DNA from: Cladocopium goreaui | Taxonomy: Eukaryota > Sar > Dinophyceae > Suessiales > Symbiodiniaceae | Assembly (NCBI GenBank): GCA_947184155.2 | Contig: CAMXCT020001509.1 | Location: 12,501 to 76,500, forward strand | Direction of reading: 5' to 3' | DNA length: 64,000 bases | Shown here: positions 1 to 64,000 of the stretch, one piece after another | Layout of the letters: each line of letters begins with the position of its first letter | How positions within the stretch are numbered: the stretch's first letter is position 1 | The notes under the pieces: model-generated | Told to the model about the DNA's origin: nothing | What the model saw: only the letters and a program-made list of their open reading frames with translations | Database searches by the model: none | Position numbers and translations under genes: made by a program

Positions 1-83
1 CTTCAGGCGCCGAAGCTCCCGTTGAAGGTCAGCATTGCCCCATGTCAACTGGTCCAGTCCCACTTCCATTTCAACAAGTCCAA
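1..83 (-). CDS. Partial exon, coiled-coil-like protein (runs off left edge)
   Basis: Reading leftwards on the minus strand, an acceptor AG at 84-85 (context ATGAAG) opens a frame with the codons VGLVEMEVGLDQ followed by NADLQRELRRLK, still open at base 1. The second half is Leu/Arg/Glu-rich and could form a coiled coil. The opening words resemble the VGIVEM and VAVVEV exons at 10.7 and 11.9 kb, so it may belong to the same kind of module. The parent gene is not recognised. What I see is an open, codon-biased frame after an acceptor; the gene assignment is inference. Confidence 0.4.
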
Positions 84-739
84 CTTCATCGATTAGGGTG
101 TTGGTTGAATGGACTTGGGACTCTAGCTGGCACGGCATCCCTTGTAACCCTGTAGACACTGTAGTGGGCAAAAAGATGGTAACACACAGAATCAGCATCA
201 TTTTGATGATCAGGCATTCTTTTTGCTAATCCTTGCTCCCTATTACGAAAAATACCCCCAAATGACAAAAACTAGGTGCGATTTCCAATTTTGGGAAATG
301 TCAACTTGGTTAATCTGAATTTTAATTGACCCCCTTGAGGAAACAATTTTAAAAATGAAGGTACCATGTGAGGGTTTCACCCCCAAATAAAAAACTAGCC
401 AACACCGGGGTGTCTTTTATTGGGGTCCGTCCTTTAAGATCGTCAATTTTAGTTTTTTTAATTCAGGTGTTGGTGTTTTATTTGATACTAGGCGAAAGCT
501 TCGAAATCCTATTCTTGGCAGTATTCTATTTAAAGATTATTTTCATGGATTTTGAAATTAGAAACAAAAAACGGTTTAATCCCTTCCCCCTGTTGCTAAA
601 CAGTCGCCCCTTCACCCACCCACCCAAATAACAAACACCTGGAGGAGTTTTTAGTATTGGGGGGGTCTTTAGTATTAGGGTACGAAGTTTCCCCCTAATA
701 CTGATAAAAAACACACACACACACATATATATATATACA
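84..739. other. No gene seen; AT-rich, ends in (CA)n/(TA)n
   Basis: Low-complexity AT-rich sequence with short G and C runs. No open frame here has convincing codon use. A short CA/TA microsatellite lies at about 711-740. Confidence 0.6.
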
Positions 740-1245
740 CATATTTCTATTTCAAAATCGATCAGATTTCTTTCTTTTTAAATCCAATTAAAATATGGCA
801 AACAAGTGGATTCCGAAGCTTAATATCAAATAAAAACCCCCAACATAAAAAAACTATGTATGTTTTTCTATTTCGAAATCGATTAGATTTCCTTTTAAAA
901 ATTTAAATAAAATATGGCCAAAAAATTGGATGTCGAAGCTTTTCCCTTATATTAAACCCTAATATCATTTTGTTTTTTTCCTGTTTCAAAATCGATTAGA
1001 TTTCCTTTTGAAATCTAATGAAAAAAAAACAAAAATTGATTTTGAAGCTTTCCCCTAATATCAAATTAAAATCCAATTATTAAAATATGTTCAAAAATTG
1101 GATTTCGATGCTTCCCCTAATCTTGCATGAAAAATTCCAATATAAAAAACTAAATTTGTTCTATTTCAGAATCGATTAGATTTCCTTGTAAATTCAAATT
1201 AAGATATTGCCAGAAATTGGATTTCGAAGCTTTCCCCTAATATTA
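740..1245 (+). repeat. AT-rich degenerate tandem repeat, unit about 110-120 bp
   Basis: The phrase 'ATCGATTAGATTTCC' or close variants recurs at about 758, 870, 992 and 1171, each copy followed by a GAAGCTT...CCCTAATAT segment. Spacing is about 112, 122 and 179 bases, so one unit is longer or partly lost. It looks like an old satellite. Confidence 0.7.
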
Positions 1246-1307
1246 ACCCTCATCGAAGGAAGTTTAGAAGTCAAACTTCCGACAATATGGACAGATGAAA
1301 AGCAGAG
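1246..1307 (+). repeat. Start of dispersed 'KLRSQTSD' repeat family, cut by gap
   Basis: The stretch beginning TTAGAAGTCAAACTTCCGAC and continuing into ATGGACAGATG matches the sequence at about 13499-13530, where the same words are followed by a Glu/Lys-rich stretch. The N run begins just after GAAAAGCAGAG, so only the left end of this copy is visible. Confidence 0.65.
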
Positions 1308-1877
1308 NNNNNNNNNNNNNNNNNNNNNNNNNNNNNNNNNNNNNNNNNNNNNNNNNNNNNNNNNNNNNNNNNNNNNNNNNNNNNNNNNNNNNNNNNNNNN
1401 NNNNNNNNNNNNNNNNNNNNNNNNNNNNNNNNNNNNNNNNNNNNNNNNNNNNNNNNNNNNNNNNNNNNNNNNNNNNNNNNNNNNNNNNNNNNNNNNNNNN
1501 NNNNNNNNNNNNNNNNNNNNNNNNNNNNNNNNNNNNNNNNNNNNNNNNNNNNNNNNNNNNNNNNNNNNNNNNNNNNNNNNNNNNNNNNNNNNNNNNNNNN
1601 NNNNNNNNNNNNNNNNNNNNNNNNNNNNNNNNNNNNNNNNNNNNNNNNNNNNNNNNNNNNNNNNNNNNNNNNNNNNNNNNNNNNNNNNNNNNNNNNNNNN
1701 NNNNNNNNNNNNNNNNNNNNNNNNNNNNNNNNNNNNNNNNNNNNNNNNNNNNNNNNNNNNNNNNNNNNNNNNNNNNNNNNNNNNNNNNNNNNNNNNNNNN
1801 NNNNNNNNNNNNNNNNNNNNNNNNNNNNNNNNNNNNNNNNNNNNNNNNNNNNNNNNNNNNNNNNNNNNNNNNNNNNN
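1308..1877. other. Assembly gap, 570 N
   Basis: All bases are N. Open frames crossing it have no meaning. Confidence 1.
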
Positions 1878-1924
1878 AGGCCTCCCATTCTGTAGTTGAA
1901 ATTCGAACGGGGATGCAAAGGCTC

Positions 1925-2105
1925 TTTTCGAGCCTTGGCACCTGGACGTTTCGAGGCGGCTTGGCGGCGGGCAAGATTTCGAGCCTTGTTAGCCGTGCGT
2001 TTCGAAGCTTGGCGGCGGGCAAAAGGAAAAGACTGCTAGTTTCTTGTCCGTTCAGAAAGCATCGCGGCTTGGCGGCGGGCAAGTTTTCGAGCTTTGCTAG
2101 CTGTG
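1925..2105 (+). repeat. Three GC-rich copies of 'GGCTTGGCGGCGGGCAAG'
   Basis: The block GGCTTGGCGGCGGGCAAG (once with AAAG) occurs three times, each linked to a 'TTCGAGC...TAGC.GTGCGTTTC' segment. A piece of it, TAGTTTCTTGTC then TTCAGAAAGCA, is also present at about 17511-17543, so the family is dispersed in this window. Confidence 0.7.
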
Positions 2106-2109
2106 CGTT

Positions 2110-2345
2110 TCTGTTCTTGTCTTGTTTTTCTTCTTCTTCTTCTTTTTCTTCTTCTTTTTCTTCTTCTTCTTCTTCTTGTTCTTCTTCTTCTTCGTCTTCT
2201 TCTTCTTCTTCTCTTTCTTCTTCTTCTTCTTCTTCTTCTTCTTCTTCTTGTTCTTGTTTCTATTGTTCTTCTTGTTCTTCTTGTTCTTCTTGTTGTTCTT
2301 GTTGTTCTTGTTCTTCTTGTTCTTCTTGTTCTTCTTGTTGTTGTG
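2110..2345 (+). repeat. (TTC)n/(TTG)n microsatellite, about 230 bp
   Basis: Uninterrupted TTC with TTG variants. It reads as poly-Phe, poly-Leu or poly-Ser on plus and poly-Lys or poly-Arg on minus. These long frames come from the repeat. Confidence 0.95.
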
Positions 2346-2485
2346 GTCTTTCTGTCCTCCTCCCTTTCCAACCCTGCGATCTTCGAAACTGATCTGCTGA
2401 TCCACCGGAACGCACCAGCACCCAGGGTATCCGCACCCGCGAAGGCCACGGCCCCGGAAAGCACGTGCAAATCCGCTTCAGACAT
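2343..2485 (-). CDS. Candidate N-terminal exon, unknown protein
   Basis: An ATG at 2485 follows an acceptor-like 'AACCCAG' by two bases, as expected for a dinoflagellate 5' end that receives the spliced leader. The frame starts MSEADLHVLSGAVAFAGADT and continues GC-rich to about 2343 (REEDRK). It then runs into the (TTC)n array as poly-Arg. The true exon probably ends at or before the array. No family recognised. Confidence 0.35.
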
Positions 2486-2496
2486 CGCTGGGTTAT

Positions 2497-2513
2497 GTGT
2501 GTATATGTATATA

Positions 2514-2549
<36 letters not shown>

Positions 2550-2559
2550 TGTATGTATG

Positions 2560-2593
<34 letters not shown>

Positions 2594-2715
2594 ATATATG
2601 TAAATAATATATGTATATAGTATATGTATTATATATATATATGTATTATATATATATATATATGTATTATATATATATGTATTATATATATATGTATTAT
2701 ATATATATAAGTATA
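2497..2715. repeat. (GTAT)n and (TATA)n microsatellites
   Basis: About 20 GTAT units are followed by TA-rich blocks with a recurring TATGTATTATATATA. Open frames here are repeat artefacts. Confidence 0.95.
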
Positions 2716-3086
2716 AGGACATGATGGAAATTGATGGAAATTGATGGACATTGATGGAAGATGTACAATCTAGGCCTCTGGGATCTCCACATCCACCCCT
2801 GAGCACAGGCGTTAGTGACCGAATCGACCGAATCGACTGAATTGACCCGGCCACATCACACTGAGATACACTGAGGCTAGTGCCCCTACTGGAAGCCGCC
2901 ATGAAGCTGTACACGGTGGCACTATGTGGCACTTGAAGACTTGGGCCACTTGTGGCACTTGCTTTAAAGCGGGAGTCCGAGTTCTGTGTTGGCGGATGTT
3001 GCTGGTGGCAGTTTGCATTCTTGAAATGTCTTGAAATGTATTGAAATATATTGAATGCAGTTGAATTTCGTCTTGCAAAATCTCAC

Positions 3087-3154
3087 CTGTCGCCCTCAAG
3101 TCGCAACTGTAGCGCTTGCTGCTGGACATTGTCCGTGCATTAGGAGCATCGAAG
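3087..3154 (-). CDS. Candidate internal exon, unknown gene
   Basis: Acceptor 'CTCTGCAG' at the high end, and a donor matching the consensus (GACAG then GTGAGA) at the low end. The frame reads FDAPNARTMSSSKRYSCDLR. Length is 68 bp. Both splice sites and one open frame agree, but the protein is not recognised. Confidence 0.4.
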
Positions 3155-3726
3155 CTGCAGAGCATTCATCGGCAAATGCTGACTTGGTCTAACTTGGTCT
3201 GACTAGCAATCAAGCGGATTTAGTTTGCAAAGCCGATTTAAGCGAAATACATCCGCCAGAGCCGCATGAACTCAACTCGGCAAGGGACCCCTGATTTCAA
3301 GGGCTTGGTCATAGAGGGTTCTGAGAGCCAGGACTGTATTGCGAGAGTCTGTGAAAATGAGCACACTCAAGAGAGCTTGGAGAGCACGGAGAGCACGCAG
3401 CGTAAGTTTGGGATGAATTTGCGTGGCTGCAGGACGCGACGTCACGCGTTTTGCAGTCTGAAACATTGCTGCTGGAGTCGGCAAATGTTGCCGTACTGAA
3501 CTCTCGGAGACTCTGAGAGCTGTCCAGGACTTTTGCAGTTGAACTGGCTTGCTTGCATTTGTTTGCATTGGTTTGCATTTGTTTGCATTTGTTCGTTGGA
3601 ATTTGAGTGGGGCGACACTTCGAATGTAGTAGGGCACAGTTTTCATGTGTTCTCATGGCAGGTGCATTGCTGGGACATGTCTTGGTCCAAATTTCAACAG
3701 GGTCCCCTATATAACTTTCCCCTGAC
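3155..3726. other. Mostly non-coding; short (GTTTGCATTT)n at about 3549-3594
   Basis: A 10-base unit, GTTTGCATTT or a close variant, is repeated about four times near 3550-3594. Short minus-strand frames around 3300-3450 are open but no exon has both splice sites. Confidence 0.5.
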
Positions 3727-3829
3727 TTGGTGCACGAGCAAGTCGGGTGCCAAAGCTTCCATGAAGTCTGTTCGCCCCAACGCGTCTGCTGCAACCCGCA
3801 TGTTCTCAGAAAGTCCCAGATCCCCTGCC
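3727..3829 (-). CDS. Candidate internal exon, unknown gene
   Basis: Begins after an acceptor (TTGGAAG) with AGDLGLSENMRVAADALGRT and ends HQ before a GT donor (GTCAGG). It is Ala/Leu-rich and helical-looking, with good codon bias over 103 bp. It may belong with the exons at 3087-3154 and 4182-4330, all on the same strand, but phases were not resolved. Confidence 0.42.
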
Positions 3830-4181
3830 CTTCCAATGCAAAGAAAGGTGTTTGCTGGAAAAATACGAAACAATGCTTGCAAATCCTTTTACGTGGCTTC
3901 CTTCAGGAATGCGGTGAGCTTTCATGCAAAGTGAACAGTTCAATCACCAAAGGTGCGAATCTTCACCGGAAACAGCCATGCAATCTTCTCAAGGTAGCTC
4001 AGAGATGCTCAAAGTACTGCGCCTCCCTTGCCACACCGCGGCGGGCTGAGTCAACTTTTTGATTACATCATATTACATCCCTCTGTTGGCTACGTAGCTG
4101 AGATTTCCAGATTGTTGCGAAGCGATGTCAAGCAGCCATCCTGACAAATGGATACAAATGGTTACAAAATAGTTTAATTAC

Positions 4182-4330
4182 CACAGTTGGATCCTGCTCG
4201 GCTGGCATCTTCATGCCCATTCCAGGGCCATATATGAAACAACCCAGTGTGGAAGTGGTGGAATTGCTGACCCCTGAAAAATCCAATCCCTCCACGAGGG
4301 ACCCTGCAAGCGAGGTTATTTTCTTCCTGG
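4182..4330 (-). CDS. Candidate internal exon, unknown gene
   Basis: Acceptor 'CTTGAAG' at 4331-4332 and GT donor (GTAATT) after 49 full codons. The frame reads ARKKITSLAGSLVEGLDF, then a Ser/Thr stretch and GPGMGMKMPAEQDPTV. No stop codon interrupts it. No domain recognised. Confidence 0.42.
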
Positions 4331-5984
4331 CTTCAAGGAAGCGGATCAAAATTGATTAGTGTGATGAGTCCCAAGGAGGTTGGAAGATGTTGGAAGTTTC
4401 CCACGCTGAAAGCATGGCCCAAGAGGCTGCTGTTTGGATCCTGTAGGCCTAGAAGACCCTCGACGCTCCTCGCAGAGTCAGATTCTGAATGCTCCGGTTA
4501 TACGATATGAGCTTGGAACCCTTGCTGAGGTCCAGAAAGTTGGGAGCAAATGCTTTGCGAGCGTTGCACATGCCACCAGTGCGAAAAGCTACACAGTATA
4601 TTATACGTAGTACAACCTTTCAATACAGTCTGCATGTATCAACATATCCATCTCAGAACAGCTGCTGTGAGGGTACCAGTACTAGCCAGCATGAGCTTTC
4701 TTTCCAATTACTTGCGGCCACATGCCGAAGCTCCTCAAGCTGCTCAAGCAATTGTGATCTGTACAGCTATATACCAAAGCTTGCGCGCAACGCTCACTTG
4801 GCGACTGAGAAAACTGTGGCCTTCATTTCGTCCTAGCACGCACGTCAATTTTGGAAACTGCGTCCCTGGAGTCACTGTCATGGTGTGTTTGTGTGTGTGT
4901 GTTCCATCAGCTTTGATGGGGCCTCAAATGACAGTTGGTTGCGGTTCGCACGCCCCGTGACAAGGATCCTGGCAACCGTAAACAAAGCCACAAGAAACAA
5001 ACTGTGTATGAGAGTTGTTCGGCTGACTGCATTGAAGGCAAGACGAGAGCACTGATTTTCGTCATCTTTGTTGATAGCTGCCCATACCTTTGCCAACGGC
5101 TTGCTTGGGGTTGAACAAACTTGCATGTGTAAACACGCATGATGTGTACGCTCACAATAACTTTGTAAATCCAAATCATACCTACAAATGGCTGCATACG
5201 TAGTCTTAGGTGCTGTACCTCACAACAATGCGAAAAATCGGTGTGCATTCTACCATACCCCTCTATAAACGATCATACAAACCCCCTGAACCAAAGTTTA
5301 CCCAGCATTTAGTACCGAGTGTATTTTCAGCACATGCAAACTATCACAATGAAGATCACACAAGTACATGCTCGAAAGACCCACTTGGCCAATTCGAAGC
5401 CTGCACGAAAGGGAGTACACTCAGCAAGGTTGCAGGCATCAGGAGAGCATAACCTCGGACGACGGGATCTGAAACCCGACAAGTAAAAAGATGTCAAAAG
5501 CTTTGTTGCATTGAACTGACATGAGCTGACCATACTGACCAGCCTGCATAGACAAAGGGTACGCCCGGGTCGTTCTTGACCTCATGGTCAAAGGGTGGAG
5601 AAAGCTGGTGAGACATGCTGGCGCTGCATGCTGGCATGATGCGCTGGCACAATATGCTGACAACCTTGCCACATGCTCGCTTGTCAGAAGCTTAGCTTTA
5701 TGCGATAAGACCAGTTGCACCAACAATCCTGTCCAAACGCAGCTTGTTGTTGCCCTCGACAGTGATTTCCTGACTCATCTGACTCAACGCACTTCTTTCA
5801 TAGAAAACAGATGGACCGAATCAAGAATCCCAGCCTGGCCAAACTGGATTGGCATCCCTTCTAGGGATTCCTCAACCTGACAACAAAAAAAAGGAATGGA
5901 AAGACATAACAAAAAAACACTTGATCAAGCTGCCATTCACGCATGGATTGAAAATGTTGAGATGTCATCGTTCATCTCGTTGAA
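4331..5984. other. No confident gene
   Basis: Unique, moderately AT-rich sequence. Several 80-130 codon frames occur on both strands (for example 4489-4836 plus and 5439-5726 minus), but they overlap each other and lack clear codon bias or paired splice sites. A short (GT)n lies near 4882. Confidence 0.5.
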
Positions 5985-5985
5985 A

Positions 5986-6057
5986 TGCAAATCATCATCA
6001 TCATCATCATCATCACCATCGTCATCATCATCATCATCACCATCATCATCATCATCG
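5986..6057 (+). repeat. (ATC)n microsatellite
   Basis: About 24 ATC/ATT/ACC-type triplets, poly-Ile or Ser on plus and poly-Asp on minus. Confidence 0.95.
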
Positions 6058-6299
6058 GGATGGAGCAAACCTGCGGTCCTGGTGCAGTCGTCAAAGTCTG
6101 CGAGCCTTGGCCAGAGGAGATCGAAGCACTCCAGCAAGGGTCTGGTCAGAACCATAGACCTCCACAGCTTCGCACAACTTCGCACAGCTTTGCACAGTAC
6201 ATTCGCTGCACAGCTTTGAGCGTATTGAAATGCATTGAAGCATATTGAAGCTTCATTTTGCTGACTGTACGATACTGCACGTCAAGCGGCGCATGAGAT

Positions 6300-6500
6300 T
6301 GTACGTCCTGCCTGTACATTCCGCATGTTGTTCACGATGAAAACAATGCCTTGGAGCTTGACTCCACCCCAAGCGCTCAAGCACTCGCAGACAGGACTGG
6401 CATCATGACATGTCATGGAATTCACATCTTCCACGAGTTGAGAACCTTCTTTGGGCTTTGCAATCTCCTTTACTGTCGACGGATCCTGAATGACACTTCC
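6300..6500 (-). CDS. Possible exon, unknown protein
   Basis: One minus-strand frame stays open for about 65 codons without an ATG (GSVIQDPSTVKEIAKPKEGS ... LQGIVFIVNNMRN). Its codon use is better than the other five frames. No clean splice sites were fixed. It lies downstream of the Ccs1 exons on the same strand, but I cannot tie it to them. Confidence 0.25.
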
Positions 6501-6774
6501 AGAGCATTGGAAAGTCTATGATCATCGAAGCATCAAGTACTATACCAACCTGTTGGGTATCAAGCCTGAGCTAGTTCGGGATTCAGTTGCTGAAAGAGTC
6601 GTCTGTTCTACTTTTTAGTGTCATACAGTAGTCATACAGTCATACAAAACCGTGCAATTAATCACTTTGGAAGAATCGCCTTGGCTGTCACCAACTCAAG
6701 CGGCAGGAAGGCAGCCCACCTCAAGCACTGAACACAAATCAAGGCGACCTAGGCCAACTAGGCCAACTAGGGAC

Positions 6775-6837
6775 TCATTGAAACTCGTCCTCAAACATGT
6801 CAGGAGGGCGACCGTTCTCCTCCATCTGCCGGTATGG
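6775..6837 (-). CDS. Candidate terminal exon, possibly of the Ccs1 gene
   Basis: After an acceptor (TTGCAAAG) the frame reads PYRQMEENGRPPDMFEDEFQ and stops at TGA (6775-6777), 21 codons including stop in phase 0. The last visible Ccs1 exon (6961-7003) can also end in phase 0, so a direct join is possible. That protein would lack the usual Ccs1 C-terminal domain, so exons may be missing or it may be another gene. Confidence 0.35.
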   Translation of the reverse strand, partial: PYRQMEENGRPPDMFEDEFQ

Positions 6838-6960
6838 CTTTGCAAGGAACAACAACAGGCAATCCATTCACAAACCTGGCCAGAATAAGCGGAGAGGCCT
6901 TGAGAGGCCACATGTCCTTGTGAAAGGCCCCAAGATCCCCAAGCTACAAACGTGCAAGAC

Positions 6961-7003
6961 ACACAGCTGCAACCTGTCGATGGCCCAGTCAGCTTGGTAG
7001 ATC
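6961..7003 (-). CDS. ccs1: Ccs1/ResB plastid cytochrome c biogenesis protein, exon 4
   Basis: Short exon after acceptor 'AACTCCAG', reading IYQADWAIDRLQL. This matches the conserved 'YQtDW' segment that follows 'VNkPLRygGvT' in Ccs1/ResB proteins. It joins exon 3 in phase (ACG-ATC-TAC across the splice). The low end is uncertain: a GT lies after GACAG (6974) and another after CAGCTGTGT (6961). The composite minisatellite element at 7154-8183 sits in the intron between this exon and exon 3. Confidence 0.65.
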
Positions 7004-7153
7004 CTGGAGTTGTGACGTCGACACCAAACAGATTAGATCAAGTTTTATCGGATTCAGTCGGATTCATGAATCATTGATGCAACAAAGCGCTGAACAAAAA
7101 AGTCATAGGGCACGCAGCTTTGTGCTGTGATGATTCCTCTCAATTCTTGTTGT
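7004..7153. other. Ccs1 intron 3, downstream part
   Basis: Intronic by position. No further exon seen. Confidence 0.4.
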
Positions 7154-8183
7154 TCCCCACCTGCCAGGTGAGGGCTGCTAGATTTTATCAGAGCTGTTCT
7201 CCTCCTCCTCCGCCTCCGCCTCCTCCGCCTTCACCTCCGCCTCCTCCGCCTCCTCACCCGCCGCCTCCTCCTCGCAGTCCAGATCCCAGTGGGCACAGCC
7301 GGACCTCCACCGCGAGCTCCAGATCCCAGTGGGCACTGCCGGACCTCAACTGCATGCGAGCTCCAGATCCCAGTGGGCACTGCCGGACCTCAACTGCGAG
7401 TTGCAGCAGTGGGCACTGCCGGACCTCAACCGGGACTTCCAGGTCGCAGTGGGCACTGCCGGACCTCAACCGCGAGCTCCAGATCCCAGTGGGCACTGCC
7501 GGACCTCAACCACGAGCTCCAGATCCCAGTGTGCACTGCCGGACCTCACCGGTCAGATAGAATGGCAGAAGAAATGCCAGATGGAATGTCAGATAGAATG
7601 CAGAAGATATGTCAGATAGAATGCCAGAAGATATGCCAGATAGAATGCCAGAAGATATGTCAGATAGAATGCCAGAAGATATGCCAGAGCCTCCTCCGCC
7701 TCCTCCTCGCAGTCCAGATCCCAGTGGGCACAGCCGGACCTCCACCGCGAGCTCCAGATCCCAGTGGGCACTGCCGGACCTCAACCGCGACTTGCAGATC
7801 GCAGTGGGCACTGGCGGACCTCAACCGGGACTTCCAGGTCGCAGTGGGCACTGCCGGACCTCAACCGCGAGCTCCAGATCCCAGTGTGCACTGCCGGACC
7901 TCAACCACGAGCTCCAGATCCCAGTGTGCACTGCCGGACCTCAACGGCCAGATAGAATGCCAGAAGATATGCCAGATGGAATGTCAGATAGAATGCCAGA
8001 AGATATGTCAGATAGAATGCCAGAAGATATGCCAGATAGAATGCCAGAAGATATGTCAGATAGAATGCCAGAAGATATGCCAGATAGAATGCCAGAAGAT
8101 TTGCCAGATAGAATGCCAGAAGATTTGCCAGTAAGAAAATGTATAAATGCCATGGTGGGGATCACACGAAGTAAAGTAATTTG
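7154..8183 (+). repeat. Composite minisatellite element, copy A (plus orientation)
   Basis: Order of parts: CCCCACCTGCCAGGTGAGG leader, then TAGATTTTAT; a CTC/CGCCTC polypyrimidine tract (7196-7275); a 40-bp array built on CCAGTGGGCACTGCCGGACC (7276-7555); a 24-bp array GCCAGAAGATATGCCAGATA (7556-7688); a second CTC tract, 40-bp array (7690-7950) and 24-bp array (7951-8132); and a tail GTAAGAAAATGTATAAATG ending in GAAGTAAAGTAATTT. The same order occurs inverted at 43652-44622. The 24-bp unit reads MPEDMPDR in one frame, and 24 is a multiple of three, so long frames are expected by structure alone. Confidence 0.9.
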
Positions 8184-8251
8184 ATATGTGGGTGTGTGCC
8201 AGCGGTAAAAAGCAGCTGAAGTCCCTGAAACTTCAAACTTGCCGGGAAGTC

Positions 8252-8297
8252 GTTGCCCCACCGTAGCGCAATGGTTTGTTCACATATATTTCATCAC
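8252..8297 (-). CDS. ccs1: Ccs1/ResB, exon 3
   Basis: After a pyrimidine-rich acceptor (TTCTTTTCCATCGCTTGAG) the frame reads DEIYVNKPLRYGGAT, the signature 'IyVNkPLRygGvT' of Ccs1/ResB. It ends at GCAAC before GACTTCC, a GA-type donor, and joins exon 4 in phase. The join to exon 2 is off by one base with the donor I prefer there, so one of those two boundaries is wrong. Confidence 0.7.
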
Positions 8298-8391
8298 CTC
8301 AAGCGATGGAAAAGAAACAGCCAAACAGGTACAGTATCTCCAACATTCTCCAACTATGATGCCACTGGTATGCGACTGTAAATCCCTGTAC

Positions 8392-8504
8392 CTGTTTGGT
8401 CAAGGCTCTGTACATTTCTTTTTGCGTGTTCTCATCTTCTATGGCAAGCTTGGAGTAGAATTGATCAATGTTCCCGTCGTCCTTGTACCTCAGAGGATAC
8501 GCTC
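8392..8504 (-). CDS. ccs1: Ccs1/ResB, exon 2
   Basis: Reads YPLRYKDDGNIDQFYSKLAI, then EDENTQKEMYR. This is the 'd.y..dG.i.QFyS.L.i.d' stretch that follows the soluble-domain start in Ccs1 proteins. The acceptor is GTAAG before GAGCG at 8504. A GT donor (CAG then GTACAG) lies at the low end. It joins exon 1 in phase if exon 1 ends at a GC donor. Confidence 0.7.
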
Positions 8505-8582
8505 CTTACAATCTCCTTACACGATCTTATCAAAGTGAAGACATGTCCAAAAGATTCCAAAAGGCTTTCTGCAGACTGCAGC

Positions 8583-9663
8583 TTAGCGACTCGATCCGGA
8601 AGTCATCCACTCTGACAAAAACAGAATCCAGGAGTCCTTTGTTTGGACTGAGAACTGCCAGGGGACCCTTGATTCTCCGACCGGCATCCAGTACCTTTCC
8701 AATGTCTGCATAGCCACCGTCACCAACCAGCACTTCGCTGGATGATCCAAACACAAGTCCCACCGTGTTTCCAAGCAAAGTCAGTAGCAGGGCAAGGTGC
8801 ACTGCCATCGGAGCAAACTTTCCAAGAAGACCACGAGATGCTGCCAATTGAGTAGGGTTGATATCATCATCGGCACGTACGATGAATCCCTTGTTTTTCA
8901 ACTCTGTCCGAAGTTGTTGCAATCGCTCAGCTGATCCTGGTACCTGCACGCCATCTCCAAGCGCTGGACAATTCATGCGCATCAGAAAAGTACCTCTTCT
9001 CTTCATTGCAGCGGATGAGTGAAAGGTGAATCGCTGCGCTCTTTTTGCCAGCGGCAGCTGAGTGGTTCCAGTGCAAGCGATGAGTGACGCAGCCAGCCAG
9101 GCCAACAACCCAAGAAAAAGTGGGCAGCTGTACATATGATCAAAACCAAGCATTAGAATGATGCCTGATGACTCGGGATATTTTTGGGCGTAGAAGGCAG
9201 GGGCTTCACCTTGCTCGATCAATGTGCCAAGGGCCGAAAGCCCTGCAACAACGAACATCTGCACCAGAGAGGCAGCAAAACTGGCCCAAGCTCCGCTGCC
9301 TAAAATTGGCTTCAGTGGCGTTGGCAAGTCCAAGCTCAACAGCCACTCTTCAATGGCTTCAGTGGCGTTGCCTGGGGTTTCTGCATCACCTGGTTTGGCC
9401 AGCGTTCCCTCACGTACAATTTGGCTCCGTATGCATGAACTTCTCCGTGCCCTCCAAGTGGCCAAAGACACCGCTGCAAAGGAGCCCATCATGATGTGAT
9501 TAGACCAGGACCGACTGCATCGACTGCTTAGACTACTTCGACTACTTGTGCTTCCACCCGAGGCTACAACAGACGCAGGCATCGGGGCACCGACTTGTTG
9601 CGCTCGAGTATCCCGAGCACGTATCCCCAAGGGTCGCAGCTGCAGAGGCATCATGCTTGCCAT
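8583..9663 (-). CDS. ccs1: Ccs1/ResB plastid cytochrome c biogenesis protein, exon 1
   Basis: Ccs1 (System II, ResB/CcsB family) carries reduced haem or reductant for c-type cytochrome assembly at the thylakoid; in dinoflagellates it is nuclear-encoded and imported into the plastid. From ATG 9663 the first 75 or so residues are Ser/Arg/Ala-rich with a hydrophobic stretch, plausible as targeting sequence. Then come 'SALGTLIEQGEAPAFYAQKY', GFDHMY, and a membrane segment ending SLIACTGTTQLPLAKRAQRF, all typical of ResB. A later segment, 'MAVHLALLLTLLGNTVGLVF', is the 'vHl.ll.ll.G' membrane helix before the soluble domain, which starts FGSSSEV and reaches VRVDDFRIE. An acceptor-like GATAAG directly precedes the ATG, consistent with leader trans-splicing. 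The exon probably ends at a GC donor near 8583; the frame itself stays open to TGA 8530-8532. The extra N-terminal extension to 9837 uses a TTG and is unlikely. Confidence 0.78.
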
Positions 9664-10604
9664 GCTTATCGCATCAAAAACAATGCCAAGTACGATTTGT
9701 TCATCAAGGTCAGAATATGACGTGCGCATGTTCTCTGTGTTTGTGTGCGTCGGAGCACGTGCATGCTTTCCTGTTGCGTTCGCTCTTGAAGTGTTGTCTG
9801 CGTGCTCCACAACATGCTTGAACAAAGCTTTCCACAACCAATATGTACATCAAAATGCCTTCTCAGTTTCTTCGCTGCAAGAGAATAACTGTGTTGAATT
9901 TGTAAACAAAATTCAACATGGTCTGACTGCATTTTCCTCGTGCGCAATTATTTTTGTCGGGCCTAACATTGATGGTCTAGAGTTCAGAGTTTAGAGGGCA
10001 ATTCAATGTCTACAATCTAAAGCAGCTCTGCTGCTTGTCTTGGCAGCACCAATCTACGAGAGTTGTGCACAGTTTTGGCAGCACTCACAGAGCGACAGCA
10101 CTGCCACAGCAGTTTCGCTGTCAACTCGGTTGCAGTTGAATCGTGTCTCTGCTGAAGCTTTCTCAAGCAAATGTTTTGGCAAGTGAAAACATCTTCACTG
10201 GCAATGTCGTAGAAATGAATGGTCTTGGGATGTCCCGGGTACAATCGTGGAGTTTGAAACTCTCAAAATATGTAAATCGGACATTGCCCCGTACTGCAAT
10301 GTCAACAGGTAAGCTTGTCCTGCACAAGCTAACCCAAATGTTGCTCAGACACTTCACTTGGCCCACCTGATCATAAGTAGGTGGTCCGCCAATACAAAAG
10401 ATTAATCGATGGCAATAGAAATTCGGGTGAAATCTGGTTCCTTTATGTTGCAAGTCATGCATTTGTTTAAGGGATATTGAATGTTGTTGGCTTCAAAACA
10501 TCATGTACAGTAGCATCCAAACACTTCAATTTCCTTAGCTAAGCTTGTGGCTGGATTTACGCAAAATCCAAGTGCGCGGGATGAATGCGAAGTCGCACAG
10601 GCCC
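9664..10604. other. Intergenic; no gene seen
   Basis: Between the Ccs1 start and the stop of the next minus-strand gene. Frames here (for example 9546-9994 plus) are not convincing. Confidence 0.5.
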
Positions 10605-10653
10605 TCAGCGGAACAGCAATGCGCGCGCGAAACTGTTGCGCTTCTCGCCTCCA
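10605..10653 (-). CDS. Beta-module gene, terminal exon
   Basis: Acceptor 'TGCCATCTCAG' at the high end. The frame continues from the previous exon (phase 2) as GGEKRNSFARALLFR and stops at TGA 10605-10607. The phase match with exon 10726-10823 supports the join. Confidence 0.5.
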
Positions 10654-10725
10654 CTGAGATGGCAGCCCATAAGATCTTGAATCCTTGGGACTGGCTCACT
10701 TGATTTACCCGGCAGTGTCACTCAC

Positions 10726-10823
10726 CCAACACCCAGTTTCGAAGCTTTTCGCGGAACCAACCAAGGTGGCAGCTGGACAACTACACAGCCAGTTCCGTCG
10801 TTCTCCATTTCCACAATGCCAAC
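10726..10823 (-). CDS. Beta-module gene, penultimate exon
   Basis: Acceptor 'GTGTCAACAG' and consensus donor (GTTGG then GTGAGT). The frame reads VGIVEMENDGTGCVVVQLPP, then WLVPRKASKLGVG. The pattern of alternating hydrophobic residues around an acidic Gly turn suggests a small beta-barrel, like the 'G.V.....dG..V.V.f' repeats seen in SH3-like or MIB/HERC2-like modules. That likeness is a guess from pattern only. The upstream exon 11870-11914 ends in the phase this exon needs. Confidence 0.52.
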
Positions 10824-11484
10824 CTGTTGACACAAACGTACAGTAATTATCTTGACGGGTGTACGTGCTGCATGCTCAACCAGCCTTACCACCCTGCGAT
10901 GATAGCGATGGTTTTACTCGCACTCTGTCTCCAGGCCTTCACTGCGAAACTCCGCACTGGAAGCAGTATGCCAAGCATGCTAAGTCACCTCTAAGTCTTC
11001 TAACTATGCCACAGTATGCCTTTCTTGATAGAAAATGATAGAAACGTATAGAGAAACATATAGAGACTACGACCAGTACGTCAAAAATAAGCAGCTGATT
11101 TAGTGAGTTTGGCGGTTCCGCAGTTCAACTTCCTTTGCATGAGGATCCCGCTGTACTGCCAAAGGTGCTGCAACTCCTGGTCCTGGCATGCTTCCAGCTT
11201 GCACAGGAGGCACGGCTGCGGCCTACACAAGAAGCACGAGATCCCAGAAGCAGAAACGGACATCAAAGATCATCAAAAATCAAAAACATCACATGCGAAG
11301 CTCCAAAATTTGTCGGGCCTGGCGTGCCGCATTGACTTGAGCCTGCGAGGCTGCCATAGCTTCTGCTGTCCCAGCCGCTGGCGTGCCATCCTAATAGGTA
11401 GAATCTCCAAAGCGAAGAGACAGACTTTGAACCCATACACATTTCCAGTGTAACACTGATATTGATCGTATTGATTGACATGTG

Positions 11485-11592
11485 ACCAAGCTTTCCAATG
11501 ATAGTACAGCCTCATTCGCTGCTTGCGACTGACTCATTACCAAGCTTTCCAATGATAGTACAGCCTCATTAGCTGCTTGCAACTCATTACTG
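11485..11592 (+). repeat. 54-bp tandem duplication
   Basis: ACCAAGCTTTCCAATGATAG followed by TACAGCCTCATT.GCTGCTTGC occurs twice, head to tail, with two or three differences. It is a recent local duplication in an intron-like stretch. Confidence 0.9.
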
Positions 11593-11869
11593 GCGTTTGG
11601 AATTCAGGACCACACCATATTTTGAACATGCGTAGGGCTCAGCACCAACATGTTGACCTGATGCGTCGAAGTATGTGATTTAGAAGTTGTTGGACTGTTG
11701 GACCACTCAGAGATCAAAGTCTCCAATACATGCCAGGACATCCTGTCCAAAGGGGTCCTGCAGAACAAACACAGTTGCCATTGTTTTCCCTTGGTCCTTT
11801 TTTTATATGTTTTCATTGAAGTTGTCTTTCTTTTTTCTCCGGTACGCGAAAACTTGCCTGGAGTCTCAC

Positions 11870-11914
11870 CCGCAGAGAGCCATCTCCCGTGTTGGGCACC
11901 TCCACCACTGCAAC
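11870..11914 (-). CDS. Beta-module gene, internal exon
   Basis: 45-bp exon: acceptor 'GATGTTTTGCAG', frame VAVVEVPNTGDGSLR, consensus donor GTGAGA. It is phase 0 at both ends and parallel in pattern to the VGIVEM exon, which suggests two repeats of the same module. The frame also reads through the donor for about 20 codons, so a longer exon is possible. Confidence 0.45.
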
Positions 11915-12245
11915 CTGCAAAACATCTGCAAAGCTCAACCAAGCAGGTATTCCAGTATTCCCTTCATGCAGTCCTGCAGAAAGCAAAAATTGTTGGAGGT
12001 TCTTTTCGGGTTGCAAGACCAGTAGCAAAATTGAAACATTGAATCTTCAGATCAAACTTCAACATATTCAACGCTCTACATTCAAAATGGTGGTAAAGTA
12101 AGAGCACTCCTTTTCACTTTGGTGCCTTTCCCCGGTGCTGAGGAGGCGCCAAAACTCTGACCTTGCAAAGGGGGGCTGGCTCAAAGCTCTTCACAACTGT
12201 TCAGCGCAGGGAAAATGAAACGGCCGTCAATCCACTTTTCTCTGC

Positions 12246-12296
12246 AGGGAATGCTTGGGTCCGTACCATGTCACCAATATGAAGTCCACCTTCGCC
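12246..12296 (-). CDS. Beta-module gene, internal exon
   Basis: Acceptor 'TTAGACGCAG', frame GEGGLHIGDMVRTQAFP (17 codons, phase 0), possible GC donor (GCAGAG). 'GDxVR' is the usual opening of SH3-like 'GD.V......G.V' modules, and the next exon supplies 'VAVVEV'. The phase agrees with exon 11870-11914. The frame stays open past the proposed donor to TGA near 12203. Confidence 0.42.
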
Positions 12297-13488
12297 CTGC
12301 GTCTAAGTCCAACGTCCACCCATTGAATCTTGACACCCACTGCTCACGGTTTCACAGCCCCAGTTAATCGGACCAGTCCAGCCCTTTGTCCATCCTTTCT
12401 TAGCCTTGCAAGAAAGTTGTGTACGTTGGCATGCATCTCTGTATAGTTAGGGAGAGTGAGGATCTCTCTTTAGTTCTCTCTATTCCTCTCTATTTTGCTA
12501 AAGCCGCTTCGGCCTTTCACTTTTTTGTTAGTGGTGCGGCGCCTGGACTCCCTGTCTCTCAGGGACAACAGGTGGCTGCTCCTGGTTCAAGCAATGGTAT
12601 GTGGCGGTGGGCTAGTTTCTACATTTCAAGAGAGTGCAGCATAGTACAGTTTCACTTTTTGTATTTGACAAAAATGTCCTTGGCTCTCTCGACTAGCTCC
12701 AAATACCTGAAGGGCATTGCTTTGTGTACAGTTCTGTCGCTGAGGCTTAGATCTACACCAAATGGTAAATTATTTGATTTGGAGACTCTAACGCATTTCT
12801 CAAATGAAGCTGAGATTGCTCACGTTGGTCCAACTTCCAGCATATCATTGCTATCCAAGAATTTCACCCGTAGCAAGCGACGCCTTGCAGGCAAAAGAGT
12901 GCTCTCCGAAGACGGTCAATAAACCATACACATTTCACGCACATTTCATGCACATCTGATATGCCCTTAGCTTCTTATTAAGTTGAACATGTAAAGGTCA
13001 CTGCAAAAGTGCACGGTTTGAATTAGACAAAAGAAACGTGCAGTAGCGCTCCTCACATCCACAGACTCCACGCTACACATCCTGCTAGTGGAATGACCAA
13101 TTGGACCAATCCGCCCAAGCAACAAAACAAACTCAAATTTGCAACAAGTTGAGTTGATACATTTTCAAAACAGATAGTAAGTAAAACCTAACAGTGTAAA
13201 TTTCTGTCAAAAAAATGGAAACTCACCAATCAAGTACTGCATGTCTCTGCAACCCTTTTGGAATCTTTTTTTGGGAGTTGGAAAGGAACCTTTCCAGGCC
13301 GCAACACTAGGGAACTACTTGAGAACCCGAAGCTGGAACCCGGCAGTGCCGCCAGAAGCTGCCCAAGAACTTTGTCCGGAACCTTCCTGAACTGCTACCC
13401 TAAATTTCCCCGCAGGAACCTTCCCAGAACCCTGTCGAACCCGCCCCGAGACAAAGAGCGTTGTGGAATGTTGCGGACACTATCTGAT
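12297..13488. other. No confident gene; one plus-strand ORF at 12431-12922
   Basis: A plus frame from ATG 12431 to 12922 (163 codons) has Ser/Leu-rich composition and no recognised motif. It could be real or chance. At 13258-13440 a stretch with repeated 'GGAACC..' words resembles the 66-bp array at 56.8-57.3 kb in wording. Confidence 0.4.
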
Positions 13489-13735
13489 GGAATGAAGCTT
13501 AGAAGTCAAACTTCCGACTTATGGACAGATGCCGCAACGACGAAGAGCGCAGTCAGAGAAGAAAAAGAGGCACAAGAGAAAGAGTCAATAGAAAGAATAT
13601 CAAGGCGCGCGAAAAGGTAGAAGGTGTCGAAACACTGTGTTCTCCCAATGTTTTGAGGCTCCGGAGGATCGAAAAGCAGGCTCACTAAAGCGGCGGGTGC
13701 GGGACCATCTGGTCGGATGAGAGATCAAAATTTGC
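13489..13735 (+). repeat. Dispersed 'KLRSQTSD' repeat family, longer copy
   Basis: Contains TTAGAAGTCAAACTTCCGAC, which reads KLRSQTSD, then a Glu/Lys/Arg-rich stretch and CTCCGGAGGATCGAAAAGCA. The left end matches 1258-1307. I recall this family as very common in Symbiodinium-type assemblies; a repeat library would settle it. Confidence 0.65.
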
Positions 13736-14180
13736 ATGCGGCTGCGGCACGAAGCACATTTGGAAGTCAAAATTGTAAGAACACCTCAGGTTCGGACTGT
13801 CTTTGTACGTTGAGATGTCGAAAAAGTGTACTCCGCTGTGGCCCGAAACACATGTTGAAGTGAAAACGTGCAAAGCACACTATTGTCGGAGCACTTTTGG
13901 AAGTTCAGTTGTTGAAAAAGTGTACGGGGTTTGTGGCGCGAAGCACATTTCGAAACCAAAATGTTGAAAACACCTCCTTATCGGAGCAGTTTTTTGGATG
14001 TTGAGATGATGGAAAAGCGCACGCCGTTGCGCGCGAAGCACATGTCCAAGTCAAAAGTGCCAAAAACGGACGGTCTCGGGCCTCTTTTGGACGTTGAGAT
14101 GCCGAAAACGTGCACAGCGTTGTAGCCCGAAGCCGAAGCTCCGAAGCACATTTCGAAGTCAAAATGGTAAAAAACACGCC
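13736..14180 (+). repeat. Degenerate 95-bp tandem repeat, about five copies
   Basis: 'CGAAGCACATTT.GAAG.CAAAA' recurs at about 13751, 13844, 13940, 14035 and 14143 with linked 'TTTTGGA.GTTGAGATG' words. The period is about 95 bp, longer for the last copy. Either strand gives frames such as EAHFETKMLK and AKHMSKSKV, which I recall in predicted 'hypothetical' proteins of this group. I treat it as repeat. Confidence 0.75.
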
Positions 14181-14610
14181 GCGTTCGCACCACGCCGTTC
14201 AAATGTTAGTTTTCGTGGCACGCGCAATGAGTTCTGCACCTTGTCAAAAGTGAGCAAAATACTTGGGTTTTGCGACAATTCAAAAACGATGGCAGGCGCG
14301 GGGCGTTTGAAAACCATCTGCCAAGATGCTTCGCGTGGCGGGTGCGGTACAAGAGACATCTCATCAGATATGTTAGGAGGTGAGGGAGCAGATTTCCTGA
14401 GAAGGGCTGCATTTTGGAGCATCAGATCTTCAGGTTTGCTAAGATGATGTGCGTGACATGCGCAGCACTTCGTATGACCTGGCGCTACTTTTTCTGGGGA
14501 AGCGCAATACTTTAGGCACATGGAGTGGAAAAATCGCAAAGCGCATTGGCAAAAGGCCGTCAGCTCTGCACCCAACTTTCCATTTTGAAGAAAAATGCTT
14601 CATTATGCTT
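14181..14610 (+). repeat. Right part of the same dispersed family
   Basis: The plus frame includes SSDMLGGEGADFLRRAAFWS and IRSSGLLR, phrases I associate with the same dispersed element downstream of the 95-bp repeats. Frameshifts and stops follow, so it is not an intact gene. Confidence 0.55.
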
Positions 14611-14738
14611 CGCTTTTGTCAAATTCACCCGCTTGAAAGTTTCACAGAAATTCTTCGTTTCGGAGCTCAGATTTTTTTGGTAAGAAAGTCTTGCAGAATT
14701 GCTTCGTTTTGGACATCTCGCATAATTGCTTCCCTTCA

Positions 14739-15126
14739 GACAGATAGATAGATAGATAGATGGATGGATAGATAGATAGATAGCTAGATAGATAGATAGA
14801 TACATAGATAGATACATAGATAGATAGATAGATAGATACATACATACATACATACATAGGTAGATAGAGGATGGAATGATGGATGCATGGATGGATGGAT
14901 GGACGGACGGACGGATGGATGGATGGATGGTTAGATAGCTAGATAGTTAGATAGTTTGATAGTTAGATAGTTAGATAGTTTGATAGTTAGATAGTTAGAT
15001 AGTTAGATAGTTAGATAGATGAAAGAAAGAAAGAAAGAAAGAAAGAAAGACAGAAAGAAAGAAAGAAAGATGGATAGATGGATAGATAGATAGATAGATA
15101 GATAGAAAGGTAGATATGTAGATATG
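14739..15126 (+). repeat. (GATA)n, (GATG)n, (GAAA)n tetranucleotide array, left of gap
   Basis: Long runs of GATA with GATG, GTTA and GAAA variants. It ends at the second gap. Confidence 0.97.
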
Positions 15127-15226
15127 NNNNNNNNNNNNNNNNNNNNNNNNNNNNNNNNNNNNNNNNNNNNNNNNNNNNNNNNNNNNNNNNNNNNNNNNNN
15201 NNNNNNNNNNNNNNNNNNNNNNNNNN
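15127..15226. other. Assembly gap, exactly 100 N
   Basis: A round number suggests an unsized gap inside the GATA array. Confidence 1.
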
Positions 15227-15263
15227 GATAGATAGATTAGATAGATAGATTAGATAGATAGAT

Positions 15264-15298
<35 letters not shown>

Positions 15299-15660
15299 GT
15301 AGATAGATAGATAGATAGATAGATAGGTAGATAGATAGATAGATAGATAGATTAGATAGATAGATAGATTAGATAGATAGATTAGATAGATAGATTAGAT
15401 AGATAGATTAGATTAGATTAGATTAGATTAGATCAGATTAGATTAGATAAGAAAAGATAAGATTAGATAGATAGATAGATAGACAGACAGATAGATAGCT
15501 AGATAGATATGTGGATCGATAGATAGTTAGTTCGATAGATAGATAGATAGATATCTAGCTAGATAAGTAGGTAGATAGACAGGCAGACAAATAGACAGAT
15601 AGATAGACAGATATACAGATAGATAGATAGTCAGACTGCCAGATAGACAGATAATCATTT
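15227..15660 (+). repeat. (GATA)n / (GATTA)n array, right of gap
   Basis: GATA and GATTAGATA units, then GACA variants and a short GA run near 15709. Confidence 0.97.
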
Positions 15661-15778
15661 AGAGAGGTAAACACGCAGATTGTCGATCTCGGTCGATCGA
15701 TCTCGAGAGAGAGAGAGAGAGAACGAATGACAGAGCTCCCACCAAGAAGAAAGCCAAATAGTGCCTTGTCATATTCAC

Positions 15779-15895
15779 CGCATCTAGCAGCTTGTCGATG
15801 CATTTTTGAAATGATTCCATCGCATGCCTCCCGTTGTGTCGTGGACCAAGCCCTACCACTCGAACCTGGGCTGCAATGGGAAGTGCTCGTGCCAT
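15779..15895 (-). CDS. Candidate first coding exon, unknown protein
   Basis: ATG at 15895 has an in-frame TAG three codons upstream, so this Met is a plausible start. The frame is MARALPIAAQVRVVGLGPRH, then AMESFQKCIDKLLDA, 39 codons, ending exactly at a GT donor (GTGAATATG) in phase 0. No family recognised; the next exon was not found. Confidence 0.42.
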
Positions 15896-17189
15896 AGCGT
15901 GATGCTACCAACGGATTTTGTTTACAAAGGCAACTGCATGCTTCCTCTCCATAAGCAGGTTGTGGATTCCACGACGGTTTTTGACGGGTTGATTTTGAAT
16001 GCCACATGACTAGGGGCAGAACAGTGTCGCTGATCTGTAGGCTCTCAATTGGATCTGCCTGCAGGGTTTCCCTGTGAGCACTGCAGAGGTGGAACTGCTA
16101 TCCAATACTGGGCCTGCTGAGGTTGAAGTTGAACAGGGGCTGCCTCACAGATGTGCAACACAATTGTTGCAGATTTGACATGTTCATTCTAGGCTATGTG
16201 ACCAAAAGGGTTCCAAAGTTCAGCTGCTCCCAATTCGAATGAGATGCCAAGTGTCTTGACTGGAATTTGCCGCAGTTCACACAATCAGTGCACGTTCACA
16301 AGCATTGACAACTGTCTCCGGGCCTCTGGTGCTGGCTCAGGTTGCACTTCTTCTGCGGGAGTTACAAGCTCCAGATAGGCTTGGTGGAAGGTCATCCTAT
16401 CTGTGCGTGGCTCTGATGCATACCACAGGCATAGACACACAGTGTTCAGTGTGTTCAAAGGATTTTGGTACCACTTGGTGCAGCTTTGGAATCTTAATCA
16501 AATCTTTCTGCTCCTGGACACATTTCTGTCACTGAGCTTGTGGGAAACCTCAACGAACCATGATACACGATGACACATGACACACGATGATACAAGCTCT
16601 CTGTGAAGCTCAGCACTGCTCTGGCTGAGCTCGGCACTATGACAGTCCCGCCATCCACTGCCTGGCAAACTGGGTAAGCTTCGCAGCTTTGAAAACTTCT
16701 CGGAGCTTTATGCAATGCTTCTCAGTCCTTTGTGTTCATCTCAGTTTGTTTGGGAATGTCCTATTTCGGTCTACAAGCTTTCATTGCGGGTCCTATGGTC
16801 AGGCGTCAGTCCTGTGTGTAGCTGACGTTGTCTCGCGGGTTACTTCTCCGATGCATGGATGTTCCGGCGCCTCTACAGTGTAGAGCTTGCCCTCATAGCT
16901 GGGATTGGCAGCGTGGCCCTTCAGCTGCACCTAAGCGCAGCGGAGCACCTTGTGTGAGTTTTACTCCAGGGTGGCGGAGCACAGCTGCATCCTCTGAAGC
17001 CCATTCCGGCCCATGCGACCCGTGCGTCTAAGACTGGAGCTTTGTCCCCTATCTTGAAACTGATCTCGGGACTGCCTACGGACAGAACCGGAGGAGCTTG
17101 TCTGTGTTAAGCGTCAAAAAATCTGATGTAAAATGATTTAAAATCAGCTCTGATATGCTTTGGCTTTTCAACAATAGCTGAACACATGT
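15896..17189. other. No confident gene; GC-rich open stretch at about 16870-17100
   Basis: Plus-strand frames at 16870-16960 (VELALIAGIGSVALQLHLSA) and 16970-17100 (GGGAQLHPLKPIPAHATRAS) have good codon use. Only 16-17 bases separate them, too short for an intron, so this may be a decayed gene or retroelement piece. The rest is unremarkable. Confidence 0.4.
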
Positions 17190-17560
17190 CGTTAAATCCG
17201 CCGACCCCAGGGAACCACGGGGAGCATGGAGGGGAAGACTGAAAATATTTGAAGGCATGGAGGGCAAGAAGGAGAAAGAATTTTCAAGAGGCAAAAGGAG
17301 AAGCAGATGAAAGAAGAAAGGCAGCTGCAAGAGCAAGCAAGATAGCAAGCAAGATGTGGAAGAAGAAAGCAAGCAAAAGACAAAGAAGCAAATGAAAGAA
17401 GAAAAGATCGCAAGAGAGCACGCAAGAGACACAGATATAAAAGCAAGCAGGTTGCACGGGAAGAATGGGAGTTGCAGAGATTGCGAGGTCGTTTATTGAG
17501 GTTTTGGGCTAGTTTCTTGTCGCTTCAGAAAGCAGCGTTAGGCACGACAGGCTGTGCGAA
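17190..17560 (+). repeat. Purine-rich dispersed repeat
   Basis: Starts CCGACCCCAGGGAACCACGG, continues as GAAGAAAGCAAGCAAG-type purine-rich sequence (Lys/Glu/Arg-rich in plus frames) and ends with TAGTTTCTTGTCGCTTCAGA, shared with about 2037-2060. It is probably the same repeat family as the block right of the first gap. Confidence 0.55.
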
Positions 17561-17906
17561 ATGAAGCCCACATGGGTAAAAACGGGGTTTGCTGCCAAGT
17601 AGGGTTAGGAGAGTCCATTTTTTGCACTTTTTGGCGGATTTTTGCTGTTTTTTTTTGGGCGTGCCTTTGGCATGGAACAAGTACTTCTTGCAACGTGCTG
17701 AAAACTGTGTAAATACCAGTGTTTTTGCTAGGTGCTATCCAAAAACCAAAGGCAAAAACCTCGCAAAGACCGTGGTTTTGGGCTTCCGGGGCGCCAAAAA
17801 CATTGGTATCTACGGTGCTTTTTGCTCCGAGAGTCTTCCAGAAACGTGAAAACGCAACCTATTTGACCATTTTTGGGCACCAACAATGAGCAAAAAAGAT
17901 GTGTTG

Positions 17907-17946
<40 letters not shown>

Positions 17947-17950
17947 CAGG

Positions 17951-18011
<61 letters not shown>

Positions 18012-18085
18012 CCACCAGCAACACCACCAGCAACACCACCAGCAACACCACCAGCAACACCACCAGCAACACCACCAGCAACACC

Positions 18086-18117
<32 letters not shown>

Positions 18118-18202
18118 CAACACCAACACCAACAACAACACCAACAACAACACCAACAACAACACCAACAACACCAACACCAACACCAACACCAACAACA
18201 CC

Positions 18203-18234
<32 letters not shown>

Positions 18235-18436
18235 CCACAACCACAACAACAACAACAACAACAACACCAACAACGACAAACAACACCAACACCAACACCA
18301 ACACCAACACCAACAACAACAACAACAACACCAACACCAACAACGACAAACAACACCAACAATAACAACAACAACAACAATAACAACAATAACAACAACA
18401 CCAACAACACCAACAGCGACAAACAACACCAACAAC

Positions 18437-18474
<38 letters not shown>

Positions 18475-18870
18475 CAACAACAACAACAAACAACAACAAA
18501 CAACAACAACCACAACAACAACAACAACAACCACCACAACAACAACAACAAAAACCACAACAACAACAACAGCAACAACAACAACAACCACAACAACCAC
18601 AACAACCACCACAACGACAACAACAACAACGACCAACAACAACGACCAACAACAACGACCAACAACAACAACAACAACGACAACCAAACAAACAAACAAA
18701 CAAACAAACAAACATACATACATACAAACAAACAAACAACAACAACACAGCGGCAGCAGCAGCAGCAGCAACATCAACAGCAACAGCAACAACAACAAAA
18801 ACATGAACAGCAACCACTACCACTACCACAACCACAAAAGGGACCACAACAGGAACCACAACAGGAACCA
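17907..18870 (+). repeat. (CAG/CAA/ACC)n triplet array, about 960 bp
   Basis: CAG at the left, then CAACAC, CAA and ACC blocks, a short (AAAC)n near 18690, and CAG/CAA again. All three plus frames (Gln/Asn/Thr) and three minus frames (Val/Cys/Leu) are open for hundreds of codons. No start or flanking exon supports translation. Confidence 0.95.
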
Positions 18871-19641
18871 CAACCGGGCCCCTTGGGGCATCGCCGGTAT
18901 GCGAAGCCCTACAATACGTGGTTAACTTGTTAAATGTCATTCTGTTGACACACTTGGCTGAACTATGCTGAACTCTTGATTTTTTTGCACGATCGCTGCG
19001 CCTGGTGCTGCGCCTGGCACTGCGCCTGGCACTGCCACTTGTTGCCTGGAGGGTCGGAGGCTCCCAAGTGCAGCACGCTAGACCCATGATACGTTGTGAT
19101 TCGTATCGATTCGTGACATTCACCATAGGATGATGTTCATACACTGATGCTCATACACAAGATGTAGCAGCAATGTGGGTTGCAATACTCAACACGTTCA
19201 ACTCTGAATTTCTTTGATGCAATTTCAACTAGGTGACTAAACTTTAAGTTTTGCCAGTATCTTTCCAATGGCAAACTATCTCTTCATGCTGGATGGATCT
19301 CTCTCAGATTGGCAAGCAGTCTGTCTTTGAATGGAACTTTCATGAAGCTCCTTGATTGAATCATCTTGAACCTGTATATTTGTATTCCGTTAGTCCCTTC
19401 TGCCAGCAAATCAGCTTCGCATGTCCAGTCTTTGTTCCCTAAACTCATCGAAGATGCACTGGTGCTGCTGGGCTCTGCATTGGAGGCCTCGGTTCACAAA
19501 GTAGAAAAGTGCATGGCTGGGCCTGTGGGCATGCTTCCCTGAGAGGATCGGGTCCTGCTGCCCCTAATGGCATCCCCAAACAGGGAAAATGCTATACAGC
19601 CCTTGGTAAATATGCATAAGAATGCCATGTCTGAAATCTGC
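18871..19641. other. No gene seen
   Basis: Unique sequence with a small tandem 'GGTGCTGCGCCTGGCACTGC' block near 19000-19035. Confidence 0.5.
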
Positions 19642-19821
19642 TCAGTTTTCGTGAAAAGTCAAGAGCCCCGCCCACTTGACATGCCAAGCTCGTGGCAGGA
19701 AGGACATATTCATGGCTTGTGGCTGTCCATTCCCGTAAGGCGGCACCTTGGAAATATCGAGTCGGGACTCTGATTCTCTTATCTCGAGGACATTCCGGTA
19801 CATTCTGCGAATTCTGCGTGC
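19642..19821 (-). CDS. Candidate terminal exon of SR-rich minus-strand gene
   Basis: Acceptor 'AAAGCATCAG' at the high end, then exactly 60 codons including stop TGA at 19642-19644. The frame begins ARRIRRMYRNVLEIRESESR and includes LDISKVPPYGNGQPQ. Basic and charged, not recognised. It is the lowest of a run of minus-strand exons up to 22.5 kb that I assign to one gene tentatively. Confidence 0.42.
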   Translation of the reverse strand, partial: ARRIRRMYRNVLEIRESESRLDISKVPPYGNGQPQAMNMSFLPRAWHVKWAGLLTFHEN

Positions 19822-20779
19822 CTGATGCTTTTTTTCCAAGTTTCAATGCTTGAATAATGACTCTTTCAAGAACTCAGAGCCTTGCCATTTGCTGCGTTTG
19901 CATCAGCGGATGTACCTGTTGTGCCTGTGGCATTCCCCGAAGAGTCCCCATCAGCGGTGTCCTCAGGCGAAAAAAACGCAGAGCTATCGACAGCTACGGC
20001 TCCTCTCGCTGTCAACAGTTTCATCATGCCCCATCTAGGTTAGTCATGCTCTGACATGCTCTGAGCTCTCAACTGCGCCAAGAAGGGGTTGTCCTTGGAG
20101 AGCGTGCTATTGGCTGCTATTCACCAAGCAAACACCAATGATCAGTACTACTGTTTGTAGCAGTATAGAAGTAGCTGCTAGCTCACCCATTCGCAATCAG
20201 GCAACATCAGGCAACAGGCAACGCTCCAGGTTGACAGGTGCACTGACATGCGTGGACTCGGATCAAGTATCCTGAGTGTGAGGCCTGCACACCTGGCACC
20301 ATTCCAGCATATGTTTGCCTCACACCGGGTCACGGTAGTGAGACATGAGCAAAATGATCCTGTCGCTCGATGTCAGCCCCAGGCATGGGAATGGTTGGCC
20401 CCACTGGCCCCATTGAAGCCATCCTTACGGCACATCTGGTGTGGGAACTGTAGGGGAAAAATGGGGAAAATGTGCTAGATTTCGAGTTTCAAGGTTTCGT
20501 GCTGCTGGAGGAAACCCTGTGCTTGGACGTCCACGGATACCCAGGTGGAAGGAAACTGGGAAATGGCCTGTACAATCTTGGCAGAGGAACTTGCTAGGCA
20601 CATGTCAGGACAAAAGAAGATCGTTTGAACTTTAGTGGGCGATCACAATTCCAGCAGGCAACAGGTTTGAGAATATGGTTGTCAATTCCCACTATAGAGA
20701 TGTTCTAGAAACAAACGCTTGAATTCTTGGATTGCTTCTTCCAAGCTATCAAGCTTGGCACAAAAACAAAAACGGAGAC

Positions 20780-20863
20780 CTCATCTGCGGGGCAATCATG
20801 GCCATTTTGGCAGCCTTCCAAGCCAAAATCTTGCGAAAATCAGGGAATTCAAGTCTTTGTTGG
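20780..20863 (-). CDS. Candidate internal exon of the same gene
   Basis: Acceptor 'TCCTTCTCAG', frame QQRLEFPDFRKILAWKAAKM, then AMIAPQM, GT donor (GTCTCC). It is 84 bp long. The minus strand is clearly better than the plus here in codon use. Confidence 0.42.
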
Positions 20864-21358
20864 CTGAGAAGGAGTCTGAGAAGTGAGAAGGACTCCAGGC
20901 TAAGATTTCGACCACAGCTCTGCGAAGTGGAAATATGGCTTCACCAAGCTTTGAGCCATGCCAGAAACAGACAAGACACAATGAGCTGAGAAATCATCAG
21001 AAAGCCTCAGAAAGTCCCTCCTATCTTTCACTTGACTAGTCGTGTAGACAGGCATTGAGGCAGATGCGCACTTCAGGTGGTGCCATACTGACCATGCTGA
21101 ATCTGAATCCTGGACTAAATCTTCTTCCATCGCGCAAGGCTGTCTTAAACAAGTGCGCGAAAGTCTGCCTCTGCAAACAGTGGCCAAATCAAATCAGTTG
21201 GCCCGTCGACCGCATCTGAGTTGGAAACTCAGGTCATCAATCCTACACACGTGTCAGAATTTGGCTGTGCCGCTCAGTGGCTTGAACATGCTGGCCTATC
21301 AAAAAGCCGTTGCATGATACTGTTGAATCTGTTGAATGATCTTGAGGATGCAGGTCAC

Positions 21359-21495
21359 CGATGTTGAAAGGAACGGAGTGTGTCCTATTGATGCGGTAAT
21401 CCAAAGCCCACGGGTCACCAACCAGCACAGCCATTCGCAGAACCAGGGCAGCAGCCAACAGGTCGCTGGCTGTTTTGCGCAGCAAACTTTTGGCC
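21359..21495 (-). CDS. Candidate internal exon of the same gene
   Basis: Acceptor 'GCTGAGGCAG', frame AKSLLRKTASDLLAAALVLR, then MAVLVGDPWALDYRINR, GT donor (GTGACC). The Leu/Ala-rich part looks like an amphipathic helix. No family recognised. Confidence 0.45.
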
Positions 21496-21578
21496 ACTGC
21501 CTCAGCCCTGTGACATATGAACTAAAGATAGAAAATATGAAAAAATATAAACATATGTAAACAGTGCCCAGGTGCAAC

Positions 21579-21657
21579 CAAGGTCCCACTGTACAAGTGA
21601 AGCACCCATTCCTTCCACTTGCCTTCCAAATTCAATGCATATCGAGTGTCTCGATAT
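21579..21657 (-). CDS. Candidate internal exon of the same gene
   Basis: Acceptor 'CATGATCAG', frame YRDTRYALNLEGKWKEWVLH, then LYSGTL, GT donor (GTTGCACC). Another frame of the same exon is also open, so the frame choice rests on codon use. Confidence 0.38.
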
Positions 21658-21905
21658 CTGATCATGTTTTTTGTCTGCGCATAATTGCCGTACACACCAC
21701 CGCATGCACTAGAAACGGAAATTGGGCGCATTTGCTTTCAGCTCTTTCCCTTTCCGTCCGGTAGACTTTGCTTGCGAAGTAGCTCGAGATACAGATGCAC
21801 CATCCAATGCTCTACTCACCCTTTCCTTGGATGAAACAAAGGGGCAATCAAGAAAAGAATACTGCCCAGGATTTCACAACAATTGCACCACAATTGCACA
21901 ACCTA

Positions 21906-22524
21906 TCAGTGCTCTCCCTTAAAATTGGGCCAGGAGTCGATCTGAAATTGAAGTTCTTTTTGCATTCGCACCAGATCAGCCGGAGTCGGCTTGTGCCGTT
22001 GCGAAGGCTCTCTTTGTCGCGAAGCTGTCCTTCGAGCGCGGCTTGAGATCTGAGGCTCTCTTGGCCGGCTGTTTCCAGAGTTTCGACTGTTTCGATTGTT
22101 TGCTCGAGGAGTTTCTCTTCGGGACAGGCTTCCCTGGCCGGCCGGGCCCTGGCTGGCCTGGGCCTGGCTCGCCTTGATCGCACGCTCTCGGGAAACGCCA
22201 GGTCCGCGGTCAGAGAGTGATTTGTGTAGCTTGCTCTGCGACACTGACTGGTGCAATTTGCGGCTCTGACTTGGATTTCTTGGACTTCTTGGAGTCCTTG
22301 GAGAACTTCCTTGACTAAAACTCCTCACATCACATGCACTTGCGCTCCTTGCACTCCTTGCCAGTCTGGCAGAGCTGGGCCTATCGGAGTGCCTAGACTT
22401 GTAAGAAGCAGAGGTCGCAGATGGATTCTGTGTGGGGCCTCTAGTCGGGCTCGCAGATGGTGAGCGTCGTAGCCCGGTGGTGAAAAGGATGTGGGTCCAG
22501 GTGTCTAGTCCTTCAAAGGCAAGG
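21906..22524 (-). CDS. Ser/Arg/Pro-rich exon
   Basis: After acceptor 'CAAACGCAG' the frame reads LAFEGLDTWTHILFTTGLRR and then about 150 residues rich in Ser, Arg, Pro and Gln (for example SPSASPTRGPTQNPS and SSPRTPRSPRNPSQS), ending LVRMQKELQFQIDSWPNF. It is likely a disordered, phosphorylatable region. No ATG begins it, so upstream exons exist. The low boundary is not fixed. Confidence 0.5.
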
Positions 22525-23569
22525 CTGCGTTTGATCACATACGTCAAAGAATTTCAAATTCACTTGTCGTTTGATCAAGGCCCTCCTGCAGGCTTATCAT
22601 CTCCAGCCAGAGGCCACTGGTTCACATTGCGGGGCAGCTGTGAGGAAGGCCATCCTGGTGCTTCAGTATCTCCAGAATCAAGGGCTTATGCAGCACATAC
22701 TGTGTCTTGAGTGGCATGGCCCACTAGGTCACTAGAACATACGAAAACAATAAACCATGCGCAGCAAGAAGAATCACGTTGGAATGAGGTCGGTCAGGTC
22801 CGGTCAGGTCAACTGTTGAGTCAGCCAAGGCACGAGAGGAAGGTGGCCACTTGCATGGTGACCACTTGTTCTTCTCCCTACACGCTGCCGGGTGCAACAC
22901 ATCAATGGGAGAAAACCAGTCTAACGTTTAGTCAGATTCACACATGAAATACAATGATATTCAGTCCAAGCCGAAACGTCTCAGACAAGAGAAACTCGGA
23001 GATATGCAAGGGACATCAGGTGACCATCAGGTGACCACTGCCTGGGACTATCCGAATGCAGGGGCCGCTTTGCTGGAAGCGCATCCTGTTTGTCAGATTT
23101 AATGCAGTGTTAAATTCACACATCTCTCGTCCGTCATCTATCAAATCTATCATATCTATCCCAATAATTAAAAATGTCTTAAGATTTCTCCCACTTTGAT
23201 ACCCAAGACAAGCAGAGGTCCACTGTGTCACTGTGTCCTCCGTCTGTACATGAACACCATCCAGCAGGCCGCGTCGTTCATGTCGCTGGAGATTGGGAAC
23301 AATGCCTTCATCAGCTCTCCTGCGGGGTAAAGCCTGGAAACATTATTTAGTCTTGTAAAAATGAATTCCTGAGAGAGGTCCAAAATCAAGGGAAAAAGTA
23401 TAAAAAAAAGTAAACAAATTACACCACCGTAAACCCCAAACAGTCAAACAGTGGGTGGAAAAGTGCTTTGAGGAACAGGTCAAACACATGAAATAGCAGC
23501 GGCAGGAAACGTGATAATGTCTGCAATAAGTGCCTGCCACTTCACATTTATTGTTTTTCGGTTTCGCTA
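22525..23569. other. No confident gene
   Basis: Unique sequence. Short frames on both strands lack support. Confidence 0.5.
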
Positions 23570-26420
23570 GCTTTGTCGCAACACTGGGTATCGAGAAACA
23601 AAGGGAAACAAGAAGGAAGACAAGCTGGGAGAGAAAGGAGACAAGGCTTCGGGAAGGTGGACACACCGTTCAACAAAGGGAAACAAGAAGGGAGACAAGC
23701 TCGAAGACAAGCGAGACAAGGCCTTGGGAAGGCGGACACACCATCCAACAAAGGGAAACAAGAAGGAAGACGAGTTGGGAGACAAGATGGGAGAAAAGCC
23801 GGGAGACGAGTGGAGACGACACCTCGGGAAGGCGGACACACCATCCAACAAAGGCACACATGTGGGGAGACAATGGGAGACAAGACCTCGGGAAGGCGGA
23901 CACACCATCCAACAAAGGATAACAAGAAGCGAGACAAGCTAGGATACAAGCTGGAAGACAAGGGTGAAAAAGCCTTGGGAAGGCGGATGCACCATCAAAC
24001 AAAGGGAAACAAAAAGGAAGACAAGCTGGGAGACAAGCTGGAAGAAAAGCTGGGAGACAAGCTGGGAGGCAAGGTGGGAGACAAGCTGGGAGACAAGCTG
24101 GGAGACAAGGGGGACAAGGGAGGGTGGACACACCATCCAACAAAGGGAAACAAGAAGGCAGACAATGGGAGAGAAAGCGAGACAAGACCCCCGGGAAGGC
24201 CGACACACCATCCAACAAAGGGAAACAAAAAGGGAGACAATAGGACCCAATAGGAGACAAGGGGAGACAAGACCTCGGGAAGCCGGACACACCATCCAAC
24301 AAAGGGAAACAAAGCTGGGAGACAAGCTGGGAAAACAAAACGGCGGGACATGGAGAAGCTGGAGACAAGCTGGGAGACAAGCTGGGAGACCGCCTGCAAG
24401 ACAAGCTGGGCGTCGAGCTGGGAGATACGCTGGGAGACAGGCTGGGAAACAAGCTGGGAGAAAAGCTGGGTAACAAGCGGGGAGACAACCGGGCACACCA
24501 TCCAACAAAGGGAAGCAAGAAGGAAGACAAGCTGGGAAACAAGCAAAGCTGGTAGACAAGCTGGGAGACAAGCTGGGAGACAGGGGGACAAGGCCAAAGG
24601 CAGACACACCATCCAACAAAGGGAAGCAAGAAGGGAGACAATGGGAGACACGGGGAGACAAGCTTCGGGAAGACAGACACAGCATCAAACAAACGGAAAC
24701 AAGAAGACAGACAATGCGAGACAAGGGAGACAAGACCTCGGAAAGCCGACACACCATCCAACAAAGGGAGACAAGAAGGGAGACAATGGGAGACAAGGGG
24801 GGGGGCAAGGGGAGACAAGACCTCGGGAAAGCGGACACACCATCCAACAAAGGGAAACAAGAAGGCACAATGGGAGACAGGGCCTCGGGAAGGCGGACAC
24901 ACCATCCAACAAAGGAAACAAGAAGGGAGACAATGGGAGACAAAGCGGGACAAGACCCTCGGGAAGGTGGACACACCACCCAACAAAGGGAAACAAGAAG
25001 GGGTATACAATGGGAGACAAGGGGAGACAAGACCCTTGGGAAGGCCGACAGACCACCCAACAAAGGGAAACAAGCTGGGAGACAAGGGGAGACGAGGCCT
25101 CGGGAAGACGGACACACCATCCAACAAAGGGAAAAAAGAAGGAAGACAAGCTGGGATGTCTGCGGACAAAGGGAGACAAAGCCTCGGGAAGGCGGACACA
25201 CCATCCAACAAAGGGAAACAAGAAGGGGTACAATGGGAGACAAGGGAGACAAGACCCTTGGGAAGGCCGACAGACCACCCAACAACGGGAAGACTGACAC
25301 ACCATCCAACAAAGGGAAACAAGAAGGATTAAGACAAGCTGGGAGAGCTGCGGACAAAGGAAGCAAAGCCTCGGGAAGGCGGACACACCACCCAACAAAG
25401 GGAAACAAGAAGGGGTATGCAATGGGAGACAAGGGGAGACAAGACCCTTGGGAAGGCCGACAGACCACCCAACAAAGGGAAACAAGCTGGGAGACAAGGG
25501 GAGACGAGGCCTTGGGAAGACGGACACACCATCCAACAAAGGGAAACAAGAAGGAAGACAAGCTGGGAGAGCTGCGGACAAAGGGAGACAATGCCTCGGG
25601 AAGGCGGACACACCATCCAACAAAGGGAAACACGAAGGGGTACAATGGGAGACAAGGGGAGACAAGACCCTTGGGAAGGCCGACAGACCACCCAACAAAG
25701 GGAAACAAGCTGGGAGACAAGGGGAGACGAGGCCTCGGGAAGACGGACACACCATCCAACAAAGGGAAACAAGAAGGAAGGCAAGCTGGGAGAGCTGCGG
25801 ACAAAGGGGGACAAAGCCTCGGGAAGACGGACACACCATCCAACAAAGGGAAACAAGAAGGAAGACAAGCTGGGAGAGCTGCGGACAAAGGGAGACAAAG
25901 CCTCGGGAAGGCGGACACACCATCCAACAAAGGGAAACAAGAAGGAAGACAAGCTGGGAGAGCTGCGGACAAAGGGAGACAAAGCCTCGGGAAGGCGGAC
26001 ACACCATCCAACAAAGGGAAACAAGAAGGAAGACAAGCTGGGAGAGCTGCGGACAAAGGGAGACAAAGCCTCGGGAAGGCGGACACACCATCCAACAAAG
26101 GGAAACAAGAAGGAAGACAAGCTGGGAGAGCTGCGGACAAAGGGAGACAAAGCCTCGGGAAGGCGGACACACCATCCAACAAAGGGAAACAAGAAGGAAG
26201 ACAAGCTGGGAGAGCTGCGGACAAAGGGAGACAAAGCCTCGGGAAGGCGGACACACCATCCAACAAAGGGAAACAAGAAGGAAGACAAGCTGGGAGAGCT
26301 GCGGACAAAGGGAGACAAAGCCTCGGGAAGGCGGACACACCATCCAACAAAGGGAAACAAGAAGGGGTACAATGCGAGAGAAAGGGGGACAAGACCCTCG
26401 GGAAGAGGGACACACTATCC
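23570..26420 (+). repeat. GAGACAA-rich minisatellite, array 1 (2.85 kb)
   Basis: Core words are GGAGACAAG, CCTCGGGAAGGCGGACACAC and CATCCAACAAAGGGAAACAA. Unit length varies (about 55-90 bp) in the left half, and copies are degenerate with (GGGAGACAAGCT)n subrepeats near 24030-24110. Frames of up to 828 codons are open on both strands. They come from the repeat (unit often a multiple of three, few T on the plus strand so few stops) and I do not call them genes. Confidence 0.97.
25733..26404 (+). repeat. Near-identical 84-bp units within array 1
   Basis: The word CCTCGGGAAG occurs at 25817, 25901, 25985, 26069, 26153, 26237 and 26321, always 84 bases apart. Several units appear identical. 84 is 28 codons, so each frame repeats one 28-residue peptide. 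There are no unique spacers, so this is not a CRISPR array. Identity this high points to recent expansion or collapse/duplication in assembly. Confidence 0.95.
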
Positions 26421-26479
26421 ACCAACGGTTAGAGGTCTCGTAAACGCGTGCAGACAGGCGTCACCATATATGATATATG

Positions 26480-26775
26480 ATAAACATAATTCCAATGTTT
26501 ACTGACTTGCCTCGATTCTGAATTGAATGTACTCAACATCTATTCAACACCTATCCGACATATAATCCACATAAAATCGACATATAATCCACATAGATTC
26601 AACACATATACTCAACATCTATTCAGCATCTTATCAACATAAATCCGACATATGATCCACATAAATTCAACACCTACACAATGTTGTATTCAACATACAT
26701 ATATTCAACACATAATCAAAATCTATTCAACATAAACTCAACATGTAATCAACATCTGCTCAACACGCCGACAGA
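26480..26775 (+). repeat. 'ATTCAACATCTA'-type irregular repeat
   Basis: Many variants of ATTCAACAC, CTCAACATCTATTC and CGACATATAATCCACATA at irregular 12-17 base spacing. Confidence 0.85.
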
Positions 26776-26864
26776 CGCCATCTGGAAAACAAATAAGAAC
26801 AACTATAAGAAAACGTATCTGCAAACGTAGGAACATCTTCTATCAGAGTAACATCAGACCCATG

Positions 26865-27105
26865 TTCGCGTAGCTTAAGCACATGTGCAAGCGGAGCAAC
26901 ATGTTAAATGCCAAGGAACGTTGTTAGCCCCACCCCACCCCACCTGCGTAGCTTAACCACATGTGCAAGCGTAGCAACATCTTCTATCAACGTAACATCA
27001 GACCCATGTTTGTGCAACATAACCACATGTGCAAGCGTAGCAACATCTTCTTAAATGCCAAGGAACGTTATTAGCCCCACGCCACCCCACCCCAACCCCA
27101 CTAAA
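26865..27105 (+). repeat. Tandem duplication, 'CACATGTGCAAGC' block
   Basis: CCACATGTGCAAGCGTAGCA occurs in full twice and once as a variant, and AAATGCCAAGGAACGTT followed by (CCCCAC)n twice. The order suggests one full and one partial duplication of about 75-130 bp. Confidence 0.85.
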
Positions 27106-27179
27106 CACTGACATACATGGTAAAAAATGCACAAAAACTCGCTGTGCCTATGGAAAGTACGTCCTAAAAAATGAGCATT

Positions 27180-29180
27180 TTCAGGCCGACCAAGCCTCCA
27201 ACAAAGGGAAGCAAGAACAGGCACAATGGGAGACAGGGGGAGACAAGACCTCGGGAAGGCAGACACACCATCCAAGAAAGGGAAACAAGAAGGGAGAAAA
27301 GCTGGGAGACAAGGAGAGAAAAAGCCTCGGGAAGGCGGACACACCATCCAACAAAGGATAACAAGAAGCGAGACAAGCTAGGATACAAGCTGGAAGACAA
27401 GGGTGAAAAAGCCTTGGGAAGGCGGACGCACTATCCAACAAAGGGAAACAAGAAGGGAGACAATGGGAGACAAGGGGAGACAAGACCCTCGTGAAGGCCA
27501 ACACACCATCCAACAAAAGAAACAAGAAGGGGTATAATGGGAGACAAAGGAAGACAAGACCCTCGGGAAGGCGGACACACCATCCAACAAAGGGAAACCA
27601 GAAGGGGTACAATGAGAGACAAAGGGGAGACAAGACCCTCGGAAAGGCTGACACACCATCCAATAAAGGGAAACAAGACGGGGTACAATGGGAGACCAGG
27701 AGAGGCAAGACCCTCGCGAAGGCGGACACACCATCCAACAAAGGGAAACAAGAAGGGGTACAATGGGAATCAAGGGGAGACAAGACCCTTGGGAAGGCCG
27801 ACAGACCACCCAACAACGGGAAACAAGCTGGGAGACAAGGGGAGACGAGGCCTCGGGAAGACGGACACACCATCCAACAAAGGGAAACAAGAAGGATTAA
27901 GACAAGCTGGGAGAGCTGCGGACAAAGGGATACAAAGCCTCGGGAAGGCGGACACACCATCCAACAAAGGGAAACAAGAAGGGATACAATGGGAGACAAA
28001 GGGAGACAAGACCCTCGGGGGAGACAAAGGGAGACAAGACCCTCGGGAAGGCGGACACACCATCCAACAAAGGGAAACCAGAAGGGGTACAATGGGAGAC
28101 AAAGGGAGACAAGACCCTCGGGAAGGCGGACACACCATCCAACAAAGGGAAACAAGAAGGAAGACAAGCTGGGATGTCTGCGGACAAAGGGAGACAAAGC
28201 CTCGGGAAGGCGGACACACCATCCAACAAAGGGAAACAAGAAGGGGTACAATGGGAGACAAGGGAGACAAGACCCTTGGGAAGGCGGACACACCATCCAA
28301 CAAAGGGAAACAAGAAGGGAGACAATGGGAGACAATGGGAGACAAAGGGAGACAAAGGGAGACAAGACCCTCTGGAAGGCGGACAGACCATCCAAGGAAA
28401 GGAAACAAGGGGAGAGAAGGGGAGACAAGACCCTCGGGAAGGCAGACACACCGTCCAACAAAGGAAACAAGAAGGGGTACCCTCGGAAAGGCTGACACAC
28501 CATCCAACAAAGGGACACAAGAAAACGGAGACAAGACCTCGGAAAAGCGGACACACCATCAAACAAAGGGAAACAAGAAGGGGTACAATTGGAGACAACG
28601 GGAGACAAGACCCTCGGGAAGGCGGACACACCATCCAACAAAGGGAAACAAGAAGGGGTACAACGGGAGGGAGACAAGGGGAGACAAGACCCTTGGGAAG
28701 GCGGACAGACCACCCAACGAAAGGAAACAAGGGGAGAGAAGGGGAGACAAGACCCTCGGGAAGGCGGACACACCGTCCAACAAAGGGAAACAAGAAGGGG
28801 TACAATGAGAGACAAAGGGGAGACAAGACCCTCGGAAAGGCCGACACACCATCTAACAAAGGGGATCGACACAAGAAGGGGTATAATGGGAGACAAAGGG
28901 AGACAAGACCCTCGGGAAGGCGGACACACCATCCAACAAAGGGAAACCAGAAGGGGTACAATGAGAGACAAAGGGGAGACAAGACCCTCGGAAAGGCTGA
29001 CACACCATCTAACAAAGGGGACACAAGAAGGGGTATAATGGGAGACAAAGGGAGACAAGACCCTCGGAAAGGCGGACACGCCATCCAACAAAGGGAAACA
29101 AGAAGGGAGACAATGGGAGACAAAGGGAGACAAAGGGAGACAAGACCCTCGGGAAGGCGGACACACCATCCAACACCAAG
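27180..29180 (+). repeat. GAGACAA-rich minisatellite, array 2 (2.0 kb)
   Basis: Same vocabulary as array 1 (CCATCCAACAAAGGGAAACA, GACAAGACCCTCGGGAAGGC, GAAGGGGTACAATGGGAGAC), with units of about 60-85 bp. The segment 27290-27420 nearly repeats 23888-23990, so the arrays share older units. Frames up to 714 codons on minus and 423 on plus are artefacts. Confidence 0.97.
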
Positions 29181-29399
29181 GCGTACACCTTAAGAACGCA
29201 TTAAGAACCCCTAACAGTACACTCTTTGAAAAATAAACACCCCCGTAGACCCCAAACAGTTTTTCCACATCCATTGCAGCCTCTGCGTGCATGTTTGTGG
29301 TTATACTTGCTCCTGATGCTGGCAATTGTTAGTCCATCTCAATTGAGAACAGCGTGAATCATAAGCAACATGTTTTTCATGTTATTGCTATTTGGGGTC
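29181..29399. other. Spacer; shares a word with the left flank of array 1
   Basis: 'CCCCAAACAGT' preceded by ACC.CCGTA occurs here (about 29240) and at about 23430. Otherwise unique. Confidence 0.6.
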
Positions 29400-30525
29400 T
29401 ATTCTGGTGTAACTCCTGAGACAACAAGAAGACACAAAGGGAGAAGAGAACAGAGATCAGGACCAATCACAAATGAAATCGTGATCAAACAAGAACAGGA
29501 CACCGCACGGGGGAGACATGAACGGGGAGACAAATGAAGTGGGGGACATGGTGAGAAACAAATTAAATGATGGAAGACACGCACAAAGGCGAACAGGCGA
29601 AAGAATCAGACACCACCACTAAGCCAGACTGATGATTGAAGACAAATGAGTTGCGAGACAGATGAAATGCGGACAGCCGGACACCACTAGCCATAGTGGG
29701 AGACACATGAAAGAAGAGACGTAAAGACAGACACCCGTAGAGCCAGACAACACTAGCCAGAATGCGAGACACCACTAGCCAAAGCAGGAAATAAATGAAG
29801 GGAGACAAGTGAAGAGAGACATCTGGAGAGCCGGACACCACTGGCCCGAGCAGGAGACACTTGCAGGGAAACCCGGAAACAAGTACCGTAACAAGAGAAA
29901 TTAGAGAGTCAGACACCAGTAGCCAGGGTGGGAGACACAGGGAGACGGAGACAAGTAAAGAAAGACATCCGGAGAGCCGGACACAGTTAAGCCAGCTTTG
30001 CAACCCAACAGCAATGATGGTTTCAAATTCAAGGCTAAGGGATAAAATTGGAAGACGATTGAAAGGCCACATCTGGGAGGAAGCTCGGAAACAATTGGAA
30101 AGCAAGTGAGAAATCATTGGGGGACTACAGGAAGTGTAAATCCGGGAGGGGTTAAGTGGAAGACAACAGGGAGAGAATTGGGAGAGCACATCTGGAACAA
30201 ACTGGGAGACAATTGGAAGACCAGATCTGCAAGACAAACACGAGACAACTAGGTGACAAGTGGGAAACAACATCTGAAAGACACCTGGGAAACAACGGGG
30301 TGACAAATGGAAAACACTTGGAGACAATTGGAAGACCAATTCGGGGAGACAAATGAGAATTGTGGAAGGAAATTGGAAGACAATTGGGAGATCACATCTG
30401 GGAGACAAGTGGAAGACAACTAGACAAACTGGGAGACAACATCTAGGAAACCACATCTGGGAGACAACTGGAAGACAATTGGGAGACCACATCTGGGAGA
30501 CATGTGAAGACAACTAGACAACAAG
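29400..30525 (+). repeat. Degenerate GGGAGACAA / AATTGGGAGA repeat
   Basis: Irregular repeats of 'GGGAGACAA.TGGAAGACAA', 'GGACACCACTAGCCA' and 'CCACATCTGGGAGACA'. It is probably a diverged relative of arrays 1 and 2. Confidence 0.85.
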
Positions 30526-31078
30526 TGGAGAAACCTTTCCAATGTTCAGCAGATTGACCAAGTTGTTCCTTCAAGATCAGATTTTGCAGCCAAGTTTCCT
30601 TTTTTGATTTGTCTTTATTATTTGTTTTGCTTTTTGTTTTTCCTCAGCTTTTGAAACATTTTGGATTTTTTCGCCAGGACGATGAAAAGAAACAAATCCA
30701 GACTCAAAAGAAGGCTCAACAGAAGATCCAATTCCGGACGCACATTTGCACTTTTTTCTGAGTCTTCTGTTGAGTCTGTGCTTTCCAGTTGTTGTTTTTT
30801 TGAATGTATGTGTTTCTTTGTTTGTTGTTTATGTGCGATTGTTTTTTGTTTTTTTTATCTTCTGGTGGTTTTTCAGTCTTTTGGGGAATCAACACTTCTC
30901 TGGGCATTCGATTTTATAAATTTAGTCTGAGAACTAAACAGATAAAAACACGCAGAGACAATCAAGCAATGTATGTCAGCGCCCTGTTTTTCTATGTTTT
31001 TTGGCAACGCAGGGAAACACGCCAAGGAAATGAGGTTTTGATCGCCGTGCTGAGCTGCTGATTCTTGATGTGTTGCAG
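30526..31078. other. No confident gene; T-rich
   Basis: T/TG-rich sequence with a plus frame at 30661-30930 that is probably low-complexity. Confidence 0.5.
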
Positions 31079-31289
31079 CGGCTCACTGCTCCTCTGCCGG
31101 GGTGAGGACTGCGCAGAACCTCGAAGCCACTGCAACCCAAAGGGCCCGAAGTCAATTCTAGGCACCACAAATAAAGTCCAAGAAGGGCCGGTACCTCCTG
31201 TGCCGGCAGATGTTGAGATTGAACTCAGCAAAGCTAGCTCCGTCGCAGAAACCTTGGTGAATAGGAAAGCAGGGAGGTTTTCAATTTAA
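31079..31289 (+). CDS. Candidate terminal exon, unknown plus-strand gene
   Basis: After acceptor 'GATGTGTTGCAG' the frame includes GEDCAEPRSHCNPKGPKSIL, then VPADVEIELSKASSVAETLV and ends NRKAGRFSI, stop TAA at 31287-31289. Codon use is good. It is one of the few plus-strand exons in the window. Not recognised. Confidence 0.4.
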
Positions 31290-31494
31290 GCAGGGCTCTG
31301 CCATCACTGCCACCTATTAAGCTGCCAAGTTGCAGTTTTCCCTTCTGGGTTTACAGCTTCGGGTGTTGTTGGGCGAGCCTGGATACAAATGCAGTGTACA
31401 CATGTCATCTACATGTGTCTACTGTATACGTAAATCTGTACATACATTCATATAACGACATGTATATCTGCATATAATATAATCATATGCATAA

Positions 31495-31630
31495 ATATAT
31501 TTGTATATATATATATATATATGATTGTGTATGTATATATATATATATGTGTGTATGATTGTGTATGTATATATATATATGTGTGTGTGATTGTGTATGT
31601 GTATATATATAGTATGTATACATACACATC
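31495..31630. repeat. (TA)n/(TGTATATA)n microsatellite
   Basis: Alternating TATATA and GTGTATGATTGTGTATGTAT blocks. Confidence 0.95.
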
Positions 31631-31689
31631 ACCAGACATATATTGTGCGTGTTCATTCCTTTCAATGTTTGGTATCGATTACATGAGAC

Positions 31690-31858
31690 CCAGCCTGCCG
31701 TGGCGTGGGTATGCCACTGCTCATGCGCAGCAAAGCCTGAGGTCCGAGACATAGTCCGCCGGTCGCACTTTTGCTGGGTGAGGTGCTTCATAAAGTGCAG
31801 GAAGTCAACACACACTGCTATGTATGGTTTGTCCAGACTTTCCACATCTACATTCCAG
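31690..31858 (-). CDS. Candidate internal exon, unknown gene
   Basis: Acceptor 'AATATGTCTAG', frame WNVDVESLDKPYIAVCVDFL, then HFMKHLTQQKC, possible GT donor (GTCTCATG). The first half has convincing codon use; the second half may be intron. Not recognised. Confidence 0.4.
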
Positions 31859-34403
31859 CTAGACATATTTGATTTTATTTTAGTTTGGGCTAGATGGATG
31901 ATTCATAGTTTTCTGGCCGGTGCGAATTGACTCACTTCTGGAGCATCGTTTGACACATCAAAAGACTCTGGGAGTCGAATTGTTCTGGTTTTGTTGTCGT
32001 TCCATTTGCTAAGACATACTGTTTGTACAATGCTGAAACTTGAACCATGGGGTTCCGGCAATCTCAGCAGCGGCTTGCGCACGCCCTGAAGGCAGCAAAG
32101 TGCAAGGCTGCATGGTTTCGTTTGACTGTACTTTCAGTTCCAAGTTCCCGCATTATCCTAATATTCTAGTATTAAGTTTGAAGTTTGAACATATTTAAAA
32201 AAATACATCACAATTTGATATGTAGTTCAGCATTTAAAGCATTGAACATTGACTGAGAATTGCAAAATGACTATATAGGTCCTGTTTGAAACAGCTTGTG
32301 TCCCCTGTGTTGTGTTCTGCATGTTGTAGATCCCTTTTGGGGGGGTTGCTGGAGGTCCTGTCCTGGACAGGTTCATGCTGAAAGGCAGAAAGCACAGAGT
32401 TGCAAGGGCACTGAAAGAATACTATAAATATACTATAAAATAATACTGAAATGGCGACTTCCAATTGCCACATTTCAAAAACAATGCCCCTCTGCAGAAT
32501 GCAAAACCCCCCCAACTCTGTGCATCCCAAGTATAAATCCTCCACAGAATCTGTCCCCGTTCAGGTCAAAAATTGAGATACATAAACATGATAGTCCTGA
32601 AAGTTGAGGATAAAAAGTACCAACTATATACAGTTTGATTTGTACAATCCACACCGTTCCTGATCCTATTTGGATATATATTTCGGGGGTGAAATATTTC
32701 TCTACATTCATGGGATGTGAAGTGAGTCCGAACTGACTGCATTGGTTTCTTACATGCGGGCTCATTGATGACAACTCAATCGCACCTTCTTGCTCTGCTC
32801 TAGAGGCTGCAGCCTCGCAGAAATCTCCAGGCAAAAAGCAACAACATCAAACCATGTCAAAACTGCTTTCTCAACATTTGGGCGTAGCATCCAAAAGAGA
32901 AGGAAAATCTACACTCAGGCGCTTCTGGATTCAAGGATGCAAGTGCCTTCCAGGAATTTGGCGACACTGATCTTGATAGAACCTCAATTGAGCAGTGAGC
33001 CACAGTCGGAAGAGCCAGGAATCAGAAGCTCTCAGAAGCTCTCAGAAGCCATTAGTCGAACTTAGTCAAACTTACAGACTTACAGAGTCACATTTGAGTG
33101 CCGTGTCACAAAATGTCCCGGCATCCTGCAGCATCCGGCAGCAAATTTCTCTCATGCGTCCATAGGTTTCAAACACCGCTTGTGGGCCTCAATCCCTAAT
33201 GCGAACAAAGTTAATCTCTACACCGAGTAATGAAGCCAAGTGCCAACAAAGGCACAAACAAAAAAGCACATTGAAATGTGGCCAATTTGCAAGCAACAAG
33301 TGTCACAATGATATTGGTCAAGGACATCTGCAGTGCCTTTGTTGAAAAATTGCACTTGAAAGTCTACAGTCTGTACATGCAACCTACTCGGCAAGGCTAT
33401 AGACATTCAAAGACGCTTAACACGCTGCACTAAGAGCTGGTCTACCACCCAGGTACACATATATATATATATAAACATATATACGGTTCAAGTTTGGCAA
33501 GTCTCTTGACATTTTGCTGGTCAACTCTGTTCCAGGAACAAACCTAGTTTTTGAGGTCAAGAACAAAGGAAACCGTTTGCAGATCTGAATACCAAAATCG
33601 AATATCGAATCAAAACCAAAGGGCTTTACCTGAGCAGTCGATTCATGAATTACTGATGAATTCCTAAGCATGCGCATGCGGTGAAAGAACCATCATGGAC
33701 GCAAATCCGCTGATGGGGGCTTTTCTGATGTAAGTACTCAAAAGAAACTGTAGCGAGAGAAATGACATCTATAATATAGACATATGTATATATATATATA
33801 TATGTATATTGTATCGTGTGTGTGGGTATATATATATATACTGTATATATATATATATTCATGCAATGATTTTCAAGTACTTTCAACATCTTTAAAATCG
33901 TCCTTCGGTCCTTCACCATTTTTGAATGCATTGAATGCTTTGCAAAAGTCTCACCCTTTGGCTGCATGCCTCCGTTCGGCAAATCCAGACCTGATCGGCA
34001 GCTTGAAATGGTGCTTTGCAAAAGGCTCACTTTGGTGCTGTGATGTGCTGTGCAGTTTTGTGCAAAGCCTTCTTGTTTTTTTCTGGAATGTGAGAACTTG
34101 AGAAATGCAAATCGGAATTCCAAGCTTTCCCACTTGGAAGTGATGACTCTGGCTGGCCTTGTCCACAACAAAGCTGCTCGCATCCTGCTTGGTGGCTTTC
34201 CTGGACTCCAGTTCTCCCTGCCAATGTGCACAAAATGGCGAAACTTGCACCTGTAGCTGTGCTGGACCTATGCTCCTATGCTATCCTATGGTTGTGTCGT
34301 GAGTCTGTCCGAGATACCGGAGATACCTGTCCGAGTTGCAACGTCCTATCCTGAATCCATACCTGTCCTAACATATCTAACATATCTTAACATCTTTCTC
34401 CGC
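31859..34403. other. No confident gene; short TA microsatellites
   Basis: (TA)n-type blocks at about 33455-33485 and 33786-33862. All three minus frames at about 34030-34230 are open but none stands out. A minus frame at 32475-32834 and a plus frame at 32790-33065 are likewise unsupported. Confidence 0.5.
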
Positions 34404-34469
34404 TTAGCGCCTGAGCCACTGCATTTGCTGCGGAAGGCGATCCAGAGCTGCGTTGGCCGACTCCCTCAC
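34404..34469 (-). CDS. HEAT-repeat protein, terminal exon
   Basis: After acceptor 'GCTCGCCAG' the frame reads VRESANAALDRLPQQMQWLR and stops at TAA 34404-34406 (22 codons, phase 0). Joined to exon 34864-34967 it completes a standard HEAT repeat (…LLWHPSPQ + VRESANAALDRL). HEAT repeats are paired helices that form scaffolds for protein binding. Confidence 0.65.
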   Translation of the reverse strand: MRESANAALDRLPQQMQWLRR

Positions 34470-34863
34470 CTGGCGAGCGAGTGGACTCCGAGTGGAATGA
34501 GTGGGTCAGGAATGCCACTTGGAATGCCATGTGGGCCATGGAATGCAATGTTAAGCACAATGGGACCGTGACAGGATATTAAAGTGTTATAACATGTTGG
34601 TGCTCCCCGCCGCACATATGTTTGCTTGGAAACTATCGTCACACCACAGTGCATTACATATGCAACATTCATGAAATTATGATGATAGAAATTGATATAT
34701 ATATATATACATATATATATATGTGTGTGTGATACAATGATATACATGATATATATATATATATATTGATATAGAGTGTATTTGCTTGTATTGCCCATGC
34801 ATTGCCCATGCTTGAGGTGAAGTGCAGAGATCGACTGTGCACGATGTCACGCAGGTCCGGTAC
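34470..34863. other. HEAT gene intron with TA microsatellites
   Basis: Intron between the last two HEAT exons. (TA)n-type blocks lie at 34697-34722 and 34751-34766. Confidence 0.6.
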
Positions 34864-34967
34864 CTGGGGCGAGGGATGCCAAAGCAGCTCCTGAAGCACT
34901 GGAAGAGGTGCCTTTGAGCCTCTCTGTAACAGCCGGCCCAAAGCTTGCTGTGCAGCCACCTCGTCAT
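34864..34967 (-). CDS. HEAT-repeat protein, penultimate exon
   Basis: Acceptor 'TGACTCAAG', frame DDEVAAQQALGRLLQRGSKA, then PLPVLQELLWHPSPQ, donor GTACCGG. It carries the second helix of one HEAT repeat and the first helix of the next. The end phase fits the terminal exon exactly. Confidence 0.65.
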
Positions 34968-35335
34968 CTTGAGTCATCTTGAGTCATCTCGAGTCATCTC
35001 GAGTCATCATTCTGATGGGGAACACAAAAGGAAACACAGTGAACAAGCAACGATGCAGCTATTGTCCACACTTCGATTGATTTAGATCATCTCGAACCTA
35101 CATGACTTTGCCAAGTGTATTCTGTGTATGCACTGGCAGTTTTGGCTAGGAGATATATTCCCCTTTTGGTTTCGAAATTTGGGAAGGTTTAGGGTCACCT
35201 TGGAGATCCTTGGAGTTTATCGCGCACATCCTTGAGTTTTGCGGAGTTGAGTGGAGCTTCGAACCAGAGCGTGATCCGTTAAGATGGTTAAGAGATGTTA
35301 AGAGTCTAACTGTTGTCGTGGCGAAAGATTCGGAC

Positions 35336-35399
35336 CTGGGAACTCGGATCAGCAACTTCCATGAAGGATGCCAGCTTCCGCACGATTGCCTTTCGAAGT
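35336..35399 (-). CDS. HEAT-repeat protein, internal exon
   Basis: Acceptor 'CCTCTCACAG', frame LRKAIVRKLASFMEVADPSS(Q), donor GTCCGA. Ends 'DPSSQ', where a 'VR' start of the next helix is expected. Phase with both neighbours is not fully resolved. Confidence 0.5.
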
Positions 35400-35470
35400 C
35401 TGTGAGAGGTCTTTGGTTTCTCCCGAAAAAAATGAAAACTGCGCTTTGGCTTTGACATCACACCCTGCAC

Positions 35471-35549
35471 CTGATCCTGTGGATCGCAAATCCGCCCTGC
35501 AGCAAGAATGGCTGTGGATCTCACTGATGTTGCTGCATCATCAAGGCGG
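35471..35549 (-). CDS. HEAT-repeat protein, internal exon
   Basis: Acceptor 'TTTGATCTTCAG', frame RLDDAATSVRSTAILAAGRI, then CDPQDQ, donor GTGCAG. 'DDAATSVRSTAILAAGRI' is a textbook HEAT turn and second helix. The pairing first helix (ALQSV) is in the exon at 35658-35740. Confidence 0.65.
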
Positions 35550-35657
35550 CTGAAGATCAAACCTCATAAGTGCAGGTTTTCAAGTGCGCAACATGTACAG
35601 GGAAGTTTGCAGTAGCCAAAAGAAGACAGTTTTTTGGTGTATAAATGTCCTGAAATC

Positions 35658-35740
35658 AAGACGCTTTGGAGAGCCGTATTGTTGCTGGCAATCTTTTCAA
35701 CGGCAGATATGGCAGCTTTGCGCACAGACGCTCGAGGATC
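35658..35740 (-). CDS. HEAT-repeat protein, internal exon
   Basis: Acceptor 'CTTTTCGTCAG', frame DPRASVRKAAISAVEKIASN, then NTALQSV. The boundary at 35658 assumes a GA donor and gives the phase needed by exon 35471-35549. Joined to the exon at 35838-35913 it makes a full repeat. Confidence 0.65.
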
Positions 35741-35837
35741 CTGACGAAAAGGGGCGGCAAGAAATGATGGGTTTTGGATTCCACCAAAGGGACACTCAAG
35801 CTGACTCAAAGGATCTGAAACTGCCACACATTGTCAC

Positions 35838-35913
35838 TGTGTCCTCCAAACTGGCAGAAAGCAAAGCATGAACGTCAGGAAATCGTTCAGCATCTTCTGC
35901 CACCACTCCAAAT
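35838..35913 (-). CDS. HEAT-repeat protein, internal exon
   Basis: Acceptor 'CGCTCTGAG', frame VVAEDAERFPDVHALLSASL(ED), donor GTGACA. It supplies the first helix of the repeat finished by the next exon (ASLED + DPRASVRKAAISAV). Confidence 0.6.
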
Positions 35914-35976
35914 CTCAGAGCGAAGGTATTCCCTTTCAAGTATCACCCTGGATCTACATACATGTATGACATGTAT

Positions 35977-36430
35977 GTATTATATATAGATAGATAGATA
36001 GATAGATAGATACATAGATAGAGAGATAGATAGATTGATAGATCGATGGATCGATGGATAGATGGATAGAAAGATAGATAGATAGAGAGAGATAGATAGA
36101 TAGATAGATAGGTAGACAGATAGACAGATAGACAGATAGACAGATACATAGATAGATAGATAGATAGACAGATAGACAGATAGATAGATTGATAGATTGA
36201 TAGATTGATAGATTGATAGATTGATAGATAGATAGATAGAGAGATAGAGAGAAAGAGAGATAGAGAGATAGAGGGTTAGAGAGATAGAGAGATAGAGGGA
36301 TAGAGAGATAGAGGGATAGAGAGATAGAGAGACAGAGAGGTAGAGAGATAGAGAGATAGAGAGATAGAGGGATAGAGAGAGATGGATGGATGGATGGATG
36401 GATGGATAGATAGATAGATAGATACATTGT
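35977..36430 (+). repeat. (GATA)n / (GAGA)n array in a HEAT-gene intron
   Basis: GATA, GACA, GATT and GAGATAGA units, then GATG near 36380. Confidence 0.97.
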
Positions 36431-37022
36431 TTGTATACATGTATACATATATACGTATATACATATATACATATTTACATATTTACATATATACATATAT
36501 ACATATACATATATATATATTTACATATATACACAAATACATATATACATATATGGTCTCGTGTTCCGTTTTCCTCCCCCCCCCCCAATGGTATGGGTCC
36601 CCACGTAGCACCCCGTTCCCTTCCATTTGCAAGCTATTGGCAGCATTTCTGAGGTCCAGCCTCGTATTTGCTAGGTTTTTGCAGCGATTCTGACTACCAG
36701 CCTCGCATTTACTAGGTACATGCTACCTTTTAGACGACCTACGTAGCACACATACTCCCTCAAAGTACCTACGTGCTACCTATAGTTATATACACAAGTG
36801 CTATGTATCTACTTCATATATATATATATTTATTTATTTATTTATATATTTATGTATGTCTGTATGTGTGTATTTATTTATTATAGGCACATACATCTAT
36901 ATATATATATATTTACATACACATACATTTATTTATATATATACACATATTCATATTTATCTATACATATATATATATACACACACATAGATATATTCAT
37001 ATGCATATATATATACACACAC

Positions 37023-37063
<41 letters not shown>

Positions 37064-37545
37064 TATATATAAATGCAAATAAAAACATATATATATATAT
37101 CGTATACATGTATACATGTATACATGTATACATACATACATACATACATACATACATACATACATACATACATACATACATACATACATGCATGCATGCA
37201 TGCATACATACATACATACATATATATATATTTACACATACATACATACATATATAATTATACATACATATATATATAACCACACCCCCACCACACCACA
37301 GGGGGAGTACTATGGCTGACCCATGACCATGGCGGGGGGGTTGGAACGCTGGACCATATATACATATATACGTATATACATATATACATATACATATACA
37401 CATTTACATATACATAAACATACACACATTTACATATACATAAACATATACATACACGAACACATACACATACATCATATATGATATATATATATATACA
37501 TATACAAATGTACATACATATTTACATATTTTTACATGCATGCAT
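36430..37545 (+). repeat. (ACAT)n / (TATA)n arrays
   Basis: Tetranucleotide ACAT/ATAC tracts (for example 37021-37060, 37130-37230) with interspersed TA. Two C or G runs occur at about 36578 and 37332. Unique sequence at about 36590-36780 has no gene. Confidence 0.95.
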
Positions 37546-38724
37546 ACCATTACAATACAATACAATACATTACATTACACTACATTAAATTACATTACAT
37601 ACCATTACATACCATTACATAGCATTTCATTGCATTACCATACTTTACCTTACATTACCCTACATTACCATACATTACCATACATTACCATACATTAACA
37701 TACATACATGCATAGATGCACACATACATACATACTTACTTACCATACTTACAATACTTAGAAAACTTACAATTCTTACAATACATACAATACATACAAT
37801 ACATACAATACATACAATACATGCAAGACATACAAGACAGACAAGGCATACAAGACACACAAGGCATACAAGACATACAAGACATGCAAGACACACAAGA
37901 CATACAAGACATACAAGACATACAAGACATACAAGACCCACAAGACATACAAGACATACAAGACACTCAAGACATACAAGGCATACAAGACATGCAAGAC
38001 ATGCAAGACATGCAAGACTTACAATACATACAATACATACAATACATACCATACATATAATGCATACAATGCATACAATGCATACAATGCATACAATATA
38101 TACAATACATACAATACATACCATACATACCATACATTCCATACATACCATACATACCATACATACCATTCATACCATGCAGACCATGCAGACCATACAC
38201 ACCAAACACACACACACACACCACACACACCATACATACCATAAATACCATGCATACCATACGTGCCATACATACCATACATACCATACCATACATACCA
38301 GACCATACCATACCATCCATTGCATTACATTAAATTACATTACATTACATTTCATTACATTACATTTCATACATTACATACATTACATTCACTACATACA
38401 TTACATACATTACATACATTACATACATTACATACACTACATGCATTGCATACATACCGTTCTTAACATGCACGTGATACATAACATACATAACATACGT
38501 ACCATACAAACCATACAAACCATACACACATACATACATACATACATACATACATGCATGCATGCATGCATGCATGCATGCATCAATCCATCCATCCATC
38601 CATCCACCCATAAATCATACATACATTACAATACAATACACTACATTACATTGCATTACATTACATTGCAGTACATTACATTACATTACCTTTCCATACA
38701 TACATACATACATACATACATACA

Positions 38725-38760
<36 letters not shown>

Positions 38761-39125
38761 CATACACACAGACAGACAGACATAACATAACATAACAAAA
38801 CATAACATAACATACATGACATAAATACATAACATACATACACAGCATACCATACGTACCATACATACCATACATACCATACATACCATACATACCATAG
38901 CATACCATACATACCATACCATACCATACAATACCATACCATACCATTACATTACATTACATTACACTACATTACATTACATTACATTACATACATACAT
39001 ACATACATTACATACATACATACATACATACATCCATACATCCATCCATCCATCCATCCATACATACATACATACCATATATACCATGCATACATACCAT
39101 GCACACCATACATACCATACATTCC
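37546..39125 (+). repeat. CATAC/ATTAC/CAAGACATA penta- to decanucleotide arrays
   Basis: Successive domains: (ACATT)n, (ACAATACATA)n, (CAAGACATA)n at about 37826-38010, (ATGCATACA)n, (ACCATACAT)n, (CATA)n and (TTACA)n. Most frames on both strands are open (His/Thr/Tyr or Met/Val/Tyr/Cys). This is almost 1.6 kb of pure satellite within the presumed HEAT-gene intron. Confidence 0.97.
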
Positions 39126-39407
39126 ATATGGACACCGTGAATTCCATTGCCCCTGAATCTATATGTACATTTAAAAACGTGTATGTGTATATATATATAT
39201 ATATATACATGTATATGTGAATCTATCTATATGTAGATTTACATATGTATATCTAAATATATGTATATATATATAAACAGAAATCACATGCATCAAATAG
39301 CTGGCCCTGACCCCTCACTCAAAACGCAATGCGTGAAAAAGAAACTGAAAAATCCCATAGGTACAACTCAGAAACAAAACCAATACATGCCCAGGATTTG
39401 CAATTAC

Positions 39408-39536
39408 TGAGGTATGGATCATGGGTATGGATCATAGGTATGGATCATGTCCCTAAAGGGGTATGGATCGCGGGTATGGATCATGGGGTATGGATCATGG
39501 GGTATGGATCGCATGTGGTCCCGGGGTATGGATCGG
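39408..39536 (+). repeat. 'GGTATGGATCATGG' short tandem repeat
   Basis: About eight copies of GGTATGGATC with CATG/GCGG/GGAA spacers, 14-26 bases apart. Confidence 0.9.
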
Positions 39537-39621
39537 AACCTTACATTTTGAGCTGCAGCCATATGTTTACATGTGTGATTGTGTGTGAAATATTGCATAG
39601 GCCTTGTTATGCAGCAAATTA

Positions 39622-39715
39622 CGCCAATCTTCTGGTTCGCTCAAGCAACGGTCTGCAGCCGAACGACACTCTTAAGGCTGTCTTACGCACCTCAATGCTC
39701 GAATCTGTCAATCTC
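39622..39715 (-). CDS. HEAT-repeat protein, internal exon
   Basis: Acceptor 'TTTCTGCAG', frame RLTDSSIEVRKTALRV, open to TAA at 39619-39621. 'LTDSSIEVRKTAL' is a HEAT turn and second helix. It joins exon 39800-39839 in phase if the upstream intron is a GA-AG intron, with a GGAGA repeat at both intron ends. The low boundary is not fixed. Confidence 0.6.
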
Positions 39716-39799
39716 CTGCAGAAATCACAGCTTTTTGGAAGCATCTTAAGCAAAATTCATCAATCGGTAGCGGTACAATTTCAGGCCATCTCAACTCTC

Positions 39800-39839
39800 C
39801 AGAAGCGCCTCACAATTTCCTCAACCGCTTGTGGGTCTC
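39800..39839 (-). CDS. HEAT-repeat protein, 40-bp exon
   Basis: Acceptor 'GTGTTCCTCAG', frame DPQAVEEIVRRFW. It supplies the first helix for 'RLTDSSIEVRKTAL' in the next exon: DPQAVEEIVRRFW + RLTDSS. Confidence 0.55.
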
Positions 39840-40203
39840 CTGAGGAACACAAGTGAATATTCAGCGACTTTCTATAAAAGTACAAAACTATATAATTTAG
39901 AGGTCTGAAATTGAAACACTCTGACTGTGAGGACGTTCTTTGCAATCGCTCGCTGTACGGAATTCCAAGCTACTGTCAGGTCAGGTTTTCAACCCCTTCA
40001 GGATCTACATGGGATTGTCGGGGTTGCAAGGGCTTTTCGGTCTGATGAAAAGGCATCTAATGATCGTAGCCATTGCAGCAAGCCTGTCGGTGCCAACCTG
40101 AGAATGAGCAATAACATTCATTCGCATAATCCGTACAAAGGCGACAATCCACCAATAGGCAATGACATTATTTTTGGAATAGAAAATTCTGATTGCAAGC
40201 TCA

Positions 40204-40312
40204 GCTCGAGGACTGCTGCAATGCACCAAGAAGAGCTTTGCGACCCTCGATGTCAGCATCGTTCATGCATTGGCAGATAGCCACGATGACATCACCACGG
40301 TCTCCACGCAGC
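40204..40312 (-). CDS. HEAT-repeat protein, internal exon
   Basis: The frame reads GDRGDVIVAICQCMNDADIE, then GRKALLGALQQ, a full HEAT repeat. A GT donor is possible after GCAGCA. The acceptor is not clear. Confidence 0.55.
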
Positions 40313-41568
40313 AGGTTTTGGGCATTTGGAGGCGTTTTGTGGCCCAAACATCCAAAGTTCATCGAAGCAGAATATCGCAGGAGTACAGGAATCCAAGTGG
40401 ATCTGATCATACTTGTCATTTGTATGCCAATGAGAAGCACATGAGAAGCAAGAATTCCAAATTAACCTCACAAGCGTTCCTCGTAAAGGCCGGTTTCGTC
40501 ATTGGTCTGCTGTTCATTATTTCTCCGTCCTCTGACCCTCAATCCAGCCTGGTGCTGCCAAGTGCGTAAGTGTGATCAGCGCTGCCTTTCACAGCGAATC
40601 AGGGCGCACATGACAGAACTGATCACATGAAGAGGTTCAACAATAGTTCAACCAGTCACGTGCCGGAGGCATCTGTGCTTTCAAGTGGCAAAGTTAGCAA
40701 AGTTGCAGTTACAAATCGAGGAATTCATTGCCTTTCTGTTTCCAGCTGCAAAGCCAAGGATAAAGAGAGAAAGGACCCCAGCTGAAGAGGTAGACACGCA
40801 ACTTTGGAAATCACACAATCCCGCATGAGTGAAAAGACAGGAGACAGTGACCAAATGCAACCAGATGTAATCAGCCTGATCAACCAACAAAGCAGACAGG
40901 TTAGAATCTATAGAGGCGATTGGGAAAAAAAGGGATACAACCAGCCAGCAATGTGCCCAGAACACCAAGCCAACAACATGCCAGCAAATGGGGAGAAAAT
41001 GCCGACTAGCAGTGCTAGACTAGCAGGGAGAATACGAATGGGGATGGGAGGGAACACGATTTTCTAGACGGAGCACCAGAAAGCCCAGGAGGTGTTATTG
41101 CGTGCCTCCCTCACACCTGAGCATTGGTGGACCAAATGCTGTACGACAAGTGCTGCAGTTTGTGGATCACCCCTTCTTGCCTTAGCTCGCAGGAACAGTT
41201 TACTTGATAACCCCATGGGTTAATCTTTTGACGCAAGAACATCTACAAGCTTTGACTTCATATGTTTCTACCTTGCCTGTCATGACCCTGACTAGTGACT
41301 AGTGGCGAGGGTTGTTTCACTCTGTGTATACTAGATGCCGAGAAAGAGGGCGAGCCAGCATTGCCATAACTCCACGAACCATGTCAGTGGCCCCCAACTC
41401 AAAGCTCCAGAACTTGACTCGTAGGTTGCAGAAATCAAAGCCATACTTTGCACATTGAATCCTTGAGAGTCCTATTACATCTATACTATTTAGATGTCAA
41501 TAGATGTCCATAGATGTCCATAGATGTCCTGTTGGTCTTTGAGTCGGTTTCCGTCTCCAGCAAAGCTT
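40313..41568. other. Presumed HEAT-gene intron
   Basis: Mostly unique. A weak minus frame near 41340-41440 (GATDMVRGVMAMLARPLS) might be another helix pair. A plus frame at 40804-41067 is unsupported. Confidence 0.45.
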
Positions 41569-41688
41569 AGGTGCCACCTCACGAAGCGCATCAGTTGCAG
41601 CCATACGGACTCTGAGTTCAGAATCTGCGAGAGCACCAACCAACTTGGGCACCACCTGCGTATCGCCACGCCTCAAAGGGTCAATCAA
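41569..41688 (-). CDS. HEAT-repeat protein, internal exon
   Basis: The frame reads RGDTQVVPKLVGALADSELR, then VRMAATDALREVAPK. It is a complete HEAT repeat with the usual Pro, Asp and Arg positions, the clearest one in the window. A GC donor (CCTAA then GCTTTG) is possible at the low end; the high end is approximate. Confidence 0.65.
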
Positions 41689-41789
41689 AACATCCGAGAC
41701 GGAAAGCCTTCATACATATCATACATCTTCACACCTTCACACTTCAAACGAATCAAACGAATCAAACGAATCAAACATCTGAAAGAAGT

Positions 41790-41874
41790 CCATGTTTTGG
41801 CCTGGCAAACTGCTTGATGACAGTGATGGCTTCCCTGCGAACCGCGCCGTCATGGTGACCAAAATAGCAGCTCA
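41790..41874 (-). CDS. HEAT-repeat protein, internal exon (most upstream seen)
   Basis: After acceptor '...GCGCAGGCAG' the frame reads GHHDGAVRREAITVIKQFAR. 'D.AVRREAITVIKQFA' is a HEAT turn and second helix. The low end is approximate; no exon further upstream was found before the retroelement. Confidence 0.55.
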
Positions 41875-42639
41875 CTGCCTGCGCAGGTCATTAGCTGCAA
41901 CGATCTCCATTGATGTGCATTGGAAATTTCGACTCAGAGGGAGCTTGGCTCAACGGTGGGATTGTGTTCAACCAAAGCTGTTCTGATGAAGCTGGTGGGA
42001 CGCATACGTTGCATGCAGCCCCTTAACATTTTCAGATCTAGGTAGGCTCTTCAGGAACAGAAACCTGCTGTCAGTCGCGCAGCATTGCCCTTTGCATCTC
42101 TTCATACGCAAACCTCTATACGTAGATACATGCGAGCCTGTATAAGAAAATGGATGCACCGCATAGGCAAAATGCATTATGTCGCATGCATGAAATTATG
42201 AGATACAAGTCACAGGACATAGGCCGGTACAGTCCATACTTTGCATAAATTGCATATGTGTGGCAGGATCTAACGCTCTGCATGCAGCAGAAACAGAACA
42301 CAGATCCAGTAAATCCGCCCACACCGCTTTGGCGGTGAAGGCGTGCTTATTGGGGGGCAACAGCAACACTAAATGCTCAATGACATTTGTTAATATAGCA
42401 GTCGCTATATCAGCTTTAGCTGGGGGGGGGCAAAAACGGTTTCGCACCGAGACCAGAATACGGTGGTGTTTTCGACATTTTTCGAGGATTTTTGGGTGTC
42501 TGAGCGCAAGAGGGTATTGAAATGGAATTTTGGGTCATTTTGGTAGCTTTCCGGCAATGGAAAAACGGCCAAAAATGAAAAAAACATTGTACATAGCAAG
42601 ATTTTGCAGGGTTTTGGATGCCAGAGCATTGAAAACACT
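41875..42639. other. No confident gene
   Basis: Unique; a G run at about 42422-42429. Confidence 0.5.
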
Positions 42640-43045
42640 GCAAAAACAAGTGTTTTGGACTGACGTTATAGCAAAAAACGTGTAAATTACCGTATGCTTG
42701 ACTGGAAACATTACAAAAACACTGTCAAAAGCAATGTTTTGGAAGGATTTACTGCCTTTATGGCAAAAAACGTGTAAATTACCGTCTGTTTGACTGGAAA
42801 CATTGGAAAAACACTGTCAAAAACAATGTTTTGGAAGGATTTCTTATATATATGTTGGAGTTTGGCTACCGGCATTGGAACATGGAAAAATTGAAGAAAA
42901 CACTGTAAATAGCGGTATTTTCAACGGTTGGGGAGATAAGGGAATTGGAAGCATTGTCGAACATGATGTTTTCGACCGGTTTTATGGCGACAAAAGTGTA
43001 AAGTACCGTGCTTTGAAGGAAACCATTGCAAAAACATGGAAACAC
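42640..43045 (+). repeat. 92-bp repeat, two good copies plus degenerate ones
   Basis: GCAAAAAACGTGTAAATTAC begins at 42671 and again at 42763, each followed by CTGGAAACATT...AAAACACTGTCAAAA. A diverged copy lies near 42985. Confidence 0.85.
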
Positions 43046-43104
43046 ATTCAAAGAACACGGGATTTGGGGGACTATCTAGGCGTCGTTGTCTATATAGCTA
43101 TTTG

Positions 43105-43480
43105 AAATTCCGCAGCTTGGAGAGCCTCCAAGGGAGGGAAAAGTGAAAATTCCATAGCTTGGGAAGCTGTCACGGCGGGGAAAAGTGAAAATTCCCTAGC
43201 TTGGGAAGCCCCCACGGGGGGGAAAAGTGAAAATTCCCTAGCTTGGGGAGCCCCCACGGGGGGGAAAAGTGAAAATTCCCTAGGTTGGGGAGCCCCCACA
43301 GGGGGGAAAAGTGACAATTCCCTAGCTTGGGGAGCCCGCACGGGGGGGAAAAGTGAAAATTCCCTAGCTTGGGGAGCCCCCACGGGGGGGAAAAGTGAAA
43401 ATTCCCTAGCTTGGGGAGCCCCCACGGGGGGGGAAAGTGAAAATTCTTAGTTTGGGGAGCCCCCACGGGGGAAAACCACC
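43105..43480 (+). repeat. 42-bp minisatellite, about nine copies
   Basis: Unit AAGTGAAAATTCCCTAGCTT + GGGGAGCCCCCACGGGGGGGAA, starts at 43141, 43183, 43225 and 43267 and on. 42 is 14 codons, so minus frames repeat a 14-residue peptide (GAPQAREFSLFPPV). Each unit contains a GGGGAGCCCCC inverted repeat that could fold into a hairpin. Confidence 0.95.
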
Positions 43481-43651
43481 CTTAGCCCCTCTCACGGACC
43501 GAAATAAACCTGCGGTGTGGGCGGCCACCCCACGCGAAGCGGGGTGAATACAGAGTGTGTATTTGAGTGCATACACAGACATGAATAGTGCATAGAATCT
43601 GTATAATCAAACCACATGAAACTACATGACCTCAACTATACTATACAGTAA

Positions 43652-44622
43652 ATTACTTTACTTCGTGTGATCCCCACCATGACATTTATACATTTTCTTA
43701 CTGGCAAATCTTCTGGCATTCTATCTGACATATCTTCTGACATTCTATTTGACATTCTATCTGGCATATCTTCTGGCATGTGATCTGGCATATCTTCTGG
43801 CATATCTTCTGGCATTCTATCTGGCAAATCTTCTGGCATTCTATCTGGCATATCTTCTGGCACTCTATCTGGCATATCTTCTGGCACTCTATCTGACATA
43901 TCTTCTGGCATTCAATCTGGCATTCTATCTGGCATATCTTCTGGCATATCTTCTGGCATATCTTCTGGCATTCTATCTGGCAAATCTTCTGGCATTCTTT
44001 CTGGCATATCTTCTGGCATTCTATCTGGCATTCTATCTGGCATATCTTCTGGCATATTATCTGGCATTCTATCTGGCATATCTTCTGGCATATATTCTGA
44101 CATATCTTCTGGCATTCTATCTGGCATTCTATTTGGCATTCTATCTGGCATATCTTCTGGCATATCTTCTGACATTCTTTCTAACTTTCTTCTGCACATT
44201 CTTTGTCCCATATCTTCCTACATGAGGTCCGGCGGGGAACACTTGGCGTGGATACTCGCGGTTGAGGTCCGGCAGGGAACACTGGGCGTGGATGGTCGTG
44301 GTTGAGGTCCGGCAGGGAACACTGGGCGATGATGGTCGTGGTTGAGGTCCGGCAGGGAACATTGGGCGTGGATGGTCGTGGTTGAGGTCCGGCAGGGAAC
44401 ACTGGGCGTGGATGGTCGTGGTTGAGGTCCGGCAGAGAACACTGTGGATCGCGGGTCGCAGTTGAGCAAGGACGACGAGGACGACGAGGACGACGAGGAC
44501 GACGAGGAGGACGAGGAGGAGGAGGAGAGGAGGCGGAGGAGGAGGAGGAGAAGGAGGAGGAGGAGGAGAAGGAGGAGGAGGCAACTGACATAAAATCTAA
44601 CAACCCTCACCTGGCAGGTGGG
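43652..44622 (-). repeat. Composite minisatellite element, copy B (minus orientation)
   Basis: Read on the minus strand it has the same parts in the same order as copy A at 7154-8183: CCCCACCTGCCAGGTGAGG and TAGATTTTAT (44577-44622), polypyrimidine tract (44467-44580), 40-bp array with TGCCGGACCTCAACC core (44222-44466), 24-bp array GCCAGAAGATATGCCAGATA (43705-44215), and tail GTAAGAAAATGTATAAATG to GAAGTAAAGTAATTT (43652-43704). The 40-bp units have diverged in their variable half; the 24-bp units and tail are almost unchanged. Confidence 0.92.
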
Positions 44623-44788
44623 GAAAAAATAACATGCGTCTGTGCACAGCTCTCGCTGAAAACATAAAGTGCAGAGAAAATAAAGTCCGTTGAAAATGTA
44701 GATACATGACCTTGGACACGTTGATACACCAAGTAATGACAATGACAGGTAGTTGAATGATGTGCATGGTAGGACTGTGTCACTCGTA

Positions 44789-45004
44789 TCACTTGGCGCT
44801 CTGTTTCCTGCCTCTACTGCCGTAGATTCTCCTTTGTCGCAAAGTCTTGTCAATGCTCGGTGAATCACCCGCCTGGCAAAAAGACATTGCCTTATCGAAA
44901 GTCTTGCCACAAACCTCTCCTTTTGGAAGGCGTCTCCTCTTTAAAGATGAGAAGTATACAGTATCGAACCCATCAAAACAAATGCGTCTGCATTCGCTTT
45001 GCAT
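44789..45004 (-). CDS. Small ORF, 71 codons, unknown
   Basis: ATG at 45004. The frame reads MQSECRRICFDGFDTVYFSS, then RRRLPKGEVCGKTFDKAMSF and SIDKTLRQRRIYGSRGRKQS, with a stop at 44789-44791. Basic and Cys-containing. A plus-strand frame over the same bases is open too. It lies just 5' of composite copy B on the same strand. Confidence 0.3.
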   Translation of the reverse strand: MQSECRRICFDGFDTVYFSSLKRRRLPKGEVCGKTFDKAMSFCQAGDSPSIDKTLRQRRIYGSRGRKQSAK

Positions 45005-45109
45005 TCGCTTTGAATTCGTACTGATCTTCTTCTGGCAGGAACACTGTCTTGATCCCTTCTACAATCATTAGCATTTACTCCATCTCTGTCAGCAGCCAAA
45101 TTTTCAACC

Positions 45110-45194
45110 ATGGTGCCTCTTTCCGCCAAAAGCAAGGCCGAGCACGACAGCGCGAATCACTCGCCCGTCGCCGTGTCGACCCACATGGGCCAAG
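45110..45194 (+). CDS. Possible short first exon
   Basis: ATG at 45110, frame MVPLSAKSKAEHDSANHSPV, then AVSTHMGQ, GT donor (GTTGCC). Codon use is good but the evidence is thin. Confidence 0.28.
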
Positions 45195-45632
45195 GTTGCC
45201 ACTGCCTGTGGATGATCTAAGCTTTGGTCACGACCACTACCTGTCATCCGTCATTACCTGCAGCCAGCCTAAGCCTAGGGCTTATGGTCTGAAACCGGAA
45301 AAACAAGCGGCCTTCCACTGCCAGTGCCAAGTAGCGAGTCCCATGAGCAAGCGGTATTCAATCTTTCGATCTTTAATGTCTGGATCCAACCATTACTTTA
45401 GGAATAAGAACATACACGTAAAGTTGTTGGCTGCCTGCCTTGTCCACATCACAGCCCTGTCGCACTAGCTCAATCAGGGCTGTTTGCAACGATTCTTTGA
45501 CTGCTCCAGAAATCTCCTCGGTGTTGGCAAAGCACATCTGCCATTCATTCGAACTACAAACATGTCAAACATCTACTGTTAAGTCAAGCACGGATGCCGA
45601 GGAACTTTCGAAGCTATCAGTATGGAAATCAG

Positions 45633-45723
45633 CCCCTGTACATCCAGATACGCTTCCCAACCCGGAACATGTTCTCGGACTTCTTGAAATCCCTGCACAA
45701 GACGGACTCATTGCTCAACAGCT
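45633..45723 (+). CDS. Candidate internal exon, unknown plus-strand gene
   Basis: Acceptor 'GGAAATCAG', frame PLYIQIRFPTRNMFSDFLKS, then LHKTDSLLNS, donor GTAAAG. Third positions are almost all G or C, the strongest codon bias in this stretch. A second frame is also open. Not recognised. Confidence 0.4.
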
Positions 45724-47198
45724 GTAAAGACTGTAAAAATGCGAGACTGTACTTGGTCACTTCAGAACAGGCAAGCGGCAAGTGTACACATGGATCATCG
45801 GTCTCAAGAAGTACTGCTGAGCATGCATATGAACATTAAATCTGGCCTCTAAAGGCTTGGGCAAGACATCCATGCTCAGGCCCAATGTCAAAGTCGTCCC
45901 AAAACAGTTCAATGAGTTCTGAATCAAAATGAACTGACATGAATCAACACCCATCAACACCCAAAAAAATCAGCAACTCAAAAGCAAGAAATGTTTTCGG
46001 GCGAAAACCCACGGGCTACTCTCTTTGCATTGAAATGGCATCACACTGAATTTGACAAGCTTGAATAGACTCTGCATGCTTTCTACTTTGAGCCATGTCA
46101 TTCCAACGCATTGCGAGACCCAAAATGTCATGCATGTTTGCATTCGGGGCATGCTCCATGTCCTGCAGCGTCTGAGAGGATTTCCTTGAAGGAAAACATC
46201 AAGAAAGGGCTGAAAGATGCTTTAAGGGAGAAAATATCTGCTTTTTAAGACTTGCTGCCGTGTTCCTTTTGTGTCTAGGAAGGATGGACGAGGATGTTAA
46301 GTGCTTTAAGTGCTAGGGCTGCTAGGGCTGCTAGGTAGAATTTGCATGAATTTGCTATGGGCGCAGGCCACAGCACAAGGCATTTGACTCAGACTCTTGA
46401 GGCATCTCTTCGCCAAGACACACGGGCGGCTGTTCGGGGCAATTGCCACCTGGTGGACACGAACGGTATAATTCACACGAGGAATCCAAAGAGAAACTAT
46501 GTAAGGGACTTCTCAATTACAAACCGGAAATGTTTGAAGTATCTTGAAGATCATAAGATCATAAGCACCTTGCCATGAGTCCTGGTATCCCAACCTCGAA
46601 GGAGACAAGCTCACCTGGCACCAACCACGTGCAGCAAGATCAGCTTAGTGGACCCCAGAAAAGTTAGAAGCAGACAATTTGGGCAGTCCAAAAAAGGAAT
46701 CCTAGTCCCTCTCTTCTTTTTCGGCCTCCGGGCTTGCAGGAAGGGAAGACTTAGTTTCCTGCGCGATCCAAAGTCATCTGCAGCACACATCAAGGCTTGC
46801 AGAGTCACGCAAATGTGCAAAAACAAAGGCCAACAAAATTGGAATAAGAATGTGCAGGAAGAAAGAGGATGGACGGCTTACAAGAAATTCCGCTGGGAGA
46901 CAGAACAGGAACCGAGGAATGGTTTCACACACCACAGGCCTCAGCTGCCTCAGCTGACGTGCTTGGAACATCTTGGAACATCTTGGCATGTCTTGACACT
47001 CCAGGCTACATGGCCAAGACAAGGAGACAAGGGGATGTCCTCCGATCGAGGAGACGAGGGTCGCGAAGACATGGGTGAACGTCGCGAATCCACCTTGTCA
47101 CACTTCATCCCTGGTCGCGAATCCCTTGGCATATATGCATCTATGATTCTACAAATAGATATGTATGTAATAGTATATGTATGTATATATATATATAT
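45724..47198. other. No confident gene
   Basis: A plus frame near 46360-46460 (TLEASLRQDTRAAVRGNC) looks HEAT-like but is isolated and on the opposite strand. The plus frame at 46648-47205 has no recognised motif. A (TA)n block lies at 47176-47199. Confidence 0.45.
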
Positions 47199-47431
47199 AC
47201 ATTAGTTGTGAGATGTAAAGCATAGATACTCAAAACGGTTCACCCTATCCAGGCTCACATCCGCATAGCTTTTTCTTCCCAGACTCTTCGTGCGGTCTCA
47301 ACCTGCTCCTCGCAGGATAGTGCTTTGGAACGCTGTGCAGGTAGTCTCCTGCACAGCAGCACTGGTTGGATCCGTACACCCTGTTCCGCACTCCTGTAAA
47401 CTCAGGAGGCTGCACAGGTTGAATCTCTCCC
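47199..47431 (-). repeat. Retroelement 3' direct repeat, distal copy
   Basis: Runs from ACATTAGTTGTGAGATGTAA to GGTTGAATCTCTCCC and is nearly identical to 47665-47896 (a single CGC/CGT change near the end and about two bases of length difference). It ends exactly where the proximal copy meets the RNase H 3' end. Confidence 0.9.
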
Positions 47432-47664
47432 GCCCAGTGCTACAGTCGTGGGACTCCACGTAGAGATCAACATCCTCAATGATGTGATCCCCTACAAGAG
47501 AGGATACTCCACCGGAGTCCTATCTCATAGGGAGGGAAGGGAGGGAAAAGAAAGAACGATGAAGCCAGTTTGGCTCAGACTTGAGCCAAAATGGATTCAT
47601 CAGCTTACATACTCACCCTAATGATAATGCACACCCAGTGCCTGCCAAACACGATGCATACATA
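47432..47664 (-). other. Unique segment between the direct repeats
   Basis: About 230 bp, including a purine tract GGGAGGGAAGGGAGGGAAAA and the spliced-leader relic at 47580-47594. On the minus strand it precedes the distal repeat. It was not found again upstream in the element. Confidence 0.7.
47580..47594 (-). other. Spliced-leader relic (15 nt)
   Basis: The minus strand reads CCATTTTGGCTCAAG, an exact match to the last 15 bases of the conserved 22-nt dinoflagellate spliced leader. The upstream bases (GATGAAT) do not match the leader's CCGTAG. An inverted partial copy (TGAGCCAAACTGGC) follows at once, making a hairpin. By chance a 15-mer match is expected far less than once in this window. 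Confidence 0.7.
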
Positions 47665-47896
47665 CATTAGTTGTGAGATGTAAAGCATAGATACTCAAAA
47701 CGGTTCACCCTATCCAGGCTCACATCCGCATAGCTTTTTCTTCCCAGACTCTTCGTGCGGTCTCAACCTGCTCCTCGCAGGATAGTGCTTTGGAACGCTG
47801 TGCAGGTAGTCTCCTGCACAGCAGCACTGGTTGGATCCGTACACCCTGTTCCGTACTCCTGTAAACTCAGGAGGCTGCACAGGTTGAATCTCTCCC
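47665..47896 (-). repeat. Retroelement 3' direct repeat, proximal copy
   Basis: Same sequence as 47199-47431. On the minus strand it starts 23 bases past the RNase H stop codon (47920-47922), so it is in the 3' untranslated region of the element. Confidence 0.9.
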
Positions 47897-47919
47897 AATG
47901 CACTTCTATCCCAAAGCAC

Positions 47920-48351
47920 TCAGAGAAACTCCACAACCCGGAGAAACGCGGGAAGTGGTAGAGACCAAATCTCGAAGGGGAAAAATGCAAAATGCGTGGT
48001 GAACCCATGGCGTCGATGCCATGTTGCCTGAAGGCCATCTCGGCTGATCTCGTCTGACCAGTTGGCCTTACTAGGGATCCACTCCCAGAAAAACCAAGCT
48101 TTAAGACCAAAAAGGGTAATATGAATCAAACGAGACATATGCTCTAAATCTGCATTGTCAGAACGACCTCGAATCAAAGCCATGAGCGCTGCTGTGTTGT
48201 CGATGAACCAGAGACCTCGTCTGCCCCGAAACATGGACGGCCGCGAAAACAAAGCATAGAGAACCTGCAGCAGCTCTAACTGGGCAATCTTCTTGTCACC
48301 AGGCTCCCATAGGCTGTACACCAATGGAGGAATGAGAGACACAAATGCCCC
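47920..48351 (-). CDS. Retroelement RNase H domain (frame-shifted from RT)
   Basis: Degrades the RNA of RNA-DNA hybrids during retrotransposition. Visible: PPLVYSLWEPGDKKIAQLEL with the catalytic Glu, then GLWFIDNTAALMALIRGRSD with the second catalytic Asp, then EWIPSKANWSDEISRDG with the last Asp. A first catalytic Asp probably lies in the preceding frame (LAASDAALESPGQGTGG). The coding frame shifts at CCCC 48348-48351, so this part is out of frame with the RT in this copy. Stop at 47920-47922. Confidence 0.75.
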   Translation of the reverse strand, partial: GAFVSLIPPLVYSLWEPGDKKIAQLELLQVLYALFSRPSMFRGRRGLWFIDNTAALMALIRGRSDNADLEHMSRLIHITLFGLKAWFFWEWIPSKANWSDEISRDGLQATWHRRHGFTTHFAFFPFEIWSLPLPAFLRVVEFL

Positions 48352-49179
48352 TCGCTGCGGTGATCGTCATGCCACACCACCAGGAAGCCCCCTGTGCCCT
48401 GACCTGGGCTCTCCAATGCAGCGTCAGAAGCAGCAAGGAAACGGAGCCCTGCATGTGGCCAGATCTCAATGTGTCTGGAGGGTCGGGTGGTGATGACGGT
48501 GCGCAAAAAGCTGAAACATTGGCGCAACTCCTCAGTCAACTCTGCGGAGCGCTCCTGCTGTCTGCGCTTGATGGGGGCCAGGCCACCGCAGCCAATGCGC
48601 CCCCACACGCCAAGCTCAAAGAAGTTGGCGATGCCGTAGATCTTGGCAGCCACCCCTGGTTGCAGTTTACTGGAATCCTCAGCAATCTTCATGAGGTGAA
48701 GCAACTTGGTCTCAATGCGCTCACGGGCCCAAAACTGAACTAGGCCCTTCGAATGAACTTGACTGAAATCATGATCAAGGCCCAGGAAGGTGCCGGTACT
48801 CTGCATCTTCTGGCATTTCTCTTCTGAAAACGGAGTACCCAAAAGGTTGTTGAGTGTCTGCATCGCACGTTGACCTGATCCTCTGCAGAATTTGCGGTCT
48901 GTCACATGAGCATCATCAAAATACAAGCTCGTCAAACAAAAGGCAAATCGACGTGATAAAGCCTCCACAAAGCGACTGTATCGATTGAAAGATGTGACTG
49001 CAAGAGGAAGACCAAAAAGCAAACCAGTGTAAATCATAAAAGCTGGTTGTTGCCATTCATGATGGAAGAAAGCCACAATGCAGCACAAAGCCTCATCCCA
49101 ACTCATAGGGCAAAAACGATAGGCATCAGGCCAATCCTCGCCACCTGACTCCCATTCTTCCGCCTCCCAGCTGGGGGGG
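48352..49179 (-). CDS. Retroelement reverse transcriptase, palm and thumb
   Basis: Copies element RNA into DNA. Motif A is in GGEDWPDAYRFCPMSWDE, motif B in YTGLLFGLPLAVTSFNRYSR, and the catalytic motif C is YFDD within CLTSLYFDDAHVTDR. The 'GTFLGLDHDFS' phrase follows as in related RTs, then a connection region and the start of RNase H. It joins the fingers part (next entry) across a seven-C run at 49173-49179, where the two frames differ by one base. The metal-binding Asp residues are intact. Confidence 0.82.
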
Positions 49180-49926
49180 AGGCATAGGCATACTGCAGGT
49201 GCTGAGCCGGCCGCAGCGCTGAGCAAAGGGTGAGCTTGTTCGCGTCACTGGATCGCTCAGATTGCAAGCCGACATAGGCGTCGTCAATCACTCTTTGCTT
49301 CCCAGATGATTGTGTGATGACGCATCGGGGGATCAACCGGTAGGTTTCCGTGCCCAGACAACGATGCAGTTCCTCTGCAGTCATTGGCAAACCACAGAAG
49401 CCCTTCTCGGCATCTTTGAGGCTTTGCTGCAGCAGAAATTCGTCATCGGCGCCTGGCCTCACCCGAGCCAAAATGGTGTTGTTGTGGCTCTGCCAGTCCT
49501 GGAGGACATCGTCCCGTGTCAGACGGGTGGCTGCTTGTTCTGGAAAAATGCCATACGGCGGCGCATAGCCCACTGCTGGAAGCCCCATACACAGGCCTGC
49601 TGGCAGTGTCACATCGCCCCAATTGGCCAAAAGAAGGAGAATTGCTGTGAAACCGACATCTCGTTGCAATGTCGCTGTCCGGATGGCCTCAGTCTGTTTA
49701 CCTCTCAAATGGGCTGTGATCGTGCTCCACCGCCGCTTCATCTCTGATAAGATGCCCATGGATCGCTCTCTCAACCTACGCAGGTCGACTCCTGGCAGGC
49801 TGGAGAAAGATGCGGCAAACCTCAGGTCATCATCCAAAATGGGAAGCCCCTCAGTAGGCAAAGGTTGCATGCTAAGCTGAAGGGCGTTCTCGAAGTGCTG
49901 GCCTGGCTGAAGGTGGAAAGGCAGAA
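49173..49926 (-). CDS. Retroelement reverse transcriptase, N-terminal and fingers part
   Basis: Begins near LSMQPLPTEGLPILDDDLRF, passes GFTAILLLLANWGDVTLPAG and DEFLLQQSLKDAEKGFCGLP, and ends in the fingers motif RLIPRCVITQSSGKQRVIDD, then SSDANKLTLCSALRPAQHL. The 'QRVIDDA' and 'PAQHL' words are diagnostic for this dinoflagellate RT family as I recall it. The frame changes from the methyltransferase ORF somewhere near 49.9 kb; the exact point is not clear. Confidence 0.8.
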
Positions 49927-51479
49927 GAGGGGCTAAAGCCGCTCTGTGGTTGATGGCTCCCACCTGCTGACCTTCTGCTGTCCTCATCTTCTGCCTCATC
50001 GAAGGGGCTGCCAAAACTGGGTTGCTGCTGCCCTCCATGTCCAGCCCCTGCTGGTGGCGCCATCGCACATACAGGTCGAGCGGGTTGGTTCACCAGGTCC
50101 TCCACGAAGGGGATGGCTACACCTTCAAACCATTCTCCTGGGTAGAGCTTCTTGAAAGCTAACGCTAAGGACTCTTGCAGAATGTAGAATGGCCCAAAAG
50201 GGATGCCTGTAGCCTGCGCGACACTCGACAAGAGGACACTTCGGGTAACTCCCTTGTGACTCCTGCCATGCTGTCCTTGGACCACTTGTGGGGCTCCTCG
50301 ATGGCCCTGCGAACTCAAGCGATCAAAAATCAGCCCGGCTAGGAGGTCGGCCTCGCAAGTTTGGGCTGCCGGGCAATCGCAGACTAGCACTGAGCCTTCT
50401 AGCTCATCCAACTCGCACCAGAGTGTCTCCCTGATGTATTGGACATAGTAGGGGACCCAGTCTTGAGGGGTGCAATTCACTCCAACCTGCCATGGAGACT
50501 TCCATTTGGTGGTAGGTAGGCGGTGGGTATGACTCCCCAGCCCCACGTACACATGACCAGGGGGGAGTGCACCCTGTTGCAGGACATCCTCGACACATGC
50601 TCTGGTGGGCACCCTGGCTGCTTCGGCTGTGTCCAAGGGCCTCAACCCCAGGCTGATGGCTAGTGGAGTCATAGCCCACTCGCGAAGTGCTCTGGGATCG
50701 AGATCAAGCCCATGGTCCCGATGGCCAGTGCAGCTCGGTGATGGGGACCTCGGCACATAGAGCTTGGCGTGGCCCACACGCACTGCCCACCACGATGCCG
50801 CCGTGGGGATGGCAAAACATAGCTCTGCTGTGTACTCTGACTCCTCAGTTGAAGGGAAGTGGCGCTTACCATCCTGCACCCAAGGTTCCCATTCCTGTGG
50901 GTCATGAAAGTGGTTGCAATCAGCTCTGGGCCATTGGGCAATCTCAGCAATGTTGTGGCGCAGCCTCTGCAGCTTCGCTCTTGCGCCTCCAAAACAGCAA
51001 GCTGAATACCGCTGATCTGACCAGCGACCGCTCTCCCACATCGCCACCTCATCTGGCGTCCACCAGTGGAGGCTGTTATATGGGTTCTCGCGGACTGATC
51101 CACCACCCCTGTCCACCAGTTGATCAATCTCTGACAGCACAAAACTGGCAGCTGCATTGTCCTGCTCCACCCTGACCAACTGAGACCCTGTTAAGTCAGG
51201 GAGACCCAGCGGGTGTTTCTCAGATCGCAACGGCCGGGGTGGTGGGCGCCCATCACCGAAGTCGCGCGGGATCTCCCTTGCTCTGCTTTTGGTAGAGCAG
51301 CCCAAAGCTGCTGCTATGAAGCACACTGACTGTAACTGCTCATGCAAGGATTGCTGCCTGAGGCCATTGGATAGGTCATGGCTGCTGTCAAGCATCCAAT
51401 CCACTGAGATGGTCTCCCAACCACAAAAGATGAAGGCTTTGGACAAAGGTGTGTTGGGCCCCGCATAAAGGTCCGCCAT
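49872..51479 (-). CDS. Retroelement C5-cytosine-methyltransferase-like + DUF4326-like protein, 535 aa
   Basis: True ATG at 51479. Residues 2-28 (ADLYAGPNTPLSKAFIFCGW) match motif I of C5-DNA methyltransferases ('DLFAG.GG.s.gf..aG'). Residues 56-71 (AALGCSTKSRAREIP) stand where motif IV, with the catalytic Cys, is expected: Cys61 is kept but the usual Pro before it is Gly. ENP at 131-133 matches motif VI 'ENV', and QRLRHN at 171-176 matches motif VIII 'QRR.R'. No target-recognition domain or motifs IX-X were recognised. Residues about 309-388 (HVYVGLGSHTHRLPTTKWKS ... VLVCDCPAAQTCEADLLAGL) look like DUF4326, including its Cys-rich end. The C-terminal 120 residues are Pro/Ser/Gly-rich. C5 methyltransferases have been reported inside retrotransposons of dinoflagellates and a charophyte (de Mendoza and co-workers, 2018); whether this is the same family needs alignment. 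Activity is unproven. Confidence 0.72.
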   Translation of the reverse strand: MADLYAGPNTPLSKAFIFCGWETISVDWMLDSSHDLSNGLRQQSLHEQLQSVCFIAAALGCSTKSRAREIPRDFGDGRPPPRPLRSEKHPLGLPDLTGSQLVRVEQDNAAASFVLSEIDQLVDRGGGSVRENPYNSLHWWTPDEVAMWESGRWSDQRYSACCFGGARAKLQRLRHNIAEIAQWPRADCNHFHDPQEWEPWVQDGKRHFPSTEESEYTAELCFAIPTAASWWAVRVGHAKLYVPRSPSPSCTGHRDHGLDLDPRALREWAMTPLAISLGLRPLDTAEAARVPTRACVEDVLQQGALPPGHVYVGLGSHTHRLPTTKWKSPWQVGVNCTPQDWVPYYVQYIRETLWCELDELEGSVLVCDCPAAQTCEADLLAGLIFDRLSSQGHRGAPQVVQGQHGRSHKGVTRSVLLSSVAQATGIPFGPFYILQESLALAFKKLYPGEWFEGVAIPFVEDLVNQPARPVCAMAPPAGAGHGGQQQPSFGSPFDEAEDEDSRRSAGGSHQPQSGFSPSSAFPPSARPALRERPSA

Positions 51480-51563
51480 CCGTGGCAGCTGACAGTTGAC
51501 TCTGTCTACGGGTCTTGCCTCATCCTGCCCAGCAGAAGTGCCCGCCTCTCCCGCTGGGCCCCG

Positions 51564-52769
51564 TCATGGCAAAATCTTCGCCCGACATTGGCTGGCCCCA
51601 TGCCCCGGCATACCACAAATGCGTTCTCCTCGGACCACGATACCACACTTGTGCTGACCTTGGGGGCAAGAGCTTTTGGGGTTCTTGCATTGTCCATGTT
51701 GGAAGGCTTGACAAATCTTGGAGCCATCTCGCATCACCTTGGCCACCTTCTTGCCGCTCACCGGCTTACCCAAGGCAAACTGGGATGGCGGCTGAGCCGC
51801 TGCCGCTGGCGCTGCTGTGGGCTTGCTCGCCTCAGCCTTGGGCGCTCCGAGCACCGCATGTGGTACCCAATGGGCGTCCCGTGCCACACAGGTCTCTTTA
51901 ATGACCTCTCCCAAGGACTTGGATGATTCCCGAAATTTGGCGACCCAATCGGAGCGATCTTCAAGGTCACGAGCTTCCAGCCAGGCTAGCCTCTGCGACA
52001 ACGGCAACGTACTCGACTGGCGCTTTGCTCTGTAGAAGTATTGCATGACCACATCCAGCGGCACCTCCACGAAGGCGGTCGAGTCGGCGCCAAGGGTCTT
52101 CTCCGCAGAAGCGTCTTTCACACTAGCCCTGGGGGTCACTCCCGCCATGGCGTAGGCAATGAGCAACGTGAGGAGGCGGTCCAGATAGTTCTCCCAATCA
52201 TGAGGGATCCTGTCCTCATCCTCAGCCTCCTCGGTATAGAGCCCCTCTGCCAGCTTGCGCTTCTTCTGAGTTGTGTGGAGCTGGTACTGCAAGGTGCGGA
52301 CCTTCCACAAGTTGTAGACGCACAACATCCTCTTGGACAGCTCCCTGCTGATCCTTGAGAGTGTGGCATCAGCTGGATGGATCTCTGGTGGAAATCTCAT
52401 ACGATACCTGACCCAGAAGTTGGATTTGACATCACGCAACTCCGTATCAGCCAGCATCGTATCCAGGTCGCTGATACTGATCTTGGACCTATCCTGGTCC
52501 TGGTTCTTGTAGTACAAGGTCACTGCAGTCCAAGCTCTGCGCAACCTGGATCCTTGGATCAACCTCTCATCGCCAAGTTGCAACTTGGCCAAGAACGTGT
52601 CGACTTTCGACTCATCTTCGAAGAGGAACCGAAACTCCTCGAGGTTCTGAATCTTGGTAGCCAACAACGCCTTGGTCACAACGGGGTCCAACGAAAAATT
52701 CAGCCCTAGAGACTCCATGGTTTCCTGAATGGTGGTACTCTCCACCGGAACCAATCGAACACTAGTCAT
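51564..52769 (-). CDS. Retroelement Gag-like ORF 2 with Cys/His cluster, 401 aa
   Basis: Best start is ATG 52769 (MTSVRLVPVESTTIQETMES); the frame is open further upstream without support. The middle is helical and charged (for example VRTLQYQLHTTQKKRKLAEG). The last 50 residues carry ICQAFQHGQCKNPKSSCPQG with a C-x7-C-x6-C-x4-H spacing (CCCH-like), then ICGMPGHGASQC with C-x4-H-x4-C, like a retroviral-type zinc knuckle with the first Cys nine residues earlier. Such modules bind nucleic acid. The stop at 51564-51566 separates it from the methyltransferase ORF by 84 bases; in intact relatives the two may be one polyprotein. Confidence 0.68.
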   Translation of the reverse strand: MTSVRLVPVESTTIQETMESLGLNFSLDPVVTKALLATKIQNLEEFRFLFEDESKVDTFLAKLQLGDERLIQGSRLRRAWTAVTLYYKNQDQDRSKISISDLDTMLADTELRDVKSNFWVRYRMRFPPEIHPADATLSRISRELSKRMLCVYNLWKVRTLQYQLHTTQKKRKLAEGLYTEEAEDEDRIPHDWENYLDRLLTLLIAYAMAGVTPRASVKDASAEKTLGADSTAFVEVPLDVVMQYFYRAKRQSSTLPLSQRLAWLEARDLEDRSDWVAKFRESSKSLGEVIKETCVARDAHWVPHAVLGAPKAEASKPTAAPAAAAQPPSQFALGKPVSGKKVAKVMRDGSKICQAFQHGQCKNPKSSCPQGQHKCGIVVRGERICGMPGHGASQCRAKILP

Positions 52770-53211
52770 TTTCTCAAGGTAACTCCTTGTATGACTTGAA
52801 CATTCAAAGCTGCTCACCCCCAAACATGCCTCCCGCATGCTGCACATCACCTGCCATCCAGGGACAGAAGGAGGTGACAGGGGGGGTAAGACAAGAACTC
52901 CCCTGTTCCTCAGGGGTAAGACAGACTGCAATCCTAGTCCATATCCCCGGTGCACATCATGTAGCTTGTACTCACAGATACCTGTGTAAGCCACCTCATG
53001 ACATACCGGTCAGACTAACTAGCATAGCCTGTCATGACCTCATCCTCCCGGATGTTAAAAAGGGCTATTTTCCACGCAGAAGTCAAACTCTCAAATGGTT
53101 CAGATGCATGTTGGCCTACGGGCAAGCTATGGACCACGTTGATCAGCCTACCAAAATCGGCCCTGTGCTTCTCTTATTCAAATGAATTCTGGTGCGCCAC
53201 TACTGACATGG

Positions 53212-53742
53212 TCAGCGTGGATGCCAGCTCGCTGCTGCTCGCACCAAACAACCATCACAAAAAGCGCGGCCCCAAGCCATAGCCTCCCTCATGTCCTGCG
53301 TCGTCATCGGTTTCACCAAGCGGATTGCACGCTCGGCTGATTGCTTGTGGGAGCAGAGGGTCTGGCCGTTGTTGAGCTCCAGGTGGACCTTAGAACGAAG
53401 TGTCGCAATGTAGCCGCAGGGCTCTGGGAACGGGTTCCTGAGGGAGCTGGTCCTGATAGTCGTGTCTATACTCTTCATGGATGATTCCCGGAATGTCCAA
53501 CGAGCGCCTGCAGCTCTTGACATAGGCCACTGCAACATCCCAGCTCTCCTGGGCTTCCCGGCACTCGGCTCTTTGGGGGGCTCCGGGGACAACTGCAGAG
53601 GGGCTATCAATGGGCTAGCCTCGACATTGGCATCGCACTCAAACCTCCGACCAGAAATCCCAGTAGGACTGCGAGTCCCCCTGTGCAGACATAGAAGAAT
53701 TCCTGGCAAGAGGTGAGGCGCGCTAGTCGGGCAAGAAGGCAA
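53212..53742 (-). CDS. Retroelement spacer ORF, 176 codons, unknown
   Basis: Open frame between the two Gag-like ORFs, with no proven start. Contains SPLIAPLQLSPEPPKEPSAG, SKVHLELNNGQTLCSHKQSA and LVKPMTTQDMREAMAWGRAF. Some phrases look real, others low-grade. It could be the decayed C-terminus of ORF 1. Confidence 0.35.
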   Translation of the reverse strand: MPSCPTSAPHLLPGILLCLHRGTRSPTGISGRRFECDANVEASPLIAPLQLSPEPPKEPSAGKPRRAGMLQWPMSRAAGARWTFRESSMKSIDTTIRTSSLRNPFPEPCGYIATLRSKVHLELNNGQTLCSHKQSAERAIRLVKPMTTQDMREAMAWGRAFCDGCLVRAAASWHPR

Positions 53743-53771
53743 CGCAGCCAGCCCCTCTACAGTTGCACCCT

Positions 53772-54893
53772 TCAGTTTGCCGCCGGGTCTTTGACTGCCA
53801 CCATCTTGTCCCTTGGTCTTTTTCTTTGGCCGGGGCTTCTTGGGAACTGGCGGATCGCCTGCAGCTTTGGGCTGAGCTCGGGGCGCCTCTTTGTCGCTGC
53901 TTCGGATCTTGAGGTAACTGACATGATGGACTGCTCAGCCGGCTGAATGGTTTGACCGAGCTGCGGGCCCGAGTCTGCTGCACCTGGCCGAAGTTGGGTT
54001 CGGCAAGGCCTGTCAACAGCCATGATAAACTGGTCTTGCCGTCGTCCAAAGCAGCAGCATGTTCTACAAACATCATCCCTTTTGCCCCGAAGGGCACCCG
54101 CTTCTCGAGGTAGTCCCTGAGCAGACAAGGTGTCAGTTGTGAAGTTGTCAGGCCTCCCCCGCCAGGCATCCTTTGATGCCGCTGGACGAGCCGCTGCGCG
54201 AGTCGCCCGGAGCACTGAGGCGGCATGGATGACATCTGCTTCAGCTGGAAGTACATGAGCTTCTGGATGGGGTCCAAAAAAGTCTTCGGCGGTCAGAAGA
54301 TCCAACTCGTCCCCATCGGCAGCTTCCAGCTCCTTCTCCTGTTGCACCGTCTCGCATGGATCGCCCTCTTCTTGTGGCCCGCGCCTCTCGTGACCAGCCA
54401 GACGTGCGGGTCCGGCGCCAGCAAGGTCGCGCAAACGCTGCATCACCTGGGCATTGACGCCTCCTGCTTTGGGGACAGCTCCAAGAAGACCCACTGTGGC
54501 TTGCGGGACTGCTGCGGGCTGAGCTGGCAATGATTGCTGTTGGCTCAGACGGGACACCTGCAACTCCAAGTCTTGAATGTGAGCCTCAAGCCTTTCGACC
54601 TCTTCCACGTGGCCCAGCTCGATCCCTGGCTCCGCGGTCTCCTCCATGACAGCAGCTTCTTCGCAAGATTCATAATCCCCTGCGGCTTCGTCGTCCATGG
54701 TCTCTGCAATCCATGCTTCGGCAGCAAACACGGCTCCCTCCCGCGATGGTCGACAGGTGACCCCATCGTGGATGAATTTCACCAAGCTTTGGGCAGCGTC
54801 GCCTCGCAGGCTTGCAGCACGCTTGAGGAAGCCCAGAGCAGACCAAGGGCAATCTACCAACAGCGCATCGACTTGTCCAAGAGCTCTGCTCAT
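53772..54893 (-). CDS. Retroelement Gag-like ORF 1, C-terminal part (frame-shifted)
   Basis: ATG 54893, MSRALGQVDALLVDCPWSAL, then an acidic stretch and a coiled coil (EEVERLEAHIQDLELQVSRL), then MQRLRDLAGAGPARLAGHER. At six A bases, 54276-54281, the family frame moves by one: the other frame (to 53723) continues DPIQKLMYFQLKQMSS, LRDYLEKRVPFGAKGMMFVE and LSWLLTGLAEPNFGQVQQT, which I recall as conserved in this ORF family. So the displayed 373-codon frame is right only upstream of 54276. Confidence 0.6.
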   Translation of the reverse strand: MSRALGQVDALLVDCPWSALGFLKRAASLRGDAAQSLVKFIHDGVTCRPSREGAVFAAEAWIAETMDDEAAGDYESCEEAAVMEETAEPGIELGHVEEVERLEAHIQDLELQVSRLSQQQSLPAQPAAVPQATVGLLGAVPKAGGVNAQVMQRLRDLAGAGPARLAGHERRGPQEEGDPCETVQQEKELEAADGDELDLLTAEDFFGPHPEAHVLPAEADVIHAASVLRATRAAARPAASKDAWRGRPDNFTTDTLSAQGLPREAGALRGKRDDVCRTCCCFGRRQDQFIMAVDRPCRTQLRPGAADSGPQLGQTIQPAEQSIMSVTSRSEAATKRRPELSPKLQAIRQFPRSPGQRKRPRDKMVAVKDPAAN

Positions 54894-55059
54894 GGGTACC
54901 AGGCAGAATCATCATGAAGCCTCCAGCCCTGTATCGCACCACATAGCATTGTGCTCTCCACAAAACTGTACCGTCTACGGCCACGGCAAAAAAAATGGTA
55001 GGTTGGCATCAGCCCACGACCCCGCACTTCCACAACGCGGGACTCAACATCTGCTTGGG
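54670..55059 (-). pseudogene. Retroelement Gag-like ORF 1, middle part, out of frame
   Basis: The words YVVRYRAGGFMMILPGT (54984-54670 frame) look like a beta-strand segment conserved in relatives between the N-terminal and coiled-coil parts. It is in a different frame from both neighbours, so at least one more indel is present. Confidence 0.45.
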
Positions 55060-55574
55060 CTATAGGCCCGCCGCTCCAGCGGCCATAGTGTCCTTGACCC
55101 AAGGACGTACGCCTCCGCTAGCAGCCTGAGAGGGGAAGGCGTGGGACACAGATCTGGGGTGAAGCTGATGCGATCCAGCTGACTGCACAACTTGGTAAAA
55201 GCTCTGGGCACTGTGACAAATGCAAGGCTCCTCGCCTGGAGCTCCGCGCAGCACCACGTAGATGCGGTTGCTCAGGCCAAGGTCCGGGGAGCACTCCTGG
55301 CTGCCCCCCCCGTCCAACTTTGCACGACCAAACCGGGCCAAAGCAGTCCAACCTGACTGCTCAGCTGACAACTGCTTTTGCAAATGCTCCACGCACTGTA
55401 AATCCAGGGAGAGGATCTCCGCCGCAGAGGATGCTTCAAGCAATGGGCGTTACGGCCAGCAAGGGGTACACTCTCACCAGCTTCTTCTGCAGAAGAACTA
55501 TCAGCTCGTCTCGTCACGGAAATCTCGAGCCCGCCCATCTTCAAGGTGAGCTCTTCTACAGCCTTGTTGCTCAC
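55060..55574 (-). CDS. Retroelement Gag-like ORF 1, N-terminal part (frame-shifted)
   Basis: Starts at GTG 55574 or ATG 55538 (LTLKMGGLEISVTRR). The frame changes near 55435 to one reading ALARFGRAKLDGGGSQECSP, LSNRIYVVLRGAPGEEPC and HPRSVSHAFPSQAASGGVRP. The 'IYVVLRG' and 'VSHAFPSQAEA'-type words recur in dinoflagellate predicted proteins as I recall. Overlaps the end of the membrane ORF by a few bases. Confidence 0.55.
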
Positions 55575-55834
55575 TCACTTTGCCGGTATTGGCTGAGGCG
55601 GCTTCGCAGTTGCAACGTGCGATCACTGAACTGAGCAGGCACGGAGGGAGCAAGCAGCCTCCGACAGCTTTGAGAGAAACAGATAGCTGCGATCAGAAGG
55701 CCTGTCAGCAGTCCACTCAGCCAACTCAGCACGATCAGCAAAAGGGCGGTGCCTAAGCCAAGGCCTGCGCAATCGCTCACGGGCCAAAGGAATCTGAACT
55801 CACGCAAGAGCTCAGCTGCACCCCAGAGGTGCAT
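55571..55834 (-). CDS. Retroelement small membrane ORF, 87 aa
   Basis: ATG 55834 (an upstream GTG at 55879 is less likely). After MHLWGAAELLREFRFLWPVS it has the words DCAGLGLG and a strongly hydrophobic stretch TALLLIVLSWLSGLLTGLLI, ending in RSRLSQYRQSE. It has one or two membrane helices. A similar short membrane ORF 5' of Gag is, as I recall, typical for this element family; its function is unknown. Confidence 0.5.
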   Translation of the reverse strand: MHLWGAAELLREFRFLWPVSDCAGLGLGTALLLIVLSWLSGLLTGLLIAAICFSQSCRRLLAPSVPAQFSDRTLQLRSRLSQYRQSE

Positions 55835-55871
55835 TGGTGGACTTGACCCCAAAAAGCTGGCAGTCAATGTC

Positions 55872-56189
55872 TCATCCACTCAAGTGATACAATCCATGTG
55901 TGTGTGTCACTGCCCACAGGGACAAATTTTGGGGTTGAAGTCTTTCCGCCGTGCCTTTTCCTGCAATGTACCAAAATGACTTCAAGTGTGTAGTCAGAAA
56001 GAAGTAAATCACTGCAAGCAAAGTCATCATAGCATTGGAAGTCTCCAGGAAACCAAACACCTCCCAAATGGTCCCACCTGGCTCTGTCTGGCACCGGGTG
56101 TTACGACACCTCGTCACTGGAAAGAGCAAAATGAAGCCAATCACCCGAAGGTCACTGAAAGACTTTGGCGACCTCGAAGATGAGACCAC
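55872..56189 (-). CDS. Possible ORF with membrane segment, unknown
   Basis: Open minus frame without ATG support, containing CQTEPGGTIWEVFGFLETSN then AMMTLLAVIYFFLTTHLKSF and WYIAGKGT. It may be a further 5' part of the retroelement or an unrelated exon. Confidence 0.3.
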   Translation of the reverse strand: MVSSSRSPKSFSDLRVIGFILLFPVTRCRNTRCQTEPGGTIWEVFGFLETSNAMMTLLAVIYFFLTTHLKSFWYIAGKGTAERLQPQNLSLWAVTHTHGLYHLSG

Positions 56190-56749
56190 GCTGAGGGCTT
56201 TGGACCTTCAGAGCACGTCATGAAACTCTGGAGTTTCAGCAGCAAAGTAGAAGCACAAGGAAACACTGTCGATGGTTCTGGCTGATCGCAAAAATCAAAT
56301 CGATCTACATCTCCTGCCTTTAGAGGCTGGAGATGGGGATTTTGAAAAGCAGGCTGGACCATGACTCACAGCTTCCTGCAAGCTCTGACAGGCTTCAGGA
56401 TGCTTCAGATAGAAATCCAAAGAGAAACAAGAGAAACCTGCCATTCAAGACAGTTCAAGACTGACTTGAGGATCTCTGTGATCGGACAAGATCTCTGTGA
56501 TTACGGCTTCAATGGCTCGCCTTCAGAAAATTTGCTCGGCTTATTGTTCGGCCCTGCAAAGTTGCTCGTTCTCCTGGCAAGACATGCAGGGACCGACCAG
56601 CACCTGAGGCTTGGAAATTGGTTCCCGCTTAGCAGGGACAGTCTGCACACTAGGCAAAAAGATCAAAATAAGCTTCGGTGGTATCCCCAACAGCCGCAAC
56701 GTCTTATTTTTACAAATCTTTCTGAAGCGTGCTGCGAAGCCAAGCACTG

Positions 56750-57350
56750 GAACCTTCTCCGGAACCCTGTTGAACCTGACCTGGCTCTGCACCAAAGCCT
56801 CCCAGACCTTCTCCGCAACCTTCTCTGGAACCCTGTTGAACCTGACCTGGCTCTGCACCAAAGACTCCCAGACCTTCACCGGAACTTTCTCCGGAACCCT
56901 GTTGAACCTGACCTGGCTCTGCACCAAAGCCTCCCCAACCTTCTCCGGAAACTTCTCCGGACCCCTGTTGAACCTGACCTGGCTCTGCTCCCCGACCTTC
57001 TCCGGAAACTTCTCCGGAACCCTGATGAACCTGACTTGGCTTTGCACCAAGGCTTCCTGGAACCTTCTCCGGAACCTTCTCCAGACCTTCTCCGGAACCC
57101 TGTTGAACCTGACTTGGCTTTGCACCAAGGCTTCCTGGAACCTTCTCCAGAATCTCCGAAACCCTGTTGAACCTGACCTGGTACTGCACCAAAGCCTTCC
57201 AGACCTTCTTCGGAACCTTCTCGGAAACCCTGTTGAACCTGACCTGGCTCTGTACCAAAGCCTCCCAGACCTTCTCCGGAACCTTCGGAACCTTCTCTGG
57301 AACTGCCCCACCGCCTGCACCAGTGCACACCGGAGCTTTTCTGGGCTGAA
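56750..57350 (+). repeat. 66-bp minisatellite, about nine copies
   Basis: Core CCCTGTTGAACCTGACCTGG occurs at 56765, 56831, 56897 and 56963 (66 apart), then at 57-66 base steps to 57232. The unit also has CCAGACCTTCTCCGGAACC. 66 is 22 codons, so plus frames repeat NPVEPDLALHQSLPDLLRNL and minus frames repeat FGAEPGQVQQGSGE-type peptides. Open frames on both strands are by-products. Confidence 0.95.
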
Positions 57351-58888
57351 GACCCCATTAGCTTACGCTGTTGGGGAAAAAAGCTATTCAATAGATCTTA
57401 GAAAGATATTCTATAAATTCTTCCAAGTGCAATGCCTGCCTGAGCTACGACTACCAATGCCCTAAACGGTCACAAAGGATCACAAAGGCCCCAGGTCTTG
57501 TGTCCTGACCGTGCCGCTCGCTCCAAAATCTCCAATATGCCTTCGTGCTCCTTCGTAGCGCGTACATGCGCATACAGTATCCGTCAGCTAATGGAGAATT
57601 CAGCATTCATTTCTCATGAAGCGTTGGAAAGTGGAAGAGTTTGGAAAGTGTAGGCATGTTCTCATTCTGTATTAATTGATCATATTTTTTTATTAATTTA
57701 TCATACACTCTCGGTGTGGATATGGTTTAAATAAAGTTATATAAAGTTTATATCTTTTGACAGCGCACCGTCTCCTTGCTTGAAAGCCCAAAAGATGCCA
57801 GCGCTCTGGTGGCCCCACGGAGCTGGCAAGGCTGCAATGAAATTCTCCCAGCCCAAGAGTATGAAACCATCTGAAACCTATAGAGATTTATAGATATTTA
57901 ATGATATTTATAGAATCACCTCAAGAATATTGATTGAATATGGTTCAACGGCGTTGAGCAAGGACCAGGACCCAAATATGTCACAATCTGTCTGTAGGTC
58001 GTGAGTGCCTCCAACCACCCGCATTGCCGAACATCAAGCTTTTCAAAGAGCTGTGTAGCACGCTTCCTGAGTCACTCGAGACTCTTGGTGGTCGTCAGGA
58101 TGTCCAGTGGGAAAGCAGCAACTGCAACTATGACCTGCTAAGAGTACGCTGACCTTCGCTAATCGGATAGAATCATCATGAATCATGAACCATCAGATTG
58201 AGTAGATCAAAGGCAAGTGCTCCCAGACTGACACACTAGCGCCTGCGTAAAATTGGCTCCAAGTTACAATGGCAACTGCGTTCTACCAACCTGGATTGTT
58301 CAAGTGCGTTGTCACATCTTGTACCCATGTTGCTACACTGATCGGAGAGAGGGAGCTGTGAACTGTGGCCTCTCTTCCCATCGCAAAGCATGGAGTAGCA
58401 GGACTGGCTACACACTTGGGTCCTTGTGGAGTAGACGTGTTCATGCTCGTTCCGGTCATGCTACACACTAAGTTTCAAGCAGCGATGTAAAGCAAACGTG
58501 AGCATGCCAGGAACAGAATAGGGGAACTGCTTGAGCATGCTCAATTCAAAGGCTTGAGACAAGTACTTTTTTTCACGCTGTGGACGTGTCCTGCCTCTGA
58601 CCTTCTGATTCCTTCATGGAACTCACAATGTTCTAATCGTGTTCTTGAGAGCCGAAAAGCAAGCGCAAAAGCCGCAAAAGCAAGCGCAAAAGCAACTCAA
58701 AGGATATTTAAAAGGAGTTCAAGTTGAGTTCAAGTTGAGTTCAAGGTCCTGAGGATCAGCGCTGTTTAGCTAGCAGTTGTCACGTATAATGTCCTCGTAT
58801 GGAAAATCATACCAACTTGTAACTTGAACAAGCCACTAGGAAGCAGTTCACATTTTTTTGCCAGTGTCATCTGTTCAGAGATGCTTCG
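57351..58888. other. No gene seen
   Basis: Unique, AT-rich near 57690-57760. Short 'AAAAGCAAGCGC' and 'TTCAAGTTGAG' repeats lie at about 58655-58745. Confidence 0.5.
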
Positions 58889-59137
58889 TCAGTCGCACTG
58901 CCCGTCGCTCTTTGTAGATCTCTTCCTCGCCAACCTGTCGTAGTCAGAATTGCACCACGGAATAAGAAGATTGGAATTTGTGAATGTGACATAATGTGAC
59001 AGAAGAAACTTGAAGAAACCCAGAATGTCTCGTTTTAAAACTCCTGCAACTCTATCTATCGGTCTGTGATATTTTGTGAACGCCTCGAAACCAAGCCGTC
59101 GGTAGAAATTCAGTGCCGGTTCATTGCCCGGCTCAAC
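58889..59137 (-). CDS. GNAT N-acetyltransferase, terminal exon
   Basis: Acceptor 'TGTTCCTCTCAG', frame VEPGNEPALNFYRRLGFEAF, then TKYHRPIDR. 'V..gN.pA..FYrrlGF' is the last conserved block (motif B) of the GNAT fold, where the acetyl-CoA tail binds. After it come a basic stretch and a weakly hydrophobic stretch (FFKFLLSHYVTF). Stop at 58889-58891. Confidence 0.72.
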   Translation of the reverse strand, partial: VEPGNEPALNFYRRLGFEAFTKYHRPIDRVAGVLKRDILGFFKFLLSHYVTFTNSNLLIPWCNSDYDRLARKRSTKSDGQCD

Positions 59138-59278
59138 CTGAGAGGAACAAGCAGAGGATGTCACAGATCAAAGCTTGCAGTGCCTGCAGCGCTTGCAGCA
59201 TACGTACTAAAGTCAGGAAGGTGTGTGTCATTTCATCGGGGTATCAAGCCTGAGATAATCCAAATGCGACCATGGCGC

Positions 59279-59392
59279 GTGCATCCATAATTGCGTTGCC
59301 CCACGTCGTCTTGACTGCGTGGCACACCAGCAAATTATTTGAGACGCCACTCCCTTGCGTCGGCTACTCGGTTTGACAACCAGGTTCTGCAC
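59279..59392 (-). CDS. GNAT N-acetyltransferase, acetyl-CoA-binding exon
   Basis: Exactly 38 codons, phase 0 at both ends: VQNLVVKPSSRRKGVASQII, then ATQSRRRGATQLWMH. 'V..L.V.p..RrkGva' is GNAT motif A, with the R-R-K-G-V-A pyrophosphate-binding loop. The acceptor is ATTACGAG and the donor is of GC type (GCGCCATGG). Joined products read QLWMH + VEPGN. Confidence 0.75.
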
Positions 59393-59574
59393 CTCGTAAT
59401 GTCGTAGCATCATGCGGCATCTGCCACAAGGTGGTTCACATTGAAGTGATTTTTGGTGAACTTTGATAGTCAACGTTGACAGTGGTTGCAAAGAAACTGA
59501 TCGGCTGGGGCATTTGTGAGCACAGGAGCACAGGTGACGTTGACAGAAACAGCTCTTCATTGCTGCTAAATTGC

Positions 59575-59708
59575 GTAGCCATCTTTCTTCACTTGGGCCA
59601 TGCCGATGACACCTTCGTCACTTGTAGCGATGGCTGTCAGTGGGGCATCCGCAGACAGCGCAGAATATGCCCGCCTGAGCTGGATGGCGCCACCAGGATC
59701 ACATCGAT
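59575..59708 (-). CDS. GNAT N-acetyltransferase, upstream exon
   Basis: Acceptor 'CACATTCTCAG', frame RCDPGGAIQLRRAYSALSAD, then LTAIATSDEGVIGMAQVKKD and GY, GC donor (GCAATT). 'a.i...d..viG.a.v' is the central beta hairpin before GNAT motif A, and the join GY + VQNLVV has the expected spacing. The start codon lies further upstream and was not found. Substrate unknown; possible plastid or other targeting cannot be judged. Confidence 0.7.
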
Positions 59709-59959
59709 CTGAGAATGTGCAAACAAATGCGAACACTGAGAATGCACAATGGATCTGTGCAAGGCACGTTGAGGAAGGCTTCACAAGTAGAAGCACCGCA
59801 AGACTTGCGCATTGTTATCCCTACACACAACAACACACAAACACACTTCGTGGATGACTCCAAAGAGTGAGAAAAAACGCATGGTGCTTGGCCGTTGGCA
59901 TTGCTTGGCTTGGTGTTTTCGCACACACTCCCCCCACCTTCCTTTGCAAACAAAAGGAT

Positions 59960-60229
59960 ATGCCCCAGTTTGTCCGGCGCAGCCCCAAGCAATTTCTGAT
60001 GAAACATGGAAGAGGCAGAGTCAAAATGGCCAGGATTCCATACCCTGCAGGCCCTGCATGCCATCCCATACCCATAACCAACAGGGTGTCACTTTCCGCC
60101 CAGAAAGTTTGGATGGTTCTTCTCGGCTTTGGAGGCTACATCTACATCGGGCATTCCCATGATGTGTTTCGTCTTGTGCCAATATTGGAAAGGCCAATAA
60201 AGGGTACCACTGTTTCAGGCCAGTGTTGA
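59960..60229 (+). CDS. Small protein, 89 aa, one membrane segment, unknown
   Basis: ATG 59960 three bases after an acceptor-like AAACAAAAG, frame MPQFVRRSPKQFLMKHGRGR, then AQKVWMVLLGFGGYIYIGHS and stop at 60227-60229. A basic N-terminus followed by one short hydrophobic helix resembles small mitochondrial membrane proteins, but only in general build. It runs opposite to all its neighbours. Confidence 0.42.
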   Translation: MPQFVRRSPKQFLMKHGRGRVKMARIPYPAGPACHPIPITNRVSLSAQKVWMVLLGFGGYIYIGHSHDVFRLVPILERPIKGTTVSGQC

Positions 60230-60496
60230 AATGGTGCCCTCACAGCATATGAAGACTTGAAAGGAGCTTGCACAGCATGTCTTGCCTAGCGGCTCTAGCG
60301 CACAAATCTAGTGTGCTGGTCTGAGGTATCATGCAATATCAAGGCAGATCAATGCAGATCTATGTGCAGACTTGCAGGACTTTGCGGAACCTTGCGAGCT
60401 CAGTGCCCGGATCTCAGAGCTGCTTGAATAGGTGCAATGATCCAACTTACACTCCGTTGCTGTCCAATCCTTTCCACATCCATTGCCAAAAATCTT

Positions 60497-60621
60497 TCAG
60501 CCAAAGCACATCAGCCCCAGACCCAAGAACGGATTGGCGTCGCCCGCATCACTGTCATCTGCAGGAATCGAGGTCATGTCTTCCGAATCGCGGGCTGTGA
60601 GCAGCTGCGACGCACCCCAGA
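60497..60621 (-). CDS. Unknown gene, terminal exon
   Basis: Acceptor 'GTAGATGAAG', frame WGASQLLTARDSEDMTSIPA, then DDSDAGDANPFLGLGLMCFG, stop at 60497-60499. The acid-rich segment is distinctive. The phase fits the exon at 60782-60899 across a GC-AG intron. Confidence 0.55.
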
Positions 60622-60781
60622 CTTCATCTACCCTGAGTGGACCATGTAGAAAAAGAACATGTGACATACTGTGAAAGTGTTGCGAGTTATTTTCAAGTCT
60701 AAAGCAGTGACTCACATTCAATGCTCCTTGCAGAATCCTTGCTATGTGTTTGTGAGCTTTCCATAGCTTGCCAGAGCTTGC

Positions 60782-60899
60782 CAGCACGAATCCAGCCAAG
60801 GAGCCCAGAGGCTTCCTTCACCTCAAACTCGGAGCAGTCAGAAGCCTCCGTAGGAACATGCAGACCAGTTGCAACTCTAGACGGATCTGATACAAATTC
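60782..60899 (-). CDS. Unknown gene, internal exon
   Basis: Acceptor 'GACAATGCAG', frame EFVSDPSRVATGLHVPTEAS, then EFEVKEASGLLGWIRA, GC donor of the usual dinoflagellate form (GCAAGC). The join gives IRA-V-WGASQLL in phase. Confidence 0.58.
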
Positions 60900-61032
60900 C
60901 TGCATTGTCCCTGCATTGTCTTTCCGAAATGTTCAAAAGACTTCAAGAGCATTCGGGTAGGTACTGAGTAGTTTGAGGCCGGGCCACCTTGAAGCGTGCT
61001 GCAAGTTCAGCTTCCCAACCTGGCGTCTCACC

Positions 61033-61211
61033 TCATTGCAAGGTGTCATGCCGGAGCGCCATGGCTGCTGTGCCTGTCCAGTCACAGCCATTGTGCAGAA
61101 GTGCTAAAGTACCAAGGCGCTCACGCCTCTGAATGTCCTGCCTGGCTTTCATCCACAAATCCTGCTCAATTTGATGTGCGGATGAGCCCGGGCAAGTCTG
61201 GACAGCATCAA
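61033..61211 (-). CDS. Unknown gene, upstream exon
   Basis: Acceptor 'TCTTTTTCAG' (good pyrimidine tract), frame DAVQTCPGSSAHQIEQDLWM, then KARQDIQRRERLGTLALLHN and up to TGA at 61033-61035, followed by a consensus donor GTGAG. Either this is a separate gene end or the real donor lies earlier (a GC or GT inside the exon). Codon use is strongly coding. Confidence 0.5.
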
Positions 61212-61287
61212 CTGAAAAAGAGAAGGCAGGAGCTCAAAGTTAATTCGAAGATTTGTGGTTTCGCATCTTTTTCTGATGGAATTGTAC

Positions 61288-61345
61288 CGCATCCAGTTGA
61301 AACACAACCCTCTGCTCCCTTTCAAAACGCTCGTCCCGAATCATT
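61288..61345 (-). CDS. Unknown gene, upstream exon
   Basis: Acceptor 'TAGTCTTAG', frame MIRDERFEREQRVVFQLDA, GT donor (GTACAA). Charged, helical. The final words QLDA resemble the opening of the next exon (DAVQ), so the boundary may be a few bases off. Confidence 0.45.
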
Positions 61346-62289
61346 CTAAGACTACCAATCTCAAAGGTGGATTGCCGGTAGTTTGCACGACAACGAAAAA
61401 TGTAGCACTAGCATATGCCATGTAGTTTTTCATTGATCGTTCGAAAGGTGTAGAGGTCAACTATTGTCTCAACGCTCAGAATTGCGGCTTGAAAGACACC
61501 TCAGCTTGCATAACTTTGTCGCACAAAAGGACCGCAAATGCATGTTTAATTTCCTATCCAGCCCGAAAGATTGAGATCATTGTGAACTAGAAGGTGCAAA
61601 CTGCAAACACATTGACATTGATGTGTACACTCACGCAAAGTGTGGATGAACACCAGCTTATAAGCAGGTATCTGCTTGTTTCTGCAATCATGATATGGTT
61701 CTTGTCGCTAGGCCCTGTTCTGCTGGAGTTGGAGGTTCATTTTCCACCTTTGTTGGAAGAAACCCATGGGACCTCACGAATGTAGCACATCAAAGCCAGT
61801 CAAAATTGGTGCGCTGATGCCGGGCCAATGGTCACTTCACGATGGTATGTTTTGTCCGATGGATGATCTACAAATATGTACCGCATGGTTTTTGGCGATT
61901 CATCATGGCTTTGCTTGAGAGTCTCAGCGAAGTTCGTCATGATCAAGAGTTCAGAAGGGGACGCATGCTGAACACAACACTGCCCACTTCATGTGTACAG
62001 TATATAAATGCTGTGATTGATGACGCGAGGGCTTGCAAAGCTTGAAATGAAACACCATCCAAGAATGCAGGGATTACATTGACATGAAGTTGGAGCAGTA
62101 CATGTATCAACGACTTGCCATTCAGTATCCACCACATGGTTGAGACTAGCAAGCAGCGCAGACGCGTTTGTTGGAAGTGTTGTGTTTTGAGGACCTTCAG
62201 TCCACTGTTGAATCGCAGAGGGATCATAGCGCACTCAAAGCGTTGAATGCTCTTGGTGTCATGGCATTCGATTGGAGACCGCCTGGCTC
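61346..62289. other. No confident gene
   Basis: Minus frames at 61989-62234 and 61943-62293 and a plus frame at 61842-62045 overlap; none is clearly better. Confidence 0.45.
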
Positions 62290-62529
62290 TCATATGTAGG
62301 TATCTCCAGTTGACGATGTCTGCATCATGTTCTGTTTGAGGTCTCCTCTGTTTTGAGACATTTTGAAACTCAGTCTCAACTTCAACTGTTGTTCAACCAC
62401 CTGATTGCGTTCCATATACTGTGGAGGAGCGTAGCCAGTTAAGCTGAGGCAGGCACCTGCACTCAGGTTTGCAAATCCACTTGCCATCCCGGCGTTTCTC
62501 CATATTTTGAACCTGCCAGTTTCACATTT
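62290..62529 (-). CDS. Candidate terminal exon, unknown gene
   Basis: Acceptor 'GACCAATAAG', then 80 codons including stop at 62290-62292: KCETGRFKIWRNAGMASGFA, NLSAGACLSLTGYAPPQYME, QQLKLRLSFKMSQNRGD. Phase 0, the same phase in which exon 63080-63231 ends. Gly/Ala/Ser-rich middle. Not recognised. Confidence 0.45.
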   Translation of the reverse strand, partial: KCETGRFKIWRNAGMASGFANLSAGACLSLTGYAPPQYMERNQVVEQQLKLRLSFKMSQNRGDLKQNMMQTSSTGDTYI

Positions 62530-63079
62530 CTTATTGGTCCATCCGAACCACCATCCCAACCATGCTTCGATTCCTTCGAATCATTAGGTTAGGCCAAGTC
62601 CAACACGGTTCTCACGCGATTGTGAATTTCACACACCTCAGACTCAGCAAACAAAAACTCGTAAAATCCACAAGAAGCTCTACTTCGGAATTTGTTTCCA
62701 CACTGCCGGAATGAGTCTTGAAAGGCACAAGCTGAGCTCTCTGCGTGGCTTTCATCGCTTCTTTCTGGCTTCTTAGGCCCGGAAGTTCTCAGCCACAGTC
62801 ATCGACTTCAACTAGTTCCAAGAAGTTTTTCTGAAGGAAAGAAAAATGGAACCCAAAATATCACCTGATGCAACACTTGGTGCAGCTTCCAGTCTATTTC
62901 CCACCCTGGTCAAAAACAAGCAAAAAGCATCCCAAAAGTATCCAAAAACTATCCAAAATGTATCCAAAAGCATAAATGCCTCTTACTGAATTATGTGTCC
63001 TATCTGTTGCAAGAAGCGAGGAAAAGGCTCCACAATGCTACAATAGAAACTGTGGATAAACAACTGTGAAACACAAAAC

Positions 63080-63231
63080 CTGACGCGCAACCATCGCAAG
63101 TCCTGCAGCTGTCGGAGGACTTGCAAACCCATCCACGGCCACACCTGTTTCACCAGACACAAAGCCGAGTCCAAAACCAATCAAAGTGCTTAGGTGGTGC
63201 ATTAGATCGCCATCAGAAAGCACGCAAATCA
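63080..63231 (-). CDS. Candidate internal exon, unknown gene
   Basis: Acceptor 'CATGATGTAG', frame ICVLSDGDLMHHLSTLIGFG, then FVSGETGVAVDGFASPPTAA and GLAMVARQ, GT donor (GTTTTG). Gly-rich with two weakly hydrophobic stretches, so a membrane protein is possible. Not recognised. Confidence 0.45.
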
Positions 63232-64000
63232 CTACATCATGCTAGATCCACTTTGCATAGATACAACAGGACTTGTTTGTCAAGTCATGGTTTCCGTGTT
63301 CCCTAGCAATTTTTGAAATGGAGTAGACTCATTTCCTTCATGCTAGCAAACCAAAGTACCAGAGTTTGTTATCGTCATATCCGTCAGATTCTGTCAGCAT
63401 GTTTCTTTGGATGATCCTTTGTTGAGCAAATTTGAAGCGCTACTTCTCCAAAAGGCCCTGCGATTCAGCTACTGCACAACTCTCCACTGTCGTGGCACTG
63501 TCATGGCATTATCATCTTTACGACACAAAGGCTCAAAGGCTATGAAATGCCTCTCAAGTCTTTCAGGATGGCGAAGCTTCTTGTGTACAGCACACATGCG
63601 CATGCCTTGGCATCCGAAGTGTTTCTGGAGTCTCGCATTGCCCTTTCTTCAGAATCCAAGGGTGTTTGGAATCGCGTAGAAAACCTACTGCATACACAGC
63701 TTGGGGAAGGGATGATCTGCAGGGATGTGGTTCTTAGAGGAGGATCGCAAGAATTCTTGTGATGGCAAGGAAAAAATTGATTCAGCATATGAAGGAAATG
63801 GAAGGTAAACAGGACAGTAGGGCCAAATGCGGTTGCAAGATTTTGACCACTTTTCCTCCTGGACCCTGACAAGGCAGCGACAAGGCTGTGAAGCAGCGAG
63901 GATTCCGAGAAGACTAACAACAACACAAGAATTATTAAGAAATGTAGATGCAACAAGACACGGCAGTGCTGCACCTAAGCGTTTTCCGCCACCTGCATAG
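63232..64000. other. No confident gene
   Basis: Frames at 63547-63762 (plus) and 63540-63974 (minus) are both open. On minus, a Leu-rich piece near 63820-63880 (LVAALSGSRRKSGQNLATAF) follows an acceptor-like CTTCACAG but is isolated. Confidence 0.4.

Follow-up and report, generated by a model that had tools for sequence, protein, structure and literature searches.

Organization of the element

We analysed a 64,000-nucleotide stretch of the Cladocopium goreaui genome (hereafter the window), which carries on its minus strand a copy of a probably DIRS-like retroelement whose pol region begins with a C5-methyltransferase-like (MTase) domain and a DUF4326 domain, upstream of the reverse transcriptase (RT). 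The element comprises the following features:

47185..53555, minus: block shared with L049, another copy in the same genome (89.5% identity over 6.4 kb to L049 2914-9307), a lower bound for the extent of the element
51567..53009, minus: gag-like open frame with C-terminal Cys-His motifs, aligning with the N-terminal parts of the related proteins P0016 and P0225
51564..51566, minus: in-frame TGA between the gag and pol frames, followed by CGG, a candidate programmed readthrough stop
51527..51559, minus: 12-bp hairpin that begins 4 nt downstream of the TGA (arms 51559-51548 and 51538-51527), delineated by folding energy and pairing
49872..51479, minus: 535-residue ORF with MTase-like domain, linker, DUF4326 and then a frame-shifted tail
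50775..51479, minus: C5-methyltransferase-like domain (residues 1-235), from predicted fold and profile match
51297..51299, minus: Cys61, corresponding to the catalytic Cys in C5 enzymes
51081..51089, minus: ENP (residues 131-133), equivalent of motif VI
50904..50918, minus: C-x-H-x-H (residues 188-192), in a short segment at the place of the target-recognition domain
50625..50774, minus: conserved linker (residues 236-285; dN/dS 0.003 among group A copies)
50307..50624, minus: DUF4326 domain (residues 286-391), from PF14216, phrog_464 and a structure model
49172..50086, minus: pol segment linking DUF4326 to the RT, uninterrupted in P0040 and P0183, in another frame in the window copy
48327..49226, minus: RT with YFDDAH (RVT_1 27.6 bits, just below the cut-off of 29.6)
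47923..48366, minus: RNase H-like region ending at the pol stop, aligning with the ends of P0040 and P0183
47193..47896, minus: two 239-bp direct copies (47193-47431 and 47658-47896), 465 bp apart and 99% alike, immediately following the pol stop

The 535-residue ATG frame claimed at 49872-51479 in the initial sequence-only reading is present on the minus strand, the plus-strand reading being ruled out by stops, and all of the peptides quoted for it occur in the ORF in the order given. That reading also placed an RT directly downstream; an RT does follow, but in intact copies such as L049 the two form one pol frame, the RT not being a separate gene. The gag-like frame and the ORF share strand and frame, with a single TGA between them. 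Neither the gag-like frame, whose terminal Cys-His motifs we take to be CCCH/zinc-knuckle-like, nor the RNase H-like region, presumably of DIRS type, had a Pfam match at E<=1. The RT and RNase H stretches run in shifting frames down to 47923, and comparison with intact relatives locates frame breaks near 50085, 49175 and 48360, which represent decay of the window copy. The 239-bp pair recurs in L049 (8596-8834 and 9061-9299), again right after the pol stop, and is part of the 3′ end of the element; it was the only repeat found when looking for the terminal repeats (split direct or inverted) that are a DIRS trait. No tyrosine recombinase (PF00589) was matched in nine open stretches around the window copy, itself decayed, and an Rfam search of the window gave no match.

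Upstream of the common block, L049 carries a 1080-codon open frame (1-3241) that runs into the element and shows HCLSGRHR, reminiscent of the HCx5R signature by which dual-specificity phosphatases are known; this may reflect 5′ truncation of the window copy or nesting in L049. Elsewhere in the window we noted a 66-bp tandem repeat of about eight copies with frames open on both strands (56749-57286) and long tandem arrays at 24957-29133 (75-480 bp units, strong A over T skew), 36963-39122 (ATAC-like) and 17965-18837 (CAA).

Identity of the two fused domains

The N-terminal half had been proposed to be C5-methyltransferase-like, and its predicted fold is indeed that of a Rossmann-type C5-methyltransferase. 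The predicted structure matches C5 enzymes, with HhaI and Dnmt3 ranking high and Dnmt2 among the listed matches, although absent from the best 50 of one comparison. Its profile also matches C5 enzymes, with hhalign scores of 36.7 and 35.3 against shuffle maxima of 21.9 and 17.3. By contrast, the expected match to PF00145 did not appear in the ORF at E<=10, nor in three sets of related proteins (0/33, 0/6 and 0/10). The ORF had no match in NCBIfam, nor in the PDB searched by sequence with a single and a profile query. Relatives of the MTase domain were also sought in viral contigs, where six pattern matches were obtained and none confirmed, and in phages by tblastn, with no match for the related protein P0131 and weak matches for P0123 (best E 7e-3).

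Motif names follow an assignment to HhaI that we assume for this domain. Cys61 aligns with the Cys of Dcm PCQ and of phage PPC, and ENP with the phage ENP. QRLRHN, initially read as motif VIII, lies just after the actual equivalent, a GARxKxQ stretch (residues 165-171). The canonical motif I (F-x-G-x-G) and motif VIII (Q-x-R-x-R) are absent, with AGPN and RxKx(Q/T) instead. The target-recognition domain is absent as well: about 33 residues containing C-x-H-x-H separate motif VIII from a motif-X-like helix, and the alignment of the predicted structure to HhaI skips the target-recognition domain of the latter. The window copy reads C-N-H-F-H at 188-192; zinc binding by these residues is conjectural. 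We thus regard the MTase as a compact member of the C5 superfamily devoid of the usual target-recognition domain.

The DUF4326-like block of the initial claim matched PF14216 with 26.0 bits at residues 305-381, for a cut-off of 25. This profile was matched at E<=1 by 30 of 33 aligned members, with the intact relative P0183 scoring below the cut-off (22.9 bits), and phrog_464 matched the block with 27.6 bits. The structure model (pLDDT 91.5) has structural matches to DUF4326 members from Pandoravirus, Solumvirus and phages, and no confident family among those listed for the PDB. The usual DUF4326 loop is CHGD; here it is mostly CEAD (E in 47/54, H in 4/54). The DUF4326 residue set is kept in 22 of 28 full-length pols, the other six lacking part of the Cys set.

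The initial reading named three outcomes as contrary to the fusion: no profile hit to either family, a predicted fold other than a Rossmann methyltransferase, or a non-conserved Cys61 with no motif conservation across copies. None of them occurred, with a profile match for DUF4326 and none for PF00145. Both halves of the fusion are supported, one by a predicted C5-methyltransferase fold in which Cys and Glu are conserved, the other by a DUF4326 match above the curated cut-off.

Conservation among related proteins

Residues were counted in 242 matched stretches from 230 proteins, among 299 proteins (298 from databases plus the ORF), considering aligned residues only. Cys61, whose conservation across genomic copies had been proposed as a check, is present in 185/190 aligned stretches and in all 34 own-genome copies read (high-scoring ones). 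Counts at other positions are E131 (188/192), D27 (171/174), D35 (174/178), K169 (173/185), C188 (172/172), H190 (152/169) and H192 (162/169). The median majority frequency over 234 columns is 0.72. Position 60 is Gly in the window copy and Asp in 166/190 stretches. The five tested MTase residues are all kept in 26 of 28 full-length pols; catalytic residues are lost in the remaining two and in P0225. For comparison, the YFDD of the RT in 111 relatives reads Y in 111, F in 111, D in 110 and D in 111.

Organism-named records among the related proteins come from Symbiodinium or Polarella. In 71 of the 299 proteins, the pol region next to the RT is covered with more than 350 residues before the RT, and the MTase is found in 67 and DUF4326 in 66 of these 71. 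Mean differences among the 28 full-length pols amount to 0.435 for the MTase, 0.459 for the RT and 0.551 for DUF4326. MTase and RT distances are correlated (r 0.64; 0/999 permutations as high), which indicates that the module travelled with the RT.

Copies in the genome and purifying selection

The search of the genome from which the window derives (1.17 Gb, 6202 contigs) yielded at least 85 matched rows at 81 or more places, a lower bound because 81 of 3060 candidates were scored. Of the 85 rows, 40 have an open frame of at least 1213 residues, including two whose match was counted as containing a stop. A further search brought to light subfamilies sharing as little as 38-39% identity with the window ORF. 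The sample examined consisted of 35 loci representing 34 distinct copies (L040 being L049), namely the best-scoring ones plus four from two other subfamilies. Of these, 25 with at least 960 open codons were retained for selection analysis; the nine left out are eight with shorter frames and L038, in which pol is not preceded by a stop.

Among 21 close group A copies (210 pairs), dN/dS of the MTase is 0.028 (dN 0.008, dS 0.295), against 0.056 for DUF4326, 0.116 for residues 392-465, 0.069 for the pre-RT region and 0.052 for the RT; the linker has the lowest value of the six regions compared. The choice of open copies favors low dN in all regions alike. In the comparison with subfamily B, the values were 0.018 for the MTase, 0.055 for DUF4326 and 0.042 for the RT, but dS is saturated or close to it there and could not be defined in 6, 40 and 32 of the 42 pairs, respectively. 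The MTase is therefore constrained at least as strictly as the RT in the copies compared. CpG depletion, considered as a possible scar of self-methylation, gave no clear signal in a comparison that omitted one N-rich tile of the window.

The gag-UGA-pol junction

Decay was an initial explanation for the TGA that precedes the MTase, and was dropped after this codon was seen across own-genome copies. In 32 of the 34 copies, a TGA lies in the common frame, 24 or 28 codons before the MTase start, with the context TGACGG in 30 copies and TGACAC in both copies of a subfamily of 55% identity. The exceptions are L021, with another stop, and L038 (C322 261149-265543), whose gag-pol has no stop and forms an open frame of 2364 residues. 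Five of six further loci (fourth subfamily D, 38-39% identity) have an in-frame TGA ending gag, then GAG, 50 codons before the MTase; at L055 the stop is absent from the expected place. Given this conservation, the TGA in the window is a family trait. UGA followed by CGG is a readthrough context in some plant viruses.

Subfamilies A, B and C have a hairpin of up to 12 bp that begins some 4-5 nt downstream of the stop. The energies of the 40-nt segments correspond to z-scores of -3.28 (A, window copy), -1.96 (B) and -3.06 (C) relative to dinucleotide shuffles, with 1, 17 and 3 of 500 shuffles reaching an energy as low. Pairing is maintained in 95% of cells over five distinct sequences, compared with 43-60% when the pairing is slid. 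Covariation is modest, with two pairs changed on both sides among these five sequences, and coding constraint on the segment restricts how freely it can vary; 17/500 shuffles reached the covariation score and 113/500 the number of doubly changed pairs. No such hairpin was seen in subfamily D.

Comparison with known systems

Retrotransposon C5-methyltransferases as such are already known. In 2018, de Mendoza et al. described two SymbioDIRS DNMTs that methylate CG in yeast (PMC5890265). SymbioDIRS-Dnmt3 and SymbioLINE-Dnmt are likewise dinoflagellate retroelements with a cytosine methyltransferase next to the RT and under purifying selection (PMC5890265). Compared by their description there, they differ in being detectable by PF00145 and of Dnmt3 or orphan type, whereas the MTase of the window element is PF00145-negative, poor in target-recognition domain, fused to DUF4326, N-terminal in pol and located behind the UGA of gag. 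DIRS elements with a Dam-type N6-adenine methyltransferase also exist (PMC5890265, PMC6338049) and similarly combine a methyltransferase with RT and RNase H, but the window element has a C5 fold with a Cys in motif IV, no DPPY-type motif and no tyrosine recombinase found near the copy.

M.HhaI, Dcm, Dnmt3 and Dnmt1 share with the window MTase the fold, the motif order I to VIII and X and the active-site Cys and Glu; unlike it, they have a target-recognition domain and canonical motifs I and VIII. The C5 methylase gp15 of Lactococcus phage P087 and its relatives are also short (~210 residues in P087) and have ENP rather than ENV and a K-x-T-like motif VIII. C5 methylases of this type align profile to profile with the window MTase over 164-169 columns, Cys on Cys and ENP on ENP, and one is its third-ranked viral structural match; they differ in being free-standing, and identity is only ~19%. 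The DUF4326 proteins of giant viruses and phages share PF14216 and structural likeness with the domain of the present family, which differs by its mostly CEAD loop and by its partner, a methyltransferase in a retroelement.

A search of the open-licence full-text literature found no title or abstract opening that describes an MTase-DUF4326 retroelement fusion. Only a few retroelements have been described as encoding a cytosine methyltransferase themselves, and the present family, which escapes Pfam, extends them by another lineage. It also links DUF4326, a domain met chiefly in viral conflict systems, with a retroelement. Since the survey of dinoflagellate DNMTs in PMC5890265 started from PF00145, the family may have been overlooked in methylome work.

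Proposed function and alternatives

On balance, we lean towards a multi-copy dinoflagellate retroelement that encodes Gag and, past a programmed UGA stop with a stimulating hairpin, a Pol composed of C5-methyltransferase, DUF4326, RT and RNase H, the MTase acting in cis. Occasional readthrough of the UGA would place a few Gag-Pol molecules in the Gag particle, where the MTase would methylate cytosines of the new cDNA or RNA of the element, with Cys61 as the nucleophile and Glu131 activating the base. An enzyme delivered in cis would need little sequence specificity, and the lack of a recognition domain together with the place in pol suggests action on the nucleic acid of the element itself. 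DUF4326, which is assigned to the rhodanese-phosphatase superfamily (PMC9503650), might act in the same complex on a phosphate or ADP-ribose group of a nucleic acid or nucleotide, its role being the least certain point. With the MTase so strictly conserved, self-modification as part of the life cycle becomes a testable proposition, and the conserved UGA and hairpin offer a direct way to test gag-pol expression in these elements.

The kept catalytic residues and the very low dN/dS speak for enzyme activity and favor an active enzyme over a repurposed fold, that is, a structural or nucleic-acid-binding part of the particle. The latter reading, which we consider unlikely, draws on the degenerate motifs I and VIII and the zinc-like C-x-H-x-H, and on the pols without catalytic residues (2/28 and P0225); along with the unclear CpG scar, the motifs and these pols also count against activity in general. 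It has to accommodate the near-invariance of Cys61 and Glu131 and the strong constraint among copies. The RNA of the element or its primer could alternatively be the substrate, much as tRNA is for Dnmt2. This is a possibility of some weight, albeit on the unlikely side: the target-recognition domain is absent, Dnmt2 figures among the listed structural matches and the Gag and RT context puts RNA at hand, but HhaI and Dnmt3 rank high where Dnmt2 can drop out of the best 50, and known retrotransposon DNMTs act on DNA (PMC5890265). Mere chance resemblance of motifs is practically nil, being already refuted by the DUF4326 score, the structural matches, the hhalign scores above shuffles, the residue conservation and the Cys61 kept in copies.

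The contribution of DUF4326 opens two other views. In phages and giant viruses, this domain is fused to Macro, SLOG, NADAR and restriction-modification or replication parts (PMC9503650, PMC7824862), and viral DUF4326 proteins are among our structural matches. DUF4326 could accordingly be the working part of a counter-defence module removing ADP-ribose-type or nucleotide signals of the host, with the MTase hiding the cDNA from a restriction-like defence. We find this rather improbable, considering that no Macro, SLOG or NADAR is listed for the element proteins scanned and that part of the Cys set is missing in six of the 28 pols. An elaboration of the cis-acting scheme, doubtful at present, would make MTase and DUF4326 a two-enzyme modification module, in which the C5 enzyme without target-recognition domain attacks cytosine in the cDNA or RNA of the element, and a further reaction on that nucleic acid or on its nucleotide cofactor falls to the rhodanese-phosphatase-like DUF4326; the resulting non-standard mark would shield the element from host defence or dinoflagellate silencing, with few copies per particle supplied by UGA readthrough. 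Finally, the element is very unlikely to be SymbioLINE-Dnmt or SymbioDIRS-Dnmt3 already described. The host group is the same, the MTase is in pol and the RT is poorly matched by Pfam, as PMC5890265 states for DIRS; however, those elements were found via PF00145, which has no match here, and the architecture account in the available part of that article includes no DUF4326.

Related methyltransferases in other contexts

A further MTase group (P0083, P0131, P0136 and similar proteins) reads CGTASKARE or CGTASRARE. In P0083, the MTase domain lies before an RT and Arg replaces Cys; Pfam DUF4326 is absent from P0083, P0131, P0152 and P0154. In another retroelement group (P0081, P0141, P0153 and P0179), the MTase family seems to lie inside an RNase H domain, after the first RNase H Asp strand (TDASPTG) and a Cys-rich finger, the RNase H being read by eye. 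The upstream RNase H part was seen in four of the 230 MTase proteins and the downstream part in one, P0081, where the rest of RNase H follows.
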